A stretch of DNA of 64,000 bases, taken from Methylosinus sp. Sm6. GTDB taxonomy: Bacteria; Pseudomonadota; Alphaproteobacteria; Rhizobiales; Beijerinckiaceae. The notes beneath the pieces are model-generated. The model saw only the letters and a list, made by a program, of their open reading frames with translations. It was not told where the DNA came from and ran no database searches. The DNA lies in assembly GCF_019802345.1 (NCBI RefSeq), contig NZ_JAINDZ010000007.1:1-64000 (forward strand), given 5' to 3'. Made by a program: the position numbers and the translations under genes. Below are positions 1-64,000 of the stretch, one piece after another. Numbering within the stretch: position 1 is the first letter of the stretch; every line of letters starts with the position of its first letter.

Positions 1-206
1 GCGCCGACGCCGAATAACAAGCCGGACCCACGCCAATACGAGATAATACTATGCCTATCTTGAACCGGACAGCCGTGCGACAAGCGCGGCCATGACGCTG
101 GAAACTCTCTGCTCGTTAACCCGAATTCGGAGCCCTGTGCGCTCACGTCCGAACCGAAAAATGGGTGTTCGCGCGATCGAGGGCATCCGAGGATTTCGGA
201 AAGGGC
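1..206. other. Window edge, no gene recognised
   Basis: The first 206 bases hold no frame that looks like a protein and no RNA gene I recognise. They lie downstream of the leftward MFS gene, so they may contain its terminator or the end of a neighbour outside the window. Confidence 0.4.
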
Positions 207-1433
207 TCACGCCTCGGCGCGCGTCCCGCGCACCGCGCTGCGGGCGATGAGGAGGCTCACGCCGAGCAGGACCGCCGCGGCGAGATAGCCGGCCCCCGAA
301 AAAGAGTCCGCCGAGATCGAGGCCGCCAGGATCTGCGAGAACACCAGCGGGCCGACCATGCCCGAGACCCCCCGCAAGCTCGCCAGCGCGCCTTGCAGCC
401 GGCCCTGTTCCGAGGCGCCGGCGAGCCGCGTCGCCAGCCCCTGGAAGGCGGGATTGGCCATGGCCCAGAGCGCGATCAGCGGCGGCGCCGCCATGAAGAT
501 CTCGCCGGTGGGCGCGAGGCCGTAGAGCGCGAAGCCCGCCGCGCCGAAGGCGAGAGCCGCGACCAGCGTCGCGCTCTCGCCGAAGCGCTTCACCGCCGGC
601 CGCACCAATCCGCCGGAGACGATGGTCTGCGACACGCCGACGATGGCCAGCGCCCAGCCCGTGGTCTCCGCATTCCAGTGATAGCGATATTGCGTGTAGA
701 GCACGAACAGGCTCGGCAGCGACTCATGGGCGAGATAGGAGAGGAAGATCGCCGACGCGAGCAGAGCGAGCGACCGCTCCCGCCGCAGGAAGTCGAGGGA
801 GCCGATCACATTGGCGCTGCGCCAGAGGATCGAGGAGGCGCGCTTCTCCGGCGCGAGCGATTCCGGCAGGATAAAATAGCCATAGGCGGCGTTGAGGAGG
901 CTGAGTCCCGCCGCCGCCCAGAAGGGGTAGCGCAGGTCATGCGCGCCGAGCACGCCGCCGATCGCCGGCCCGAGAATGAAGCCCACGCCGAAGGCGGCGC
1001 CGATAAAGCCGAAGCGGGCGGCGCGCTGCTCCGGCGGCGTCACATCGGCGATGTAGGCGGTCGCGGTCGACAGGCTCGCGGCGGTGAGGCCCGAGATCAG
1101 CCGCCCGGCGAAGAGGAATGGCAGCGACGGGGCGAGCGCCATGAAGATGTAATCGAGCCCCATGCCGAGATTGGAGAGCAGCACGACCGGCCGTCGGCCG
1201 AAACGGTCGGAGACCGCGCCGAGCACGGGCTGAAACAGGAATTGCATGCAGGCCCAGGCGAAGCCGAACATGCCGGCGATCGACGCGGCGCGCTGCAGGT
1301 CGCCCCCCTCGAATTCGACGATGAGCTTGGGCAGCACCGGAACCATGACGCCGAGGGCGAGCATGTCGAGCGCCACAGTGACCAGGATGAAGGCGATAGC
1401 CGCCTTGCCCGGCCGATTGAACAAGGATGACAT
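207..1433 (-). CDS. MFS transporter, TetA-like drug/H+ antiporter family
   Basis: This encodes a 408-residue inner-membrane transporter that probably exports a small molecule in exchange for protons. The N-terminus is hydrophobic and carries the family-typical [10 protein letters not shown] stretch in the first helix. The loop after the second helix contains DRFGRRPV, the MFS motif A. About twelve hydrophobic segments are visible along the chain. The open frame extends 74 codons upstream, but that part is arginine- and serine-rich, so I place the start at the methionine of [10 protein letters not shown]. Similarity to the TCR/Tet group is seen in sequence pattern only. Tetracycline itself is not implied, because many members have other or unknown substrates. 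Confidence 0.85.
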
Positions 1434-1609
1434 TGGGGGCCGCTTTGATCCGCTGAAGCTCGGGGCCTCGCCAATAGCGCGAATCCGCTCTCTTGCGCAA
1501 GAAAACGAGAATCGGGCGGCCGCGGACCGGCTCGAACGGCCGGGAGCATCGAGGAGAAACGTTTCCGTGAGGAAGCGACGGCGGACCTGGGTCCGCCGCC
1601 GCCGGCTAG

Positions 1610-1690
1610 AGCGCTTTCCGCTTCGTTGGAGCGATCGGCATCCGCTTCGAACCAAAAAGCTGGAGCCGATCCTGATCCAATCGGAACGCT
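1610..1690. repeat. Imperfect palindromic intergenic element
   Basis: AGCGCTTTCCG at 1610-1620 and CGGAACGCT at 1682-1690 form the outer arms of an imperfect inverted repeat. The inner parts (TTGGAGCGATCGG and CCGATCCTGATCCAA) also pair roughly. The element reaches the stop codon of the neighbouring binding-protein gene. A related stretch (TTTGGAGCGATC and AAGCGCTCC) occurs near 10035-10080. It resembles short dispersed palindromic repeats of Rhizobiales genomes. Confidence 0.45.
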
Positions 1691-2675
1691 AAGGCGTCGT
1701 GCCGTAGCAATATTTCGTTCTGAGCGTCGTGCCCTGACCGTTGCCGCCGCCTAAAATATAGTTCTTGAAGTCGATCACGACAGTCTTCAGGTCCGCCGAT
1801 TGCTGCCGCTCGATCGCGATGCCGTTCTGCACGATCTTGGAATAGGTCTGCGGGGTCGTCGCGCCATGACCGAAATTCGGCGAGCTCGAGCCGTCATGGA
1901 CATATTCGAACGCCTTGGTGATCTTGAACGAGCCGCCGCTCGCCGAGCCGAGCGCGCCGTTGTTGCAGACCTGCGATTTAGCGACGAAGCCATAGGCGTA
2001 GGCCGGAGACGTTTTGTTCACGGCGTAGAAGGTGGTGCCGATATTGGCCGAGGTATGAACATAGGACGCCGGGAAGGTCGCGGGCGGATAGGTGAAGGTG
2101 GTCGCGGTCGAAAGGCCGAGGCTCCAGGGCGCCTGGTTGATCACCGTGCGCGCCGCCGCTCCGTAAGGCGCCTTCGACGGATCGGCGATGACGAAATTCG
2201 TGTAGACGGAGCTTCCCGTCGTCGGCAGGCCGCAGCTCGCGCCGGCGCCGGGCGTCGGGCAGCTCGCAATGTCCACGGACTGCGCCGCGAGCACCAGCGA
2301 GCCTGTGGCGTAGAAGAACGGCGTCTGCGTCACCGTGCCGACCACCATTCCGAGGCCCGCCGAGGCGACCGTGGATGGCGAAACGACGTCGGCGGAGAGG
2401 AACAGGTCGTAAGGGGCGGTCGTCGCCGTGCCGCCGGCGAGGATCGCGGCCCTCAGATTGCCCGTCGAGTCCGACGTCGTGTAGAACGTATAAGTATTTC
2501 CATCGTTGTTGTGATAGGCTTTATACTTGTTGATGATGTCGAGCACAGTCGCGTTGAAATTCGCCGCGACGCCGACGTAGATCGCATAATCGGTCGCGTG
2601 AGCGCCGGGCGCGCCCCAGAGCAGGCAGGCCGCGGAGACGCCGCCGGCCAACGCCATCGTCTTGTTCCTCAACAT
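1689..2675 (-). CDS. Periplasmic substrate-binding protein, ModA-like (copy 1)
   Basis: This is a 328-residue secreted protein with a signal peptide (positively charged start, hydrophobic core, cleavage near AHA-TDYAIY at about residue 27). The mature start (YVGVAANFNATVLDIINKY) and the later YDLFLSADV stretch resemble type II binding proteins such as the molybdate-binding ModA. It ends with a Cys-containing tail (KYCYG) and has a Cys pair around CPTPGAGASC. A GGA ribosome site precedes the start. The next gene upstream (2757-3659) is a diverged paralogue on the same strand. No ABC permease or ATPase is nearby, so it may work as an orphan binding protein. The ligand cannot be deduced from the sequence. 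Confidence 0.7.
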   Translation of the reverse strand: MLRNKTMALAGGVSAACLLWGAPGAHATDYAIYVGVAANFNATVLDIINKYKAYHNNDGNTYTFYTTSDSTGNLRAAILAGGTATTAPYDLFLSADVVSPSTVASAGLGMVVGTVTQTPFFYATGSLVLAAQSVDIASCPTPGAGASCGLPTTGSSVYTNFVIADPSKAPYGAAARTVINQAPWSLGLSTATTFTYPPATFPASYVHTSANIGTTFYAVNKTSPAYAYGFVAKSQVCNNGALGSASGGSFKITKAFEYVHDGSSSPNFGHGATTPQTYSKIVQNGIAIERQQSADLKTVVIDFKNYILGGGNGQGTTLRTKYCYGTTP

Positions 2676-2756
2676 GACAATTTCCTTTTCTACTCGATTC
2701 GTGACAGTCGTTTCGTCTGCCGTCGCGGGGCGCGAGCCGCCGCGGGAGGCCGTGGC

Positions 2757-3659
2757 TCACGGAGTGGCGGGAATCTCGAAGCAATGACCTTCGATCAGCT
2801 CCGTGCCGGCGGTGAAGACGCTGCCGTTCAAATCGGCCGTTCCAGTCAGAAAGGCGATGAAATTGTTGAGCTCGGCTTCCTGATCCGCGGTGCGGGTCGA
2901 GGAGGCGAGCTTCACGCCCGCCAGCATGACGCTGCTGTCGAGTTTATTGCTGCGGAGGGGAATGCGCCAATGATGCCGGTGTCGCCGATGGCTATCGTCG
3001 TCAGAGGCGTAGAGGTAATGTGTGCTGCCTGCAGGATAGGCCTGCTGGTTATTGGCGTCGAGCGAACAGATCGACGAGTTGGCGACAAAGCCGAGAGCAT
3101 AGGCGCCGCTGTCGATCGCAGCATAGCTGGTGGAGGCGTCGGGCGCGACCTCGACATGGAGGCTCGGGATATTCCAGATGTGCAGAGGCGCGAGGGCGAG
3201 CGCCAGGGCGGCCCACTTGCCGTAGGGGTCGGTCGCCGGATTGGGGAGTATGAGAGTGGTGGTCAGTGGGTGCGGCAGGCCATGGCTGACATCGGTCGTC
3301 GGCGAATAGAGCGCGAGGAAGTCCTCGGCATATTTGAACGGAGCGCCGACCACGAGGCTCGAGTGATTGACGGCGAGGTTGATCGGCTGCTTCCTGCTCC
3401 CCGCGAGGAAGAGATCATAGGTCGCCGAGCCGGCGATGATATTGTTCGCGAGCGCCGCGGAATCGGCGGCGGTCACGATGACGCTGTATCCCGAAGTGGG
3501 GTAATAATATTGAAACGCGGAGACGATCTCGTTCGCCGCATTGGCGAAGATCGTGTCCACGGCCACCTTGATGGTGGCGGCCGCTTGCGCCGGCGGAGCC
3601 GTCAATGCGAGGGCCGCCGACAGCCCCAGCATGAATGTCTTTAGCTTACTATCCAACAT
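2757..3659 (-). CDS. Periplasmic substrate-binding protein (copy 2) with His-rich insert
   Basis: This is a 300-residue secreted paralogue of the following gene. It has a signal peptide ending near AQA-AATIKV at about residue 27 and the same YDLFLAGS landmark. The C-terminal parts align (VMLAGVKLASS here, IVQNGIAIERQ in copy 1), which shows the frame is intact. Between them lies a short His/Arg-rich stretch, DDDSHRRHRHHW, that copy 1 lacks and that could bind metal. AGAGGATAG sits eight bases before the ATG. The gap to copy 1 is 81 bases, so the two are probably co-transcribed. The ligand is unknown; the metal idea is inference. Confidence 0.65.
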   Translation of the reverse strand: MLDSKLKTFMLGLSAALALTAPPAQAAATIKVAVDTIFANAANEIVSAFQYYYPTSGYSVIVTAADSAALANNIIAGSATYDLFLAGSRKQPINLAVNHSSLVVGAPFKYAEDFLALYSPTTDVSHGLPHPLTTTLILPNPATDPYGKWAALALALAPLHIWNIPSLHVEVAPDASTSYAAIDSGAYALGFVANSSICSLDANNQQAYPAGSTHYLYASDDDSHRRHRHHWRIPLRSNKLDSSVMLAGVKLASSTRTADQEAELNNFIAFLTGTADLNGSVFTAGTELIEGHCFEIPATP

Positions 3660-4074
3660 GGATCTATCCTCTGCCGAAAGCCTTGCGAGGCGTGGGAAGC
3701 CTCTCGATCAACGCTGCGAACAACATGCGCCTGTCGGTGGCTCGTGGGAGAAGTCCGACGAAAGGACGAGCGCATCCCCTACGGTCGGTTGTCCGAGCGA
3801 CCGACATCCGCACAATGCAGAATGTAATTTGGCTATATGACGAGTCTGGCTCTACGTAATGCGGAAAATGAGCGCAATGCGCCCAAGATCTCGCCATCCA
3901 AAGGCAAAACGGGCGTATCGCGGCCGGAATTCTCGGTTGATTGCGGCGAATCTTCGTCGCGGACGACATTCGCAATGCAAGTTGGAAACCGATCGCTAGA
4001 CAATGCTAGGGAGACGAGATAGCTGACGATCAGCCGTCGAGCCGAATGCGCTCGGGCCGCGGGCAGAGGAAGAA
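3660..4074. other. Divergent intergenic region
   Basis: These 415 bases separate the leftward binding-protein pair from the rightward glycosyltransferase, so they must hold promoters for both. I see no convincing gene, tRNA or strong repeat. The stretch around 3830-3970 is less G+C-rich than the flanking genes, as expected for promoter DNA. Confidence 0.4.
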
Positions 4075-6261
4075 ATGGCGAAGAGATCCAATGTCGCTCT
4101 GCCGGCGTCCGCCGTGAGAAGCGCAGCGTTCCCGAAGCTCGTCGGCGGTCCGCTCGGCTTTTCGGTTCTCGAAACCCCGGATAATCTCGTGCGGCGCGCC
4201 CGGCGTCACCACGCGCGCGGACTGAAACATGCGAAAGCCGGCCGCTGGGAGCCGGCGGCGCGCGAATTCGAGGAGGCGGCGCGCACGGCGCCCGATCAGC
4301 CGGATTTCAACTTCGCTCTCGGCGGAGCGCTGTCGCAGCTCGGCAGGGTCGAGGAGGCGATGGCCGCCTATCAGCGCGAGCTCGCCATACTTCCGGGCGA
4401 CGCGCCCGCGCTCGCCGAGTTCGGCGGGTGCCTCGCGCGCCTCGGCCGCAGGGCCGAGGCCATTCTCTGCCTCGAGGCCGTGCTGCAAAACCGGCCCGAC
4501 ATGCCCTATGCGCACTATAATCTCGGCCTCGCCCTGCTCTCGGAACATCGCCGCCTCGACGCGATCGAGGCGCTCGGACGGGCGATCGCGCTGAATCCGT
4601 CCTATGCCGACGCCCACCGCCTGCGCGGGCTCGCTCATGCGATGGGCGACGAGGGCGAGAAGGCGGCGATCGACATGCAGGCCGCTCTCGCGATCGACAA
4701 TAAGGACCATGAGGCGATGCTCGTCGCCGGCGAGCTGCTCAATCGCAAGGCGAGCGAGCTCGAGGCCGGGCGGCTGTTCGAGCTGGCCGCGCGCGTTGCG
4801 CCCAATATCGCCTTTCCGCAATTCGTGCTCGGCCATTTCCTCATCGCCCATCGCCGCTATGAGGACGGCATGGCGCATGTCGACCGCGCCCTGACGATCG
4901 ACCCGCTGCTGCCCGAAGCCCATGCCGCGCGCGGCTATGGCTGTCTCGGCCAGGGACGCATCGACGAGGCGGTGGCGAGCTATCGCCATGCCGCGGCGCT
5001 GCGGCCGGACGACGCCAATCTCGCTGGAAATCTCCTGTTCGCCTTGCAGCACAAGCCCGGCGTGACCAAGGCCGATCTTTTCGAGGCGCATCGCAATTGG
5101 GCGGCGCTCTATCGGCCGCAGGCGCCGCGCGACCGCCGCAGCTTCGGCAACGACCGTTCGCCCGACCGGCCGCTGCGCATCGGCCTCGTGTCCGCCGATC
5201 TGCGTCGGCACGCCGTCGCCTTTCTCACCCTGCGCGCCTTCGAGAGCCTTTCGGCGCGCGGCTATGAGCTCTACTGCTACAAGACCGACCGCAAATTCGC
5301 CGACGACGCCTTCAGCGATCGGTTCAAGGCGATCGCGCGCGGCTGGCGCGACGTCTCCGATCTCGATGACGCCGCTCTCGCAGCGCTCATCGAGGAGCAG
5401 AAAATCGACATTCTGCTCGATCTCTCCGGACATACGGCCGGCTGCCGCCTCGGCGTCTTCGCCATGCGCGCGGCGCCGGTGCAATTGAGCTGGGCCGGCT
5501 ATGTCGGGACGATCGGCCTCGACACTTATGACGGCGTCATCGCCGACCCCGTGGAGATTCCGCCCGACCACGATTCTTTCTATGTGGAGCCGATCGTCCG
5601 GCTGCCCGACTGCTATGTCTGCTATTTGCCGCCCGAGCAGGCGCCGGCGCCGGGCCCACTGCCCGTCCTCGAAAAGAAGATTTTCACCTTCGGCTGCCTC
5701 AACCGCCCGGCCAAGCTCAATTCGGCAGTGGCGCGCGCCTGGGCGCAAATTTTGGAGCGCACCCCGCGCGCGCGCATTCTGCTCGCCTATGGCGGTCTGC
5801 AGGAGGCGACGACGCGCGACTCCGTCTATCGCGTTCTGGAAAGCGGCGGCCTGACGCGCGACCGCGTCGACGTCATCGGCGAGACCGACCAGTCCAAGCT
5901 GCTCGAGATTTACGCGACACGGGTCGATCTGGCGCTCGATCCGTTTCCCTATTCCGGCGGCGTCACGACGCTCGAGGCCATGTGGATGGGCGTTTCGACC
6001 GTTACCCTCGTCGGCGACACATTCGCAGGCCGTCATTCCGCGAGTCATCTCACCGCGGCGGGCCTCGCGGATTTCTGCTGCGGCTCGGTCGAGGACTATG
6101 TCGAGCTCGCCGCGAGCTGGGCGCGGCGACCGCAAGAGCTGGCGCAGTTGCGCGCGGGACTGCGCGACAAGCTGCGCGCGTCGCCGCTATGTGACGCGAG
6201 CCGTTTCGGCGAGAACCTCGATATTGCGCTGAGAGGGGCCTGGAGACGCTGGGCGGCGTGA
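4075..6261 (+). CDS. TPR-GT41 (SPINDLY/O-GlcNAc transferase-type) glycosyltransferase
   Basis: This 728-residue protein starts with about seven tetratricopeptide repeats (residues ~40-330, recurring A-x-Y-x-x-A-L patterns). A GT41 catalytic region follows. Characteristic pieces are DILLDLSGHTAGCRLGVF, APVQLSWAGYVGTIGLDTYD and, near the C-terminus, DPFPYSGGVTTLEAMWMG, which lines the UDP-sugar site. GT41 enzymes transfer a sugar from a UDP donor to protein Ser/Thr (OGT, SPY) or Asn (HMW1C-type) in the cytoplasm. AGAGGAAG precedes the ATG. It is followed 260 bases later by a two-partner-secretion exoprotein and its transporter, so that exoprotein is a plausible substrate; this is inference from context. 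Confidence 0.9.
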   Translation: MAKRSNVALPASAVRSAAFPKLVGGPLGFSVLETPDNLVRRARRHHARGLKHAKAGRWEPAAREFEEAARTAPDQPDFNFALGGALSQLGRVEEAMAAYQRELAILPGDAPALAEFGGCLARLGRRAEAILCLEAVLQNRPDMPYAHYNLGLALLSEHRRLDAIEALGRAIALNPSYADAHRLRGLAHAMGDEGEKAAIDMQAALAIDNKDHEAMLVAGELLNRKASELEAGRLFELAARVAPNIAFPQFVLGHFLIAHRRYEDGMAHVDRALTIDPLLPEAHAARGYGCLGQGRIDEAVASYRHAAALRPDDANLAGNLLFALQHKPGVTKADLFEAHRNWAALYRPQAPRDRRSFGNDRSPDRPLRIGLVSADLRRHAVAFLTLRAFESLSARGYELYCYKTDRKFADDAFSDRFKAIARGWRDVSDLDDAALAALIEEQKIDILLDLSGHTAGCRLGVFAMRAAPVQLSWAGYVGTIGLDTYDGVIADPVEIPPDHDSFYVEPIVRLPDCYVCYLPPEQAPAPGPLPVLEKKIFTFGCLNRPAKLNSAVARAWAQILERTPRARILLAYGGLQEATTRDSVYRVLESGGLTRDRVDVIGETDQSKLLEIYATRVDLALDPFPYSGGVTTLEAMWMGVSTVTLVGDTFAGRHSASHLTAAGLADFCCGSVEDYVELAASWARRPQELAQLRAGLRDKLRASPLCDASRFGENLDIALRGAWRRWAA

Positions 6262-6521
6262 GCCTCGACGCGGGCCGACTGCGAGCAGGCATTATATAGT
6301 CGCCTTCCTCAGGCAGGCGCTCAGGCGCGCAAGCGAACATAGTGTCTGAATTTTGTTCGCGATGCGTTTATTTTTCGCATTACCCGCTCCTGCAATTCAT
6401 AATATATTAAATTTACATATCGAGGCCGAGGCGGGACGTCGCATTCCAATATGCGCGTCAACCGTCTTCCTCCCGAGATCGCCGCGCATTGTTTCGATGC
6501 GTTCCGTGGAGAGAGATTGCG
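6262..6521 (+). promoter_or_regulatory. AT-rich upstream region of the tpsA gene
   Basis: This 260-base gap turns AT-rich at 6340-6425, unlike its surroundings, and probably carries the promoter of the exoprotein operon. An inverted repeat GCGAAC (6333-6338) / GTTCGC (6355-6360) is present. The ribosome site GGAGAGAG at 6508-6515 fixes the downstream start at 6522. Confidence 0.4.
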
Positions 6522-9500
6522 ATGACGCAAATGCAAAACAGCCGCCGCGCCCGGCTCGGTGTTTTCGGGGCCTGTCTTCCTCCGTTCTCTGCGCCTTCGG
6601 ATTTCTCCACGCGCGGCGCGCCGATGTGGGAGCCGTCGCCGCGCAGGCTCGAAGCGCGGCGGTCGACCCTCGCGACCATGACGGCAGTGGCGGCCCTGCT
6701 CGCCGGCGCCCGCCCCGCGCTCGCCGGGCCGACCGGCGGAACCGTCGTCGACGGCGCCGCGTCGATCTCGCAGAATGGCGCGGCGACCGACATTCATCAA
6801 TCGACCAATCGCGCCATCATCGATTGGCAGGGCTTTTCCGTCGGCGCCGGAGAATCGGTCAACTTCTATCAGCCGAGCCAGCTCTCGGCGACGCTCAACC
6901 GCGTCATCGGCAATGAGCGCAGCGTCATCGACGGCGCGCTCAACGCCAATGGCTCCGTGTTCCTGGTCAATTCGGCCGGCGTGATGTTCACGCAGAACGC
7001 GACCGTCAATGTCGGCGGCCTCGTCGCCTCGACGCTCGACATTTCCAACAGCGATTTCATGGCCGGCAATTATCGCTTCTCCGGCTCCTCTTCCGCCGCC
7101 GTGATCAATCGCGGCAATATTCGCGCGAGCGACGGCGGCACTGTGGCGCTGCTCGGCCGCACGGTCGCCAACGAGGGCGCCATCGTCGCGACGCTCGGAT
7201 CCATCGCGCTCGCCTCGGGCGACAAGATCACGCTCAATTTCGGCGGGGATTCCCTCGTCGACGTGACCATCGACAAGGGAGCCTACAAGGCGCTCGTCGA
7301 AAATAAGGGATTGATCCAGGCGGACGGCGGCCGCGTGGTGATGACCGCGAAAGCGGCCGATGCGGTGCTGTCGGCGCAGGTCAACAACAGCGGCCTCGTG
7401 CAGGCGCGCACGCTCGCCGATCTCACCGGGCGCGCCGCCGCGCACGGAACGGTGCGGATCGGCCAGATCAAGCTGCTCGCTTCGGGCGGACGGACCAGGG
7501 TCGCGGGCAAGCTCGACGCTTCGGCGCCCAATGGCGGGCGCGGCGGCGTGATCGAGACGAGCGGCGACAAGGTGAAGATCGCCGCCGGCACCGTGATCAC
7601 GACGAAGGCGGCGAGCGGCCGCAATGGCGAGTGGATCATCGATCCGGACGGCTTCACGGTCGCGGCGAGCGACGGCGACATCACCGGCGCGGCGCTGAGC
7701 CAGCAGCTCGAATCGAACAATGTGACGATCTATTCGACGCAAGGGAAGGGCTCGGGCGGCAATATCGATGTGAATGATGTGATCGGCTGGGCGGCGAGCA
7801 CCACGCTCACCTTCAATGCGACCAACAGCATCAGGGTCAACGCCGCCATTACCGGAACGAAAGGCGGGCTCGCGCTGAACGCGGGCAAGGACATCGATAT
7901 CAATGCGCCGTATTCGCTGCAGGTCGCGAGCCTCGCGGCGTCGGCGGGAGGCGACGTCAACATCAATGCGGCGCAGAATTGGACGACGGCGGGGAACTGG
8001 AGCTTCTCGGGCGCCAATATCAACGTCAACGACGCCGTCGCCTGGTCGGCCGGCACGCTCGCTTTGAATGCGGCCAAATTCATCTATCTCAATGCCGTCA
8101 TGACGGCCTCCGAGACGGCCAGTCTCGCGCTCGTCTATAATACGGCGATCGACAGGAGCGTCGACGCCAATGGCTTGCCGACGTTGACGTATGGAATCCC
8201 GCTCGGAGGCCTGACGCCGCTCTATAACACGACGAGCCGCAAATTCGACGGGCGGATCGATTTCGTCGGCAATGTCGCAAATAATCCGCTCACCATCAAC
8301 GGCCATCATTACACGCTCATCACGAGCATCGGGCAGCCGGTGCTGGCCGACGGCTCGCCCAATCCGCATGACCTCGACATCATCAACGCCAATGGAGGCG
8401 TCGGCTATTATGCGCTGGCCGCCGATCTGACCGCGCCAACGACGGCTTACGCCAGCGCGGTCATCGCTCGGCTCGGCGGGGTCGCCGCCGATCGTAGCTC
8501 ATTGCCCGGCGTGCTCGACGGCCTCGGTCATTCGATCAGCAATCTCACGATCGACGGCGGCGACAATCAGCGTCTCGGCCTGGTCGGCAGCATCTCGACG
8601 TCGGACTATGCGAGTTCGGGCGTGCGGAACATCGACCTCGAAAATATGAAAATCTCGGCGCGCTCCAGCTATATTGGAGCGGCTGTGGGGGAGAATACGG
8701 GTGGCTTCATCACCAATGTCTATGCGCGCGGCTCCATCTCCGTCACCGCGGTCACCGGCGGACCGACCGGCTTTTGGCGCGGCAGCCAATTCATCGGCGG
8801 CATGATCGGATGGAATCAGGGAGCTGTCTACAACGCCCATGCCGATGTCGACGTCACGACGGTCGATTCTGTCGATGTGGGCGGCTTCGCCGGAAAGAAC
8901 GAGGTGCTCATCGGGGTGAATTATCTGGGCCAGCCATCCCCCTGGGGCGTCATCCACAATTCATCGGCCGCTGGCGACGTGAATGTGACGATCACGAATT
9001 CCAACGCCGCCATATCGAATTCCGAAGGCCATGGATTCGGCGGCTTCGTCGGCACCAACGGCGGCCTGATCACGACCTCGTCCTCCAGCGGCGCGGTGAC
9101 GGCGACGGCGGTCGGCTATCCCGGCTATTATATCTCGATCCAGCTGGTCGGCGGCTTCGTCGGCCAGAACTACAATAATACGGACAGCGGATATCACGCC
9201 GTTGTCGACAGGTCCGTCAGCACCTCTTCCGTCTCGGGCACGATCGGCGGCGATCCCGAGAACGCCGGCTTCAGCGACTCCATCGGCGGCTTCGTCGGAC
9301 ACAATGGGGAAGGGTCGCTAATCAGCAATTCCAGCGCGTTCGGCCGGGTGAGCGGCGAGGGCGCCGTGGGCGGCTTCGCCGGATTCAATGACGGCATCTA
9401 CATCAATAATACATTCAACCTCGCCATGTCGGGGCAGCAAACGGGCACGGGATTCAATCGCGGCTCCACCGACGCGACCGCGACCAGCGACACGGGACCG

Positions 9501-9995
9501 ACGGCTGGCCAAGGGACGTCCGCATCGAGCGCGGCGCAGCGGGCGGCGGCGGCGCGGGATGCGGCTCGATCATTGGCGCAGCAGGCCGCGTCGCAGCAGT
9601 CGGCCGCCGCCGCTGCCGCGAACGCCGCAGCCAATGCCGCCGCGAACGCCGCAGCCGCGGCGGCGGGGCGACAAGCCGCCAATGTTTCGATGAACAATGC
9701 GCGCGCCTCTTCGGAGACGTCGCCAGACGCCGCAGCGTCCGCGTCCGCCGGAGCGCGCGCCGTCGCCTCCGCCGCGCCGGCCGCGCTCGAAGCCAATATG
9801 ACGATCGAGGAGCCCGCGCCGGCGGCGGAGCCGAAGCCGCGACCAAAGCGCCGGGCGGTCGCCGCGGCGGCGGCGCACAAGGCGCATGGCGGGGGACAGA
9901 GCGGCGGCTTCGGCGCGCGCATCCGCAGCATCGATGTCGATGGACAGCACTACGAGATGAACGGCGGCGGCTCCTCGGCTCCCAAAAATCACTAG
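6522..9995 (+). CDS. Filamentous-haemagglutinin-type exoprotein (TpsA) with GLUG repeats
   Basis: This is a 1157-residue secreted beta-helical protein of a two-partner secretion system. The first ~75 residues form an extended signal region. The haemagglutination-activity (TPS) domain follows, with typical pieces NRAIIDWQGFSVGAG, NRVIGNERSVIDG and NGSVFLVNSAGVMFTQNA. A long Gly/Asn-rich helix region leads to GLUG-like repeats around residues 720-970 (GGFVGTNGGLI, GGFVGQN, GGFVGHNGEG, GGFAGFNDG). The last ~170 residues are very Ala-rich and then basic (PKPRPKRRAV), unlike the rest. Many N-x-S/T triplets are present. The start was chosen for its GGAGAGAG site. Its transporter gene follows 104 bases downstream. 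Confidence 0.9.
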   Translation: MTQMQNSRRARLGVFGACLPPFSAPSDFSTRGAPMWEPSPRRLEARRSTLATMTAVAALLAGARPALAGPTGGTVVDGAASISQNGAATDIHQSTNRAIIDWQGFSVGAGESVNFYQPSQLSATLNRVIGNERSVIDGALNANGSVFLVNSAGVMFTQNATVNVGGLVASTLDISNSDFMAGNYRFSGSSSAAVINRGNIRASDGGTVALLGRTVANEGAIVATLGSIALASGDKITLNFGGDSLVDVTIDKGAYKALVENKGLIQADGGRVVMTAKAADAVLSAQVNNSGLVQARTLADLTGRAAAHGTVRIGQIKLLASGGRTRVAGKLDASAPNGGRGGVIETSGDKVKIAAGTVITTKAASGRNGEWIIDPDGFTVAASDGDITGAALSQQLESNNVTIYSTQGKGSGGNIDVNDVIGWAASTTLTFNATNSIRVNAAITGTKGGLALNAGKDIDINAPYSLQVASLAASAGGDVNINAAQNWTTAGNWSFSGANINVNDAVAWSAGTLALNAAKFIYLNAVMTASETASLALVYNTAIDRSVDANGLPTLTYGIPLGGLTPLYNTTSRKFDGRIDFVGNVANNPLTINGHHYTLITSIGQPVLADGSPNPHDLDIINANGGVGYYALAADLTAPTTAYASAVIARLGGVAADRSSLPGVLDGLGHSISNLTIDGGDNQRLGLVGSISTSDYASSGVRNIDLENMKISARSSYIGAAVGENTGGFITNVYARGSISVTAVTGGPTGFWRGSQFIGGMIGWNQGAVYNAHADVDVTTVDSVDVGGFAGKNEVLIGVNYLGQPSPWGVIHNSSAAGDVNVTITNSNAAISNSEGHGFGGFVGTNGGLITTSSSSGAVTATAVGYPGYYISIQLVGGFVGQNYNNTDSGYHAVVDRSVSTSSVSGTIGGDPENAGFSDSIGGFVGHNGEGSLISNSSAFGRVSGEGAVGGFAGFNDGIYINNTFNLAMSGQQTGTGFNRGSTDATATSDTGPTAGQGTSASSAAQRAAAARDAARSLAQQAASQQSAAAAAANAAANAAANAAAAAAGRQAANVSMNNARASSETSPDAAASASAGARAVASAAPAALEANMTIEEPAPAAEPKPRPKRRAVAAAAAHKAHGGGQSGGFGARIRSIDVDGQHYEMNGGGSSAPKNH

Positions 9996-10099
9996 ATCGG
10001 ATCGGAAGCCACTCCGTATTTTCGTTTGGAGCGATCCCGTTCGCTCCGAACATTCCGTCCGAGCAAAAGCGCTCCAACGCTCGAAAGGTCTTCGGTCGA

Positions 10100-11824
10100 A
10101 TGATGTTCCGTAGCATGGCCGTGTCACGCGCCGCACTTCTCTGCGCCTTGTCTCTCACGGCGCCGTCGGCCCTCGCGCAGAGTATTCCGACTCCTTCCTA
10201 TAATATCGGTTCCGCGGTGCGCGAGGCGGAGGAGTCGCGACAGGCGCCGCCGCGCGCCGCCGCCGCCGCGCCGGTGCTGCCGCAGCTCGTGGAGCCGCGC
10301 TTCACGCTCTCGGGAAAGGAAAGCCTCATCGTCCGCAGCTTCGTCGTCGAGGGTCACGCAGCCGAGGATGATGCGGCGCTGCGCGAATTTCTGGCGCCCC
10401 ATGAAGGCGGGAAGCTGACGCTCGCCCAGATCTATGAAGTGGCCGATCAGGTGACCGCCTATTATCGGGCGAAGGGCTATCTGCTCGCCAAAGCCTATGT
10501 TCCGGCGCAGGACGCGCGCAAGGGCGCGCTGCGCATCAAGCTCCTTCCCGGCCGATATGGGAGCGTCGCGGTGAAGAACGGCTCGCTGGTCGACGACGAT
10601 ATTTTGCAGGGCTATGTCGACGGGGCGCGCGAAGCCTCGCCGATCATCCGCAAGGACCCGCTCGAGCGCGCCATGCTGCTCATCTCCGATCTGCAGGGCG
10701 CCGCGACGCCGCGCATCGTCGTCTCTCCCGGACGCGAGCAGGGCGCGTCCGATCTCGTCTTCGACGTGCCGGAGGAAAATCGCGTCACCGGCTATCTGTT
10801 CGGCGACAATGTCGGCTCGCCTTACACCGGCCGCGACCGGTTGAACGGCGGCGTCACGGTCAATTCGCCCTTCGGAATCGGCGATCGCTTCACGGCGTCG
10901 GGCATCGTGTCGGAGGCGGCCAATCTCGCCAATGCGCGCGTCGCCTATGCGTTTCCGCTCGGCTTCGACGGCTTGCGCGCCGAGGTCGGCGCCTATCGCA
11001 CGACCTATGCGCTGACCGGCGTCTATGATGCGCTCGACGCGACCGGCCGCGCCGAGGCCGTCACCGCGACGCTGAGCTATGCGGCGGTGCGCCAGCGCGA
11101 CGCGAGCCTCTATGTCTGGTCGAACTTCACCTATAAATGGCTCGACGACAAGATCACGGACATTTCGATCGCGCGGCGTCGGCTCGCGCTCGGCGCGGTC
11201 GGGGTCAATTACGACACGCTCGGCGATCTCTTCGGCCGGCCCTTGATGACCAGCTCGTCCCTGTCCTTCGCCGGCGGCTCCGTCGAAATTTCCGATCCCG
11301 CGCAATACCGGCTCAATATCGCCGGCGCGCATACGGCGGGAGACTATTATCGCATCAATCTGTCGGTGAACGCGACGCTGGCGATCGACGAGAAATTCTC
11401 CTTCTCCACGGCGCTGCGCGCGCAGAAGGCGCTGAACCGCAATCTCGATTCGAGCGAGCAGATCGGTATCGCCGGCTTTTACGCCGTGCGCTCGTTCGAC
11501 GAAGGCCTCGCCGGCGACAGTGGCGTGGTGGTGACGCCGGAGCTCAAATATGCGCTGCCGACGATCGAGCGCTACCGTCATTCGCTCGGCGTCTTCACCG
11601 ATATCGGCGCGGCCTGGCTCGAGGACGGCTCCTATACGAGGACGCAGCGCAGCTACACGCAAATCGCCGATGTCGGCGTCGGCTATGCCGCGACTTACGA
11701 ATATTCGAGCGGGCGCTACCTGCTGCTGAAGGCGCAGGCCGCACACAGCTACGGGACCAATCACGGGGCCTCGGCCTATGACCGCCACACCAAAGGCCTC
11801 GTACAGATCGGCTTCACGTTCTGA
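10100..11824 (+). CDS. Two-partner secretion outer-membrane transporter (TpsB, FhaC/ShlB family)
   Basis: This 574-residue outer-membrane protein should export the upstream TpsA protein across the outer membrane. A signal peptide (cleavage near ALA-QSIPTP, residue ~27) is followed by a Pro/Ala linker. A POTRA domain of the ShlB type spans residues ~70-150 (YEVADQVTAYYRAKGYLLAKAYVPAQ). The C-terminal ~380 residues have alternating amphipathic strands and end in Phe (QIGFTF), as expected for a 16-strand barrel recognised by Bam. The gene lies directly behind tpsA on the same strand. The next gene starts about 20 bases after its stop, so transporter and TonB-type genes form one unit. Confidence 0.92.
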   Translation: MMFRSMAVSRAALLCALSLTAPSALAQSIPTPSYNIGSAVREAEESRQAPPRAAAAAPVLPQLVEPRFTLSGKESLIVRSFVVEGHAAEDDAALREFLAPHEGGKLTLAQIYEVADQVTAYYRAKGYLLAKAYVPAQDARKGALRIKLLPGRYGSVAVKNGSLVDDDILQGYVDGAREASPIIRKDPLERAMLLISDLQGAATPRIVVSPGREQGASDLVFDVPEENRVTGYLFGDNVGSPYTGRDRLNGGVTVNSPFGIGDRFTASGIVSEAANLANARVAYAFPLGFDGLRAEVGAYRTTYALTGVYDALDATGRAEAVTATLSYAAVRQRDASLYVWSNFTYKWLDDKITDISIARRRLALGAVGVNYDTLGDLFGRPLMTSSSLSFAGGSVEISDPAQYRLNIAGAHTAGDYYRINLSVNATLAIDEKFSFSTALRAQKALNRNLDSSEQIGIAGFYAVRSFDEGLAGDSGVVVTPELKYALPTIERYRHSLGVFTDIGAAWLEDGSYTRTQRSYTQIADVGVGYAATYEYSSGRYLLLKAQAAHSYGTNHGASAYDRHTKGLVQIGFTF

Positions 11825-11845
11825 CGCGCGCGCGGAGTGAGATCA

Positions 11846-12274
11846 ATGCAATCGCAAATACTGGCGTCGCTGATCGATTACGGCGTCATCGGCCTGCTCG
11901 TCGTGCTCAATGTCCTCGTCGTCGCGATCGCGCTCGAGCGCTGGATCTTCTATCGCTCGGTGGACACCAGCGGCTTCGCCAGCGCCAAGGCGCTGGAGCT
12001 CGCGCTCACCGAGCGGCTGGTGGTGATCGCCTCGGTCGCGTCCAACGCGCCTTATATCGGCCTGCTCGGCACGGTGCTCGGCATCATGTCGACCTTCTAT
12101 GAGATGAGCCTCGACGCCTCGGCCGATGTGAGCAAGATCATGGGCGGCCTCGCCCTCGCCTTGAAGGCGACCGCCATCGGCCTGCTCGTCGCGCTCGTCG
12201 CCGTCGCCTCCTACAATGCGCTGCAGCGGCGAACCAAGGTGCTGCTGATGCGATGGGAGATCGCCCGTGGATGA
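11846..12274 (+). CDS. exbB: ExbB/TolQ-type proton channel protein (short form)
   Basis: This 142-residue inner-membrane protein belongs to the MotA/TolQ/ExbB family. The conserved core [18 protein letters not shown] and the following [21 protein letters not shown] helices are intact. It is much shorter than classical ExbB and lacks most of the cytoplasmic loop. With ExbD it would use proton-motive force to energise TonB. GGAG at 11834-11837 points to the ATG at 11846; an in-frame GTG nine bases earlier overlaps that site. The gene overlaps exbD by eight bases, indicating translational coupling. Confidence 0.88.
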
Positions 12275-12650
12275 GAAGGCCTTCGAATCGATCAATGTCG
12301 TGCCCTTCATCGATGTGATGCTGGTGCTGCTCACAATGGTGCTGACGACGGCGAGCTTCGTCGCCACCGGACGCATCCCCGTCGCGCTGCCGCAGGCGGG
12401 ACATGCGCAAGTGGAGAAGAAAAAGGACAAGACGATCGATCTCACCACGGACGGCGGGGTCCGATTCGACGGAGAGAGCATGAGCAAGGAGGAGCTGGAG
12501 CGGCGGCTCGCGGGCCTTCCCTCCGACACGCAATTGCTCGTGCGCGCCGATCGCGCCATCGTCTTTCAAGCCTTCGTCGATGTCGCGGAACTATTGAAAC
12601 GGCTGAAATTCACCAGGGTCGCGTTGCAGACCAGAGCGGCGGCGAGGTAG
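12267..12650 (+). CDS. exbD: ExbD/TolR-type biopolymer transport protein
   Basis: This 127-residue protein has one N-terminal transmembrane helix carrying the family signature [18 protein letters not shown]; the Asp within it is the residue known to be essential for proton use. The rest is a small periplasmic domain (TKEELERRL-like, [17 protein letters not shown]). The start is GTG, in frame and overlapping the end of exbB. It works as the partner of ExbB in energising TonB. The tonB gene starts three bases after its stop codon. Confidence 0.88.
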
Positions 12651-12653
12651 AGC

Positions 12654-13373
12654 GTGGCGACAGTCCTCCCCCTATTCGATACGCGGCGGGCAGGGCGCCG
12701 CTTCACTTTCGCGCATGGCCTCGTCGCCTCGCTGGCGCTGCACGGAGCCGCCTGCCTGCCGCTGGTCGCCGATTTCTGGGCGGATGATGCGGACGCCCCC
12801 CTATCGCTGGCTTTCGATCTCGAAGGCGCCCTGTCCGACAGCGAGACGGAGGAAGCGACCGCCCAGGAGACGAAAGGCGCCGAGCTGCCCGTGCAGCCGG
12901 AGTCCGCCCAAACGCAAGAGCCGGCGCCCCGAGAGGAAGAGGATCCAGAAGGCCAGATCGCGCAGAACGCGACGCAGGCGAAGAGCGCGCCGCCGACAAA
13001 GGCCACGAAGGTCGACCCGGGCGTGCGCGATACGAAGGGCGAGGAAGAAGAGCGTAAAGCGCAGACGAGCGCCAGGCACGAGAAGGAGGAGGATGATCTC
13101 GTCAACGCCTACGCAAAGCAATTGTCGAAGAAGATTCGGCGGCTCGCCTCTCCGGCGAAAGCGCGGGCCGCTGGCCTGCACGGCTCGGCGACGGTCTCCT
13201 TCACCATCGCCGCGAGCGGGCAGATCGTCGCGAGCACCCTGCGCGTCGCCGCCAGCAGCGGTCAGCCGCAGCTCGACGCCGATGCGCTGAAAACCGTTCG
13301 CGCCGCGAGCCCTTTCGCGCCGCCGCCGCGCGAGATGAGCATCGCGGTCGATGTGTTTTCGAACGGACGCTGA
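12654..13373 (+). CDS. tonB: TonB family energy-transducing protein
   Basis: This 239-residue protein has a short cytoplasmic start, one transmembrane helix (around residues 20-40) and a long Glu/Ala/Lys-rich periplasmic spacer (~45-150). A TonB C-terminal domain follows (GLHGSATVSFTIAASGQ, then LDADALKTVRAASPFAPPP). The start is GTG with GAGG seven bases upstream. It normally couples ExbBD to TonB-dependent receptors. No receptor lies in this operon, which instead begins with a two-partner secretion pair; the nearest receptor is at 35.8 kb. Its target is therefore unknown. Confidence 0.85.
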   Translation: MATVLPLFDTRRAGRRFTFAHGLVASLALHGAACLPLVADFWADDADAPLSLAFDLEGALSDSETEEATAQETKGAELPVQPESAQTQEPAPREEEDPEGQIAQNATQAKSAPPTKATKVDPGVRDTKGEEEERKAQTSARHEKEEDDLVNAYAKQLSKKIRRLASPAKARAAGLHGSATVSFTIAASGQIVASTLRVAASSGQPQLDADALKTVRAASPFAPPPREMSIAVDVFSNGR

Positions 13374-13416
13374 AGACCGCCGCGACCGAAGACGACCGCG
13401 GCGCGTCTATTGCGGA

Positions 13417-13953
13417 TCAATTTTGCGGCTGCGTTCCGCCGCCGGAGCGGCCACGGGCGCGCATGAAGGATTCGAATTCCTCGCGATCGCGAGCGCGACG
13501 CAGCTCTTCGATATGCTCGGCGAATTCGCGTTCCGCTTCGGCGAGCTTGCGCCGCTCTTCCTCCAGCCGGGCGAGCTCGCTCTCGCGCCAATCGTCGAAG
13601 GCGACATTGCCCGAAGACCGCATGAAGCCCGGCCCGCGCCAGCCCTCGGAGCGGCTCTGCCCGGTGGCCTCGCGCCAGCGCGCCTGCAGATCGGCGGCGC
13701 GCTCCTGCGCGAACGCGAAGACATCGCCCTCATAGCCGAATTTTCGCTGCCACACCTTGAACAGCAGAATGGCGAGGCCGATCGGCCAGAAGACGATGAA
13801 GCCGAGGATGATGGCGAACAGCTCGACCGGCTTGAAGCCGCGTCCGCAGCCGCCGAAACGCTCATGCGGGTCGAAGCCTGCGCCGCTCGGGGATTGGCCC
13901 ATGCGGGAGTGACGATGACAGCCCATGTTCGGACGCTCCGGTTCCTTTTCCAT
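13417..13953 (-). CDS. DUF2852 membrane protein
   Basis: This 178-residue protein has one predicted membrane segment (about residues 44-66, LFAIILGFIVFWPIGLAILL). A cytoplasmic part follows with the pattern FAQERAADLQARWREATG and a charged coiled-coil (EEERRKLAEAEREFAEHI). This layout matches the alphaproteobacterial DUF2852 family, whose function is not known. It converges with tonB, with 43 bases between the stops. The start is uncertain: the first ATG lacks a clear ribosome site, and the methionine of MGCHRHSRM (13926) is an alternative with GGAG upstream. Confidence 0.75.
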   Translation of the reverse strand: MEKEPERPNMGCHRHSRMGQSPSGAGFDPHERFGGCGRGFKPVELFAIILGFIVFWPIGLAILLFKVWQRKFGYEGDVFAFAQERAADLQARWREATGQSRSEGWRGPGFMRSSGNVAFDDWRESELARLEEERRKLAEAEREFAEHIEELRRARDREEFESFMRARGRSGGGTQPQN

Positions 13954-14085
13954 CGGCGCCGCGCGATCGGACAGTCCTTTCGACCGCGGCCGATGTGAAT
14001 GTTATATACATTAACATAGCTGTTTCGCCAAGGGGTCGCCCGTCGCTTTCGCTTTTCCGCCGTTCTCATTGGCCGCCGGAGCCCT

Positions 14086-15696
14086 ATGCTGGCGCGCGTT
14101 TTTCGATTCGAATCGCAAGCGATCATGACCGGCGACCAAACGGACCTGCTGCTCACGGCATTCGTCGTCCTGGGCTGCATCATGCTGCCGCTGATGCTAC
14201 GCCTCGCGCGCAGTCGCCGGCTGCGCAACGCACGAGGGGTCGAGATGGCCGAGGCGGCGGATGTGCTGTCCCTCGGGGGCCGGCGTCGTCTCGTGCTGAT
14301 GCGCGATCCTCATGCCGAGCGGCTCATTCTGATCGGCGGCCCCAACGATATCGTCGTCGAGCCGAATATCGATCACCCGGCGCCGGCTCCGATCGAGCCG
14401 CCCCCGCCGCCGCCCTCGCAGCTCCCGGGCCTGCCGCCGCTGGGCCTGTTGTCGGTCGGGGCCGGCGTGATGGTGGGGCTGCTCTGCGGCGCCTTCCGCC
14501 TCGCCCTGGAGAGCGCCGATCGTTTCCGCTCCACAATTCCAATCGCGTTGCACGACCGGCCCGCGCTCGGCTGCGCGCTGATGATCTTCGGGGCCGCCGC
14601 GGCGGCGTGGCTCGCCGCCTTTCTGGTGCGGCGCATCGTGCCTTCCGCCGTCGGCAGCGGCATCCCCCATGTCGAATCCGTCCTCCATAGAGACGAGCCG
14701 CCGGCTTCGCTCATTCTGCTGCCGGTCAAATTCATCGGCGGCGTGCTGGCCATCGGCGCCGGGCTGGCGCTGGGCCGCGAGGGGCCGTCGGTGCAGATGG
14801 GCGCGACGCTCGCGCATCAGATCGGCCGTCTCTTCCGCTGCGAGTGGCGCGACGCCGAGGCCCTGCTCGCTTCCGGCGCCGGGGCGGGACTGGCGGCGGC
14901 GTTCAACGCGCCGCTCGCCGGCTCGGCCTTCGTTCTCGAGGAGCTGCTGCGCCGCTTCGACATGCGCCATGCGACCGTCGCGCTCGGCGCCTCGGCCGGC
15001 GCCATCGCTGTGATGCGGCTCATGATCGGCCCGACGCCGGAGCTGCGCGTCGCGCCGCATTTCACGGCCGACGCGCTCGACGTTCCGGCGAGCCTCGCCC
15101 TGGGCGCCGCGGCGGGCGTCGTCAGCCTCGCCTATAATCGCGCTATTCTCCGCGCGCTCGATCTCGCCGACGATCTGCCTTGGCGGATCGAGCGAAAGGC
15201 GGCGCTGGTCGGCGCGGCGGTCGGCGCGCTCGCCTTTTTCGCGCCCGGCGTCGTCGGCGGCGGCGAAACGCTGACGCAGCGAACACTCGACGGCGAATTC
15301 ACCCTCGCGACTCTCCTGATCCTGTTCGCGCTGCGCTTCCTGCTCGGCGTCGTCTCTTACGCAGCGGGGACGCCGGGCGGGTTATTCGCGCCGCTGCTCA
15401 CGCTCGGCGCCGAGCTCGGCTTCTTCTTCGGCCTCGTCCTGCACGGCGCCGAGGCGCAGGAGAAGGGCATGGCCTATGCGATCATCGGCATGGCGGCCTA
15501 TTTCGCCGCCGTCGTGCGCGCGCCGCTCACCGGCATGATCCTCATCACCGAGATGACCAATAGCTCCGAGCTGTTGCTGCCCATGCTCGCCGCCTGTTTC
15601 GGCGCCATGACCGCCGCCGCGGCATGCCGCAACGAGCCGATCTATGACGCGCTGAAGGCGCGCGCCGCGCGGCTCGCGCGACGGGCGGAGGAGTAG
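14086..15696 (+). CDS. ClC-type chloride channel/antiporter with N-terminal FliO-like domain
   Basis: This 536-residue fusion has two recognisable parts. Residues ~18-98 contain one membrane helix and GRRRLVLMRD..ILIGGPNDIVVEPNI, a pattern typical of FliO-like flagellar proteins of Rhizobiales. A proline run (PPPPPP, ~105-110) then leads into a ClC core with GSGIPHVE (190-197), GREGPSVQ (230-237, with the gating Glu232) and, late in the chain, GTPGGLFAPLL. The Glu in GREGP is found in H+/Cl- antiporters. There is no CBS domain. The frame is continuous, without sign of a frameshift. ATG at 14125 is an alternative start. No other flagellar gene is near. Confidence 0.85.
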   Translation: MLARVFRFESQAIMTGDQTDLLLTAFVVLGCIMLPLMLRLARSRRLRNARGVEMAEAADVLSLGGRRRLVLMRDPHAERLILIGGPNDIVVEPNIDHPAPAPIEPPPPPPSQLPGLPPLGLLSVGAGVMVGLLCGAFRLALESADRFRSTIPIALHDRPALGCALMIFGAAAAAWLAAFLVRRIVPSAVGSGIPHVESVLHRDEPPASLILLPVKFIGGVLAIGAGLALGREGPSVQMGATLAHQIGRLFRCEWRDAEALLASGAGAGLAAAFNAPLAGSAFVLEELLRRFDMRHATVALGASAGAIAVMRLMIGPTPELRVAPHFTADALDVPASLALGAAAGVVSLAYNRAILRALDLADDLPWRIERKAALVGAAVGALAFFAPGVVGGGETLTQRTLDGEFTLATLLILFALRFLLGVVSYAAGTPGGLFAPLLTLGAELGFFFGLVLHGAEAQEKGMAYAIIGMAAYFAAVVRAPLTGMILITEMTNSSELLLPMLAACFGAMTAAAACRNEPIYDALKARAARLARRAEE

Positions 15697-15748
15697 CGCT
15701 GCAGGCAGAGCGATCCGAGGAGCGAAAGCCCCCTCATCTGGCAAAGCT

Positions 15749-16249
15749 TCAGGCTGCGTCGGGAACGAGGCCGTCGTCGATCGACAGACGCTCGAGCAGG
15801 CTCTTGCGACGCTTGCGATCGCGCGGACGCGGCGGCTTGCGATTGTAATAGTCGAACAGGACCTCGCGATAGAGCTTCACCACCTGCCGCTCGTCGAGCG
15901 CGAACAGCATCCCGGCGGCGAGACGCAACAGCAGATAGACGGTTCCTTCGAACAGGAAGGCGCTCGGATGCGTGAACATCACCGGCAGCGCCGAGGCGAT
16001 GACCGCGCCATAGAGCGAGGCGATCGCATAGCGCGGATTCTCTCGCGCCCACAGGAACAGGCGCAGCAGCTCGCGATAGCCGACGAGATTGACGAGCGGC
16101 GAATAGAGCTCGACGCTGAACATGCCGTTCTGCACATCGACGATCGCCCGCGCGAGGGCGACGATCGCCACGAGCGAATAGAAGATGGTGTCGCAACGGC
16201 GAAGGCAGAGCTCCTGGATGGCGTCGAAAGAAAACCCGCTTCTCTTCAT
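15749..16249 (-). CDS. Membrane protein of unknown function
   Basis: This 166-residue protein has an upstream GAGGAG five bases before its ATG, so it is very likely a real gene. It shows about three to four hydrophobic stretches (FYSLVAIVALARAIVDV, LYGAVIASALPVMF, LLLRLAAGMLFAL) and a strongly basic C-terminal tail (NRKPPRPRDRKRRKS). I do not recognise the family. It converges with the ClC gene and diverges from acs, with no operon partner, so context gives no function. Confidence 0.6.
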   Translation of the reverse strand: MKRSGFSFDAIQELCLRRCDTIFYSLVAIVALARAIVDVQNGMFSVELYSPLVNLVGYRELLRLFLWARENPRYAIASLYGAVIASALPVMFTHPSAFLFEGTVYLLLRLAAGMLFALDERQVVKLYREVLFDYYNRKPPRPRDRKRRKSLLERLSIDDGLVPDAA

Positions 16250-16561
16250 GTCGGCTCCTCGAAGTCGAAAGGATGTCGCGCCAAAAGAGCCGCAAATCCG
16301 GCGCCGATCACGATGACGGCAGGGTGAAATTCAGCTCGCAGCATGCGCGCCGCTCCTGTAATACGTGGGATTTGGGAACGATCTGCGACCCGTTGTCGCG
16401 GCGGCGGGCGGCCTGCCCGGGCCCTTTGTGAGGCGCCCGGCGCCGAAACGACGGGCGCCTCGGGCGAACGGGGCCATGGCCTCCGGCGGCAAACCAAGTC
16501 ATATTCACGACAAAGAAGATGGCGCTCGCATGCGGCGCCGGCGATCGGGGAGAACGCTCGA
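16250..16561. other. Divergent intergenic region upstream of acs
   Basis: These 312 bases separate the leftward membrane-protein gene from acs and should hold both promoters. The acs frame stays open through most of it, but the translated stretch is Arg/Gly-rich and unlike the family start. I see no RNA gene or strong repeat. Confidence 0.4.
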
Positions 16562-18496
<1,935 letters not shown>

Positions 18497-18836
18497 GGGA
18501 CGCGCGGGCGGCGGACCGAATATTCCCGCCCGCCGACGAATAAAGCGTTCCTCCTCCCGCTTGCGGGAGGAGGTGGCCCCGCGAAGCGGGGTCGGATGAG
18601 GGTCCGAGCCGATAATCTGACTCAAATCGATGTGAACGCGCCAAATATGGGCGAGCCGGGAGGCGCCCTCTACGCCCCGTCCTATGGCGGGACAAGAGGC
18701 TGGACATTCGCCCCGTTCTGCGGTCTATGCGTCTCGCCATTCGCAAGACCCGGGCCGCCCCCGCCGTCCCGGGATTCGCGCGTCCCCACGACGCCCCCGG
18801 CGTCCGCGCGCGCCACAGAAAGGTTAGGAATTTCCC
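18497..18836. other. Intergenic region between acs and mtdB
   Basis: These 340 bases hold the double-hairpin repeat at 18550-18591 (listed separately) and presumably the mtdB promoter. I see no protein gene. GGTTAGGA lies shortly before the mtdB ATG and may serve as its ribosome site. Confidence 0.45.
18550..18591. repeat. Dispersed double-hairpin palindromic element, copy A
   Basis: Two perfect inverted repeats lie side by side: an 11-base arm pair at 18550-18573 (CCTCCTCCCGC, TT, GCGGGAGGAGG) and a 6-base arm pair at 18577-18591 (CCCCGC, GAA, GCGGGG). The same order of a pyrimidine/purine hairpin and a CCGC-GAA-GCGG hairpin recurs at 55858-55902, and related DNA at 30001-30119. It may also terminate acs transcription. 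Confidence 0.65.
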
Positions 18837-19730
18837 ATGGCCGCCAAAGCGATCCTGCATATGTTGAGCACGCTGAAGCATATGAGCCCGTTCGACGTCA
18901 ATATGGCGCTCGACGCGGGTTTCGACGCGGCGATTCCCTACACCAATGTGACGCTCGACGAGGTGACCGCTCTGGTGCAGGACGCGATGTTCTCTCGCGC
19001 GCCCTCGGCGGCCCTGCGCACAGGAGTCTTCTTCGCCGGCCGTGACGCGATTCTCGCGCTCGACATGCTGGAGGCCGCCAAGGGCGCGCTGCTGAAGCCC
19101 TTCGAGATTTCGCTGTTCGCCGATCCCTACGGCTCCTTCACCACCGCCGGCGCCATGGTCGCCTTCGTCGAGAAGGTGCTGCGCGAGAAGAAGCAGCGCG
19201 AGCTGAAAGGCGCCAAGGTCGTCGTCTATGGCGCAACCGGCGTCGTCGGCTTCTCCTCCGCCGTCATCGCCGCGCTCGAGGGGGCCGAGGTGACCATCGT
19301 CGGCTATAGCGGTCTCGACCGCGTCGTGAAGCAGGCGGACGAGATCGAGACGCGCTTCGGCGTCAAGGTGAAGCCGGCAGACGGCAGCACCGCCGAGCAT
19401 GTCCGCGCCCTGCTCGTCGAGCATGAGATCGCGCTCTGCGCCGCGCGCGCCGGCGTGCAGGTGCTGTCGAAGGACGACCTCGCCGCCGCCAAATCCTCGC
19501 TGCTGATCGCCGCCGACGTCAACGCGGTGCCGCCGCTCGGCGTCGAAGGCGTCGGCCTGCACGACAAGGGCGTGGAGCTGCCTTCGGGCGCCCTCGGCAT
19601 CGGCGCGCTGGCCATCGGCGACATCAAATACGGGACGGAAGCCGGCCTGTTCAAGCAGATGACAACCTCCGACAAGCCGCTCTGCCTCGACTTCCGCCAC
19701 GCTTTCGCCCTGGCCCGCGAGCTGGTCTGA
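18837..19730 (+). CDS. mtdB: Methylene-tetrahydromethanopterin dehydrogenase (MtdB type)
   Basis: This 297-residue cytoplasmic enzyme oxidises methylene-H4MPT to methenyl-H4MPT with NAD(P)+, the first redox step after formaldehyde binds H4MPT. The N-terminal domain shows MLSTLKHMSPFDVNMALDAG, typical of the Mtd family. A Rossmann nucleotide-binding segment follows (VVVYGATGVVGFSSAVIAAL, about residues 127-146). The length fits MtdB/MtdA. I prefer MtdB because of the neighbouring H4MPT-linked gene; MtdA is closely related and not fully excluded by eye. It fits the methanol-oxidation genes nearby, since it handles the formaldehyde they produce. Confidence 0.9.
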   Translation: MAAKAILHMLSTLKHMSPFDVNMALDAGFDAAIPYTNVTLDEVTALVQDAMFSRAPSAALRTGVFFAGRDAILALDMLEAAKGALLKPFEISLFADPYGSFTTAGAMVAFVEKVLREKKQRELKGAKVVVYGATGVVGFSSAVIAALEGAEVTIVGYSGLDRVVKQADEIETRFGVKVKPADGSTAEHVRALLVEHEIALCAARAGVQVLSKDDLAAAKSSLLIAADVNAVPPLGVEGVGLHDKGVELPSGALGIGALAIGDIKYGTEAGLFKQMTTSDKPLCLDFRHAFALARELV

Positions 19731-19752
19731 CCGCGGAACGGCAACGCCTCGG

Positions 19753-19784
19753 CGGCTCGGAGCGGGCGAAGCCGTTCCGAGCCG
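19753..19784 (+). terminator. Hairpin downstream of mtdB
   Basis: A perfect 9-base inverted repeat (CGGCTCGGA at 19753-19761, TCCGAGCCG at 19776-19784) starts 22 bases after the mtdB stop. There is no T-run, so it may pause or stabilise the transcript rather than end it. Confidence 0.35.
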
Positions 19785-19929
19785 TCGACCCCATCCACCC
19801 GAGGCCATAGGGCGTCCCGCAAGAACGCCCAGGCCGACCGCCCCCTTCCCCAGGGGGCGCGCAGCGCGCTTCGAATTTCCGAAATCATCGACATTCCGCG
19901 CGCTCTTTGGACTTTCGGAGGGTTTCGAC

Positions 19930-20949
19930 ATGACGAGCGCGATCGGCTGGGACATCGGCGGCGCCAATCTGAAGGCCGCGCGCGCCGAGGGCGGGCGGGT
20001 CGTCGCCGCTGTGCAGCTTCCCTGCAATCCGCATTACGGGCTGGCGCGGCTCGAGGAGGCGATCGCGACGGCGCGCGAGCGGCTCGGCCCCGCCGAGCGT
20101 CACAGCGTCACCATGACCGCCGAGCTGTCGGACGCTTTCGAGACGCGCGCGGCCGGCGTCGCGACGATCGCCGCCATTTTCCTGCGCCAGTCCGGCGCCA
20201 CTCATGCTCTCTTCTACGCCGGCGAGCAGGGCCTCGTCCCCTATGGCGCGATCCCGGCGACGGCGACCGCCATCGCCTCGGCCAATTGGCGGGCGAGCGC
20301 CGAGCTGGTCGCGCGGCAGACGCCCGAGGCGCTGCTCGTCGACATCGGCTCGACGACCACTGATCTCGTTCCGATTTCCGGCGGCCGCGTCACGGCGCAA
20401 GGCGGCGGCGACGCCGACCGCCTCGCCAATGGCGAGCTCGTCTATTCCGGCCTGCTGCGCGGCGACCCCGCGGCGACGCTCGCCATGGCCCCGCTCGCCG
20501 GGCGCTGGGCCCCGTTGCTGCGCGAGAGCTTCGCCACCATGTCGGACGTTCATCGCCTGCTCGGCGCGCTGCCCGGGGAGGCGGACGCCGAGCCGGCCGC
20601 CGACGGGCGCGGCAAGACGGCGGAGGCCTCGATCGCGCGGCTCGCGCGGCTCGCCGGCCGCGACGCGGCGGACGCCTCTCCCGAGCAATGGCGCGCCTTC
20701 GCCGCTTTTCTGGCGCGCGCGCAGATGCGGCTGATCGAGGACCAGATTGCCCTGCTGCGCTCGCGCGGCGCGCTGCGCGACGATGCGCCGATCGTCGGCG
20801 CCGGCGTCGGCCGCGGGCTGGCCGTGCGGCTCGCCTGGGCCGAGGGCCGCCCCTATCGCGACATCGCCGAATTCATCGAGGCCGCCCCACAGGCGGCGCC
20901 GACGGCCGCCGATTGCGCGCCGGCAGCGGCGCTGGCGTTGCTGCTCTAA
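19930..20949 (+). CDS. H4MPT-linked C1 transfer pathway protein (hydantoinase/acetate-kinase-like fold)
   Basis: This 339-residue cytoplasmic protein starts with an ASKHA-type phosphate motif (GWDIGGANLKAARAEGG) and has a second one later (LLVDIGSTTTDLVPISGG). This matches the family found only in organisms with H4MPT- or methanofuran-linked C1 metabolism, some of which have been implicated in cofactor synthesis. The exact reaction here is unknown. GGAGG lies about 10 bases before the ATG. It sits 199 bases behind mtdB on the same strand, which supports the C1 assignment. The upstream gap contains a C-rich stretch and the mtdB hairpin. Confidence 0.82.
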   Translation: MTSAIGWDIGGANLKAARAEGGRVVAAVQLPCNPHYGLARLEEAIATARERLGPAERHSVTMTAELSDAFETRAAGVATIAAIFLRQSGATHALFYAGEQGLVPYGAIPATATAIASANWRASAELVARQTPEALLVDIGSTTTDLVPISGGRVTAQGGGDADRLANGELVYSGLLRGDPAATLAMAPLAGRWAPLLRESFATMSDVHRLLGALPGEADAEPAADGRGKTAEASIARLARLAGRDAADASPEQWRAFAAFLARAQMRLIEDQIALLRSRGALRDDAPIVGAGVGRGLAVRLAWAEGRPYRDIAEFIEAAPQAAPTAADCAPAAALALLL

Positions 20950-20971
20950 CGGCGTGATTCAGCCGATTTGA

Positions 20972-21029
20972 GCGAGCCTGAAGGCTCGCGGTCCATGCAC
21001 AGCCTTGAACCGCGTGTCTTCAGGCTCGC
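20972..21029. terminator. Large hairpin between convergent genes
   Basis: GCGAGCCTGAAG at 20972-20983 and CTTCAGGCTCGC at 21018-21029 form a perfect 12-base inverted repeat. The left arm also folds on itself (GCGAGCCT, GA, AGGCTCGC). It lies between the convergent H4MPT-linked gene and the sensor kinase gene and probably terminates transcription from both sides. Confidence 0.5.
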
Positions 21030-21122
21030 ACTCGACAGGCTTCAAATTCGTCGACGCGAGCCGCCTGGCGGCCTGCGGCGCTCGATCAGAACACTCGCGT
21101 CCCCGAGACGCTCGGCTCGTCC

Positions 21123-22511
21123 TCATCGCTCGGCTGCGCTCTCGCCGTCGTCGGCGATCGGAAGCGACACGTCGAGACGCGTGCCTCCCGGGGCGCGCTT
21201 CTCGATGGTCAAGCGGCCGCCGAGCGCCTGGACGCGCTCGCGCATGCCGATGATGCCGAGGCCCATTTGCGGGCGATCCGGAACGCCTCTGCCGTCGTCC
21301 TCCACCGTGATGCGCAGAGCCGCGCCGCATTCGGCTTCGGCGTCGCTGTCCAGCGGCTCGAATTCGATGCGAATGCTCGCCCGGCTCGCGCCGGCGTGGC
21401 GAAACACATTGGTCATCGCCTCCTGCACCACGCGATAGGCGGTCGAGGCGGTCTGCTCGTCCAAAGTCGACAGATCATGCGGCGCGATCAGCACGACGGC
21501 GACGTCCGGACGCGCGATCCTCCATGAGGAGATGAGGCCGTCCAGCACCGCGCCGAGGCCGAAATCGGCGAGGCCCCTCGGCCGCAACCGCCCCAGAAGG
21601 CCGCTGATCAAGCTCTGCAGGGCCTCGCTCGCCTTGCCGATATTGGCGCAGATCTGCCGCAGCCGTCCGAGATCGGGCGCGCCGCTCTCGGCGAGCTCGG
21701 AAATCGCATGGGCGCCGGCGCGGATCGAAAACAGGCAGGGCCCCGCCTCGTCGTGGAGATCGCGGGCGATCGCCTTGCGCTCGTCGTCCTGCACACGAAG
21801 GATCTCGCTGAGCAGCGATCTGTTCTCCGCCTTCACCTGGTCGAGCGTCGCCGCGAGCGAGTTCACGGCGCCGGCGATGCCGCGAAACTCCGTCGCCCCG
21901 GCGAGCGCGACGCGCACGTTGCTCTTTCCCGCCTCCAGCTCCGAGAGCGCCTGCTGCATGCGGCCGAAGGGCTTCAACGAGCATCTGACGATGACGAGGA
22001 CGATCGCCAATATTGCGGAAGTCGCGAGCAGGCTGACGAGCGCGAGCCAGGAGACGTCCGACCAGATCTCGGAGAGCTCGTCGAGCGGATTGGACATGAT
22101 CGCGATGCGCCCATAGTCGACGCCGCCGACGCGCACCGGAATGATCGAGACGCGCGGCGGCGCGTCGACGAGCTCGACGAACCAGCCGGGAACGTCCATC
22201 TCCGCCGAAGGACGCCGCGCCAGCGCCTCGACCGGCGACTCGCCCGCCGACAGCACGCGCACGTCGACATGGCGCAGCGTCCCGAGGCTCTCGTAAAATC
22301 GCTTCAGCGCCGGCGCCGGATCGGTCGTCTCCTGAATGCTCGCGACCGTCATCAGGACGAGCTCGCGCGTCAGACGCAGGCTCGTCTCGTCCTCCGCGCG
22401 GATGCGCGGTCCCGCGTGCAGGACGAGAATTGCGATATCGACCAGCAAGGTCGCGACGAGCACGGCTCCGATGAGCCAGCTCAATCTCGCCTTGAGCGAC
22501 AGGAACCACAT
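21123..22511 (-). CDS. Sensor histidine kinase (NarX/UhpB type, MxaY-like by context)
   Basis: This 462-residue inner-membrane kinase has two membrane helices (about residues 10-31 and 152-176) enclosing a ~120-residue periplasmic sensor region. A HAMP-like stretch follows. The HisKA_3 motif ERKAIARDLHDEAGP contains the phospho-acceptor His253. A HATPase domain shows the N-box QEAMTNVFRHAG and the G-box GLGIIGMRERVQ. It diverges from the LuxR-type regulator gene mxaB, 252 bases away, and the two are a natural sensor-regulator pair. By analogy with the mxaX/mxaY systems of other methylotrophs it may control methanol dehydrogenase genes; that role is inferred. Confidence 0.85.
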   Translation of the reverse strand: MWFLSLKARLSWLIGAVLVATLLVDIAILVLHAGPRIRAEDETSLRLTRELVLMTVASIQETTDPAPALKRFYESLGTLRHVDVRVLSAGESPVEALARRPSAEMDVPGWFVELVDAPPRVSIIPVRVGGVDYGRIAIMSNPLDELSEIWSDVSWLALVSLLATSAILAIVLVIVRCSLKPFGRMQQALSELEAGKSNVRVALAGATEFRGIAGAVNSLAATLDQVKAENRSLLSEILRVQDDERKAIARDLHDEAGPCLFSIRAGAHAISELAESGAPDLGRLRQICANIGKASEALQSLISGLLGRLRPRGLADFGLGAVLDGLISSWRIARPDVAVVLIAPHDLSTLDEQTASTAYRVVQEAMTNVFRHAGASRASIRIEFEPLDSDAEAECGAALRITVEDDGRGVPDRPQMGLGIIGMRERVQALGGRLTIEKRAPGGTRLDVSLPIADDGESAAER

Positions 22512-22763
22512 GTGAGACCGCCGGGTTGCCGAACGAAGGAAGAAAGTAGGGAGAATCGAGTCCGGCTGCGAGCCGCAACCTGGGCGTCGCGAACGCGAAG
22601 CGCCGGCGCCGCGAGCACAAGGAGAGAGCCTCGCCGAAACGGCTCGGCCGACGAGGGGGAGGATTGTTTCCCTTCACCCGATGGCGCTGTCCAGACAACG
22701 GAAGATTATTGACAAATCGAACAAGATTTCAACATAGTCCTCGATCCAGCGCAAAGAAGGGCC

Positions 22764-23396
22764 ATGATGCGCGTCCTCATCGTCGACGACCATCCCATGG
22801 TGATCGAGGGATGCCGCGGCATGCTCTCGGGGCAGGCCGACATCGAAGTCATCGAGGCGCATGACGCGCAAGAGGCGCTGAAGTCGCACGCCTCGTCCGC
22901 GCCGGACGTGACGGTTCTCGACATCAACCTTCCCGACGCGTCGGGCTTCGATCTGTTGCGCTCCTTGCTCGAGCGCGATCGCGAATCGAAGGTCATCGTG
23001 TTCACGATGAACGACGATCCGATGTTCGCGGCGCGCTCGATCGAGCAGGGCGCGCGCGGCTATGTCGCCAAGAGCGAGGATCCCGCCAGCTTCGTGAGGG
23101 CGATCCGCGCCGTTGCGAGCGGCGAGCGCTATCTCTCGAGCGATCTCGCGCTGAAGGTTGCCTTTTCGGACAAGCGAACGGCCAATCCGCTCGCGGCGCT
23201 CAACGAGCGCGAGCTCGACATCCTGCGCCATCTCGCCGACGGCAAGGACATGACCGAAATGGCCTTTGCGATGAAGGTCTCCTACAAGACCGTCGCCAAC
23301 AGCTGCGCGCTGCTGAAGCGCAAGCTCGGCGCGAGGTCGCGCTCCGACCTCATTCGCATCGCTGTGGAGAACCGCTTGTCGAAGAAGCTCAGCTGA
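22764..23396 (+). CDS. mxaB: LuxR-type response regulator, MxaB
   Basis: This 210-residue DNA-binding regulator has a receiver domain (residues ~3-118) with the acidic pair at DD8-9 and the phospho-acceptor Asp53 in VLDINLPDASG. A LuxR-type helix-turn-helix follows (~145-205, LNERELDILRHLADG and KTVANSCALLKRKLGA). It faces the mxa genes tail to tail; its stop is 14 bases from the last mxa stop, the place where mxaB lies in other methylotrophs. AAGAAGG precedes two consecutive ATGs (22764 and 22767). It is probably phosphorylated by the divergent kinase and activates the mxa promoter. Confidence 0.85.
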   Translation: MMRVLIVDDHPMVIEGCRGMLSGQADIEVIEAHDAQEALKSHASSAPDVTVLDINLPDASGFDLLRSLLERDRESKVIVFTMNDDPMFAARSIEQGARGYVAKSEDPASFVRAIRAVASGERYLSSDLALKVAFSDKRTANPLAALNERELDILRHLADGKDMTEMAFAMKVSYKTVANSCALLKRKLGARSRSDLIRIAVENRLSKKLS

Positions 23397-23410
23397 GGCT
23401 TCGTCGCCCG

Positions 23411-23950
23411 TCATTGCTCCGACGGGCCGAAACGCTCCTTCAAGATGCGCAATGTCTCCGCTCTGCTGGCGCCGCCGCGACGCAGCGAAAAATAATAGCC
23501 GCACAGCTCGCCATAGGTCGCCTTGCCCTTTTTGGCGTCGACCACAGCCGCAAGCTCCTCGATGATCGTCGCGTAATCCTCCGACATGCCCTCTCTGGCG
23601 AGCATTTCAGCGAGCTGCGCGGTGCGGTTCGCGACCATGCGCTCGGTTTCGAGAAAGGAGAAGTCCGCGCGCGCGAGCGCCTTTTTCAGCGTCGCGACGC
23701 GCGCGTCGTCCGGCGTCGCCGCGCGGCCCTGCTCCTTGCTCGCGAGCCAGACGGCCGGATCGGCTTCGTCGCGCCGCAGCCACGCGCCCGGCGTCTTGTC
23801 CTCGACGCGAACCGCATCGCTCGACGGCGCCTCACCCTTGCTCCTGCCGTCATCACAAGCGCAGAGAGCGACGCAGCCGAGCGCGACGGCGATGCGCAAG
23901 GGCCGCATGCGCACCGCGCCTGTCGAAGCGATGAAGGCGATCGCCGCCAT
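23411..23950 (-). CDS. mxaH: MxaH/MxaE-like accessory lipoprotein
   Basis: This is a 179-residue protein of the mxa cluster. The region after M15 (MRPLRIAVALGCVALCACDD) looks like a lipoprotein signal with cysteines at 26, 30 and 32; the last, in LCAC-DDG, is the likeliest lipidation site. The true start may be M15 (23908). The rest is a helical, charged domain ending in LRRGGASRAETLRILKERFG. It lies 10 bases after mxaD. The Methylobacterium cluster has both mxaE and mxaH after mxaD, whereas only one gene is present here. I assign mxaH by the lipoprotein signal and position; mxaE is the alternative. Confidence 0.6.
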   Translation of the reverse strand: MAAIAFIASTGAVRMRPLRIAVALGCVALCACDDGRSKGEAPSSDAVRVEDKTPGAWLRRDEADPAVWLASKEQGRAATPDDARVATLKKALARADFSFLETERMVANRTAQLAEMLAREGMSEDYATIIEELAAVVDAKKGKATYGELCGYYFSLRRGGASRAETLRILKERFGPSEQ

Positions 23951-23960
23951 GAGCGCCGCC

Positions 23961-24485
23961 CTATTTCGCTTCCACCTTGCTCTTCAAGCCCTTCAAGCCG
24001 GAGGAGAGAAACTCCGACATCGCCGTGCGCGCGGCGTCGTCGCTGAGATTGTCCGGCGGCTCATTGCCGGTGTCGCCGCGATAGAGGCGGCCGTACCATT
24101 GCACCTCGCTGCCGCCGCCGGCCGCGGGCTTGATCGCGAATGTCACCGAATAGGAGCTGATCGGCAGCACGTCGAGATTGGGATCGGCCATGCGATAGGA
24201 ATATTTGAAGGCGGCCGGATCATATTCATCGAGGCTCTCCTTCAACGTGCCGCCCTTGCGGAAGGTGAGCACGCGCTCCGCTCCGATCGCGTCGCCGCCC
24301 GTCGCCTCGACGCTCTGGATAGACGGATGCCACGCCGCGAGTCCGTCGAACTTGCCGGCGACCGCCCAGACCGCCTTCGGATCGGCGGCGATGGTGATCG
24401 ACTCATTGACCTTGATCGGCGTCGGACCATGCGCCAGCGCCGGCGATGCGAGCAGCGCGGCGAGCAATGTCAGATAGATTTTCAT
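23961..24485 (-). CDS. mxaD: MxaD, periplasmic SRPBCC-family methanol oxidation protein
   Basis: This 174-residue protein has a clear signal peptide (cleavage near ALA-HGPTPI, residue ~18). A START/SRPBCC-like domain follows, with NESITIAADPKAVWAVAGKFDGLAAWHPSI at its start, so I describe it by position: residues ~27-56. In methylotrophs MxaD is a ~17 kDa periplasmic protein that improves the interaction of methanol dehydrogenase with cytochrome cL. Its ATG overlaps the mxaL stop by four bases. It belongs to the leftward mxa operon. Confidence 0.9.
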   Translation of the reverse strand: MKIYLTLLAALLASPALAHGPTPIKVNESITIAADPKAVWAVAGKFDGLAAWHPSIQSVEATGGDAIGAERVLTFRKGGTLKESLDEYDPAAFKYSYRMADPNLDVLPISSYSVTFAIKPAAGGGSEVQWYGRLYRGDTGNEPPDNLSDDAARTAMSEFLSSGLKGLKSKVEAK

Positions 24486-25486
24486 GCGACTCTCCTTTCG
24501 GGGGGCTTGTTGGCTGCGCGAATGATCTCTCTTCGACGCGCGCGTTGCTCGAGCAAGGGCGTCGCGACGAAGGCGGCGAGCAGCAGCGCGCCCGCCGATG
24601 CGCCGAAGACGGGACGCATATCCAGCGCCGCCTCGCGCATTCGCGGCGTCGCCGCGGACCGGAATGCGCGCGCCAGCTCCGCGGCGCCGTCGAGATGCGT
24701 GTAGACGAGCCCGGTCCGATCGGCGAGCGTGCGAAGATAGGGCTCGCGCACGGACGACATATGCTCGACGCCGGCGGTCATCGTCGCGCCGAAGGGCGCG
24801 TTGCGGGCGTTGTAGCCTTCGCGCTGCTCGGCGCCGGCAGGCGGCAAGCCATGGCGATTCTCATGCGGCACGTCGTCGACGCCATAGAAGCCGATCTCGC
24901 GGCCTTCGTCGTTGAATTTGGGGATCGGCGACAATCGATAGCCGCCGACGCCGATGATCAGCCCTTTCGTCTCGCCGGGACGGCCGTCGAAAACGGGACC
25001 GCCCGAGGCCGGAAGCGGCGGCGCCTCCTGTCCATCGGTGAAGAACAGAACATCGGCGCGCAGCTCCTTCGCCATGTCGATCGCGCGATAGAGCCCGGCG
25101 GCGACATGGCTGTCTCCCTCCCAGGCCATGCGCCAGTCGAGCGCGTCGATCGAGCCGCCGAGCTGCGCATAATCGGCGCAGACCTCGATCGGCTCGTAGA
25201 GCAAAAACGGCCGCCGTTCGGAGAACACGCCGAGCGCGATGCGCGATGCGCAGGGCAGGCCCGCGATCATCTCGCGCAGCGCCGCCTTCACCGCGTCGAG
25301 CCGGCTCTGCGGACGCCCGTTCGCAGCATAGTCGCGCGTGTTCATGCTGCCGGTGATATCGACGACGAGCAGCGCGTCATAGCCGACGCGCGCCACTGAG
25401 ATCTGCGGCGCGAGGAAGCTCGACGCCAGCAGCAGCGTTGCCGCGAGCAGCAGGAGGAGCCGCGGATCGCGCCAGTCGGGCCGCAT
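24482..25486 (-). CDS. mxaL: MxaL, von Willebrand factor A-domain protein
   Basis: This 334-residue membrane-anchored protein has an N-terminal helix (LLLLLAATLLLASSFLA), a vWA domain with the metal-site motif VVDITGSMN near residue 40, and a second helix near the C-terminus (GALLLAAFVATPLLEQ). The mxaACKL proteins are needed for calcium insertion into the methanol dehydrogenase. The start at 25486 overlaps the mxaK stop by one base (TGATG), which I prefer to an in-frame ATG 39 bases earlier that lies inside mxaK. Confidence 0.9.
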   Translation of the reverse strand: MRPDWRDPRLLLLLAATLLLASSFLAPQISVARVGYDALLVVDITGSMNTRDYAANGRPQSRLDAVKAALREMIAGLPCASRIALGVFSERRPFLLYEPIEVCADYAQLGGSIDALDWRMAWEGDSHVAAGLYRAIDMAKELRADVLFFTDGQEAPPLPASGGPVFDGRPGETKGLIIGVGGYRLSPIPKFNDEGREIGFYGVDDVPHENRHGLPPAGAEQREGYNARNAPFGATMTAGVEHMSSVREPYLRTLADRTGLVYTHLDGAAELARAFRSAATPRMREAALDMRPVFGASAGALLLAAFVATPLLEQRARRREIIRAANKPPERRVA

Positions 25487-26100
25487 CACGGCAGGCCCTT
25501 GGGCGCGCCGGGCGTGTCGGTCCACAGCTTCCTGGGATCGGCTTGCAGCTCGTCGCCCTGCTCCTGCTCGAAGGCCGGATAATCGCGAATGAGGCGCGAG
25601 GCGACGTCGTAATTATATTTCGCATCCCAAAATGCGGGCGCGAGCTGCAGGGCGCGGCGGTAGTCCCGCTTCGCCAGATTGACGAAGGGCGGAGCGGCGT
25701 CGAGCTCGCCACGCTCGATGAGATCGAATGTCTTGCGCAGCAGCGCATTGGCGACGAGATAATGCGCGCGCGCGCGAAGCGCCGCCTCGCCGCGTCGATC
25801 GAGCGCGTCGACGAGGAGGCGCGCGCGATCGACCTCGTCTCGTATCGTCAAAAAGGCGATGCGCGCGAGGAGCAGCTCGGGCGCGGCGCCCTCGCCGATC
25901 TCGACGTCATGCCCCGAGCGCAGCCGCTCGATGGCCGCGTTCGTCGCATGCGCGTCGCGCCATCGCGCGACCGAGGATAAAGTCGCCGCCGTGAGCGCGC
26001 ACAGCCCGAGGACCAGCAGGAAAGAGCGCCAGTTTCGCCATGCGCCGCCGGCGGCGCGGCGCGCCCGCGCGATTTTTTCGTGCAGCGATCGGGCGGTCAT
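25486..26100 (-). CDS. mxaK: MxaK, methanol dehydrogenase maturation protein
   Basis: This 204-residue protein has one N-terminal membrane helix (SFLLVLGLCALTAATLSSV, about residues 26-45). A helical, TPR-like periplasmic part follows (RARAHYLVANALLRKTFD, DYRRALQLAPAFWDAKYNYD). It is one of the mxaACKL set implicated in calcium insertion. The open frame runs far upstream, but the ATG at 26100 overlaps the mxaC stop by four bases and gives the family-like start, so I chose it. Confidence 0.87.
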   Translation of the reverse strand: MTARSLHEKIARARRAAGGAWRNWRSFLLVLGLCALTAATLSSVARWRDAHATNAAIERLRSGHDVEIGEGAAPELLLARIAFLTIRDEVDRARLLVDALDRRGEAALRARAHYLVANALLRKTFDLIERGELDAAPPFVNLAKRDYRRALQLAPAFWDAKYNYDVASRLIRDYPAFEQEQGDELQADPRKLWTDTPGAPKGLP

Positions 26101-27098
26101 GCGCCTTGCTCGCGCGTCGGCGGGCGAACTTCGGCGAGCTTGGCGAGAAGCAGCGCGACGGCGCAGCCGAGCGCAATGCCGAGGACGAGGCCGCTCAGCT
26201 CGTCGCGCGGACGCTTTTCGACATAGCGGACCGGACGCCGCTCCAGGCGATCGATCTGGGCGACCGCTTGCTCGGTCGCCGCCGGTCCCTCGGCCTCGAA
26301 GGCGCGGTAGGAGACGCGCAGCGATCGGAAGAAGAGATCGAGATGGCGCTCGGGCGCAGCTTGCGGCGTGTCGAATTCCGGGTCCGGCTCGTCGAAGATG
26401 CCGGCGCTGCCGGCGGTGCGCAGAAACAGCCAATAGAGAGCGACATTCGCCTTCTTCATTTCCGCACGCAGATCGTCCTGTATGCGCGGATCGATCACGC
26501 CGGCGCCATCCGACACGAGCACGATGGCGCGCGATCGATCGCGCTCGCCCGAGCCGATCATCGCCAGCGCCATCGCCAGCCCGCGCCCGATATTGGTGTA
26601 ATCGAGGCCCGGACGATCGACGGCGTCGATCGCGGCCTTGATCGCCGTGCGATGGTCTGACATCGGCATCAACAGCAGGGGCGCGGTAGAAAAGCCGACG
26701 ACGCCGACGCGATCGTGAGCGCGGCGATCGACGAAGCCTTGCAGCAGGCGTTTGGCCGCAGAGGCTTTCGACTCTTCGCTTCCCGCCGGCGTGCGTCCGG
26801 CAAAAGTCTCGTTCATGCTGCCGCTGCGATCGATGAGGAAGACGATATCCGCGCCTTCGCCGATCCGCTCATGTTCCGCTCCCGCGCGATAGGGCGCGGC
26901 GGCGGCGAGGATCGACGCGGCGATCGCGCCGGCGCCGAGCGCCTTCAGTCCGACGGCGACGGCGCGCGACACGCCGTCGCGCGGCGCCGCGTCGATAGCC
27001 GAAAAGCGCGACGCGCGCAGGGCGGAGCGCAGCAGCGGCGCGACAGCGAAGGGCAGGAACGCCAGGACCCAGAGAGTTTCGACGCCGAAGCCGCTCAT
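26097..27098 (-). CDS. mxaC: MxaC, von Willebrand factor A-domain protein
   Basis: This 333-residue membrane protein has an N-terminal hydrophobic segment, another helix around residue 55, a vWA domain with the metal-site motif FLIDRSGSMNETF (about residues 87-99), and a C-terminal helix (GLVLGIALGCAVALLLAKL). It is paired with MxaL in the calcium-insertion group. Its start overlaps the mxaA stop and its stop overlaps the mxaK start, each by four bases, so it is translationally coupled. Confidence 0.9.
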   Translation of the reverse strand: MSGFGVETLWVLAFLPFAVAPLLRSALRASRFSAIDAAPRDGVSRAVAVGLKALGAGAIAASILAAAAPYRAGAEHERIGEGADIVFLIDRSGSMNETFAGRTPAGSEESKASAAKRLLQGFVDRRAHDRVGVVGFSTAPLLLMPMSDHRTAIKAAIDAVDRPGLDYTNIGRGLAMALAMIGSGERDRSRAIVLVSDGAGVIDPRIQDDLRAEMKKANVALYWLFLRTAGSAGIFDEPDPEFDTPQAAPERHLDLFFRSLRVSYRAFEAEGPAATEQAVAQIDRLERRPVRYVEKRPRDELSGLVLGIALGCAVALLLAKLAEVRPPTREQGA

Positions 27099-28000
27099 GT
27101 CGCGCGCTCCCGCTCGGCGAGCGCGCCGGCGAGGCGTGCGAGCCCGCCGACATCATGATCTTTCTCGCGCGCGCCGCCGAAGAACAGGCGTTCGGACGCC
27201 GTGAAGAACCGGCGCAGCGGCGCCTCGAGCGGCGCATATTGCGGATGCGCGATCAGAAAGGCGCCGAGATCATGGCCGAGAATGCTGCGGCCGGCGGTCG
27301 CGTCGATGGCGCGATGCAGGCTTTGCGTCGCTGCGCGAATCTCCTCGTCGGCGCAAGCATGTCGCGCCTGCGCGCCGAGGCGGCGTGCGAGCCGCGCGAA
27401 GCGACGCGCGCGGCGCAAATGAAAGGGCGGCCAGCCGCGGTCGCGTGCGACGGCGGCGAAGGCCAGCAGGGTCGCGGCCGCCAGAATTGCAGCGACACGC
27501 TTCGGTCTCGCCTCGTCGATCTTCGGCGGCGCGCCATCCGGACGCAGATAGTCGACCGCCTCCGCGGCTTTCGTCGGCGTCACCTCCCGCAGCGGCGCGA
27601 CGCCAACCGACCAGGCGGGTATCTGCAAGGTCTCGTTGCCCGCCGGATGCGAGAGGATCAGAGCAAAGCCGGGAATTTTAATGTCGCGCACATCGAGCGA
27701 GACATAGAAGTTCTGATAGGTGAGATGCAGGCGCCACAGCTTGCCGCCGTCGTCGCCGAGCGGCTCGAGCGCGACATCGCGCAGGTCGAGCGAAATCGTC
27801 AACGGTCCGGGGCTCGGCAGGGAAGCAGCTTGCAGCTCGGCGTCGGCGCTCGCGCGAATGTCGACCCAGGCATGAATGAGATCGCCGACGAAATAGCCGA
27901 ACGGCCGCTCGGAATGAATTTCGGCGACGCTCTCCGCGCGGGCCGCGAGGGAGGACAGCAGCAGGAGGAGCAGCAAAGCAAATCGCATCGCGCGCCTCAC
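27095..28000 (-). CDS. mxaA: MxaA, methanol dehydrogenase calcium-insertion protein
   Basis: This 301-residue protein has a signal peptide (cleavage near ARA-ESVAEI, residue ~22), a beta-rich periplasmic region (~25-150), one membrane helix (VAAILAAATLLAFAAVARD, ~168-186) and a cytoplasmic helical tail. The start EIHSERPFGYFVGDLI is typical of MxaA. In Methylobacterium, loss of MxaA gives a dehydrogenase lacking calcium. It overlaps mxaS and mxaC by four bases each. Confidence 0.88.
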   Translation of the reverse strand: MRRAMRFALLLLLLLSSLAARAESVAEIHSERPFGYFVGDLIHAWVDIRASADAELQAASLPSPGPLTISLDLRDVALEPLGDDGGKLWRLHLTYQNFYVSLDVRDIKIPGFALILSHPAGNETLQIPAWSVGVAPLREVTPTKAAEAVDYLRPDGAPPKIDEARPKRVAAILAAATLLAFAAVARDRGWPPFHLRRARRFARLARRLGAQARHACADEEIRAATQSLHRAIDATAGRSILGHDLGAFLIAHPQYAPLEAPLRRFFTASERLFFGGAREKDHDVGGLARLAGALAERERAT

Positions 28001-28833
28001 GCCGCCGCCAATTCTCGACCGAATTCGAGCGCGTCGAAGCGATCGCGCACAATGATCGGAGGCCGCGCGCGTCCGCCGGCGAGACGCGAGATCTCGTCGA
28101 GGCGTCGCCGTTCCTGCTCGATCCAGCGCGCCTGCAGGCTCGGACGCATCGCGGTCAGGCGGCGCGCTCCGGTCTCGGCGTCCACCAATTCGAGCAGGCC
28201 CCAGCGCGGCGGCCTCTCCTCATTCGAGTCGACGATCGCTACCGGGATCGCGTCATGGTGGGCGAAGGCGGCGAACACGCCGTTTGTCAGCTCCGCCGGC
28301 CATCGGAAGTCGGAGATCAAGAAGACGAGCCGCCGCGAGGCGCCGAGCGCCGCCGCCGCGTCGAGAAAGCCGCGCGCGCCTTCGCCGCTGCATCGCGCCG
28401 CCCTCAGACGCTCGGCGGCGCGCAGCGCGAGGCTGCGCGAAGCGGTCGCCGGAATGAAGGCGTCTTGCCGCAGCGCATGATCGCAGCCGATGAGGCCGAA
28501 GCGATCGCCGACGCGATTGGCGGAAAAGGCGAGCGTGCCGCAGAGCTCGGCCATCAAGTCGAATTTTGCGCCGAAGGCCATGGACGCCGAGAGATCGGCG
28601 ATTGCATAGATGTCGATCGCTTGCCGCTGCTCGAAGCGTCGGACATAGGTTTCCCCGAAAGGATCGCGCAAGGTCGCGCGCACGTCGATGCGTCGCGCAT
28701 CGGGATGACGCAGGAACGGCGTCTGATCGCGAAACACGCCGAAGCCGCCGACCTCGCTGGACGAATGCGAGCCGATCCGATTCGAGCGAAAGCGGCCGCG
28801 CGGTCGATAGGCGATGTCGAGCGGCGCGGTCAT
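27997..28833 (-). CDS. mxaS: MxaS, DUF58-type protein
   Basis: This 278-residue cytoplasmic protein belongs to the DUF58 group that usually accompanies MoxR ATPases. It contains the modified vWA-like stretch AIADLSASMAFGAKF (about residues 77-91) and LVFLISDFRWPAEL later. Its start overlaps the mxaR stop by four bases. MxaR/MxaS are thought to act together in assembling or activating the methanol dehydrogenase system. Confidence 0.88.
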   Translation of the reverse strand: MTAPLDIAYRPRGRFRSNRIGSHSSSEVGGFGVFRDQTPFLRHPDARRIDVRATLRDPFGETYVRRFEQRQAIDIYAIADLSASMAFGAKFDLMAELCGTLAFSANRVGDRFGLIGCDHALRQDAFIPATASRSLALRAAERLRAARCSGEGARGFLDAAAALGASRRLVFLISDFRWPAELTNGVFAAFAHHDAIPVAIVDSNEERPPRWGLLELVDAETGARRLTAMRPSLQARWIEQERRRLDEISRLAGGRARPPIIVRDRFDALEFGRELAAA

Positions 28834-29873
28834 GGGGTCGGCGTCGCGTCGAAGACGGCGCGGCAGAGCTGCTTCACCGGCTGATCGCCGCGCATCGCAT
28901 AGATCGGATCGACGAAGATGCGATGCGCCATGACCTCGATGAACAGCTCGCGAATGTCCTCGGGAATGAGATAGTCGCGCCCCTCGAGGAAGGCGCGCAC
29001 GCGCGCCGCGCGCACGAGGAAGGCGAGGCCGCGCGGACTCGCGCCGCCCTTGACGAGATGGGCGACATCGAGGTCGGGAAGCGACACCGAAGCGGAGGCC
29101 GGCTCGAGCAGCGCCAGCCAGAGCCGCAGCACATAATGTTGAAGGGCCTCGCTGGCCTGTACCCGCTCCTGAATCGCATCGGCGACCGCGCCGACGGCGC
29201 GATAATCGAAGGAGCCGGGCTCGACCCGCTGAACCAGCGCGTCCGGATCATGGAAGCGCGGATCGAACAGCAATTGCCGGCGGGTTTCCGCGTCGCGCGG
29301 CGCCGTGACGGCGATCTCCATGAGAAAGCGGTCGCGCGCCGCCGCCGGCAGCTCGAATGTTTCTTCCCGTTCGATCATATTGCGGTCGGCGAAGACTTGC
29401 AGATGCGGAAAAGCATAGTCGCGATCGAATGCGGACACGCTGCGCTCGGCCATCAGCCGCAGCAGCAGCGAATGCACCTGCGGGCGCGCGCGATTGATCT
29501 CGTTGAAAAAGAAGACCGACAGCCGATCGGCCTTGCGCAGCAGCGCGCCGGGCTCCACGCGGGGCCGGCCATCGTCGGCGAGGTAGGTGTGATAAAGAAT
29601 GTCGGTCGGCATCATGTCGACCGTGCCCTCGACGCGGACAAAATCGCCGCCGAGCGCGCGCGACACCGCGCGCAGCAGAGTGGTCTTGCCGACGCCGACA
29701 TCGCCTTCGAGCAGCACATGGCCGCGGGAGAAGATCGAAATGGTGATCAACCGGATCGCGCGCGACTGCCCGATGACGGCCTTCTCGATCTCCTGCTCGA
29801 AGCGGCGCGCGCGGTCCCGCCAGACGTCGAGCCTTCCGTCGAATGTCTCACTCACGCTTGCGCCCTTCGACAT
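28830..29873 (-). CDS. mxaR: MxaR, MoxR-family AAA+ ATPase
   Basis: This 347-residue ATPase contains Walker A GDVGVGKTTLL (about residues 58-68) and Walker B FFFNEINRARP, both typical of MoxR proteins, which act as chaperones for vWA-containing partners. Here those would be MxaS, MxaC and MxaL. The frame continues to 30050, but that part overlaps the repeat and is not family-like. I place the start at ATG 29873; a GTG at 29855 (SETFDGRLD) with GAAGGG upstream is an alternative. A gap of 355 bases separates it from mxaI. Confidence 0.88.
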   Translation of the reverse strand: MSKGASVSETFDGRLDVWRDRARRFEQEIEKAVIGQSRAIRLITISIFSRGHVLLEGDVGVGKTTLLRAVSRALGGDFVRVEGTVDMMPTDILYHTYLADDGRPRVEPGALLRKADRLSVFFFNEINRARPQVHSLLLRLMAERSVSAFDRDYAFPHLQVFADRNMIEREETFELPAAARDRFLMEIAVTAPRDAETRRQLLFDPRFHDPDALVQRVEPGSFDYRAVGAVADAIQERVQASEALQHYVLRLWLALLEPASASVSLPDLDVAHLVKGGASPRGLAFLVRAARVRAFLEGRDYLIPEDIRELFIEVMAHRIFVDPIYAMRGDQPVKQLCRAVFDATPTP

Positions 29874-30228
29874 ATGGGCAGCGCGGCCACGATCTCGGGA
29901 AGGAACACGATGCGTTGTTGTCGAATGACATCGTTGGTCCAGATCGTGGCCGCCTGTTTCTGATGGTCTGCGTCGCCCGAGACGAAGACGCCGAAGGCCC
30001 CTTCCCTCATCCTCCCCCGCTGCGCGGGAGAGGGGCGGCCGAACTTTCACGGACCCTCGATGAAGCGCCGTAGCTGCTCCCTCTCCCGCGCAGCGGTGGA
30101 GAGTTGAGGAGGGGGCAATGAGCCCCCTTCGTTTTCATCGAAGCAGGTCTCGAGTCATTTCATTTGCAGCGAAGGGCCACCGCTCGACCGATTGCGTTCG
30201 AACGGAACACGCTCGCCGCGAGATTTCC
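29874..30228. other. Intergenic region between mxaI and mxaR
   Basis: This 355-base gap is unusually long for the inside of the mxa cluster. It contains the palindromic repeat at 30001-30119 (listed separately). The rest, including 29880-30000, shows no gene. It may contain an internal promoter for mxaRSACKLD. Confidence 0.45.
30001..30119. repeat. Dispersed palindromic element, copy B
   Basis: CCTCCCCCGC at 30011-30020 pairs with GCGGGAGAGG at about 30023-30032. A second hairpin-like stretch (CTCCCTCTCCCGCGC and GGTGGAGAG) lies at 30081-30108. The outer ends CCCCTTCCCTCATCC and GAGGAGGGGGCAATGAG are roughly inverted. Composition and architecture match the elements at 18550 and 55858. Confidence 0.55.
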
Positions 30229-30531
30229 TTATTCCGCCGGGATCTTGTCGACTTCGTAGATCCACTTGCCGCTCTTCTTGAAATAGGCGACCCGCTTCTG
30301 GTTGCGCGCTTCCATCGCCTGGATGGAGGTCTGCTGCTTGGCGAGTTCCTTGGGATCATGCTTGGGATCGTATTTCGAGCCCTCGACCTTCTCCGGGAAG
30401 CCGGGCTTGGGCTCCCAGCAATTGCCGGGGGCCTTGCACTTGGTGCCGTCATAGGCGAGCGCCGCTCCGAACGGAGCCGAGCACAGCGCGGCCGCGAGAG
30501 CCAGCGCGACAGTCCGATGCTCAAATTTCAT
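30229..30531 (-). CDS. mxaI: Methanol dehydrogenase small (beta) subunit MxaI
   Basis: This 100-residue secreted protein is the beta subunit of the calcium methanol dehydrogenase. The signal peptide is cut near ALA-YDGTKC (residue ~26). The mature part has the family-typical YDGTKCKAPGNCWEPKPGFP (two cysteines forming the known disulfide) and a lysine-rich amphipathic helix (AKQQTSIQAMEARNQKR). It is 63 bases downstream of mxaG. Confidence 0.97.
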   Translation of the reverse strand: MKFEHRTVALALAAALCSAPFGAALAYDGTKCKAPGNCWEPKPGFPEKVEGSKYDPKHDPKELAKQQTSIQAMEARNQKRVAYFKKSGKWIYEVDKIPAE

Positions 30532-30594
30532 TTGCTTGTCCTCCCTTTCTGATGCGAAGCGACAGCGCGCCCGACCGACTGAGCGCGCTCTCCC

Positions 30595-31179
30595 CTATTT
30601 CCCTTTCGCCGGGGCGCAGAGGCCGGGGGCGTCGTCCGGGAATGTCTCGCCCTGCTGATAGGGCTTGTAGGCCTTCTTCTGCGCCTCGGTGAACCACGGC
30701 GCCTGCGCCACATCGTCCTTATAGAGATGTCGGACCCAGGCCATGACCTTCAACATTTCGTCGAGCGTCAGATTGCCGTATTGCGGCCCCATCGAGGCTT
30801 GCGCGCCGCCGAAGATGGTGGAGAAGAGACCCACATCGGTCGCATTGTCCGGATAGGTCCAATAGCTGTCGTTGAGGCCGGGACCGATCTTGCCCTCGCC
30901 GAGATGGCCATGGCAGCCGGAACAGGCCGAGAGGAAGGTCTGCTCGCCCTGCTTCAGGCAGCTCTTGTCCTCGATGTAAGGATCGACGCCCGTCTCCAGG
31001 AATTTCTTCACGCCGGGCGTGTCGCGCCCTTCCGGCAAAGCCTCGTTGAAGTCGAGCGGCTCGCCGGTGACCGTGTTGTGGAAGCCGAGAGACGTCGACT
31101 GGCCGAAAGCCACGGTCGCGACTCCGCTCATCAATGCGCAGCACAGCAGAATGGACGCGCTTTTCTTGTTCCTGCTCAC
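30595..31179 (-). CDS. mxaG: Cytochrome cL, MxaG
   Basis: This 194-residue periplasmic c-type cytochrome accepts electrons from the MxaFI dehydrogenase. The signal peptide ends near AFG-QSTSLG (residue ~26). One heme site is seen, CSGCH (Cys86, Cys89, His90), and a distal Met is available in MKVMAWVRHLY or the ASMGPQYG stretch. A Cys near the C-terminus and Cys74 may form a disulfide, as in the family. It lies between mxaJ and mxaI in the standard order. Confidence 0.95.
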   Translation of the reverse strand: MSRNKKSASILLCCALMSGVATVAFGQSTSLGFHNTVTGEPLDFNEALPEGRDTPGVKKFLETGVDPYIEDKSCLKQGEQTFLSACSGCHGHLGEGKIGPGLNDSYWTYPDNATDVGLFSTIFGGAQASMGPQYGNLTLDEMLKVMAWVRHLYKDDVAQAPWFTEAQKKAYKPYQQGETFPDDAPGLCAPAKGK

Positions 31180-31221
31180 GATATTTTTCTCTCCCTGCTC
31201 CGGATCCGCTAGACGGCTCGA

Positions 31222-32124
31222 TCAATGAGCGAGCGAGAGAAGCGGAACGCCTTCCGCTTCGAGAATCGCGTCGATCTTCGGCTTTGCGGTCGTCAGCGCC
31301 GCGTCGATCTGCGCCAGCAGCGCCGTGTCGTCGCGGCGCACGCCGACCGACTGGTCGAATTGCTGCGGAACCTTTTCTCCATTGCTCTTCGCCGCATCAT
31401 CCGCGATCGTTTCGACACGCAGAGCGGTCGAGGAGCTTTTCACATAGCGGGCGACATCCGGCGCGAAGGCGACGGCGATATCGGCGGCGCCGGTCGCGAC
31501 TTCCTGCACCATCCGGCTCGGATCGATCTGCGTGTACTGATTGCGCGCCGACCGGAAGTTCACGAGCGAATAGAGATAATTCATATTGTTCTCGTAGAGC
31601 CCCTTGTCCTTCATCAGGACCTCGCCGGGCGAGCCGAAGGCGACCGCGAGACGGCCGAGGCTGTTGAGCCGCGGATCGTTCCAGGACTTGATGTCGAGCC
31701 CCCGGTCGGCGCGCGTGACGAAGACATAGCCGGCGCGATAATAGGGCTTGGAGCTGGCGACGCGCGGATCGCCGGTGTCGAGTCCGACGACGACATCGCA
31801 GAGCTTCTTATCGAGAAGGTCGCGAACGACATAGATCGCCGGCCGGTCGGTCCAGACGAATTGCGGCTTGCGCTTCATCGCCTCGGCGAGCGCCACGGCA
31901 ATCTTGTTCTCGAGGCCGGTCTCGTCCGCCAGGGACAGCGGCGGCTGGTTCTTCGATGCGCAAATGCGAAGCATATTCGGGTCCGCGGCCTGCACGGCCT
32001 GGGCCGGCGCGGGCGGCGCGTCCGGGTTCTGGACGCCGAGAGACGCGGCGCCGGCGGTCGCGCTCCACATCAGCTGCAGCGCCGGCACGGAGAGCGTCAC
32101 GACGGAGCGGAGTTTACGAGACAT
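31222..32124 (-). CDS. mxaJ: MxaJ, periplasmic solute-binding-like methanol oxidation protein
   Basis: This 300-residue periplasmic protein resembles amino-acid-binding proteins and belongs to the quinoprotein-dehydrogenase-associated group. A signal peptide is followed by NMLRICASKNQPPLSLADETG, the usual start of the binding-protein fold. The C-terminal domain contains VATGAADIAVAFAPDVARYV. MxaJ is needed for active methanol dehydrogenase and is thought to help assembly. A hairpin and 107 bases separate it from mxaF. Its counterpart in the xox cluster is at 48382-49260. Confidence 0.93.
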   Translation of the reverse strand: MSRKLRSVVTLSVPALQLMWSATAGAASLGVQNPDAPPAPAQAVQAADPNMLRICASKNQPPLSLADETGLENKIAVALAEAMKRKPQFVWTDRPAIYVVRDLLDKKLCDVVVGLDTGDPRVASSKPYYRAGYVFVTRADRGLDIKSWNDPRLNSLGRLAVAFGSPGEVLMKDKGLYENNMNYLYSLVNFRSARNQYTQIDPSRMVQEVATGAADIAVAFAPDVARYVKSSSTALRVETIADDAAKSNGEKVPQQFDQSVGVRRDDTALLAQIDAALTTAKPKIDAILEAEGVPLLSLAH

Positions 32125-32194
32125 GTTTCACCCTAGACAGCGGATCGCGATATGTATTCGAGCGTCCGGGCGTGTCGGCGTCCGAACGCGGAAG

Positions 32195-32219
32195 CCGCCG
32201 CCGGCTGAGCCGGCGGCGG
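32195..32219 (-). terminator. Strong hairpin between mxaF and mxaJ
   Basis: A perfect 11-base inverted repeat with a 3-base loop (CCGCCGCCGGC, TGA, GCCGGCGGCGG) starts 12 bases after the mxaF stop. There is no T-run. It could stabilise the mxaF message or cause partial termination so that mxaF is made in excess over mxaJGI. A similar hairpin follows xoxF. Confidence 0.55.
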
Positions 32220-32231
32220 TGCGGAAAGCGA

Positions 32232-34106
32232 TCAGTTCGCCTTGTATTCGCCGAGGTTCACATCGTCATAAGGGCCCTTGCCATTCAGCGAGAACACCAT
32301 CACGCCGCCACCCATCTGCGTGTAATTGGCGAGCTGCTTGAAGGCGCCCACCGCGCCGAGGCCGGCGGTCGGGTCCTGCAGGTCGAACACGAGGCCCACT
32401 CCCGGCCAGCCGCCGACGCCGTACAGGATGGCGACATATTCGACGCCCTTGTGCTGATAGACGATCGGATGGCCGATGACGCCCGACGGAAGCTTGAACT
32501 TCCACAAGAGCTCGCCGGTGTCGCTGTGACGGGCCTTGATGAAGCCGTCGAGCGTGCCGTAGAACACGACATTGCCCGCCGTGGCCGCCGTGCCGCCCCA
32601 AACGGCGAAGCGCTCCATCTTCTCCCATTTGAACTTGCCGGTGATGGCGTTATAGGCCTTGATCTGGCCGAGACCCTCGCCCTTCTGCCGATCGCCCTTC
32701 GGACCCGGATACATGTTGAGCGCCGCGCCGACGAAGAACTGACCCGCGCGATAGGGAAGCATGAAGGGCTCCCAATCCATGCAGATATGATTCACGCCGA
32801 GGAAGAACAGCTCCTTGGTCGGATCATAGGAGTCGAGGCCCTGATTGTGATAGCCCATCGCCGAGGGGCACACGTCCTTGGCGAGATGATCCATGCGCGT
32901 GCCATATTCCGGATCACGAACCGGCAGACCCGACTTCAGATCGACCTTCTTGAACACATTGACCGTGTCGTCGATCTTGTCGGCGGAGACCAGCGTGCCG
33001 TCGGTGCGGTCGAGCGTGTAGACGATGCCGTTGCGATCGGGATGGGTCAGCAGCTTGCGCAGCTTGCCGTCCTTGTCCTTCTGCTCGCTCAGCATCATGA
33101 AGTTGATGCCGGCGTAGTCCCACTCGTCGTGCGGCGTCTTCTGATAGCCGAACTTCGCTTCGCCCGTCTCGAGATCGCGGCCCCAGATGGTCATCGTCCA
33201 TTTGTTGTCGCCCGGGCGCATCGTCTCGTTCCACGGCGCCGGATTGCCGCTGCCGTAATAGACGAGGTTCGTGCCCGGATCATAAGCGAACCAGCCCCAA
33301 TTGGTGCCGCCGCCGATCTTCCAGGCGTCGCCTTCCCAGGTGGAGGTGCCGAGGCCCTTCTGGCCGTAATGCGGATTGGCCTTGTTGAAGTCGTCGCCGA
33401 TCAGCACGTCGGAATCCGGGCCGGTGGCGTAGGCGCGCCACTTCTGCTCGCCGGTGCGCACGTCATAAGCGGTCATATAGCCGCGCACGCCGAGTTCGGC
33501 GCCGGAGGAGCCGATGAGCACGATGTTCTTATAGACATGCGGAGCGACGGTGAGCGTCGAGCCGACCTTATAGTCGGAGTTCTCGATCTTCCACACCAGC
33601 GCGCCGGTCTCGGCGTTGAGCGCGACGACATTGCCGTCGAGCAGCGTCTTGACGATGAGCGACGGCGTGACGCCGTCGGTCGGCCAATAGGCGAGGCCGC
33701 GATTGACGATGTCGCAGCAGGCGACGGCGCGGGCCGCGGCGTTCTGCTTCGGCTTGTCCTGCCAGAGGATGCGGGTCGGATCGTCGAGATTGAGCGCGAA
33801 TGTATTGTTGGGGAAAGAGGTGTGAACATACATCTTGCCGTCGATGACGAGCGGCGAGCCTTCATGCCCGCTGAGCAGGCCGGTCGAGAAGGACCACGAC
33901 ACCTTCAGATTCTTGACATTGTCGGTGTTGATCTGCGTCAGCGTGCTGTAATGGTTGGCGCTGTAGTTCTTGCCCTGCATCGCCCAATTGTCTTCGCTCT
34001 TCGCCAGAGCCTCGAGCTTGTCCTCCGCGCGCGCCGGGGCGGAGAGCGCGAATGGCGCCGCGAGCAGGACGCTCACGAGGGATACGGAATTCAGCAGCTT
34101 CCTCAT
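32232..34106 (-). CDS. mxaF: Methanol dehydrogenase large subunit MxaF (calcium type)
   Basis: This 624-residue periplasmic PQQ enzyme oxidises methanol to formaldehyde with MxaI. The signal peptide ends near ARA-EDKLEA (residue 27). Visible active-site features are the vicinal Cys130-Cys131, Glu204 and Asn288 as metal ligands, the catalytic Asp330, and Ala332 two residues later in [10 protein letters not shown]. Ala at that place is the mark of calcium-type MxaF; lanthanide enzymes have Asp. Beta-propeller tryptophan motifs occur throughout. An ideal AGGAGGA site precedes the ATG. It is the first gene of the mxa cluster and is expected to be strongly expressed. Confidence 0.98.
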
Positions 34107-34452
34107 CGACGAGTCCTCCTGCGACGGGCGCGCGCGCCTCGCGGCGCTTTCGTCGAGCGCTTTCGTCGCCTCGTGAAATAGATTTGACGGTCGGCTGATC
34201 CGAAACCGTCTTGGTTTTTGCGTCCGTCCCTTCTCCGTAGAGAGCTCGATGACGGATCAGGTGGACCGGGAGCATATAAATTTAGGCGCGATAGTCTGTC
34301 TGCATGATTTATCGGTCATGTCGCGCGGGAAAAACATGCAACCGCCGCAGAAAATATCTCGCATCGCCACGAGCGCGCAAAAGCGGCTAAATCTGCGCAT
34401 GCAATCGCGACGCGCGCGCATGATTCGATGCGCGCGACAAGGAAGATCGAAA
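34107..34452 (-). promoter_or_regulatory. mxaF promoter region (divergent)
   Basis: These 346 bases separate mxaF from a rightward protease gene. AGGAGGA lies about eight bases before the mxaF ATG. Reading toward mxaF, AAGACG (34212-34207) resembles the AAGACA element reported for mxaF promoters of Methylobacterium, but I see no convincing matching downstream box. The region 34270-34350 is relatively AT-rich and may hold sites for MxaB or the protease promoter. No mxaW-like gene is present. Confidence 0.4.
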
Positions 34453-35322
34453 ATGAGCTCGAGCGGCCTCCCGGCTATGGCGTCGCAGTCGTTTCTCGCA
34501 CGGATTCGCGCGCGCGGCGTGGCTCTTTCGCTGATTGCGGCGCTGCTCGCCGCCGCGGCCTTCGCTTCGTTCGCCCGCGGCGCGGGCTCGGCCTCGATCG
34601 AGGAAGCGGCGCTCTATCCGCGCGACGATCGGCGGATGTTCGGGCGCGCGGATGAGGAGCGCTTTCCCGGCGCCGGCGTGCTGATGTGCTACACCGACGC
34701 TGGCGCGCTCGAGCGCGCCGCCGCGGGATGGCTGATCGGCTCGCGCGATCTCGTCGTCGTCAACGCGCATAATTTCATCGATCGGCAGGGCGCGCCGACG
34801 CGCCCGGTCGGCGATTGCTTCTTTCGCATCGCCGAGCAGGATCTCTATTTCGACCCGGAGAGCCTGCGGCTCGGACCGCCGAAGGGAACGAGCGCTCTGC
34901 ACATCACCGATGATTGGGCGCTGCTGCGGCTGCTATGGCCGGCCCCGGACATGATCCGGCCACAGCCGGAACCCGACGCCAGCGGCGTCGCGACCGGAGC
35001 GCAGATGCGCGTGACGATGGTGTCGCCGGCCGGACACGGCAATTCGCGGCTCGCGGCGACGCTCGAGCCCTGCGAGATTCATCGCATCGACGCGGCGACC
35101 GAGACCCATGTCCGCCGCGCGCGCCACGACTGCAACGACGGCTATGGCGGCTCGGGGTCCGGGCTCTTCGACGAACAGGATCGGCTGATCGCCATGCACA
35201 GCGCCTCGCTCGACATGAATGCGCGGCGCCCGTTCGACATCGAGGCGCATTACGGGTCGGCGCTGCTGTTCGAGGGCGATCTGCTGGCGGCGATAAGGGA
35301 GCGGCTGCGCGCGCCGAGGTAA
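34453..35322 (+). CDS. Secreted trypsin-like serine protease
   Basis: This 289-residue protein has an N-terminal membrane or signal segment (VALSLIAALLAAAAFASF, residues ~23-40). A chymotrypsin-type fold is suggested by the likely triad: His106 in VVVNAHNF, Asp153 or Asp154 in HITDDWALL, and Ser234 in YGGSGSGLFD. Four cysteines could form disulfides. AAGGAAG lies before ATG 34453, which I prefer to earlier in-frame ATGs. It diverges from mxaF; whether it processes methanol dehydrogenase components is unknown. Confidence 0.75.
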   Translation: MSSSGLPAMASQSFLARIRARGVALSLIAALLAAAAFASFARGAGSASIEEAALYPRDDRRMFGRADEERFPGAGVLMCYTDAGALERAAAGWLIGSRDLVVVNAHNFIDRQGAPTRPVGDCFFRIAEQDLYFDPESLRLGPPKGTSALHITDDWALLRLLWPAPDMIRPQPEPDASGVATGAQMRVTMVSPAGHGNSRLAATLEPCEIHRIDAATETHVRRARHDCNDGYGGSGSGLFDEQDRLIAMHSASLDMNARRPFDIEAHYGSALLFEGDLLAAIRERLRAPR

Positions 35323-35331
35323 TGCACGAAA

Positions 35332-35406
35332 TGGTGGGCGGCACAGGGATTGAACCTGTGACCCCTCCCGTGTGAAGGGAGTGCTCTCCCGCTGAGCTAG
35401 CCGCCC
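35332..35406 (-). tRNA. tRNA-Val (anticodon CAC)
   Basis: Read on the minus strand, GGGCGGC (acceptor 5' half) pairs with GCCGCCC. A D-arm TAGCTCAGCGGGAGAGC, an anticodon arm with stem CTCCC/GGGAG and loop TTCACAC, and a T-arm ACAGG-TTCAATC-CCTGT are all present. The anticodon is CAC, reading GUG. The CCA end is encoded. Confidence 0.96.
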
Positions 35407-35644
35407 GGGATCGGCCTGCTGTACGAAACGGCGCCGCATGCGTCAAGAGCATCCGAAGCGTTTCGTGAGGTTGGAGCGTCCGACCCTGCCGGCTCCCCTC
35501 TGTCCCGCAAGTGGTCCGAAGAACGGCGCAGGTCCGCGCGAGCGACTTACTATCGTAGCCGGGGCGGCGCAGCCGCATTCGTCGACTCTCCCGGCCTTGC
35601 GAGCACGGGCCGGCGGCACAGCGGCCGCGACCCGACCTCTCTAT

Positions 35645-35724
35645 TGATATCATTGTAATATGAAAATTGCCTCAGGCGACCAGCGCGGGCGTCGCTCCTC
35701 CGCGCTCGAAATACAATGATATCA
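35645..35724 (+). promoter_or_regulatory. Paired operator-like palindromes upstream of the TonB receptor
   Basis: TGATATCATTGTA (35645-35657) and its exact inverse TACAATGATATCA (35712-35724) form a perfect 13-base inverted repeat. The right site also contains the 12-base palindrome AATGATATCATT (35715-35726). The GATATC centres are 72 bases apart, close to seven helical turns, so two dimers could sit on the same face and loop the DNA. The cognate regulator is unknown. Confidence 0.6.
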
Positions 35725-35779
35725 TTCTGATTTATCAAATTTGCGCGCATACGGCTTCGCTCTAGACAGCCGCATTAAT

Positions 35780-35794
35780 ACCTATAAAATAGGT
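35780..35794 (+). promoter_or_regulatory. Palindrome just upstream of the receptor start
   Basis: ACCTAT, AAA, ATAGGT is a perfect 6-base inverted repeat 25 bases before the receptor ATG. It could be an operator overlapping the promoter or a short hairpin near the ribosome site. Confidence 0.35.
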
Positions 35795-35818
35795 CTGGAA
35801 AATGTGATGGAGGGGTTC

Positions 35819-38293
35819 ATGAAGGCTGATTCTCGGGCCAGAGCGCGCCAGTCGATGTTGCGCGGCCGGCCCGCCGTGCGGCGGTTCGCCCTCGCGACGA
35901 CGGCCTTGAGCGGCTTCGCCTCGCTGGCGGTCGCACAGGAGCCGGCGACGAGCGCGCAGGCCGGCGGCCAAGCCGCCGCCGCTCAGGTCGAGGAGGTCAA
36001 GGTCACCTCCCGTCTGCGCGAGGAGAAGGCCCAGGACGTTCCGCTTCCCGTCTCGGTCGTCGGCGGAAAGACCGCCGATCGTGAGCATATCGAGCGGCTT
36101 CAGGACTTCGCGCAAAAGGCGCCGAGCTTCACCTATTTCGTCGGCAATCCGCGCGGCTCCGGCGTCGCCATCCGCGGCACCTCGGGCGCGTTCCAGAGCA
36201 CGGACGGCGCGGAGAGCGCGGTCGGCTTCATCGTCGACAATGTGTTCTTCACCCACACCGGCTTCCAATGGGCCGACTATGTCGATCTGCAATCGCTCGA
36301 GATCGCGCGCGGCCCGCAGGGAACGCTGCTCGGCAAGAACACGACCGCCGGCGCCGTCGTCATTCACACGCAACTGCCCTCCTTCGCGCGCGGAGCGACG
36401 CTCGAAACTTCCTACGGCAACCGCAACCGCTTCATCGAGAAGCTCAACGTCACCGGGCCGATCATCGACGACCAGCTCGCCTATCGCGTGACCTTCTTTC
36501 TCGACAAGAGCGACGGCTTCATCCACGACAAGGTGACGGGTGCGGGCCTGCTCGACAACGACCGCTGGGGCGTGCGCGCGCAGCTGCTCTATGTCGGCGA
36601 CAATTTCACCGACCGCTTCATCTTCGAGCGTCTGCGTTCGGACGAATACAACAACTATTCGGCATTCAACGGCGACTCGATTCCGTTCTTCGCCAATGGC
36701 GCGGCGAATCCGAATCAGTTCTCGAAGCTGATAGCCACCCGCCTCGGCAAGACGGCGCTCAACATCAATGATCCTTACAGCCCCTATCTGACGCGCCTCG
36801 GCAAGCTCGATCAGCGCACGCATGGCGCGTCGAACGAAATCAATATCCAGATCGGAGCCAACACCCTCACCTCGGTGACCGCCTGGCGCAATTTCATTCT
36901 GCATCCGCGCAATTCGCTCGGCGCCGGCACGACCGTCGGCAACGAGCTCGAAGTCTCGTCCGGCGCCTTCGACACCTACGCCAATCAATTTTCGCAGGAG
37001 ATCCGCCTCGCCTCCCCCAAGGACGAGACGCTCTCATGGCAGGTCGGCCTCTATGGCCTGCGCGAGAACGTCTGGTCGTTGCGACACGACGATTACGGCA
37101 GCGACGCCGCGCAATGGTTCAGCAACAATATCGACACCGATCCCGGGCTTCTCAATGGCGTCGTTTGGCACGGCGACGGCAAGATGTCGACGACGAGCTT
37201 CGCAGCGTTCGGGCAAGCGACCTGGCGTATAGACGAGCAATGGGCGCTCACCGCCGGCCTGCGCGACACCTATGAGATCAAGACCGGTTCGAATGTCGCC
37301 TGGATCAGCGGCGCCAATCCCGCCTATAATTACGCCGCCGTCCTCGCGCTCGTGAAAAAAGCCAAGGGCTTGACCACTTTCGACACCGGCTTCAACGAAA
37401 AGGCCAACAACTCGCTTTCCGGCCTGTTCAATCCCTCCTATCGAGTCAACGAGAATTTTCTCGTCTACAGCTCGGTGTCGCGCGGCGAGAAGTCAGGCGG
37501 CGTCAACACCACGGCGCAGCCGGTCGGAACGACCGGCACATACCAGCCGGTCATCATCAAGCCGGAAGTCACCTGGGACTATGAGCTCGGCGCAAAGACG
37601 AGCTGGTTCGACAACAAGCTCGTCCTCAACGCCAATCTCTACTGGCAGGACACGTATAACTTCCAGACCCAGCTCACCGACGATTCGCTCCGCGACGGGT
37701 CAGGCAATCCGATCGTCAATTCTTATCTCGGAAATATCGGCCATGTGCGGTTCCGCGGCGTCGAATTCGACGGCCGTTGGCAGTCGCCGATCGAGCGCCT
37801 GGCCTTCACTTTTTCCGGAGCTCTCACGGAAGCTCGCTATATCGACCACCCCAAAGGTCCGCGGCCGGTCGATTGGGGTTACGACGGCGCGCCGACCTCC
37901 GTCAATCTGTCCGGGACCAAGGCGCTCGGCGTATCGCCGCTGACATTCAATGTCGGCGCGACATACGAGCATCCCATCGGCGCGGTCTTCGCCGACGCCG
38001 GACTGCCCGACCAGATTTTCGCCTATACCTATGTCAACGCCTCCTGGAAGGACACGACGCCCTTCTCCAATCCCTATTCCATCTACAAACTGGAGCAGCG
38101 GCCCTATACGCTCGTCAATCTCGGTATCGGCCTGCGGACAGAAGACGACAAATATAATCTGTTCTTCTGGGCTAAGAACCTGTTCGACGAGCGCTACAAG
38201 ACATCCATGACGATCGCCCTCTCGACGCCGAATTATTACACATTCGGCGATCCACGCTGGTTCGGCGGAACGCTGCGCGTAAAACTGTATTGA
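35819..38293 (+). CDS. TonB-dependent outer-membrane receptor
   Basis: This 824-residue receptor has a signal peptide (cleavage near VAVA-QEPATS, about residue 40). A plug domain begins around VEEVKVTSRLREEKAQDVP and contains GVAIRGTSG and LEIARGPQGTLLGKNTTAGAV. The ~650-residue barrel ends with the usual C-terminal pattern NLFDERYKT...GTLRVKLY. GGAGGGG before ATG 35819 sets the start. Such receptors import scarce metal complexes using TonB energy. It lies between the mxa and xox clusters and has its own operator-like sites, so a role in uptake of a metal such as lanthanide, copper or iron chelates is possible; the substrate cannot be read from the sequence. Confidence 0.93.
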   Translation: MKADSRARARQSMLRGRPAVRRFALATTALSGFASLAVAQEPATSAQAGGQAAAAQVEEVKVTSRLREEKAQDVPLPVSVVGGKTADREHIERLQDFAQKAPSFTYFVGNPRGSGVAIRGTSGAFQSTDGAESAVGFIVDNVFFTHTGFQWADYVDLQSLEIARGPQGTLLGKNTTAGAVVIHTQLPSFARGATLETSYGNRNRFIEKLNVTGPIIDDQLAYRVTFFLDKSDGFIHDKVTGAGLLDNDRWGVRAQLLYVGDNFTDRFIFERLRSDEYNNYSAFNGDSIPFFANGAANPNQFSKLIATRLGKTALNINDPYSPYLTRLGKLDQRTHGASNEINIQIGANTLTSVTAWRNFILHPRNSLGAGTTVGNELEVSSGAFDTYANQFSQEIRLASPKDETLSWQVGLYGLRENVWSLRHDDYGSDAAQWFSNNIDTDPGLLNGVVWHGDGKMSTTSFAAFGQATWRIDEQWALTAGLRDTYEIKTGSNVAWISGANPAYNYAAVLALVKKAKGLTTFDTGFNEKANNSLSGLFNPSYRVNENFLVYSSVSRGEKSGGVNTTAQPVGTTGTYQPVIIKPEVTWDYELGAKTSWFDNKLVLNANLYWQDTYNFQTQLTDDSLRDGSGNPIVNSYLGNIGHVRFRGVEFDGRWQSPIERLAFTFSGALTEARYIDHPKGPRPVDWGYDGAPTSVNLSGTKALGVSPLTFNVGATYEHPIGAVFADAGLPDQIFAYTYVNASWKDTTPFSNPYSIYKLEQRPYTLVNLGIGLRTEDDKYNLFFWAKNLFDERYKTSMTIALSTPNYYTFGDPRWFGGTLRVKLY

Positions 38294-38343
38294 GACGCTC
38301 CGCCGAGCGTGCTCGCGAAACTATATCCTTCCGGAGATTCGAT

Positions 38344-39057
38344 ATGACCCTCTTCCGCTCGTCTTTCCTGTCGCTGGCCGGCGTCTTGTCGGCGAGCCTC
38401 GCCTGCGCCGCCGACCTTCCCAGCCATAAGGCCCCGCCGATCGTCGCCCCGCCCGCATTCAGCTGGCAGGGCGGCTATATCGGCCTCTACGCCGGCGCGC
38501 TGCTCGGCGAAGGCCGGTTCCATTTCCTCGGCCAGGCGCCGCTGCGCGGCTCCGGCTTCGTCGGCGGCGGCACGCTCGGCTACAACTGGCAATACACGCC
38601 TGAAGTCGTGCTCGGCGTCGAAGCCGATTTCGGCTTCCGCGGCCAGATCGCGGCCGAGACCGTCTCCGGCATCTACCCGGGTCCGACCGACAGCGGCGTT
38701 CTCGGCACGCTCAGAGGCCGCGCCGGCTACGCCTTCACGCCGGGCTGGCTCCTCTATGCGACCGGCGGCTTCGCCTATGGAACGGATTTCGTGCCGCGAA
38801 CCTTCTCGGCCAATTCTTACGGCATTTCGGGACAGGACAGCACCGGCGGAACCGTTCGCGCGGGCTGGACCGTCGGCGGCGGCTTCGAGCACCAATTGTT
38901 CGATCGCGTCTCGGTGAAGGGCGAATATCTCTACGTCTGGCTCGTCGGCAGCAGCCCGAGCTACACGTCGAACATCGGCACGGTCAGCGGCGGCGTGAGC
39001 AGCGCCGGCCATGTCGTTCGCGCCGGCTTGAATTATCGCTTCGGCGGCGCGAACTGA
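38344..39057 (+). CDS. Outer-membrane beta-barrel protein (Omp25/OmpA-like porin family)
   Basis: This 237-residue protein has a signal peptide ending near CAADLPS (residue ~21). An eight-strand-barrel pattern typical of Rhizobiales small porins follows: AFSWQGGYIGLYAGALLGEG, GGTLGYNWQYTPEVVLGVEADF, LRGRAGYAFTPGWLLYATGGFAYG, and a C-terminal GHVVRAGLNYRFGG ending. The start at the methionine of MTLFRSS follows a GGAG site. It is 50 bases behind the TonB receptor on the same strand, so the two may be co-transcribed. Confidence 0.85.
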   Translation: MTLFRSSFLSLAGVLSASLACAADLPSHKAPPIVAPPAFSWQGGYIGLYAGALLGEGRFHFLGQAPLRGSGFVGGGTLGYNWQYTPEVVLGVEADFGFRGQIAAETVSGIYPGPTDSGVLGTLRGRAGYAFTPGWLLYATGGFAYGTDFVPRTFSANSYGISGQDSTGGTVRAGWTVGGGFEHQLFDRVSVKGEYLYVWLVGSSPSYTSNIGTVSGGVSSAGHVVRAGLNYRFGGAN

Positions 39058-39141
39058 CGCTCCGGCGGGCCGTCCGGGCGTCGGCGCAGTGGAGCGCGCC
39101 GACGTCCCGGGGGGCGGCTCGCGCCACGCGCACGATTTGCT

Positions 39142-40329
39142 ATGATGCGGGCGATGAACTCCCCGCCACTCCCCTCCCGGCGCAGCGCCGTCGCTCCCTT
39201 CATCGCCATGGACGTTCTGCGCGAGGCGCGCGCGCTCGAGCGGCAGGGGCGGCGCATCGTCCATATGGAGCTCGGCGAGCCCGGCGCGCCGGCCCCGCGC
39301 GCTGTACGAGAGGCGGCGGAGCGCGCGCTGAGCGAGGGCGTCATCGGCTATGCCGAAGCGCTGGGGCGGCCGGATCTGCGGCGGCGCATCGCCCGCCATT
39401 ACGCCGACGCCTATGGCGCCGAGATTTCGCCGGAGCGCGTCGTCGTCACCACGGGCTCCTCCGGCGCCTTCGTGCTCGCTTTTCTGGCGGCGCTGGACCA
39501 AGGCGCGCGCGTCGCTCTCACGGCGCCCGGCTATCCGGCCTACGCCAATATTCTTGCCGCGCTCGGGCTCGAGCCGGCCTTCATCGAGATCGGGCGCGAG
39601 ACCCGCTTCGCGCCGACCGCCGCGGCGCTCGAGGCCGAGCATCGCCGACGGCGCCTGCAAGCCGCGCTGCTCGCGAGTCCAGCCAATCCGACCGGCTCGA
39701 TGATCGACAGCGCCGAATTCGCCAAAATCTGCGCCTTCTGCGCGGAGGCGGGAATTCTTCTCGTCTCGGACGAGATTTATCACGGCCTCTCTTACGCGCA
39801 GCCTTGTGAGACGACGCTGGCGCATTCGCGCCATGCGATCGTCGTCAATTCCTTCTCCAAATATTACGCGATGACCGGCTGGCGGCTCGGCTGGCTGGTC
39901 GCGCCGGAGTCCTTGGTGCGGCCGATCGAGCGGCTGCAGCAGTCGCTCGCCATATCGGCGCCGACGCTGGCGCAGATCGCCGCGCTCGAAGCCTTCGAGG
40001 CGACGGCGGAGCTGGAGGCGGCGAAGGCTGGCTATGCGCGCAGCCGGGCGCTGATGCTGGAACGCCTGCCGCAGCTCGGCCTCGACAATTTCGCGCCGCC
40101 GGACGGAGCGTTCTACTTCTATGTCGACGTCTCGCGCTTCAGCGCCGATGCGGCCGCCTTCTGCCGGCGCATGCTGGAGGAGGCGGGCGTCGCCGCGACG
40201 CCGGGGATCGATTTCGACCGCGCGCGGGGAGGGCGGGCGGTGCGCTTCTCCTATGCCGGACCGGAGGCCGAGATCCGCCTCGGCCTCGATCGGCTCGCCG
40301 CCTGGCTCGGCAAGAACGGGGCACGCTGA
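39142..40329 (+). CDS. Aminotransferase class I/II (PLP-dependent)
   Basis: This is a 395-residue cytoplasmic enzyme of fold type I. The N-terminal region VHMELGEPGAPAP, the cofactor-contact ASPANPTGSM, the VSDEIYHGL segment and the PLP-binding lysine in NSFSKYYAMTGWRLGW are all present. The final GRAVRFSYAGP arginine region binds the substrate carboxylate. It resembles aspartate or aromatic aminotransferases, but substrate is not assignable by eye. ATG 39154 is an alternative start. It converges with the SoxYZ-like gene, with 10 bases between the stops. Confidence 0.9.
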   Translation: MMRAMNSPPLPSRRSAVAPFIAMDVLREARALERQGRRIVHMELGEPGAPAPRAVREAAERALSEGVIGYAEALGRPDLRRRIARHYADAYGAEISPERVVVTTGSSGAFVLAFLAALDQGARVALTAPGYPAYANILAALGLEPAFIEIGRETRFAPTAAALEAEHRRRRLQAALLASPANPTGSMIDSAEFAKICAFCAEAGILLVSDEIYHGLSYAQPCETTLAHSRHAIVVNSFSKYYAMTGWRLGWLVAPESLVRPIERLQQSLAISAPTLAQIAALEAFEATAELEAAKAGYARSRALMLERLPQLGLDNFAPPDGAFYFYVDVSRFSADAAAFCRRMLEEAGVAATPGIDFDRARGGRAVRFSYAGPEAEIRLGLDRLAAWLGKNGAR

Positions 40330-40339
40330 GGGCAGGGCC

Positions 40340-41134
40340 TCAGGAGGCGTCGTCGACCGGCCATTCGCCGGTGAACACGCCGCCCTCATTGTCATGCGCC
40401 TCGACGCGGATCGTCTTCGCGCCATTGGGCTTGTAGGAGAAGCGGAAGGCCGGGTCCTCCGAGAGCGAAATGCCGCCCTCCATCGAGAAGATCAGCGCGT
40501 CGCCCTGGCGCACCTCCACCCGATCGATGAAATGGGCGGGGATATAGGCGCGCGAGATCGGGTCCATCTGCAGGCCGGAATTATTGGGATGGCGGATCAT
40601 GATCTGCGCCTCGCGGCGGGCGGGATCGGCGCTGGCGAAGCGGCGGAACTTCATCTTGCCGAGATTGGCGGCGGCCTCGTCCTGATCCTTGATCGCCGGC
40701 GCCGAGCAGCCGCCCGACGCCTTGACGAATTTCACCACCGAATGCAGCGCGCCATCGGCGGTCTGCGCGACGACATGCACATTGGTGTAGGAGTTGACCC
40801 GCACGCGCGTCTCGATCGAAGCGACCGCCGCGCCGTCGCCGAAAGTGAAGGCGGCGGCCATGGGCATGGGGTTCTCGTCGATGACCAGCGTCGCCTTGCG
40901 CACCCCCGGCTCGACGAGCGCGATGGTCATCGGCACGATGGCCGCATCCTCCGCCCGCACCGGCGCCTGCAGCGCCACGACGCCTTCATGCGCCGCGATG
41001 GAACGGCCCTGGAAAATGTCGGTGACGAGGCCGGGCCAGGGATCGATCTTCGGCGCCTGCGCGAGCGCGCCGCCGGCGCATGACGCGAGCCAGATCGCGA
41101 GCGCCGCAGCCTGGCGATGAGCCGATGATGTCAT
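40340..41134 (-). CDS. Quinoprotein dehydrogenase-associated SoxYZ-like carrier
   Basis: This is a 264-residue secreted fusion of a SoxY-like and a SoxZ-like domain. The signal peptide ends near ALA-QAPKID (residue ~26). The SoxY-like part ends in VKASGGCSAPAIK, whose Cys143 would be the carrier residue; SoxY proper carries its Cys in a Gly-rich tail. The SoxZ-like part follows (~165-264, MIRHPNNSGLQMD). This family travels with PQQ dehydrogenases and is proposed to take part in a quinoprotein relay. The start overlaps the histidine kinase stop by four bases, so it is the last gene of the leftward kai string. Confidence 0.88.
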   Translation of the reverse strand: MTSSAHRQAAALAIWLASCAGGALAQAPKIDPWPGLVTDIFQGRSIAAHEGVVALQAPVRAEDAAIVPMTIALVEPGVRKATLVIDENPMPMAAAFTFGDGAAVASIETRVRVNSYTNVHVVAQTADGALHSVVKFVKASGGCSAPAIKDQDEAAANLGKMKFRRFASADPARREAQIMIRHPNNSGLQMDPISRAYIPAHFIDRVEVRQGDALIFSMEGGISLSEDPAFRFSYKPNGAKTIRVEAHDNEGGVFTGEWPVDDAS

Positions 41135-42378
41135 GGACGGGCCCCTTTTCCCTCTTCTGCAAGCGCTCCGCCGGCCAGAGCTTCCGCCAGCGGCAATGTG
41201 AAACTGAAGATCGCGCCGCCGCCTGGATTGGGCTCGGCCCATATCTTCCCGTAATGCGCCGCGATGATCGAGCGCGAAATCGACAGGCCGACGCCGAGGC
41301 CGCCCGTCTTCATGGTGCGGAACGGCTCGAACACGCTCGCTCTGGCCGCTTCCGAGAGCCCGGCCCCCGTATCGGCGACATCGACTCTGATCTCGCCGTT
41401 GCGGGTCGTCGAGCTGGACACGACCAGTCGCCGTGACGCGGAAGCGAGCATCGCCTGCTGCGCGTTTCGCATCAGATTGACCAGAACCTGCTTGATCTGA
41501 ACTCCATCCGCGAGCACGAACTCATTGTCGGCGTTGAGATCGAGCGACAATTGGACGTCTTTGCCTTCCGCGCCGGCGACGACGAGCTCGGCGGACTTCC
41601 TGATGAGATCATGCATGCTATGGACGAGCTTGTCCGGCTCGCCGCGCGCCACGAACTCGCGCAAATGCGCGATGATGCGTCCTGCCCGGAGGATTTGCGC
41701 GGCGCCTGCGTCCAATGCGCTCTCGATATCGGCCAAACGCAGATGCGCGTCCAGGCGCAGAAGACGGCGGGCCGCGTTGAAATAGGTGGTCGCCGCCGCG
41801 AGCGGCTGATTGAGCTCATGCGCGAGGCCCGTGGCCATCTGCGCCAGAGCGTTGAGGCGTTCGGCCTCCACCAGCAGGCGCTCCATATGCTTGAGCTGGG
41901 TCAGATCGGTGAGGATGAGGAGGCGGGACGTCGTCGTCCCATCGAGCTGCAACGAGCTGATCGCGACGCTCGCGGGGATCTCCTCGCCATCGGCGCGTCG
42001 AAGCTGGATATCGATCCTCCTCGCCTCCGGCGCGGCGAGAAATTCGGAGAACGCCGAAGCCTGACCGGCGCCCAAGTGATCGAAAATCGTCGCGCCCACC
42101 AGCCTGTCGCGCGGCTTGCAGACCATCTCCGCCAATCGGGGATTGCAGTAGAGGACAATTCCATCGGCGTCGACATTGGCCGCGCCTTCGCCCATCTGCT
42201 CCACCATCGCGCGATAGACACGATCCGCCCCCTCCAGCGTGAAGACGCGAGGCCCGTCGCAGGCGTCGACGACGATCCCGCCGATCTCGCCGGCTCGGAT
42301 GGCGCGCAGCGTCTCCTCGGCCTCGGCGAGACGCCGCTGGAGATCCTCGATTTGCTGCTGCTCGGCGGCGGCTCCCAA
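41131..42378 (-). CDS. PAS-domain sensor histidine kinase (kai cluster)
   Basis: This 415-residue cytoplasmic kinase has no membrane helix. It begins with a coiled coil (QQQIEDLQRRLAEAEETLRAIR). A PAS domain follows (~55-165), then a HisKA region with phospho-acceptor His187 in GLAHELNQPLAAATTY, and a HATPase domain (NLMRNAQQAML, DTGAGLSE, GLGVGLSISR). The start is TTG with GGAG seven bases upstream. It lies 42 bases behind the second kaiB and overlaps the SoxYZ-like gene by four bases. It may serve as the output of the KaiC switch, as kinases near kaiBC in other non-cyanobacteria are suspected to do. Confidence 0.88.
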   Translation of the reverse strand: MGAAAEQQQIEDLQRRLAEAEETLRAIRAGEIGGIVVDACDGPRVFTLEGADRVYRAMVEQMGEGAANVDADGIVLYCNPRLAEMVCKPRDRLVGATIFDHLGAGQASAFSEFLAAPEARRIDIQLRRADGEEIPASVAISSLQLDGTTTSRLLILTDLTQLKHMERLLVEAERLNALAQMATGLAHELNQPLAAATTYFNAARRLLRLDAHLRLADIESALDAGAAQILRAGRIIAHLREFVARGEPDKLVHSMHDLIRKSAELVVAGAEGKDVQLSLDLNADNEFVLADGVQIKQVLVNLMRNAQQAMLASASRRLVVSSSTTRNGEIRVDVADTGAGLSEAARASVFEPFRTMKTGGLGVGLSISRSIIAAHYGKIWAEPNPGGGAIFSFTLPLAEALAGGALAEEGKGARP

Positions 42379-42420
42379 AGGCAGCTCCGTTCTTTCACCT
42401 ATACGGGGCGACCCGTCGCG

Positions 42421-42720
42421 TCATCGCGCAATCAATCCCAGTCCGCTCGCCAGCCGCGAGCCATTGCTCATGTCGCCGATGATCCGCCTGACCGGGAGCG
42501 GCAGCGACTTGACCAAAGTCGGCGCGCCGACGACCTGATCCTCACGGGCGCGCTGCGGATGCCGATAAATATCCACGACTTCGAGATCATAGCGCCCGGC
42601 GAGGCGCTCGTCGCAGATATCGCGCACGGCGCGAATCGCGCGCACAGATCTCGGACTGGCTCCTGTCACGAACAGGCAGAGGACGTAGCGCGTCGAAGGC
42701 GTCGGCGCGGTATCGGTCAT
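42421..42720 (-). CDS. KaiB-domain protein (second copy)
   Basis: This 99-residue thioredoxin-like protein has the KaiB pattern YVLCLFVTGASPRSVRAIR, DLEVVDIYRHPQ, VVGAPTLVKSLPLPVRRIIGD. The start at 42720 is set by GAGGAG eight bases upstream; an ATG seven codons earlier lies before that site. It is 29 bases behind the first kaiB. In the cyanobacterial clock KaiB binds the CI ring of KaiC after a fold switch; the second copy may compete or have another partner. Confidence 0.92.
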   Translation of the reverse strand: MTDTAPTPSTRYVLCLFVTGASPRSVRAIRAVRDICDERLAGRYDLEVVDIYRHPQRAREDQVVGAPTLVKSLPLPVRRIIGDMSNGSRLASGLGLIAR

Positions 42721-42749
42721 TGAACATGCTCCTCGAATCATCGCGCGCC

Positions 42750-43061
42750 CTAGAGAAGGTCGAGCCCGACGAGAACTTTTTCCTGATTGGATAGGTCGCC
42801 GATGATTTTTTTCAGCGGCGGCGGCAGTTTTCGCACCAGGGTCGGCAGCGCCACGATCTGGTCGCCGGCGGCGAGCTGCGGTCGCTCGACCAGATCGACG
42901 ATCTCGATGATGTAACGCCCGTGTAGATTTTTCTCACAAATGCGGCGCAGATTGGCGATCGCCGTGAGCGATTTCGGAGTCTGGCCCGCGACATAGAGCC
43001 GCAACCGCCAAGCCTGAGTGTCCTCGCCGATGTGGCGCTCGCTCTCGCTCGGCCGGATCAC
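42750..43061 (-). CDS. kaiB: KaiB-domain protein (first copy)
   Basis: This is a 103-residue KaiB with [39 protein letters not shown] and [21 protein letters not shown] (described as positions ~18-38, 50-67 and 71-91). Length and pattern match KaiB of the KaiBC class. Its ATG overlaps the kaiC stop by four bases, so it is coupled to kaiC and is the more likely KaiC partner of the two KaiB proteins. Confidence 0.94.
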
Positions 43062-44509
43062 GCGCCCGGCTCCTGTCGCAATGTCGTGATCGACGGATCG
43101 AGCGGCTCATCGACCACAGTGAAGCCGGCGTCTTCGAGGACGAATTCGCGCACCCTCCGCGAATGCGCCATGCCGCGCGACTTGACGATGCAAAGGGCCC
43201 GTCTGGCGTCTCCCGCGATCTCGAGGCGCCGCAGCGATATCCAGGTGTCCATCAGTGACGAGACGCTCGCCTCGGCCTCGTCGCGACGCAAATTGGTCGC
43301 GACGAGCTCGGTGAAAACCGTGGTCACATTGTGTGCTTTCAATATATCGGCGAGACGCAGCAGCATCGCATGCACCTCGCGCCCCGAGCCGATCGAGAGG
43401 AAGCTCGAGATCGGATCGATCACCGCGAGCTTCGGCTGGAAGCACTGGACCTCGCGCAGGATCTTGGCGAGATGCGTCTCCAGCCCGTAATAGCTCGGCC
43501 GCGCGGCGTTGAAGCGCAGCAGGCCGCTCGTCGCCCAGCGCCCGAGATCGACGCCGATGCTCGCCATGTTGCGGATGATCTGCGGGGCCGACTCCTCGAG
43601 CGCGACATAGACGACTTTTTCGCCGCGCCCGCAGCCCGCCTCGGCGAAATGGGCGGCGAGGCTCGACTTGCCCGTTCCCGCCGCCCCGGAGACCAGAATG
43701 CTCGAGCCGACGAAATAGCCCTCGCCGCCCAGCATGGAGTCGAGCGAGGCGACGCCGGTGGACATGCGTTCCGGGCAGGCGGAATGATCGAGCCCGGCCG
43801 AGGAGATCGGCAGGACCGAGGCGCCTCGCTCGTCGATCAGAAAAGGATATTCGTCGGCGCCATGCGCCGAGCCGCGATATTTGAGAATGCGAAGGCGTCG
43901 GGTCGAAAGCTGATCGACGATGCGGTTGTCGAGAACGATGACGCAGTCGGAGACATATTCCTCGAGGCCGTAGCGCGTCAGGTGGCTCGCGCCGCGTTCG
44001 CCGGTGATGATCGCCGTCAGTCCGCGCTCCTTGAGCCAGCCGAACAAGCGACGCAGTTCCGACCTCAGCGCCGCTTCATTCGAGAGGCCGGCGAACAGCG
44101 CTTCGATCGTGTCGATCGCCACGCGCTTGGCGCCGATCGTATCGACGGCATAGCCCAAGCGGACGAAGATGCCTTCGAGATCATATTCGCCGCTCTCCTC
44201 GATCTCGCTGCGCTCCAGGCGCACATGGTCGACAACCAGAAGCTCGCGTTTCGTCAGATCATCGACGTCGAAGCCGAGCGAGGTGAAATTCGCCCTCAGA
44301 TCCTCGGGCCGCTCCTCGAAGCTCATGAAGACGCCCGGCTCTCCGTAGCGAAGCGCGCCGTTCACGATAAAGCTCATCGAAAGCAGCGTCTTTCCGCTGC
44401 CCGGCCCCCCGCAGAGCAAGGTTGGACGCCCCTTCGGCAACCCTCCCATGGTCATTTCGTCCAGGCCCGATATGCCGGTCGGAGCCTTCGCAAGAAAATT
44501 TGCGGTCAT
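43058..44509 (-). CDS. kaiC: KaiC, double-RecA-domain ATPase/autokinase
   Basis: This 483-residue protein has two KaiC domains. CI carries Walker A GGPGSGKT (34-41) and Glu65-Glu66; CII carries Walker A GAAGTGKS (275-282), a Glu pair at VALEESAP and a C-terminal phosphorylation region [10 protein letters not shown]. There Ser417-Ser418 stand where cyanobacterial KaiC has Ser431-Thr432. The C-terminal tail is shorter than in Synechococcus KaiC, where KaiA binds, and no kaiA is present. The start was placed at the methionine of [10 protein letters not shown], since the upstream frame is not family-like. KaiC probably acts as an ATP-driven timer or stress switch with KaiB. Confidence 0.95.
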
Positions 44510-44646
44510 GAGCGGGCGCTTTGTCCGAAAGAACGCGAGCTTATTTTGCGCCCTTTCGCCTCGTTTGGCAAACCTGCGAAGGGCGCTCTCGGGACGCCCT
44601 CCGGACGCGCTTCCGCCTCTGTCACAGCCCGGTCTCGGCCGCCGCC

Positions 44647-45570
44647 TCAAGGGCTCTCCCATTCGAGCTCGGCGAAGCCGGCCGTCGCGTTGCGGACATT
44701 GTAATCGTCGAACAGGCTCCAGGCGGGCTTCTCGCTCTGGCCCGCCGACGTCGCGGCCGCGCCGAGAGTCTCGCCCTTGGCGATCGAGCGTCGCAGATCG
44801 CGGGTCAGGCGCTCGAGATAGGCGGCCTGGGCGTCGAGCGCCTGCGGCCAGGGGGCGACCGCCGGCCCATGGCCCGGCACGACACGCACGGCTTCGATCT
44901 TCCGCAACTCGTCGACGACGGCGAGAAAGCCGAGGAGGCTCCCGTCGACGATCGGCACATGGCGCAGGAACAGCAGGTCGCCGGCGAACAGCGTCCCGCT
45001 CGCCGAGTCGCGCACAGTGAGATCGGCGTCGCTATGCGCCGTGCGCCAGGCGCGCAGCTCGATGCCGCGGCCCCCGAGATCGAGCGTCATTGCGCCGTCG
45101 ACCGTCAGGCTCGGCGCGATGAGCGCCACATCATCGACGAGCGGGCCGAGCGCCTCCCGGAAAGAAGAGAGATAGTGCGGACCGCGCGCGGCGAGCGCCC
45201 GCGGCAGGTTCTTGTGCCCGACGAACACGGCGCCCGAGTCTCGGAAGGCAATATTCCCGAAAATATGGTCGGGATGCACATGCGTGTTGATGACATAGCG
45301 AATGGGCTTGGACGTGCGCTGCTGCAATGCAGCGAGAAACGCTCGCCCCTCCGCGGCGCTTCCTCCGGTGTCGATGACCGCGACCGCCTCCGCGCCGACG
45401 ATCGCTCCGAGATTGGCGATGTCGCCGAGGTTCTCGCGCGTCATCATCGCGAGCCGCCCCTGATGAACGAACACGCCCGGCGCGATCTCGGTCAGATCGA
45501 ACGCGCTCGCCGCGCTCGCGAAGAGGCAGAACAGGGCGATGGCAAGCGCGTCTCTAGTGCATTGCAGCAT
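44647..45570 (-). CDS. Quinoprotein relay-type zinc metallo-hydrolase (SoxH-like beta-lactamase fold)
   Basis: This 307-residue periplasmic metallo-beta-lactamase-fold protein has a signal peptide ending near ASA-FDLTEI (residue ~23) and the metal motif THVHPDH (96-102). Further ligands are expected at HSDAD and VVPGHGPAV. It resembles the SoxH-related hydrolases that accompany PQQ dehydrogenases and the SoxYZ-like carrier. It diverges from xoxF with 315 bases between, and it precedes kaiC by 137 bases on the same strand. I chose ATG 45570 because it begins the signal peptide. Confidence 0.87.
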   Translation of the reverse strand: MLQCTRDALAIALFCLFASAASAFDLTEIAPGVFVHQGRLAMMTRENLGDIANLGAIVGAEAVAVIDTGGSAAEGRAFLAALQQRTSKPIRYVINTHVHPDHIFGNIAFRDSGAVFVGHKNLPRALAARGPHYLSSFREALGPLVDDVALIAPSLTVDGAMTLDLGGRGIELRAWRTAHSDADLTVRDSASGTLFAGDLLFLRHVPIVDGSLLGFLAVVDELRKIEAVRVVPGHGPAVAPWPQALDAQAAYLERLTRDLRRSIAKGETLGAAATSAGQSEKPAWSLFDDYNVRNATAGFAELEWESP

Positions 45571-45885
45571 GGCGGATTCCGCGTCCTTTTCTAGCCTTTT
45601 CCCGCAAGAAACGGGGAAGTCTGGCATGGCTTTTGGGGATTGCGCTTCAATCCTGTGCGACATATTATCCCGCCGTTTCCGACCAAAAAGACGTTTTCCG
45701 GCCGGGAACCGGAGGATGTCTCGACGGAGATTTGGCGGGGCTGCGGGCGCGGCGTTTCCGCCTCGTCGCCGTGGTGAAAATCACGAGGAAACGGCTTCCC
45801 AAAGCCTGTGGCGTCTCAAAAAAGGCGCGATGTCGGCGACGTGGCCGGGCCTTTTGCGCGGTAATGTCGTCAGGAGGAAAAGCTC
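45571..45885. promoter_or_regulatory. Divergent promoter region of xoxF
   Basis: These 315 bases serve xoxF to the right and the metallo-hydrolase/kai string to the left. AGGAGGAAAAG lies just before the xoxF ATG, an excellent ribosome site. AAGACG occurs near 45688, similar to the hexamer upstream of mxaF, but I cannot define the rest of the promoter. There is no protein gene that I accept here. Confidence 0.45.
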
Positions 45886-47721
45886 ATGCAAAAGCTGTTG
45901 TTGTCGACTTCGGTAGGGATCCTCGCGCTGTTCGGAGCCGGCGTGGCGTACGCCGCCGACGAGCTGCTCGAGCTCCAGAAGAACCCGAAGGATTGGGCCC
46001 TGCCGACGGGCGACTACGCCAATCTCCGCTATTCCAAGCTGAAGCAGATCACCACCGAGAACGTCGGCAAGCTGGCTCCGGCCTGGAGCTTCTCGACCGG
46101 CGTGCTGCGCGGCCACGAGGGCGCTCCGCTGGTGCTCGGCGACGTGATGTATGTCCATACTCCGTTCCCCAACATCGTTTATGCGCTCGATCTCAACAGC
46201 GACGGCAAGATCCTCTGGAAGTATGAGCCCAAGCAGGATCCGAGCGTCGTTCCGGTGATGTGCTGCGACACCGTGAACCGCGGCCTCGCCTATGGCGACG
46301 GCAAGATCTTCCTCGCGCAGGCCGACACCACCCTCGTCGCGCTCGACGCCAAGACCGGCAAGCTGGTCTGGTCGGTGAAGAACGGCGATCCTTCGAAGGG
46401 CGCCACCTCGACCGCCGCTCCGCATGTCTTCAAGGACAAGGTCTTCGTCGGCATCGCCGGCGGCGAGTTCGGCGTGCGCGGCAGCATCACCGCTTATAAC
46501 ATCAAGGACGGCTCGCTCGCCTGGCGCGGCTACTCGATGGGCCCGGACAGCGACACGCTGATCGACGGCGAGAAGACCACCCATCTCGGCAAGCCGGTCG
46601 GCAAGGATTCGGGGCTGAACACCTGGGAAGGCGATCAGTGGCAGATCGGCGGCGGCACCACCTGGGGCTGGTATTCCTATGATCCCGAGCTGAACCTCGT
46701 CTATTACGGCTCCGGCAACCCCTCGACCTGGAACCCCGCTCAGCGGCCGGGCGACAATCGTTGGTCCATGACCATCTGGGCGCGCGATCTCGACAAGGGC
46801 ACGGTGAAGTGGGTCTATCAGATGACCCCCCACGACGAGTGGGACTATGACGGCATCAACGAGATGATCCTCGCCGACCAGACGATCGGCGGCCAGGCTC
46901 GCAAGACGCTCGTCCACTTCGACCGCAACGGCTTCGGCTACACGCTCGACCGCGTGACCGGCGAGCTGCTCGTCGCCGAGAAATATGACCCGGCCGTCAA
47001 CTGGGCGACCAAGGTCGACATGGACAAGAGCTCCAAGACCTATGGCCGTCCGCTGGTCGTCGCCAAATATTCGACGCAGCAGAACGGCGAGGACGTGAAC
47101 ACCAAGGGCGTCTGCCCGGCGGCTCTCGGCTCCAAGGACATGCAGCCGGCGTCCTTCTCGCCGGACACCGGCCTGTTCTATGTGCCGACCAACCACGTCT
47201 GCATGGACTATGAGCCGTTCCGCGTCAGCTACACCGCGGGCCAGCCCTATGTCGGCGCGACGCTGGAGATGTTCCCGCCGCCCGGCGAGACCAACATGGG
47301 CAATTTCATTGCCTGGGACGCCCGTGTCGGCAAGATCGTCTGGTCGAACAAGGAGCAGTTCTCGGTGTGGTCGGGCACGGTCACCACGGCCGGCGGCCTC
47401 GCCTTCTACGGCACCCTCGAGGGCTATCTGAAGGCGGTCGATGTGAAGACCGGCAAGGAGCTCTACAAGTACAAGACTCCGTCGGGCATCATCGGCAATG
47501 TGATGACCTATGACCACAAGGGCAAGCAATACGTCGCCGTCCTGTCCGGCGTCGGCGGCTGGGCCGGCATCGGCCTCGCGGCGGGCCTGTCGAAGAGCAA
47601 CGAAGGCTTGGGCGCGGTCGGCGGCTATCGCGCGCTGTCCGACTACACCGCCCTCGGCGGCGTGCTGACGGTCTTCACCCTGCCCGACTCCGCTCTGCCG
47701 ATCATCGCTCCGGCGAACTGA
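45886..47721 (+). CDS. xoxF: Lanthanide-dependent methanol dehydrogenase XoxF
   Basis: This 611-residue periplasmic PQQ enzyme oxidises methanol, using a lanthanide as the PQQ-bound metal. The signal peptide ends near AYA-ADELLE (residue ~23). Active-site features are the vicinal Cys126-Cys127, ligands Glu194 and Asn278, catalytic Asp320, and Asp322 in [10 protein letters not shown]; this extra Asp is diagnostic for lanthanide enzymes, where MxaF of this same window has Ala. It heads xoxF-xoxG-xoxJ-CXXCW on the plus strand. In methylotrophs with both enzymes, lanthanide availability switches expression from mxaF to xoxF. Confidence 0.98.
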
Positions 47722-47743
47722 GGCCGCGGAAAAAATAGCTCTG

Positions 47744-47781
47744 GCGCCCGGCGAATCGCCTCTCGGCGCGTCGCCGGGCGC
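47744..47781 (+). terminator. Strong hairpin between xoxF and xoxG
   Basis: A perfect 11-base inverted repeat (GCGCCCGGCGA at 47744-47754, TCGCCGGGCGC at 47771-47781) starts 23 bases after the xoxF stop. It has no T-run. Like the hairpin after mxaF, it may protect the upstream message or attenuate transcription into xoxG and xoxJ. Confidence 0.55.
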
Positions 47782-47818
47782 TCGTGTCGTGTAGAGGAAG
47801 CATCGGGAGGATGAGGTA

Positions 47819-48337
47819 ATGAGACTGCCGCTCGTCGGGGCCGTGGCCCTGAGCGTCTTCGTCGTTGGAACGACCGCGCGGGCCGAACCGCCGGGAGACC
47901 CGACCGCGGTCAAGGAAGTGGACGGAAAGTATTTCGACAAGAACGGCGACCCGACGTACAAGGTCCAGGCCGACGGCACGGTCGATTGGTACACCTTCTC
48001 CGGCTATCGCCGCTATCACGCCGAGTGCCACGTCTGCCACGGCCCCAACGCCGAAGGCTCGACCTACGCGCCGGCGCTGAAGAATTCGGTCAAGACCTTC
48101 AATTACGCCGAATTCTACGGCATCGTCGTCAGCGGCCGCGAGAACAAGGTGGCGGGCAATGACAGCGTCATGCCGGCTTTCGCCGACAACAAGAACGCCA
48201 TGTGCTACATCGACGACCTCTATATCTATCTCCGCGCCCGCTCGACCGAAGCGGTCGGCCGCGGCCGTCCGGAGAAGAAAGAAGCGAAGCCAGCGGCCTT
48301 CGCCGAGGCCGAAGCGAAGTGCATGAGCGGCAAGTGA
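47819..48337 (+). CDS. xoxG: XoxG, c-type cytochrome partner of XoxF
   Basis: This 172-residue periplasmic cytochrome has a signal peptide ending near ARA-EPPGDP (residue ~22), one heme site CHVCH (Cys70, Cys73, His74), a likely distal Met in SVMPAF, and two further cysteines (AMCYIDD and AKCMSGK) that give the four-Cys pattern of methanol-metabolism cytochromes. It accepts electrons from XoxF. GGGAGGATGAGGTA precedes the ATG. It follows xoxF by 97 bases. Confidence 0.93.
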   Translation: MRLPLVGAVALSVFVVGTTARAEPPGDPTAVKEVDGKYFDKNGDPTYKVQADGTVDWYTFSGYRRYHAECHVCHGPNAEGSTYAPALKNSVKTFNYAEFYGIVVSGRENKVAGNDSVMPAFADNKNAMCYIDDLYIYLRARSTEAVGRGRPEKKEAKPAAFAEAEAKCMSGK

Positions 48338-48381
48338 GCCGAAGGCGGATGGCCGGCGGCGGCATGGGCCAAAGGTTCGCC

Positions 48382-49260
48382 ATGTTTCGTGAGATCGCTG
48401 TCTCCATGGTCGCCGTCGCGGGTGTTCTCGCGACGGCCCCCGTCCGGGCGCAGTCGCCCGAGCAATTCGCTCGTCCCGGAGCGGACGACGCCAAGGGCGC
48501 GATCGAGCTGATCGACCCCAAAGTGCTGCGCGTCTGCGCCGATCCCAATAATCTGCCGTTCTCCAATAGCGCCGGCGAGGGCTTCGAGAACAAATTGGCG
48601 CAATTCGTCGCCGCCAAGCTCGGCAAGGACATCGCCTATGTCTTTTATCCGGGCGCGACGGGCTTTATTCGCAACACGCTGAACGCGCATCTCTGCGACG
48701 TCGTGATGGGCATGCCGCAGGGCGACGACCTCGTCCAGCCGACCAATCCCTATTACCGGACGTCCTATGCGATCGTCACTCGCGCCGGCTCCGACCTCGA
48801 GGGGCTGAAGACGCTCGCCGATTCCCGCCTCACCGCAAAAGGCCGGCGCATCGGCCTCGTCGCCAATACCCCGCCGGGCAATCTGCTCGCGCGCCTCGGC
48901 CTTCTCGCCGCGGTGAAACCCTATCCGCTGGTGGTCGACACGCGCGTCGACGCCCCCGCGGCCGATATGATCCGGGACCTCGAATCCGGCGTGATCGACG
49001 TCGCGATTCTGTGGGGACCGATCGCCGGCTATCATGTGAAGAGGTCGAACGGGCGGCTGGTCGAGGCGATGTTGGCGCAGGAGCCGGGGACGCGCATGAG
49101 CTTTCGCATCGGCATGGGCGTGCGCCATTCCGATCAGGAATGGAAGCGCGAGCTCAATCGTCTCATCGCTCAGAATCAACATGAGATCGACAGGCTGCTC
49201 GCCTCCTATGGCGTGCCGCTGCTCGACGAGGCGGGCGCGCCGATCGCCGTCGATCCGTGA
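48382..49260 (+). CDS. xoxJ: XoxJ, periplasmic binding-protein-like factor
   Basis: This 292-residue protein is the xox counterpart of MxaJ. The signal peptide (MFREIAVSMVAVAGVLATAP) is followed by KVLRVCADPNNLPFSNSAG and a solute-binding-protein fold; the later VIDVAILWGPIAGYHVKRS segment is typical of the family. XoxJ is thought to interact with XoxF and help its activation. AAAGG lies six bases before ATG 48382, which also gives the best signal peptide; ATGs at 48349 and 48364 are alternatives. It is 44 bases behind xoxG. Confidence 0.92.
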   Translation: MFREIAVSMVAVAGVLATAPVRAQSPEQFARPGADDAKGAIELIDPKVLRVCADPNNLPFSNSAGEGFENKLAQFVAAKLGKDIAYVFYPGATGFIRNTLNAHLCDVVMGMPQGDDLVQPTNPYYRTSYAIVTRAGSDLEGLKTLADSRLTAKGRRIGLVANTPPGNLLARLGLLAAVKPYPLVVDTRVDAPAADMIRDLESGVIDVAILWGPIAGYHVKRSNGRLVEAMLAQEPGTRMSFRIGMGVRHSDQEWKRELNRLIAQNQHEIDRLLASYGVPLLDEAGAPIAVDP

Positions 49261-49270
49261 TCTTCGCCCT

Positions 49271-49819
49271 ATGAGCTTGCGCGCCGCGACAATCCTTTTG
49301 GCCTTTTTCGGAACCGCCGCCGCCGCCGAGCGGCCGCCCGAGCCGTCCGGCTATCGGCTCGGCGATTATCGCGCTCCGGTTCCGGCGACCCTCGCGGGAG
49401 CCCGCGTGCTCTCCACCGCGGACGTCTTCGGCCTCTGGCGCGACAAAGCCGCCGTCTTCATCGATGTGCTGCCGCGTCCGCCGAGGCCCGCCGGCCTGCC
49501 GCCGGACGCCGTCTGGCGCGACAAGCCGCGCTACGACATTCCGGGCAGCGCCTGGCTGCCGGACACCGGCTTCGGCGCCCTCTCCGAGGCGGCGCAACGC
49601 TATTTCGAAGAGGGGCTGGAGACGGCGACGGCGAACGACCGGCGCCGCGCCATCGTCTTCTATTGCCTCGCCGATTGCTGGATGTCGTGGAACGCCGCCA
49701 AGCGCGCGCTCGCGCTCGGCTATGCGAGCGTCGGCTGGTATCCGGAAGGCGCCGACGGCTGGGAAAAGGCCGGGCATCCGCTGGAGCCGCGCGAGCCGGA
49801 GCCCGGACGGGAGCGATAA
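49271..49819 (+). CDS. PQQ-dependent catabolism-associated CXXCW-motif protein (rhodanese-like)
   Basis: This 182-residue secreted protein has a signal peptide (LRAATILLAFFGTAAAAE), a rhodanese-like segment with FIDVLPRPPRPAG and DIPGSAWLP, and the double-Cys site FYCLADCWMSWNAAKRA. The spacing seen here is Cys-Leu-Ala-Asp-Cys-Trp. The family occurs beside PQQ alcohol dehydrogenases and may handle thiol or sulfur chemistry in the same relay as the SoxYZ-like carrier and SoxH-like hydrolase on the other side of xoxF. It starts 10 bases after the xoxJ stop. Confidence 0.88.
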   Translation: MSLRAATILLAFFGTAAAAERPPEPSGYRLGDYRAPVPATLAGARVLSTADVFGLWRDKAAVFIDVLPRPPRPAGLPPDAVWRDKPRYDIPGSAWLPDTGFGALSEAAQRYFEEGLETATANDRRRAIVFYCLADCWMSWNAAKRALALGYASVGWYPEGADGWEKAGHPLEPREPEPGRER

Positions 49820-49886
49820 TCCGCGCCCGAGACAGCCTCGAAAGTCCCGGAGCGCGGCTCGATCTCGCCGGAGGAGTGAAGCGCTG

Positions 49887-49912
49887 AAGGTCCGGACGAA
49901 CGCCCGGGCCTT
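49887..49912. terminator. Hairpin between convergent genes
   Basis: AAGGTCCGG (49887-49895) and CCGGGCCTT (49904-49912) pair with one mismatch that is a G-U pair in one orientation. It lies between the end of the xox genes and the convergent RTX gene, so it may end both transcripts. Confidence 0.4.
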
Positions 49913-49933
49913 CGCCTTCGCGCCGATCTCGGC

Positions 49934-52900
49934 TCAGATGATCGAAAAATCGGCGTTGGTCAGCGCCAATCCGTTCGACAGGGTCGCAAACTGGATCGCC
50001 GCGGTCGCTCCCGCGCCATCCGCATCATAATAGAGATTGCCGTTCGTGCTGTTGTAGATGATCCGGTCCGATGCGTCAGCCGCGGACGCGCCGATGTGGA
50101 ACGCGGCCGACGACAATGTCGCGCCCGTCAGGGCGGTGAAGATCGCATTGTCGAGGCTGATCTTGTCCGCCGTGACGTCGAAATCGGCGATCGTGTCGAC
50201 ATTGTCGAGATATGCGCCGTTCAGCGCGGTGTTGAAAACGAAATTGTCGCTTCCCGCGCCGCCAGCGAGGTAATCATTGCCGGCGCCGCCGTTGAGCTTG
50301 TCGGCGCCATCGTCGCCGTAGAGGTTGTCATTGCCGCCGGCGCCATCGATCGTGTCGTTTCCGGCGCCGCCGTAGACATAATCGGCTCCCGCGCCGCCGT
50401 TCAATTTGTCGACGCCGTCGTCTCCATAGAGATAATCATTGCCGGAGTCGCCGTTGATCGTGTCGTTGCCGGCCTCGCCATGAAGATTATCCTCGCCGTC
50501 GCCGCCAAAGATCCGATCGCCGCTGGCGTCGATGGAGCTGCCGCCGAAGCCGCCATAGATCGTGTCGTTGCCCTCCGAGCCGTACAGCGTGTCGGCGCTG
50601 TCGCCGCCATACAGATAGTCGTTGCCGGCGTCGCCCTTGAGCGTGTCGGCGCCCGCTTCGCCATACAGAACGTCGTTGTCGTCGCCGCCATTGAGCTTGT
50701 CGGCGCCAGCTCCGCCGTAGAGGTAGTCGGCGCCGGCGCCGGACATGATCGTGTCGGCTGCGTCGCCGCCATGGAAGCGGAACTGCTCGATGCCGGCGGT
50801 TCTCGTCCCGTCGCTCGCGGCGCTGGCGCTGTTGAGCGTGAGAACGAGCCCGACCGTGTCCGTCGAGCGGTCCAATTCGAGGGCATCGAAGCCCGCGCCG
50901 CCGTTGATGAGCTTCTTGCCGAGACCGGCATAGATCGTGTCGTTGCCGCTCCCTCCGGCGAGCGTGTCGCTTCCGAGGCCGCTGTAGAGCACGTCATTGC
51001 CGCCGCCACCGTCCAGACTGTCGTTTCCATCCTCGCCGTAGAGATAGTCGTTGCCCGAGTCGCCGGTGATCGTGTCATTGCCGGCCTCGCCGTGGAGATT
51101 ATCGTTTCCGTCGCCGCCAGAGATCCGGTCGTCGCTGGCGTCGACGGAGCTATTGCCGAAGCCGCCATAGATCGTGTCGTTGCCGTCAGAGCCATACAGC
51201 GTGTCGGCGCTGTCGCCGCCATAGAGGTAGTCGTTTCCGGCGGCGCCTCTGAGCGTGTCGGCGCCCCCCTCGCCATACAGAATGTCGTTGCCGTCGCCGC
51301 CATCGAGCTTGTCGGCGCCGGCGCCGCCGTAGAGATAGTCGGCGCCGGCGCCGGACACGATCCTGTCGGCGGCGTCGCCGCCATGGAAGCGGAACTGCTC
51401 GATGCCGGCGGTCTTCGTCCCGTCGCTGGCGGCGCTGGCGCTGTTGAGCGTGAGAACGAGCCCGAGCGTGTCGGTCGAGCGGTCCAATTCGAGGACATCG
51501 AAACCCGCGCCGCCGTCGATCAGCTTCTTGCCGAGACCGGCGTAGATCGTGTCGCTGCCGCCCCCTCCGGCGAGCGTATCGATTCCGAGGCCGCTGTAGA
51601 GCACGTCATCGCCGTCGCCGCCGTCCAGACTGTCGTTTCCATCCTCGCCGTAGAGATAGTCATTGCCCGCGTCGCCGGTGATCGTGTCGTCGCCGGCCTC
51701 GCCGTGGAGGCTGTCGTTTCCGTCGCCGCCATGGATCGTGTCGGCGGACGCATCGACCGTGCTGTTGGCCGAGCCGCCATAGATCGAGTCGTTGCCCGCG
51801 TCGCCATTGATCACGTCGGCGCCGGCGCCGCCGTAGAGATAGTCGTTTCCCTCGCCGCCGTTCAGCGTATCGGCGCCGTCTTGTCCGTAGACGCTGTCCC
51901 CTCCGTCCTTCCCCGACAGCACATCAGCGCCGGCGCCGCCATAGAGAGTGTCCGCATAGTCCCCGCCGCTCACGGTGTCGTTGCCGCTGCCGCCATAATA
52001 GCGCAGAACCTCGACGTTCGTGGTGCGGCTGCCGTCGCTTCCAGCGCCGCCGTTCAGCGTGAACGTGCGGCCGGTCGACGCGCTCGAGCGGTCGATCTCG
52101 ACAAAATCATAGCCGGAGCCGCCGTCGATCGTCTTCTTGTCGAGAAGAGCGTAGATGACGTCGTCGCCCGCGCCCCCGATGACGACGTCGACTCCGGCGC
52201 CCGTATAGATGGTGTCGGCGCCGGCGCCGCCGTTCAGCGTGTCGTTGCCGAGTCCGCCATAGAGATAGTCGGCGCCGTCGTCGCCGTAGAGCGTGTCATT
52301 GCCGGCCTCGCCATGGAGACTGTCATCGCCGTCGTCGCCATGAACGATGTCGTTCGACGCATCGGCCGTGTCGTTTCCCGTGCCGGCATATACCGTGTCG
52401 TTGCCGTCTCCGGCGGAGATCACATCGGCGTCCATGCCGCCGTAGATCGTGTCATTGCCGGCGCCGCCGTCGAGCCTGTCCGCTCCTATATCGCCGGAAA
52501 GATAATCGTCGCCATCGCCGCCGGCCAATAAATCCTTGCCGGCGCCCCCGTATAGCGTGTCGTTCCTCGTTCCTCCATCGATGTCGTCATCGCCGGAGCT
52601 GCCATAGAAGCGAAGCTGCTCGATGCCCGCGGTCGTCGAGCCGTCGCTCGCGGCGCTGCTGCTGTTGAGAACGAGCGTGAGCCCGATCGAGTCCGTCGAA
52701 CGGTCGAGCACGAGAAGGTCGTATCCGGTCCCGCCATTGATGTGTTTTACGCCGCGGTCGGCGTAGATCGTGTCGTTGCCGGCGCCGCCGTCGACCGTGT
52801 CGACGCCGAGACCCGTATATATGGTGTCGCCGCCGTTGCCGCCGTTCAGCGTGTCGTTGCCGCCGTCGCCATAGAGATAATCATTGCCGTCGCCGCCGGC

Positions 52901-53125
52901 GATCGTATCGTTGCCTGCCTCCCCATGAAGGCTGTCGTTGCCGTCGCCGCCGTTGATCGTGTCGGCGGATCCATCATCGTCCGCGCTGTTGCCGTTGCCG
53001 CCATAGATCGTGTCATTGCCGTCGTTGCCGTTGATCGTGTCGGCGCCGCTCTTGCCGTAAATATAATCGTCGATATTAGAGCCATTGATGATGTTGGGAG
53101 TGTTATCGCCAGTGATCGTCGGCAT
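49934..53125 (-). CDS. RTX-type calcium-binding exoprotein with four ~204-residue modules
   Basis: This 1063-residue protein consists almost entirely of GGxGxDxxx nonapeptides that form calcium-binding beta-rolls. Four times the rolls are interrupted by a conserved ~75-residue spacer with pattern (L/I)DGGxGxDxLxLDRS(T/S), then TLN and DG-x-TAGIEQ-x-RF(H/Y)G. The repeat period is about 612 bases, and the two C-terminal copies are nearly identical. The last ~110 residues (NVDTIADFDVTADKISLD onward, ending ADFSII) look like a type I secretion signal. GGAGAAG before ATG 53125 sets the start. No HlyB/HlyD/TolC genes are nearby. The role is probably surface-layer or biofilm-related; function is not assignable. 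Confidence 0.9.
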   Translation of the reverse strand: MPTITGDNTPNIINGSNIDDYIYGKSGADTINGNDGNDTIYGGNGNSADDDGSADTINGGDGNDSLHGEAGNDTIAGGDGNDYLYGDGGNDTLNGGNGGDTIYTGLGVDTVDGGAGNDTIYADRGVKHINGGTGYDLLVLDRSTDSIGLTLVLNSSSAASDGSTTAGIEQLRFYGSSGDDDIDGGTRNDTLYGGAGKDLLAGGDGDDYLSGDIGADRLDGGAGNDTIYGGMDADVISAGDGNDTVYAGTGNDTADASNDIVHGDDGDDSLHGEAGNDTLYGDDGADYLYGGLGNDTLNGGAGADTIYTGAGVDVVIGGAGDDVIYALLDKKTIDGGSGYDFVEIDRSSASTGRTFTLNGGAGSDGSRTTNVEVLRYYGGSGNDTVSGGDYADTLYGGAGADVLSGKDGGDSVYGQDGADTLNGGEGNDYLYGGAGADVINGDAGNDSIYGGSANSTVDASADTIHGGDGNDSLHGEAGDDTITGDAGNDYLYGEDGNDSLDGGDGDDVLYSGLGIDTLAGGGGSDTIYAGLGKKLIDGGAGFDVLELDRSTDTLGLVLTLNSASAASDGTKTAGIEQFRFHGGDAADRIVSGAGADYLYGGAGADKLDGGDGNDILYGEGGADTLRGAAGNDYLYGGDSADTLYGSDGNDTIYGGFGNSSVDASDDRISGGDGNDNLHGEAGNDTITGDSGNDYLYGEDGNDSLDGGGGNDVLYSGLGSDTLAGGSGNDTIYAGLGKKLINGGAGFDALELDRSTDTVGLVLTLNSASAASDGTRTAGIEQFRFHGGDAADTIMSGAGADYLYGGAGADKLNGGDDNDVLYGEAGADTLKGDAGNDYLYGGDSADTLYGSEGNDTIYGGFGGSSIDASGDRIFGGDGEDNLHGEAGNDTINGDSGNDYLYGDDGVDKLNGGAGADYVYGGAGNDTIDGAGGNDNLYGDDGADKLNGGAGNDYLAGGAGSDNFVFNTALNGAYLDNVDTIADFDVTADKISLDNAIFTALTGATLSSAAFHIGASAADASDRIIYNSTNGNLYYDADGAGATAAIQFATLSNGLALTNADFSII

Positions 53126-53650
53126 GAGTCGCTTCTCCGCGTGAGAAAATAAAACGTCGTGTTGACAAAGACGTCGATTTGCTTCAAACGGCTCGCAGAG
53201 CACAGCATTTCCGAGACATGCCGCGCCATCACGCCCGTCGGAGCAAGCAACGATCGCGCTCCACGAACATAAATACACCAAATGTCCGGCGCCGTCACGC
53301 CTATCTGTGCGGTATGCTTGTTCGTGCGCTGGACGACAACGCGCTCTCCCATGTCGATGCTCGCGTCGACTTCTTCAACACCGATGGTGGGCGGCGTCGC
53401 GACGCGCGGATCTCGTCGGCCATGCGGCGCCGCTCGCGAATGTCGAGATGTGGGACGAGCCTCGAATACCGACATTCCGCGGCACGCGCGGCCTTCGTGG
53501 CCGTTCATGCTGGTCATGACGACATTGCGCGCCGGCCGCTTGTCCGCGCCATAGGCCGCGATCAGAGCGCCCCCCCGCCGGTCTCGCGCGCCGCAGCCGT
53601 GCCGCGCGGGTCGCCGTCGAGACCGACGACTCTCCCTTCCAACCTGCGCC
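53126..53650. other. Intergenic region upstream of the RTX gene
   Basis: These 525 bases lie between the RTX gene and the downstream end of the HdeD-like gene. Several short frames exist but none looks like a protein. An AT-richer stretch near 53140-53165 is probably the RTX promoter. No RNA gene was recognised. Confidence 0.4.
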
Positions 53651-54286
53651 TCATGCGCCCTGGGGCGTCGCCAGCGGCCCGCCCGCCACATGCCTGGCGC
53701 GCAACCGAAAGGCCAGCATCAGCTCGACGATTCCGATCGCGATGGCGTAGGCGCCGATCCACCAGGCCAGCACCACCGCGCCGATGACCGGCGACAGCGC
53801 GACGAACAGGCCGAACAGGATGGAGAGAATGCCGGTGAGCGCCAGCAGCCAGCGGCCGTGATCCTCCCTGAGCTCGAAGGCCGAGCCGAGGAACAGCCCG
53901 CCGGCGATGATCTCTTCTATTCCGAACAGCAGCACGAAGATCAGCGCGGTAATCCCCGGCCAAAAGGCCGCGAACAGGCCGGCGGCGATCTTGACGAGGC
54001 CGGCGAGGAACATGAACAGCCAAGCCTCGCCCCGCCGCGCCGCGCGCGCCGCCGACACCATTGTCGCGACGCCGTCGACGATGGCGAAGGCGGCGAACAC
54101 CAGAACCAGCGAGAGAATGGTGACTCCGGGCATGAACAAAGCGATGAGCCCGAAGATGATCGCCGCCAGCCCGCGCAGGGCGACCGCCCACCAGTTGCGG
54201 GCCAGAATGGCGTTTTTGGCGGTCAGCCGGTCGACGCCGAACGGACCGCCGGGGAACGGCTGGTCAGAAATGCTGCTCGTGCTCAT
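53651..54286 (-). CDS. HdeD family acid-resistance membrane protein (DUF308)
   Basis: This 211-residue inner-membrane protein has six hydrophobic segments in three similar pairs, for example NWWAVALRGLAAIIFGLIAL, LVFAAFAIVDGVATMV, WLFMFLAGLVKIAAGLFA and LLALTGILSILFGLFVAL. Arg at the start of the second helix (ALRGLAAIIFG) and the LxFG patterns are typical of DUF308/HdeD. GGAGG seven bases before ATG 54286 sets the start. HdeD takes part in acid resistance in E. coli; here the function is unproven. Confidence 0.85.
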   Translation of the reverse strand: MSTSSISDQPFPGGPFGVDRLTAKNAILARNWWAVALRGLAAIIFGLIALFMPGVTILSLVLVFAAFAIVDGVATMVSAARAARRGEAWLFMFLAGLVKIAAGLFAAFWPGITALIFVLLFGIEEIIAGGLFLGSAFELREDHGRWLLALTGILSILFGLFVALSPVIGAVVLAWWIGAYAIAIGIVELMLAFRLRARHVAGGPLATPQGA

Positions 54287-54428
54287 GCGTTCGCCTCCAC
54301 GGAGAGAAGCGGGATGAGAAACCGGGACAGCCGAACGCGCCATGACATCCGTCAGTTTTTCGGCGCGGCGAAAAATCGAGGATAATGAGGGGACAATGCG
54401 AAACAAACGAAATAATCAGCCGGCGCCC

Positions 54429-54470
54429 GGCAGTCGGCGGCTATTGCCCGATCGCCCATTGCCGACTGCC
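54429..54470. repeat. GGCAGTCGGC inverted repeat, copy 1
   Basis: GGCAGTCGGC (54429-54438) and GCCGACTGCC (54461-54470) are perfect 10-base inverted arms. The same arm sequence recurs as a 14-base inverted repeat at 59893-59946, so this is a dispersed element rather than a chance hairpin. Confidence 0.6.
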
Positions 54471-54754
54471 ATTGAAACAGCATCGGAGCGTTTCATTCGC
54501 GCGGCGCCGAATCGCCACGAGACATCGTCAGCACAGACGGCGCTCTCCGCTACGGCTCGCCCTTCTGCGGCATTGCGCCGCGCTGTCACGCTCGAGCCGG
54601 CATTCAGATCCCCAAACGGCGCCAGAAAGCCTTTGTTGCGGCTCACTGCATTGTAAAACCACAGTATTTGCCTGTTATTTGCTCTGAGACACATTTGCGG
54701 TGCTGTTGCCGAAGTGACACACATGCGCAGAAATTATGCCGAAGTCGTGATTTC

Positions 54755-54768
54755 TTGATCTAGGTCAA
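54755..54768 (+). promoter_or_regulatory. FNR/FixK-type binding site
   Basis: TTGATCTAGGTCAA matches the FNR/FixK half-site pattern TTGA-N6-TCAA exactly. It lies 90 bases before the ompW-like ATG, a usual distance for activation by an oxygen- or nitrogen-responsive Crp/Fnr regulator. Known ompW genes of enterobacteria are under FNR control. Confidence 0.6.
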
Positions 54769-54858
54769 GTCTTCCTTCCCGGATTCGAGGCAGTTTGACG
54801 CCTGACTCGGATCGCGTCGCGTCGCGTCGCGTCCCGGAACAATGGACGGGGGACCCTG

Positions 54859-55692
54859 ATGAGAGCACTACTGCGCGGCGCGTTGGCCGCACTGATGTCG
54901 GGCGCGATGGGCGCCGCGGCCCACGCCGCCGATCTCTCGGCCATCAAGGAGCCCCCGCCGCCGCCTCCGCCGGCTTTCACCGACACCTATCAGCCGTTCC
55001 AGATTCGCCTGCGCGCCGCCGCCGTCGTGCCGGACAGCGGCAGCGCGACCGTCTATGACGGCCAGGGCGGCGGCGCGCTGCAGGCGCTCGGCCTCAGCGC
55101 CGGACGGGGCAGCGTCGTTCCGGGCGCCAGCACCAGCATTTCCTACTCGATCATCCCCGAGCTCGACGTCAGCTATTATCTCACCAAGAACATCGCCATC
55201 GAGGCGATCTGCTGCATCTCGCGCCATCACGTTCAGGGAATCGACACGCTGTTCGGCGCGAGCCTGTCGCGGACCTGGGTGTTCCCGCCGTCGCTCATTC
55301 TGCAGTATCACTTCACCAATTTCGGCGCGTTCCAGCCCTATGTCGGCGTCGGCGTGAACTACACCGCTTATTTCTCCGACGCGGGCAATAATCGGTGGTT
55401 CCTGACCGCCGCCGGCATCCCGGTGACCTTCACCTCGCTCAGCATCACCCCGTCCTGGGGCGTGGTCGGCCAGATCGGCTTCGATTACATGCTCACCGAA
55501 AATTTCGGCGTGAACGTCGATCTGAAGCGCATCCTGATGGAGCCGAACGCGCATGGCCAGATCAATGTGATCGGCACCAACACCTATGTTCCGATCGACG
55601 CCAAGGTGAATATCGATCCGTGGATCGCCAGCGTCGGCCTGACCTTCCGCTTCGGCGCCGGCCTGGTTGCGCCGGTCCTCGCCAAATACTGA
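54859..55692 (+). CDS. ompW: OmpW family outer-membrane protein
   Basis: This 277-residue protein has a signal peptide ending near AHA-ADLSAI (residue ~23) and a Pro-rich stretch (EPPPPPPPAF). The OmpW-type barrel contains PFQIRLRAAAVVPDSG, LDVSYYLTKNIAIEA, FQPYVGVGVNYTAYF and a C-terminal VNIDPWIASVGLTFRFG. It is slightly longer than typical OmpW because of the extra N-terminal and C-terminal segments. A GGGGG site precedes the ATG, and a good terminator follows. OmpW proteins form small outer-membrane channels for hydrophobic compounds. Confidence 0.85.
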   Translation: MRALLRGALAALMSGAMGAAAHAADLSAIKEPPPPPPPAFTDTYQPFQIRLRAAAVVPDSGSATVYDGQGGGALQALGLSAGRGSVVPGASTSISYSIIPELDVSYYLTKNIAIEAICCISRHHVQGIDTLFGASLSRTWVFPPSLILQYHFTNFGAFQPYVGVGVNYTAYFSDAGNNRWFLTAAGIPVTFTSLSITPSWGVVGQIGFDYMLTENFGVNVDLKRILMEPNAHGQINVIGTNTYVPIDAKVNIDPWIASVGLTFRFGAGLVAPVLAKY

Positions 55693-55718
55693 CGCGTCCA
55701 AAAGCGACCGTTTCTAGA

Positions 55719-55747
55719 AAACCGGCCCTTCGCGGCCGGTTTTTTCT
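55719..55747 (+). terminator. Rho-independent terminator of ompW
   Basis: AACCGGCC and GGCCGGTT form an 8-base stem with a 6-base loop, followed by TTTTCTTG. This is the clearest intrinsic terminator of the window and starts 27 bases after the ompW stop. Confidence 0.9.
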
Positions 55748-56155
55748 TGTCCTGTTGCAGCAGAGCGGCACGGACGCTCGCGAGCCGATCGGCCGAAATC
55801 CGACCGCCCAGTAGAGCGGTCGGGGCAATCGGGTGAACGCAGGAAGGGGCGCATCAACCTCCCCCTTTTTAGGGGGAGGGTCGGACCGCGAAAGCGGTCC
55901 GGGGAGGAGTTTCACGGCAAAGACTCGGGGAGCGCCCCCTCCCGAGCGTCTTCGGCGCAGGGCCTCCCCACTCGAAGGGGAGGTGAAAACGCCTCTTCCG
56001 GCAACAATTCTCGTTCGCCCGATTGCCCTGCAGAGCGGTCGAGACCGCTTGTTGTTTGGCGCTGGTCGGCGTTACACTTTAAAAAAGTACGTGTTCGATT
56101 CGGTTGGTCCCAACAGTCGCGGGCGTGCGGCCGCAGGTCTTCGAAGGATCAGAAC
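55748..56155. other. Intergenic region with palindromic repeats upstream of the DGQHR gene
   Basis: Beyond the terminator this ~400-base gap holds the repeat at 55858-55992 and a more AT-rich stretch at 56070-56110 that may be the promoter of the DGQHR gene. I see no protein or RNA gene. Confidence 0.45.
55858..55992. repeat. Dispersed double-hairpin palindromic element, copy C
   Basis: CCTCCCCCT (55858-55866) pairs with AGGGGGAGG (55871-55879). CGGACCGC (55882-55889) pairs with GCGGTCCG (55894-55901) over a GAAA loop. A further, inverted-looking copy follows (CCTCCCC, ACTCGAA, GGGGAGG near 55966-55986). The order of the two hairpins equals that at 18550-18591. Confidence 0.65.
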
Positions 56156-57256
56156 ATGGTCGATTCCATCGACGGCGCCCTCGCGCCCGACGCCGATCGA
56201 GCGCGGCTGCTCGAGAGCGACGCCGAAGCCGAGCGTCCCGCCGCCGCCGCCGCTCCCGTGGCGGATGACTCCGGGCCGCGCCTCGTCTGCGCCCCGGCCC
56301 TGCAGGTCACGCAAGGAAAGCGGCGCTTCTATTCCCTCGTGCTGCCGAGCCGCGTGCTCGCCGCGACATGCGCGGTCGAGGCGCGGCTCGAAAATCCGAT
56401 CGACGGGTTTCAGCGCCTGCTCGACAAGAAGCGCGCGAGAGAGATCGCCGACTATATCGATTGCGGCTTCGGCAGCGTGCCGAGCGCGATCATCCTCTCC
56501 GCCCAGCCTGCCGCCGAGCTGCGCTTCGACAAGCGAACGGGCGAGCTGACCTTCCGCATGGACAAGCGCTCCTTTCTCATCATCGACGGACAGCACCGCG
56601 TCTTCGGCTTCAATCTGGCGGAAAAGAGCGTGGACGCGCCGGTGGTCGTCTACAACAAGCTGACGCGCGCGCAGGAATGTCAGCTGTTCATGGACATCAA
56701 CACCAAGCAGCGGCCGGTGCCGCCGGAGCTGCTGCTCGACATTCGTCGCCTATCGGAGACCGAATCCGAGGCCGAGGCGCTGCTACACAATGTGTTCGAC
56801 CTGTTCGCCAATGAGGCGGACAGCGTGCTGGCCGGCCTGCTCAGCCCATCGGAGCGCCGCAAGGGCAAGATCTCGCGCGTGACCTTCAATTCCGCGCTGA
56901 AATCGATCGACGGCGCCTTCGTCGACGCCGAGGCGGCGGACGTCTACCGGGTGCTCAATACCTATTTGCAGGCCTGTCTGAACGGGCTCGGGATGCATGG
57001 CGTCGCCGGCAATATCGTCAATCCGGCGCTGTTCAAGGCGCTGATCCTGCTGTTCGCCAATGTCGCGGAACGGGTCGCCGACCGCCATGGCGGCAAATAT
57101 ACGCTCCATAATTTCGAGGAGGTTCTGGCGCCGTTCTTCCGCAAGCTGAAGAAGAGCGATCTGCCCAAGCCCACGACCGGCCATCTCGCGCTTTATGAAT
57201 TCTATCGCAAGGCGCTGAGCTCCGGCTTCTCGCTCAAGCAATGGCTGTTCGCCTGA
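56156..57256 (+). CDS. DGQHR-domain protein (DndB-like)
   Basis: This 366-residue protein has an unordered acidic/Ala N-terminus (~1-40). A ParB/sulfiredoxin-like DGQHR domain follows, with RAREIADYIDCG, VPSAIILSA, the signature DGQHR at 144-148 (within FLIIDGQHRVFG) and FMDINTKQRPVPPELLLD. Family members include DndB, the regulator of DNA phosphorothioation, and relatives in phage-defence islands. No dndA/C/D/E or restriction gene is present here. GAAGGATC precedes the ATG. Its function is therefore open. Confidence 0.85.
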   Translation: MVDSIDGALAPDADRARLLESDAEAERPAAAAAPVADDSGPRLVCAPALQVTQGKRRFYSLVLPSRVLAATCAVEARLENPIDGFQRLLDKKRAREIADYIDCGFGSVPSAIILSAQPAAELRFDKRTGELTFRMDKRSFLIIDGQHRVFGFNLAEKSVDAPVVVYNKLTRAQECQLFMDINTKQRPVPPELLLDIRRLSETESEAEALLHNVFDLFANEADSVLAGLLSPSERRKGKISRVTFNSALKSIDGAFVDAEAADVYRVLNTYLQACLNGLGMHGVAGNIVNPALFKALILLFANVAERVADRHGGKYTLHNFEEVLAPFFRKLKKSDLPKPTTGHLALYEFYRKALSSGFSLKQWLFA

Positions 57257-57265
57257 GGCGAAGGG

Positions 57266-57466
57266 TCAGCGCCGCGCCTCGTCCTCCTCGCCGTCCGTGA
57301 GGCGATGCGCGTCGAGCCGTTTTTTCTCGAGCTCGGCGCTGGCGGCCGCAAGCTCGCGCTCAGTTTTTGAGCGTCCGAAGGCGAGCCGATTGGACGACGC
57401 TTCCGCCTCGCGGCGACGGCGCGCCTCGTCCTTGCGGGCGCGGCGCAGATTGACGATCTCGCCCAT
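57266..57466 (-). CDS. DUF4169 small protein
   Basis: This 66-residue, highly charged helical protein has the pattern GEIVNLRRARKDEARR..AEASSNRLAFGRSK, which is typical of the alphaproteobacterial DUF4169 family. Its start is eight bases after the sspB stop, the usual place for this family. The function is unknown. It converges with the DGQHR gene, with nine bases between stops. Confidence 0.82.
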   Translation of the reverse strand: MGEIVNLRRARKDEARRRREAEASSNRLAFGRSKTERELAAASAELEKKRLDAHRLTDGEEDEARR

Positions 57467-57473
57467 TGGCCGG

Positions 57474-58016
57474 TCAGGTCTTTTTGCGGAAGGCGTCGAT
57501 GGAGACGATCTTCGTCTCCTCGCCCTCGGGCGCCGCGCGCTCGTCTGGACGCCGCTCGGCCTTCGCCGGTTTCGGCGCGGCGGATGCGGGCGCGGCGACC
57601 GGGACGGGCCGCGCAGGGAAGGGCGCCGGAGCTTCGTCCCGCGGGCCGGCCGGCCCCTCCTCGACCTCCCATTTGAGGCCGAACTCGACCGACGGATCGG
57701 AAAAGACCGTCACTGCGTCGAAAGGCACATAGAGCTGCTCGGGAATGCTGCGGAAGGAGAGGCAGACCGAGAAGCCGCGCTCGTCGACGACGAGATTGGA
57801 ATATTGATGCTGCAGGATGATCGTCATCTCATGCGGCCATTGCTCGGCCAAGCGGCTCGAGATTTTGACCCCGGGCGCTCTCGTGCGGAAGCTGATCGTG
57901 AAATGATGATCGCCCGGCAGACGTCCGGCGAGAGCAGCGTCGGCCAGGACCTTGCGCATCACGCCGCGCAACGCATCCTGAAGGAGCAGATCATATCTGA
58001 TGATGTCGGTGGACAT
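57474..58016 (-). CDS. sspB: SspB family ClpXP adaptor
   Basis: This 180-residue protein has an N-terminal ~120-residue SspB domain (IRYDLLLQDALRGVMRKVL, HHFTISFRTRAPGVKISSRL, EMTIILQHQYSNLVVDE, FSVCLSFRSIPEQLYVPFDAV; positions ~6-24, 37-56, 64-80, 83-103). A flexible Pro/Ala linker and a C-terminal ClpX-binding tail (TKIVSIDAFRKK) follow. SspB delivers ssrA-tagged proteins to ClpXP. It lies directly downstream of the tmRNA gene on the same strand. Confidence 0.93.
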   Translation of the reverse strand: MSTDIIRYDLLLQDALRGVMRKVLADAALAGRLPGDHHFTISFRTRAPGVKISSRLAEQWPHEMTIILQHQYSNLVVDERGFSVCLSFRSIPEQLYVPFDAVTVFSDPSVEFGLKWEVEEGPAGPRDEAPAPFPARPVPVAAPASAAPKPAKAERRPDERAAPEGEETKIVSIDAFRKKT

Positions 58017-58084
58017 GTGGACCCGAACCGAAATCCTCTATTGGGCGCCGCCCAGCCAGTGAGGAAGTGGAGGCTTCTGTTGCC

Positions 58085-58390
58085 AGGCGCCTCCGAGCCC
58101 CGCCTAGAAGTGCAACCCCCTAGGGCTTTGAACCCAGTACCTTCACTGCATTACGCAGCGACGGCCACCGGAGCATAGTTGTCGTTGGCAACTATAAGAT
58201 TGACCCGATAACGGCGGTATCATGCCGAGCGAAAAAACACCCTTTACACCCTCGTCGATCCTATTTCGCCCCCGCCCCAAGCCGCGCGCCCGCTTCGCGG
58301 AAACGCTCGTCACGGCCTCGGGTGGAGGCGCCGGGTACCGCCCCCGGGTCCGATAGGCTTATTCCGATGCTCGTTTATCGCCATAGCCGC
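58085..58390 (-). ncRNA. ssrA: Two-piece (permuted) tmRNA gene
   Basis: Read leftward, an acceptor piece ends with CGCCTCC-ACC (58330-58321), and a coding piece starts at 58273 with GGGGGCGAAATAGGATCGACG. The two ends pair over 7 bases with a G-U at the third pair, the tRNA-Ala-type identity element. The tag frame (58189-58151) begins after TATAGTT with an Ala resume codon and reads ANDNYAPVAVAA followed by TAA. Placing the acceptor piece before the coding piece is the circularly permuted order known in alphaproteobacteria. The final A of CCA is not encoded (ACCC). Outer ends are approximate. A 6-base hairpin at 58069-58094 lies at the downstream end. Confidence 0.92.
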
Positions 58391-58500
58391 CGCGAACGGC
58401 GGCAATGGACAATATACGCATCGATTGGCCGATCGAAAAGGGGCTGACGAACAAAGCGCTTCGCTCCTCCCCGATTTTCGGTCCTCTCGAGCGCGACAAA

Positions 58501-58526
58501 GCGCCCGCCGACGGATCGGCGGGCGC
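58501..58526 (-). terminator. Terminator-like hairpin downstream of the HhH gene
   Basis: GCGCCCGCCGA and TCGGCGGGCGC are perfect 11-base arms around a 4-base loop. On the minus strand the stem is followed by TTTGTC. It lies 33 bases after the stop of the HhH gene and upstream of the tmRNA gene. Confidence 0.6.
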
Positions 58527-58558
58527 AAGAAATTCATCGGCTGAAAGCCGGCGAGCGG

Positions 58559-58882
58559 TCAGTTCTGCTTGACGACGAGAGCGTCCTTGACCGCGGCGAA
58601 TTGCGCGTCGGACAGGATCTTGTGCTTCACCAGCTCGCTGGTCGCCTTATAGGGGCGGCCCTTGACGATCGCTTCCGCCAGCAGGCGATCCAGCCCCTTG
58701 GCGGCTGCGAGCTGCTCCACCGTCGCCGTGTTGATGTCGAGCGTCGTCGCCGCTTCATGCTTGCCGAGAGCCGGCGCGACCACGAGATTGCCGGGCTTGG
58801 CGGCCGGCGGCGTCGTCGTCTCGGCCAGAGCCGGCGTGGCGGCGGCGAACATGGCGATGGCGAGAATGGCGTTGGGCTTCAT
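58559..58882 (-). CDS. ComEA-like helix-hairpin-helix secreted protein
   Basis: This 107-residue protein has a signal peptide (KPNAILAIAMFAAATPALA, cleaved at about residue 20), a short linker and a C-terminal helix-hairpin-helix region (LDINTATVEQLAAAKGL, EAIVKGRPYKATSELV). The pattern resembles ComEA-type DNA-binding domains, although here it is a small periplasmic protein. Methionine 58882 was chosen because it starts the signal peptide and has AGG five bases upstream. The DNA-binding role is inferred from the family. Confidence 0.8.
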   Translation of the reverse strand: MKPNAILAIAMFAAATPALAETTTPPAAKPGNLVVAPALGKHEAATTLDINTATVEQLAAAKGLDRLLAEAIVKGRPYKATSELVKHKILSDAQFAAVKDALVVKQN

Positions 58883-59002
58883 GATGACCTGGCTCCTTTG
58901 ATCGGAAATGATCTCCCGATCGACGAGAGGCATCATGCGGCGAGCGGCTTGAACGGGCTTTGAATGCGCCGTTCAGGCGCAATTCATCCGCAGGGCCCGC
59001 GC

Positions 59003-59254
59003 TTATCTGCCCTGCAGGCAGGAGACCGCCGCCGGCAGGCAGGCCGCGCCCACCATGGAGCAGGCGGCGGCGCCGTCCGCCCGGCGGGCGCAGACGAGGC
59101 AGCCGTCGGTCCATTCGAGACAGGCGGGATGATCCTCGCCATAGGCCTGCGTCGGCTTCTCCTGCGCCGAAGGCGCGGGCGCGTCTTGCGCGGCGAGCAC
59201 GGCCGGCGTCATCATCAGCGCCGCGGCCACAAGGCGAGCCGAGGCGAGCCTCAT
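59003..59254 (-). CDS. Small cysteine-rich secreted protein
   Basis: This 83-residue protein has a signal peptide ([20 protein letters not shown]) and a mature part with six cysteines: C-x6-C-x2-C in [11 protein letters not shown], then ACSM, ACLP and SCLQ. I do not recognise the family. Its ATG overlaps the pth stop by four bases (ATGA), so it is translated together with pth. The Cys pattern suggests disulfides or a metal site. Confidence 0.65.
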
Positions 59255-59856
59255 GCTTCGCCGACGCGCTTTTGCGCGCCGAAGCCGGCCGCCTCCATGG
59301 CGAGATGCACCTTGTTCTGCAGCCCGGCGTCGTCGCCCTCGGCGATCAGCGCGGCATTGTCGGCGAGCGCGTCGCACAGGGCGCGCACCCAGGGCTCCTC
59401 GCTCTTGGCGAAATCATTGAGCACATAGGAATGCACCAGCGCCTTGTCGCCCGGATGGCCGATGCCGAGGCGCACGCGCTTGAACTCTGCGCCGATATGG
59501 GCGCCGATCGAGCGCAGGCCATTGTGTCCCGCGGCGCCGCCGCCCGTCTTCACGCGGCATTTGGCCGGCGGCAGATCGAGCTCGTCGTGAAACACGACGA
59601 CATCGCCGACCGCGATCTTGTGAAAGCGCAGCGCCTCGCCGACAGCCCGGCCCGATTCGTTCATGTAGGTTTGCGGCAGCAGCGCGATGACGCGCTCGCC
59701 GGCGATCGTCCCTTCGCGCGCGAGGCCTTGAAAGCGGGTCCTCGGCGGGGAAAAGCGATTGGCGTCGGCGATGGCCTCGACGGCCATGAAGCCGATGTTG
59801 TGCCGGTTCTTCGCATAGGCGCGGCCGGGATTGCCGAGGCCGACGAACAGCAGCAT
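59251..59856 (-). CDS. pth: Peptidyl-tRNA hydrolase
   Basis: This 201-residue cytoplasmic enzyme releases tRNA from peptidyl-tRNA that drops off ribosomes. The signature pieces are [20 protein letters not shown] (with catalytic His20 region), [37 protein letters not shown] (given as positions ~88-115) and LGIGHPGDK. The length is normal. It lies downstream of rplY on the same strand, the usual alphaproteobacterial arrangement. Confidence 0.97.
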
Positions 59857-59892
59857 GGCCGTGGGCTCCTAAAGGAGCGGCGGATCGGCAAC

Positions 59893-59946
59893 GGGCAGTC
59901 GGCAGTAGATCGGGTTCGACTGCCTGCTCCCGACTGCCGACTGCCC
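59893..59946. repeat. GGCAGTCGGC inverted repeat, copy 2
   Basis: GGGCAGTCGGCAGT (59893-59906) and ACTGCCGACTGCCC (59933-59946) are perfect 14-base arms. It sits between rplY and pth, inside what is otherwise one operon, and shares its arm with the repeat at 54429-54470. Confidence 0.65.
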
Positions 59947-59955
59947 TTCTCTTCT

Positions 59956-60615
59956 CTACTTCTTCTTCTCGGGCGCCTTGGCGGCCGGAGCCTTCGCGGC
60001 CTTGCCGCCCTTGCCGGCGGGCGCGGCGGCGGCCGGCGTCTCCTCCGCCACCAGCGGCGGCGTGATCGAGACGACGGTGAAGTTCTTGTCCGGATTGGTC
60101 GGCTTGCAGTTCGGCGGCAGGGTGAAGGCCGAGATGTGCAGCGCGTCGTTGAACTCGAGCCCGGTCAGATCGCCGGTGATGCCGTCCGGAATATTGTCGG
60201 CCGGCACCCACATCTCCACCGAATGGTAGACGATGTTGAGCGAGCCGCCGCGCTTCAGGCCCGGCGAGGCGTCGTGATTGATGAAATGCACCGGCACGTC
60301 GACGCGCAGGCGCGAGCCGGCGCGCAGGCGCAGGAAATCGACGTGAAGGGGCGTGTCCTTGACCACGTCGAGCTGATAGTCGCGCGGAATGGCGCGCTCG
60401 GTCTTCCCGTCGATGTCGAGCTCGAAGATCGTCGTGAGGAAGTGCCCGGCATAGATGAGCTTGGTCAGCTCCTTCCGGTCGAGCGATAGCGGCGTCGGCG
60501 CGTCGCCGCCGCCATAGATGACGCCTGGAATACGGCCCTCACGGCGAACGCTGCGGGCGGCCCCCTTGCCTGTCCCGCTGCGCACCGTGGCCGCGAGCTT
60601 CTTGACCTCGGCCAT
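59956..60615 (-). CDS. rplY: 50S ribosomal protein L25 (Ctc form)
   Basis: This 219-residue protein combines the L25 5S-rRNA-binding domain ([18 protein letters not shown], residues ~19-36) with the longer TL5/Ctc C-terminal domain ([18 protein letters not shown]). It ends in a Lys/Ala-rich tail ([18 protein letters not shown]). It binds 5S rRNA in the large subunit and is associated with stress in its long form. It precedes pth. Confidence 0.97.
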
Positions 60616-60906
60616 TTCGGTGTCCTTTCAAGAGAAAAGCGCGCCCATCGCCTCCAGGGGTGTCGGAAAGCAGGCGCGCGGCGCAGCTTATAGGGAAGGC
60701 GAGGGGCGGAGGCAAGGCGGGGCGGCGGCGCGCATCGATCGCGACTGACGAAAGAACGGCAGTTTCAATGTTCGCAGTTCCCGTCCTCCGGGCCCCATCG
60801 TCCGGCTCGGGAAGTTCATCACGCCGCTCGAGCTTCAGATTTCCCTGCCGCGCGCACTCTGGGAATCTCGGACATGCCCGCGCTTTGTCATGCGTATAAA
60901 GCTCCG
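60616..60906. other. Intergenic region upstream of rplY
   Basis: This 291-base gap between the rplY start and the stop of the epimerase-like gene should hold the rplY promoter. The half near rplY is G+C-rich and I see no gene or strong structure. Confidence 0.4.
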
Positions 60907-61788
60907 TCACGAAATATCTAGATGTTGCGCCGCCAGCTCGATCATCGCCGATCGCTCCTCCACCACATCGGCATAGCCCAATTCGGCTCGAATTTTGGTT
61001 GTGTCGACGACCAAGGCCTGACGATAGTCGAAGGACGGTGGTTCAGCCGGCGGGCCGCGTCGAGCCGGCAACCGAGCCAGTCTCTCGCCCATGCTCGGCG
61101 TCGTTTCCTCGCCGACGTTGAATATGGAGCCGCGCGCCCTCGGATCGACCGCCGCTGTCGCGATCGCCGCGGCGACGTTCCTGACGTGGCCGTGCGTCCA
61201 ACGCCAGGCAGGCGCGGCGGCGAACCCGTATATGGTGGCGAGGTCGCCGTTTTCTTCCGAGCCGTATACCTTGGGCAAGCGCAGGATGGTCCAGTCGAGA
61301 TCATTCGCGCTTCGCACGGCCGTCTCGACGAGAACCTTGTCGTAGTCGCGAACATAGGCTCCGAGCTGCTCCTCCATCCCGCGAAAAGGGAAAAATATCG
61401 AGCGGAGCGGCGCTTCCTCCGTCAGCGGAACCGGCTCCGGCGAGCCCGGTTCAATTCCAGTCAGACGACCATATGCCCGATAGACATCGCAGCTCGAAAT
61501 GACAATGAGGCGCCGGGTGCGGCCCGAGAACGTCTCGACCGCCGCTTCGGCATCGTCTGCTCCCATCGCGACCATATGCACCACAAGGTCCCAATCGCGT
61601 CGCAGCCTCTCGGGAAACGAGACGATCGGATAGGCCGCGCTCGGATCGCAGACATGCTCTATGTCGGGCAGGACGGGATGGCGGCTCGTCCCGCGATGAA
61701 AGACGGTCGTCTCGACGCCGGCGTCGTGGAGTCGCCGAACGACATAGGCCCCGATGAAGCGTGTGCCTCCGATCACCAGGGCTTTCAT
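60907..61788 (-). CDS. NAD-dependent epimerase/dehydratase family protein
   Basis: This 293-residue cytoplasmic protein starts with the Rossmann motif KALVIGGTRFIGAYVVRRL, as in extended short-chain dehydrogenases acting on nucleotide sugars. The usual YxxxK is not obvious: the YGRLTG and YVRDYDKVLVE segments are candidates, the latter with Tyr and Lys four residues apart. It resembles the isoflavone-reductase/epimerase-like group of unclear substrate. It lies 72 bases upstream-side of the nucleotidyltransferase region on the same strand, but an operon is uncertain. Confidence 0.8.
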   Translation of the reverse strand: MKALVIGGTRFIGAYVVRRLHDAGVETTVFHRGTSRHPVLPDIEHVCDPSAAYPIVSFPERLRRDWDLVVHMVAMGADDAEAAVETFSGRTRRLIVISSCDVYRAYGRLTGIEPGSPEPVPLTEEAPLRSIFFPFRGMEEQLGAYVRDYDKVLVETAVRSANDLDWTILRLPKVYGSEENGDLATIYGFAAAPAWRWTHGHVRNVAAAIATAAVDPRARGSIFNVGEETTPSMGERLARLPARRGPPAEPPSFDYRQALVVDTTKIRAELGYADVVEERSAMIELAAQHLDIS

Positions 61789-61860
61789 CTGGCGCGTCCC
61801 TCATAGATGGCGGTCGATCTTGCGCAATTCTCGAAATCGAAGCGGAGACGCTTCTGAAGA

Positions 61861-62571
61861 TCAGGCAGGAGACACGACGCGCTCCTCCGCCGCCGCCTGC
61901 TCCGCCGCTTCGATCGCCGCCATCGTGCCGACATGCAGCCATTTGCCGTCGAGCGGCGCGCCATAAAGGCGCTCCTGCTCCGCCGCGCGGAAGAAATAGG
62001 GCGCGAGCGGGAACACATCGGCCGTGACGTCGGCGAAGAGCTGCGGCTTCAAGATGCCGATTCCCGCATAGACGTATTCGGCCGTCTCTGCGGCGCCGCG
62101 CCGCGTCAGCCGCCCGTCCGCGTCGCGATGGAAATCGCCGGTCCAGTCGACGCCGACGCTGCCCTCGCGCGGCGCGAGCAGGAGCGCGATGTCCATCTTG
62201 TCGCCGTCCCAGAGCGAGGCGAGGCGAATGAGATTATCCGCGCGCGCGCCGATCCAGAAGGCGTCGGTGTTGCAGATGAAAAACGGTTTTTCGCCGATCA
62301 GCGGCAAAACCTTCTTGATCCCGCCGCCCTGATCCAGCAGCAGCTCGCGCTCGTTCGACATCACGATGCGCGGCGCCGAGCGGCCGCGCAGATGATCCTC
62401 GATCTGATCGGCGAGGTGATGGACGTTGACGATCGCCGTCGCGACGCCCGCTTCCGCAAAAGCGTCGAGCGCGCGGTCGAGCAGGCTGCGGCCGGCGACC
62501 CGCACCAGCGGCTTCGGAATCGAATCGGTCAACGGCCGCATGCGCGAGCCGCGCCCGGCGGCGAACACCAT
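61861..62571 (-). CDS. murU: MurU-like sugar-phosphate nucleotidyltransferase
   Basis: This 236-residue enzyme has the nucleotidyltransferase signature VFAAGRGSRMRPLTDSIPKP at its start. The metal-site ICNTDAFW and the HLADQIEDHL, LLDQGGGIKK and GIGILKPQLF segments are typical of MurU/GlmU-N-type enzymes. It lies eight bases after the TsaE-phosphotransferase gene. This AmgK-MurU pairing is known from peptidoglycan recycling, where AmgK phosphorylates N-acetylmuramic acid and MurU makes UDP-MurNAc. The frame is open further upstream, but that part overlaps the previous gene in another frame. Confidence 0.85.
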   Translation of the reverse strand: MVFAAGRGSRMRPLTDSIPKPLVRVAGRSLLDRALDAFAEAGVATAIVNVHHLADQIEDHLRGRSAPRIVMSNERELLLDQGGGIKKVLPLIGEKPFFICNTDAFWIGARADNLIRLASLWDGDKMDIALLLAPREGSVGVDWTGDFHRDADGRLTRRGAAETAEYVYAGIGILKPQLFADVTADVFPLAPYFFRAAEQERLYGAPLDGKWLHVGTMAAIEAAEQAAAEERVVSPA

Positions 62572-62578
62572 CGCCGTC

Positions 62579-64000
62579 TCAGGAACGGAACAGCGCGGGA
62601 AGGTGGGAGACATACCAGGCCTCGAGATCGGCGAGCGCGGGATGGCGCAGGCCCTTGCGCAGATAGGTTTCCACGCGGGGAAGATGGGCGAGATATTGCG
62701 GCTTGCGGTCGCGCTGATCGAGCCGCGCGAAAATGCCGAGGATCTTCGTCGCCCGCTGCGCGCCGAGAATGGCGTAGGCGCGCGCGAAACCCGCCATGTC
62801 GAAGCCGGGATCGGCCTCGCGCCGCAGGCGCGCGTAATGACCGAGCAGCCGCATCTCCAATTCGTTCGCCACATCTACGCGCGCGTCCTGAGCGAGCGAG
62901 GCGACGTCGTAAGCGGGATGGCCGAGCGCGGCGTCCTGGAAATCGATGACGCCGATGCGCGCCGTCCCGATGCGATCCTCGAGCCAGATGAGATTGGGCG
63001 AGTGATAGTCGCGCAAGGTCCAGGTCGGCGGCGCCATCACGATCTCGATCAACGCCTGCCGCCACAGAATGACGAAGGTCGCCTTGGAGCCCGAGGAGAT
63101 CGCCGATCCGCCGACGCGGCTCGCATACCATTCGACCAGCAGCTCGACCTCGATCAGCAGCGCGTCGAGATCATAGGACGGCATGCGATAGGCGGCGGCG
63201 CCCGGCGTCGGCAGCACGTCGGGCAGATCGCGCGAATGCAGCGTCGCGAGCAGCGCGGCCGCCTCGAGATAGCGATCGGCGATCGGCGCGCCATCGGCGA
63301 TGACGCCGTCGCGGCCCAAATCCTCGAGCAGCACGAAGCCCGCGTTCAAATCGAAGGCGAAGATTTCCGGCGCCGAGATCTTCTGCGCGCGCAGCGCGCC
63401 CGCCATGGCGACGAAAGGCTTCACCGTCTCGGCGAGCTTGGCGATCGCGCTATAAGACTTGCCGTAGCGGATCGGCGGCCCGTCCGGCTTCGCCGGCGAG
63501 ATCATCAATAGCGCGCGCTCGCCGCTCGGCTTGCGCAATGTCTCATAGACGCGCGACGAGGCGTCGCCTTGCAGGAAGGCGCGCTCCGCTTCGCTCCAGC
63601 CGGCGCCGGCGAGAAAGATCTCCAGCGATTTGAACGCGGCGAAGCGCCCCGCGAAAGCGCCGTGAGCGACGATGGCGATGCGTCGCGCGTCCGGCGCGTC
63701 GGGCGAGACGAAAGAAAGATGAATGGCGAGCCGCTCGCCCGAGAACAGGCCGGGCGCGCGCTCGGCCCATTCGACGAGCGCTATTCCCTCCTCGCTCGCC
63801 TCCTCGAAGCCGAGCGCCTCGAGCTCCGCCTCGCCGGAGATCCGGTAGAGATCGGCGTGCAGCAGCCGATAGCCCTCGCCTTCGTAGATCTGCATCAAGG
63901 TGAAGGTCGGGCTCGGCGTCTCCAGCGTCGGATCATCCGCCAGCGTTCGGATGAGCGCCCGCGCGAAAGTGGTCTTGCCGGCGCCGAGATCGCCCGAGAG
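62579..64000 (-). CDS. TsaE-AmgK-like phosphotransferase fusion (5' end outside the window)
   Basis: At least 473 residues are visible and the start lies beyond the window. The N-terminal part is TsaE: Walker A GDLGAGKTTFARALIR near the window edge, TPSPTFTLMQIYEG, and HADLYRISGEAELEALGF. TsaE is the ATPase of tRNA t6A synthesis. After a linker (~150 residues in) an aminoglycoside-phosphotransferase-type kinase follows, with LQGDASSRVYETL, the catalytic TLRDYHSPNLIWL and the metal-binding VIDFQDAALGHPAYDVASL. That kinase resembles AmgK, a MurNAc/GlcNAc anomeric kinase. The fusion is a known arrangement in Rhizobiales. Confidence 0.92.
   Translation of the reverse strand, partial: LSGDLGAGKTTFARALIRTLADDPTLETPSPTFTLMQIYEGEGYRLLHADLYRISGEAELEALGFEEASEEGIALVEWAERAPGLFSGERLAIHLSFVSPDAPDARRIAIVAHGAFAGRFAAFKSLEIFLAGAGWSEAERAFLQGDASSRVYETLRKPSGERALLMISPAKPDGPPIRYGKSYSAIAKLAETVKPFVAMAGALRAQKISAPEIFAFDLNAGFVLLEDLGRDGVIADGAPIADRYLEAAALLATLHSRDLPDVLPTPGAAAYRMPSYDLDALLIEVELLVEWYASRVGGSAISSGSKATFVILWRQALIEIVMAPPTWTLRDYHSPNLIWLEDRIGTARIGVIDFQDAALGHPAYDVASLAQDARVDVANELEMRLLGHYARLRREADPGFDMAGFARAYAILGAQRATKILGIFARLDQRDRKPQYLAHLPRVETYLRKGLRHPALADLEAWYVSHLPALFRS

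Follow-up and report, generated by a model that had tools for sequence, protein, structure and literature searches.

A kaiC-kaiB-kaiB-kinase cassette within the quinoprotein relay operon beside xoxF of Methylosinus sp. Sm6, probably a lone insertion

Four genes of a kai type are found in Methylosinus sp. Sm6 between two genes of a quinoprotein relay operon, next to the methanol dehydrogenase gene xoxF. The question raised by this locus is whether the kai genes form a switch that belongs to the operon or a cassette that merely arrived there. The window is the whole stretch of DNA analysed, 64,000 nucleotides of contig NZ_JAINDZ010000007.1. A first-pass annotation had proposed that a KaiBC switch is wired into the genes serving lanthanide methanol oxidation. 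Its description of the order holds: gene calls and profile scans confirm every gene of the leftward string hydrolase, kaiC, kaiB, kaiB, PAS kinase and SoxYZ-like carrier, and gene order and profile scores agree that this string diverges from xoxF-xoxG-xoxJ-CXXCW.

The two ends of the string had been assigned to families accompanying PQQ dehydrogenases, and both indeed exceed their curated cut-offs and adjoin such a dehydrogenase. The hydrolase (44647..45663, minus strand) reaches 396.6 bits against TIGR04559, the quinoprotein relay "zinc metallohydrolase 2" (cut-off 280), and the secreted SoxYZ-like carrier (40340..41134, minus strand), whose signal peptide is intact, reaches 278.8 bits against TIGR04557 (cut-off 140). 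On the plus strand, profile scores over cut-off identify xoxF (45886..47721; TIGR03075, 763.4), the cytochrome c gene xoxG (47819..48337; TIGR03874, 232.6), xoxJ (48202..49260; TIGR03871, 293.4) and the CXXCW protein gene (49181..49819; TIGR03865, 221.5). The true starts of the last two probably lie downstream of their ORF starts, that of xoxJ near 48325. XoxF carries the motif DEWDYD, as against DEWDYA in the second methanol dehydrogenase of the window (32235-34106), and its final Asp is the mark of lanthanide methanol dehydrogenases. The mxa and xox clusters lie within the same 20 kb. Both families also occur in Pseudomonas putida KT2440, where a SoxYZ-like carrier and a SoxH-like hydrolase (PP_2677-PP_2678) stand beside a lanthanide-type PQQ dehydrogenase in its ped cluster (PMC12997753). 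There the two genes adjoin each other, whereas in the window the kai cassette parts them. The presence of four kai-cassette genes between two curated relay families, all on one strand, is more than chance.

KaiC (43058..44509, minus strand) scores 659.2 bits against NF006799 (cut-off 408) and 314.4 bits against circ_KaiC, TIGR02655, below the cut-off of 546.25, and so falls outside the cyanobacterial circadian class. The Walker A motifs and paired catalytic Glu of its two ATPase domains are kept (positions 34, 275, 64 and 304 of 483 aa), and the CII phosphosite is Ser-Ser, as in 104 of the 112 KaiCs aligned among the matches listed. Its closest solved chains are those of Rhodobacter sphaeroides, 8db3 (E 3.9e-178) and 8dba. 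The C-terminal tail is 16 aa long, where the median is 100 (112 KaiCs among the matches listed), and the coiled-coil extension that characterizes the R. sphaeroides-type hourglass is absent; tails below 45 aa occur in 7 of 111 other KaiCs among these matches. Coil loss alone is not proof of altered KaiC function. In a tree of 42 KaiCs the end branch of the window protein is 1.25. The three long branches of this tree (the window, L189 and L120) are all short-tailed, but the short-tailed L188 and L045 are not on long branches, so that a tie of coil loss to fast evolution is no more than a post hoc remark.

Both KaiB copies, at 79.7 and 90.6 bits, pass the Pfam threshold for KaiB (27 bits), and neither reaches the circadian KaiB equivalog cut-offs. 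The first copy (42750..43061, minus strand) has 8fwj KaiB as its closest solved chain (E 1.3e-31); the second (42421..42741, minus strand), which has another possible ATG at 42711, is the more divergent. The PAS histidine kinase (41131..42378, minus strand; TTG start tentative) combines PAS with HATPase_c (76.4 bits) and a HisKA match of 23.5 bits, under the 26.9 cut-off. It carries no receiver domain; Response_reg is present in 6 of 10 related kinases and thus not universal. The cassette itself is of a widespread type. Relatives of the N-terminal PAS half of the kinase are encoded right after kaiB in 102 of 111 kai loci among the matches listed, and kaiC, two kaiB and a kinase stand in this order in 71 of the best 80 loci listed and in 21 of 31 other family KaiC loci. 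The order given for Methylobacterium (Methylorubrum) extorquens AM1 in PMC8069551 is kaiC1-kaiB2-kaiB1-kaiR1. The genome holds no second strong KaiC or KaiB, only two weak partial matches to the KaiC profile (43.9 and 23.6 bits).

The string had been called tightly packed, which is true of part of it. Two four-base overlaps are read in the sequence: GTGA at 43061-43058, where the first kaiB starts on the kaiC stop, and ATGA at 41134-41131, where soxYZ starts inside the kinase stop codon. The second kaiB and the kinase are 42 nt apart. The kaiC end of the string is looser. The KaiC reading frame opens at 44662; however, the alignments of most homologues begin near query residue 57, and the 45 codons from the hydrolase stop to the Met at 44509 have a GC3 of 0.644 against 0.816 in kaiC and look non-coding. 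For these reasons the start is probably Met 44509, which leaves a gap of 137 nt (44510..44646) after the hydrolase, although a TTG overlapping the hydrolase stop may serve instead.

Does the arrangement recur? Among ten Methylosinus genomes, one per species, all carry the carrier gene and one, that of Sm6, carries KaiC; hydrolase and carrier are adjacent in the other nine. KaiC and the carrier are neighbours in Sm6 only, both among the matches listed for 397 family genomes and in 398 phylum genomes, two samples that overlap. The 155 other carrier-bearing family genomes show no KaiC beside the carrier among the matches listed. These matches do not include one further carrier copy each in G258 (its second) and G324 (its fourth), and the KaiC loci of these two genomes (L171 and L181, 19.5 kb each) have no relay gene in their flanks. 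In the phylum sample, several gammaproteobacterial carrier matches are interrupted by in-frame stops and probably represent soxY and soxZ as two genes. Read from the other side, the available flanks of the 31 other family KaiC loci are free of relay and xox genes (7 of these loci span less than 15 kb), and no relay gene appears in the flanks, often short, of these and the best 80 loci listed. A conserved kai-relay module is therefore rejected by co-location in genus, family and phylum and by the reading of flanks; occurrence in one genome only, as found in these samples, is the outcome that the first-pass annotation had itself named beforehand as refuting its proposal. The relatives examined lack the cassette at that place, which suggests that it arrived here on its own and is not part of a shared system.

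The insertion site supports this. Each of the nine congeners has, at the same position, a short spacer with a purine-rich ribosome site of soxYZ's own (GGAGG in eight, TGAGGAAA in L142); in the window this spacer is missing together with its ribosome site. Alignment with the closest congener breaks down directly after the stop codon of the hydrolase gene, where the inserted cassette has its left border, and the base-level borders rest on this one relative. That an ancestral relay operon contained the kai cassette and other lineages have lost it is hardly credible: the nine short spacers with ribosome sites and the 155 family genomes without a neighbouring KaiC (among the matches listed) speak against it, and no supporting point was found. 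It is also very improbable that the segment is an assembly artefact or a contaminant joined to the xox locus. The genome is a draft of 162 contigs and the arrangement is met once; but completeness is 99.99% with 0.77% contamination, the kinase/soxYZ junction has a functional-looking ATGA start followed by an intact signal peptide, and the GC3 of the kai genes resembles that of their neighbours.

With GC3 of 0.76 to 0.82 in the kai genes and 0.82 in the hydrolase, composition does not mark a foreign origin. Inspection of the cassette borders, without a dedicated repeat search, showed neither a donor nor a mobile gene nor a target-site repeat, and a nearby donor was rejected, the best KaiC identity among the best 80 loci listed being 62% (records near the own genome were possibly left out). 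The 137-nt gap has no convincing match among the hydrolase-soxYZ spacers of congeners (5 of 100 shuffles equal the best, L134), and a repeat element as its source was rejected on a search of the own genome, in which the gap is single-copy. As a stable RNA it gives a fold z-score of -1.27, equalled by 18 of 200 shuffles. A terminator search of the region found none. Within the gap lies a single promoter-like match (44571-44543; 5.7 kb gave 2 such matches, 0.4 being expected), from which the kai genes and soxYZ could perhaps be transcribed separately from the hydrolase.

We hold with good confidence that a cassette of the common kaiC-kaiB-kaiB-PAS kinase type, derived from a divergent, unsampled lineage, was inserted between the hydrolase and carrier genes and displaced the spacer of the carrier; its coil-less KaiC would act as a latch. 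The insertion would have been a single event in this species or in its recent ancestry, leaving the hydrolase intact and replacing the short spacer that bore the soxYZ ribosome site. With this spacer replaced, the carrier now follows the kinase and is probably coupled to it; co-expression of cassette and carrier is likely. As both ATPase sites and the phosphosite are kept, KaiC is predicted to form ATP-driven, self-phosphorylating hexamers open to KaiB binding. It has been reported in PMC10076222 that R. sphaeroides KaiC without its coil remains able to phosphorylate, while dephosphorylation is almost abolished. By likeness to that form, the window KaiC would be expected to remain phosphorylated unless KaiB disassembles the ring, and thus to behave less as a daily timer than as a latch that slowly follows the energy state; the timer reading offered at first is accordingly weakened for this locus. 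The kinase has a His box and an ATPase domain but lacks a receiver, and would have to signal to a response regulator encoded elsewhere.

The same comparison sets the locus among known systems. The R. sphaeroides KaiBC hourglass (8dba, 8db3, 8fwi, 8fwj) shares with it the absence of KaiA, the Ser-Ser phosphosite and the best solved match; its KaiC differs in a coil that forms the dodecamer and allows dephosphorylation, so that the window protein resembles the engineered delta-coil form, and position 440 of the window KaiC has Cys in place of a Tyr that belongs to the reported allosteric set (PMC10076222). The AM1 system is likewise that of an alphaproteobacterial methylotroph, with the same kai order, two kaiB and a double-Ser phosphosite, but its reported role is temperature-dependent UV resistance (PMC8069551); none of the 31 other family loci has an xox or relay gene beside kai in the flanks available. 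Rhodopseudomonas palustris, also an alphaproteobacterium without kaiA, clusters KaiBC with a PAS kinase; the text of PMC4794148 names kaiC, one kaiB and the kinase, and the role shown is in nitrogen-fixation timing and day-night growth.

What the inserted cassette does is a separate matter. We think it more likely than not that it is a passenger that came to lie in an expressed operon, with an unrelated stress role if it has any, its neighbourhood being accidental and tolerated by soxYZ. The arrangement is a singleton in the samples (genus, family among the matches listed, phylum), the same cassette occupies unrelated neighbourhoods elsewhere, it brings a promoter-like match of its own, and KaiC1 and KaiC2 have a temperature/UV stress role in AM1 according to PMC8069551; the tight ATGA coupling with soxYZ and the intact reading frames fit this less well. 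They count instead for an unlikely alternative, in which methanol oxidation by XoxF is controlled by the cassette, or its energy state is read by it, and the cassette is kept for that reason; KaiC phosphorylation and the kinase would set the expression of relay or dehydrogenase genes, and kinase-coupled translation would dose soxYZ. The four reading frames are intact and retain their catalytic motifs, the ancestral ribosome site is lost, the mxa cluster is close by, and the ATP-to-ADP ratio drives the response of R. sphaeroides KaiBC (PMC10076222). Against it, no second genome in the genus, family (among the matches listed) or phylum samples has the arrangement, no response regulator was found in the cassette, and KaiC and the kinase lack parts common in relatives. 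Of the wiring first proposed, the kai genes inside the relay operon and the soxYZ start in the kinase stop stand; a shared system, with 1 of 10 genus genomes, does not.

A regulatory effect of the cassette on methanol oxidation is possible. In its fullest and unlikely form, the lanthanide methanol-oxidation operon would have captured the cassette, with its naturally coil-less KaiC, both KaiBs and a PAS kinase devoid of a receiver, as a resident latch for the energy state: the ATP level arising from methanol oxidation would be stored in KaiC phosphorylation and relayed by the kinase, SoxYZ would be made in step via start-stop coupling, and a clock module would have become a local metabolic switch. 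The view that kai genes had not been described in a quinoprotein relay operon agrees with the open-access literature searched, in which no paper linking kai with xoxF or relay genes was found. Even if the cassette is a passenger, the locus gives a clean before-and-after view of a whole kai cassette entering an operon, with the empty site in nine sister genomes and the downstream ribosome site lost. If it is co-opted, this would be the first case, within that literature, in which a methylotroph has linked kai genes to a defined metabolic operon; it would also match in nature the coil-less KaiC so far engineered, and the role of KaiA-less KaiBC would be directly testable in a methanol-grown organism.

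The hydrolase, kaiC, two kaiB genes, PAS kinase and SoxYZ-like carrier gene (soxYZ) of the first-pass annotation, as well as the divergent xoxF-xoxG-xoxJ-CXXCW genes, were all recovered by gene calls and profile scans, above curated cut-offs wherever the family has one. By family, the carrier falls in TIGR04557 and the hydrolase in TIGR04559 (relay hydrolase, type 2). KaiC and both KaiBs score under the cyanobacterial circadian equivalog cut-offs. The HisKA domain of the kinase is weak (23.5 bits), and no receiver domain was found in this protein by profile scan. The four-base overlaps are confirmed by the sequence, as GTGA at kaiC/kaiB1 and ATGA at kinase/soxYZ. KaiC most likely starts at 44509, since most homologues align only from around position 57 of the longer reading frame and the preceding codons look non-coding; alternatively, a TTG overlapping the hydrolase stop codon may serve as the start. 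Given the start at 44509, the hydrolase-kaiC gap measures 137 nt, is single copy in its own genome and contains one promoter-like match.

In a protein search of ten genomes of the genus, the carrier occurs in all ten and KaiC only in that of the window. The carrier loci of the nine congeners were compared over about 20 kb each, with the exception of L141, a 12.3-kb contig ending inside xoxF. All nine have soxYZ and the hydrolase followed by xoxF on the opposite strand, and xoxG, xoxJ and CXXCW come next in the eight whose contig extends that far; no kai genes were found around the carrier across these spans. The closest congener locus is L134 (XoxF 97%), whose alignment with the window extends up to the hydrolase stop codon, with only noise beyond. 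The soxYZ spacer carries GGAGG closely upstream of the start in eight of the nine congeners and TGAGGAAA in L142; in the window, a spacer of this type is missing and the first codon of soxYZ overlaps the stop codon of the kinase. Judged from gene order and alignment, the kai cassette at this site is an insertion; there is good support for a single event, with soxYZ predicted to be translationally coupled.

A short inverted repeat in the signal-peptide region (5′ end) of soxYZ follows the strict pattern GCGAGCCTTCnGGCyCGC in six of the nine congeners (L135, L137, L138, L139, L140, and L142), is imperfect by eye in L134 and L141, and is missing there in L136 and the window.

A second methanol dehydrogenase (32235-34106) has a DYA motif and is accompanied by the MoxJ and MoxG families, while XoxF has DYD. 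DYA marks calcium-type and DYD lanthanide-type enzymes, so the two types of cluster are adjacent in the window. The calcium-type cluster (26100-34106) also encodes MoxR-like AAA, DUF58 and VWA proteins, at a distance of about 12 kb from xoxF; in L134, too, the genes for MDH and MoxJ are found near the xox locus. Genes for a TonB-dependent receptor and an outer-membrane barrel (35741-39054), adjoined by a tRNA-Val (35332-35406), are placed between an aminotransferase and a trypsin-like gene. Their flanking genes are only about 200 nt apart in L134, which makes this segment a second window-L134 difference at the methanol locus; a role in metal-chelate uptake is a guess. The xox genes are directly followed, on the opposite strand, by the gene for an RTX-type calcium-binding repeat protein of 1115 aa (49934-53281), and an ORF at 56156-57256 matches DndB, associated with DNA-sulfur modification (63 bits).

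The proposal that a KaiBC switch is wired into the genes serving lanthanide methanol oxidation as a functional module gains no support from comparison, the arrangement being seen in the window's genome alone among 397 family and 398 phylum genomes (some shared between samples), within the matches listed. In the family sample, KaiC exceeds the cut-off in 32 genomes, the carrier in 156 and both in 27; among the matches listed, the two lie together only in the window's genome, and a distance of some 0.7 Mb or more separates them where they share a contig elsewhere. The phylum sample gave 32, 59 and 13 genomes, respectively, again with the two together only here. No relay or xox matches were found in the flanks of the other KaiC loci of the family (31 loci, each covered over 4.6 to 19.5 kb; seven under 15 kb) or of the 80 loci of a genome-contig scan (45 of at least 21 kb, 12 under 10 kb).

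The cassette itself is ordinary, its window proteins less so. The order kaiC, two kaiB, kinase recurs in 71 of these 80 loci and in 21/31 family loci. A relative of the kinase's N-terminal PAS half directly follows kaiB in 102 of 111 loci, and the kinase half is less similar, making the sensor part of the cassette and the output end its variable portion. Among ten scanned proteins of the PAS-half type, six have a receiver at the end, HWE kinases occur in two, and another has PAS but no kinase domain. The kai gene order is already described for M. extorquens AM1 (PMC8069551) and, with a PAS kinase, for R. palustris (PMC4794148); in P. putida, the relay pair is on record next to an enzyme of the lanthanide type (PMC12997753). 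A search of mainly open-access literature found nothing linking kaiC to xoxF, methanotrophs or lanthanides, or kaiB to methanol dehydrogenase. This is a known kai cassette, trimmed, at a new location.

Among the matches listed, KaiC (43058-44509) shares at most 62% identity with any other sequence, and its long branch falls close to alphaproteobacterial KaiCs with uncertain placement. Its C-terminal tail extends 16 residues past the last aligned position (median 100 in 112 KaiCs); tails under 45 aa also occur in 7/111 others. In a tree of 42 KaiCs, the three terminal branches of greatest length (the window's and those of loci L189 and L120) all belong to KaiCs lacking the tail, and two further short-tailed rows have branches that are not long.

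The closest solved relatives of KaiC and KaiB are those of R. sphaeroides. According to PMC10076222, a coil links two KaiC hexamers there and is required for dephosphorylation; the protein truncated at residue 490 is a hexamer with a similar phosphorylation rate, hardly dephosphorylates and is disassembled by KaiB. Window KaiC retains the Ser-Ser site and the Trp and Arg of the network reported there, but has Cys in place of the network Tyr. From the coil-cut behaviour and these residues, it would be a hexamer latching in the phosphorylated state. The kinase would signal to an unlinked regulator, and SoxYZ output, given the ATGA overlap, would track kinase translation. The kai insertion may possibly affect methanol oxidation.
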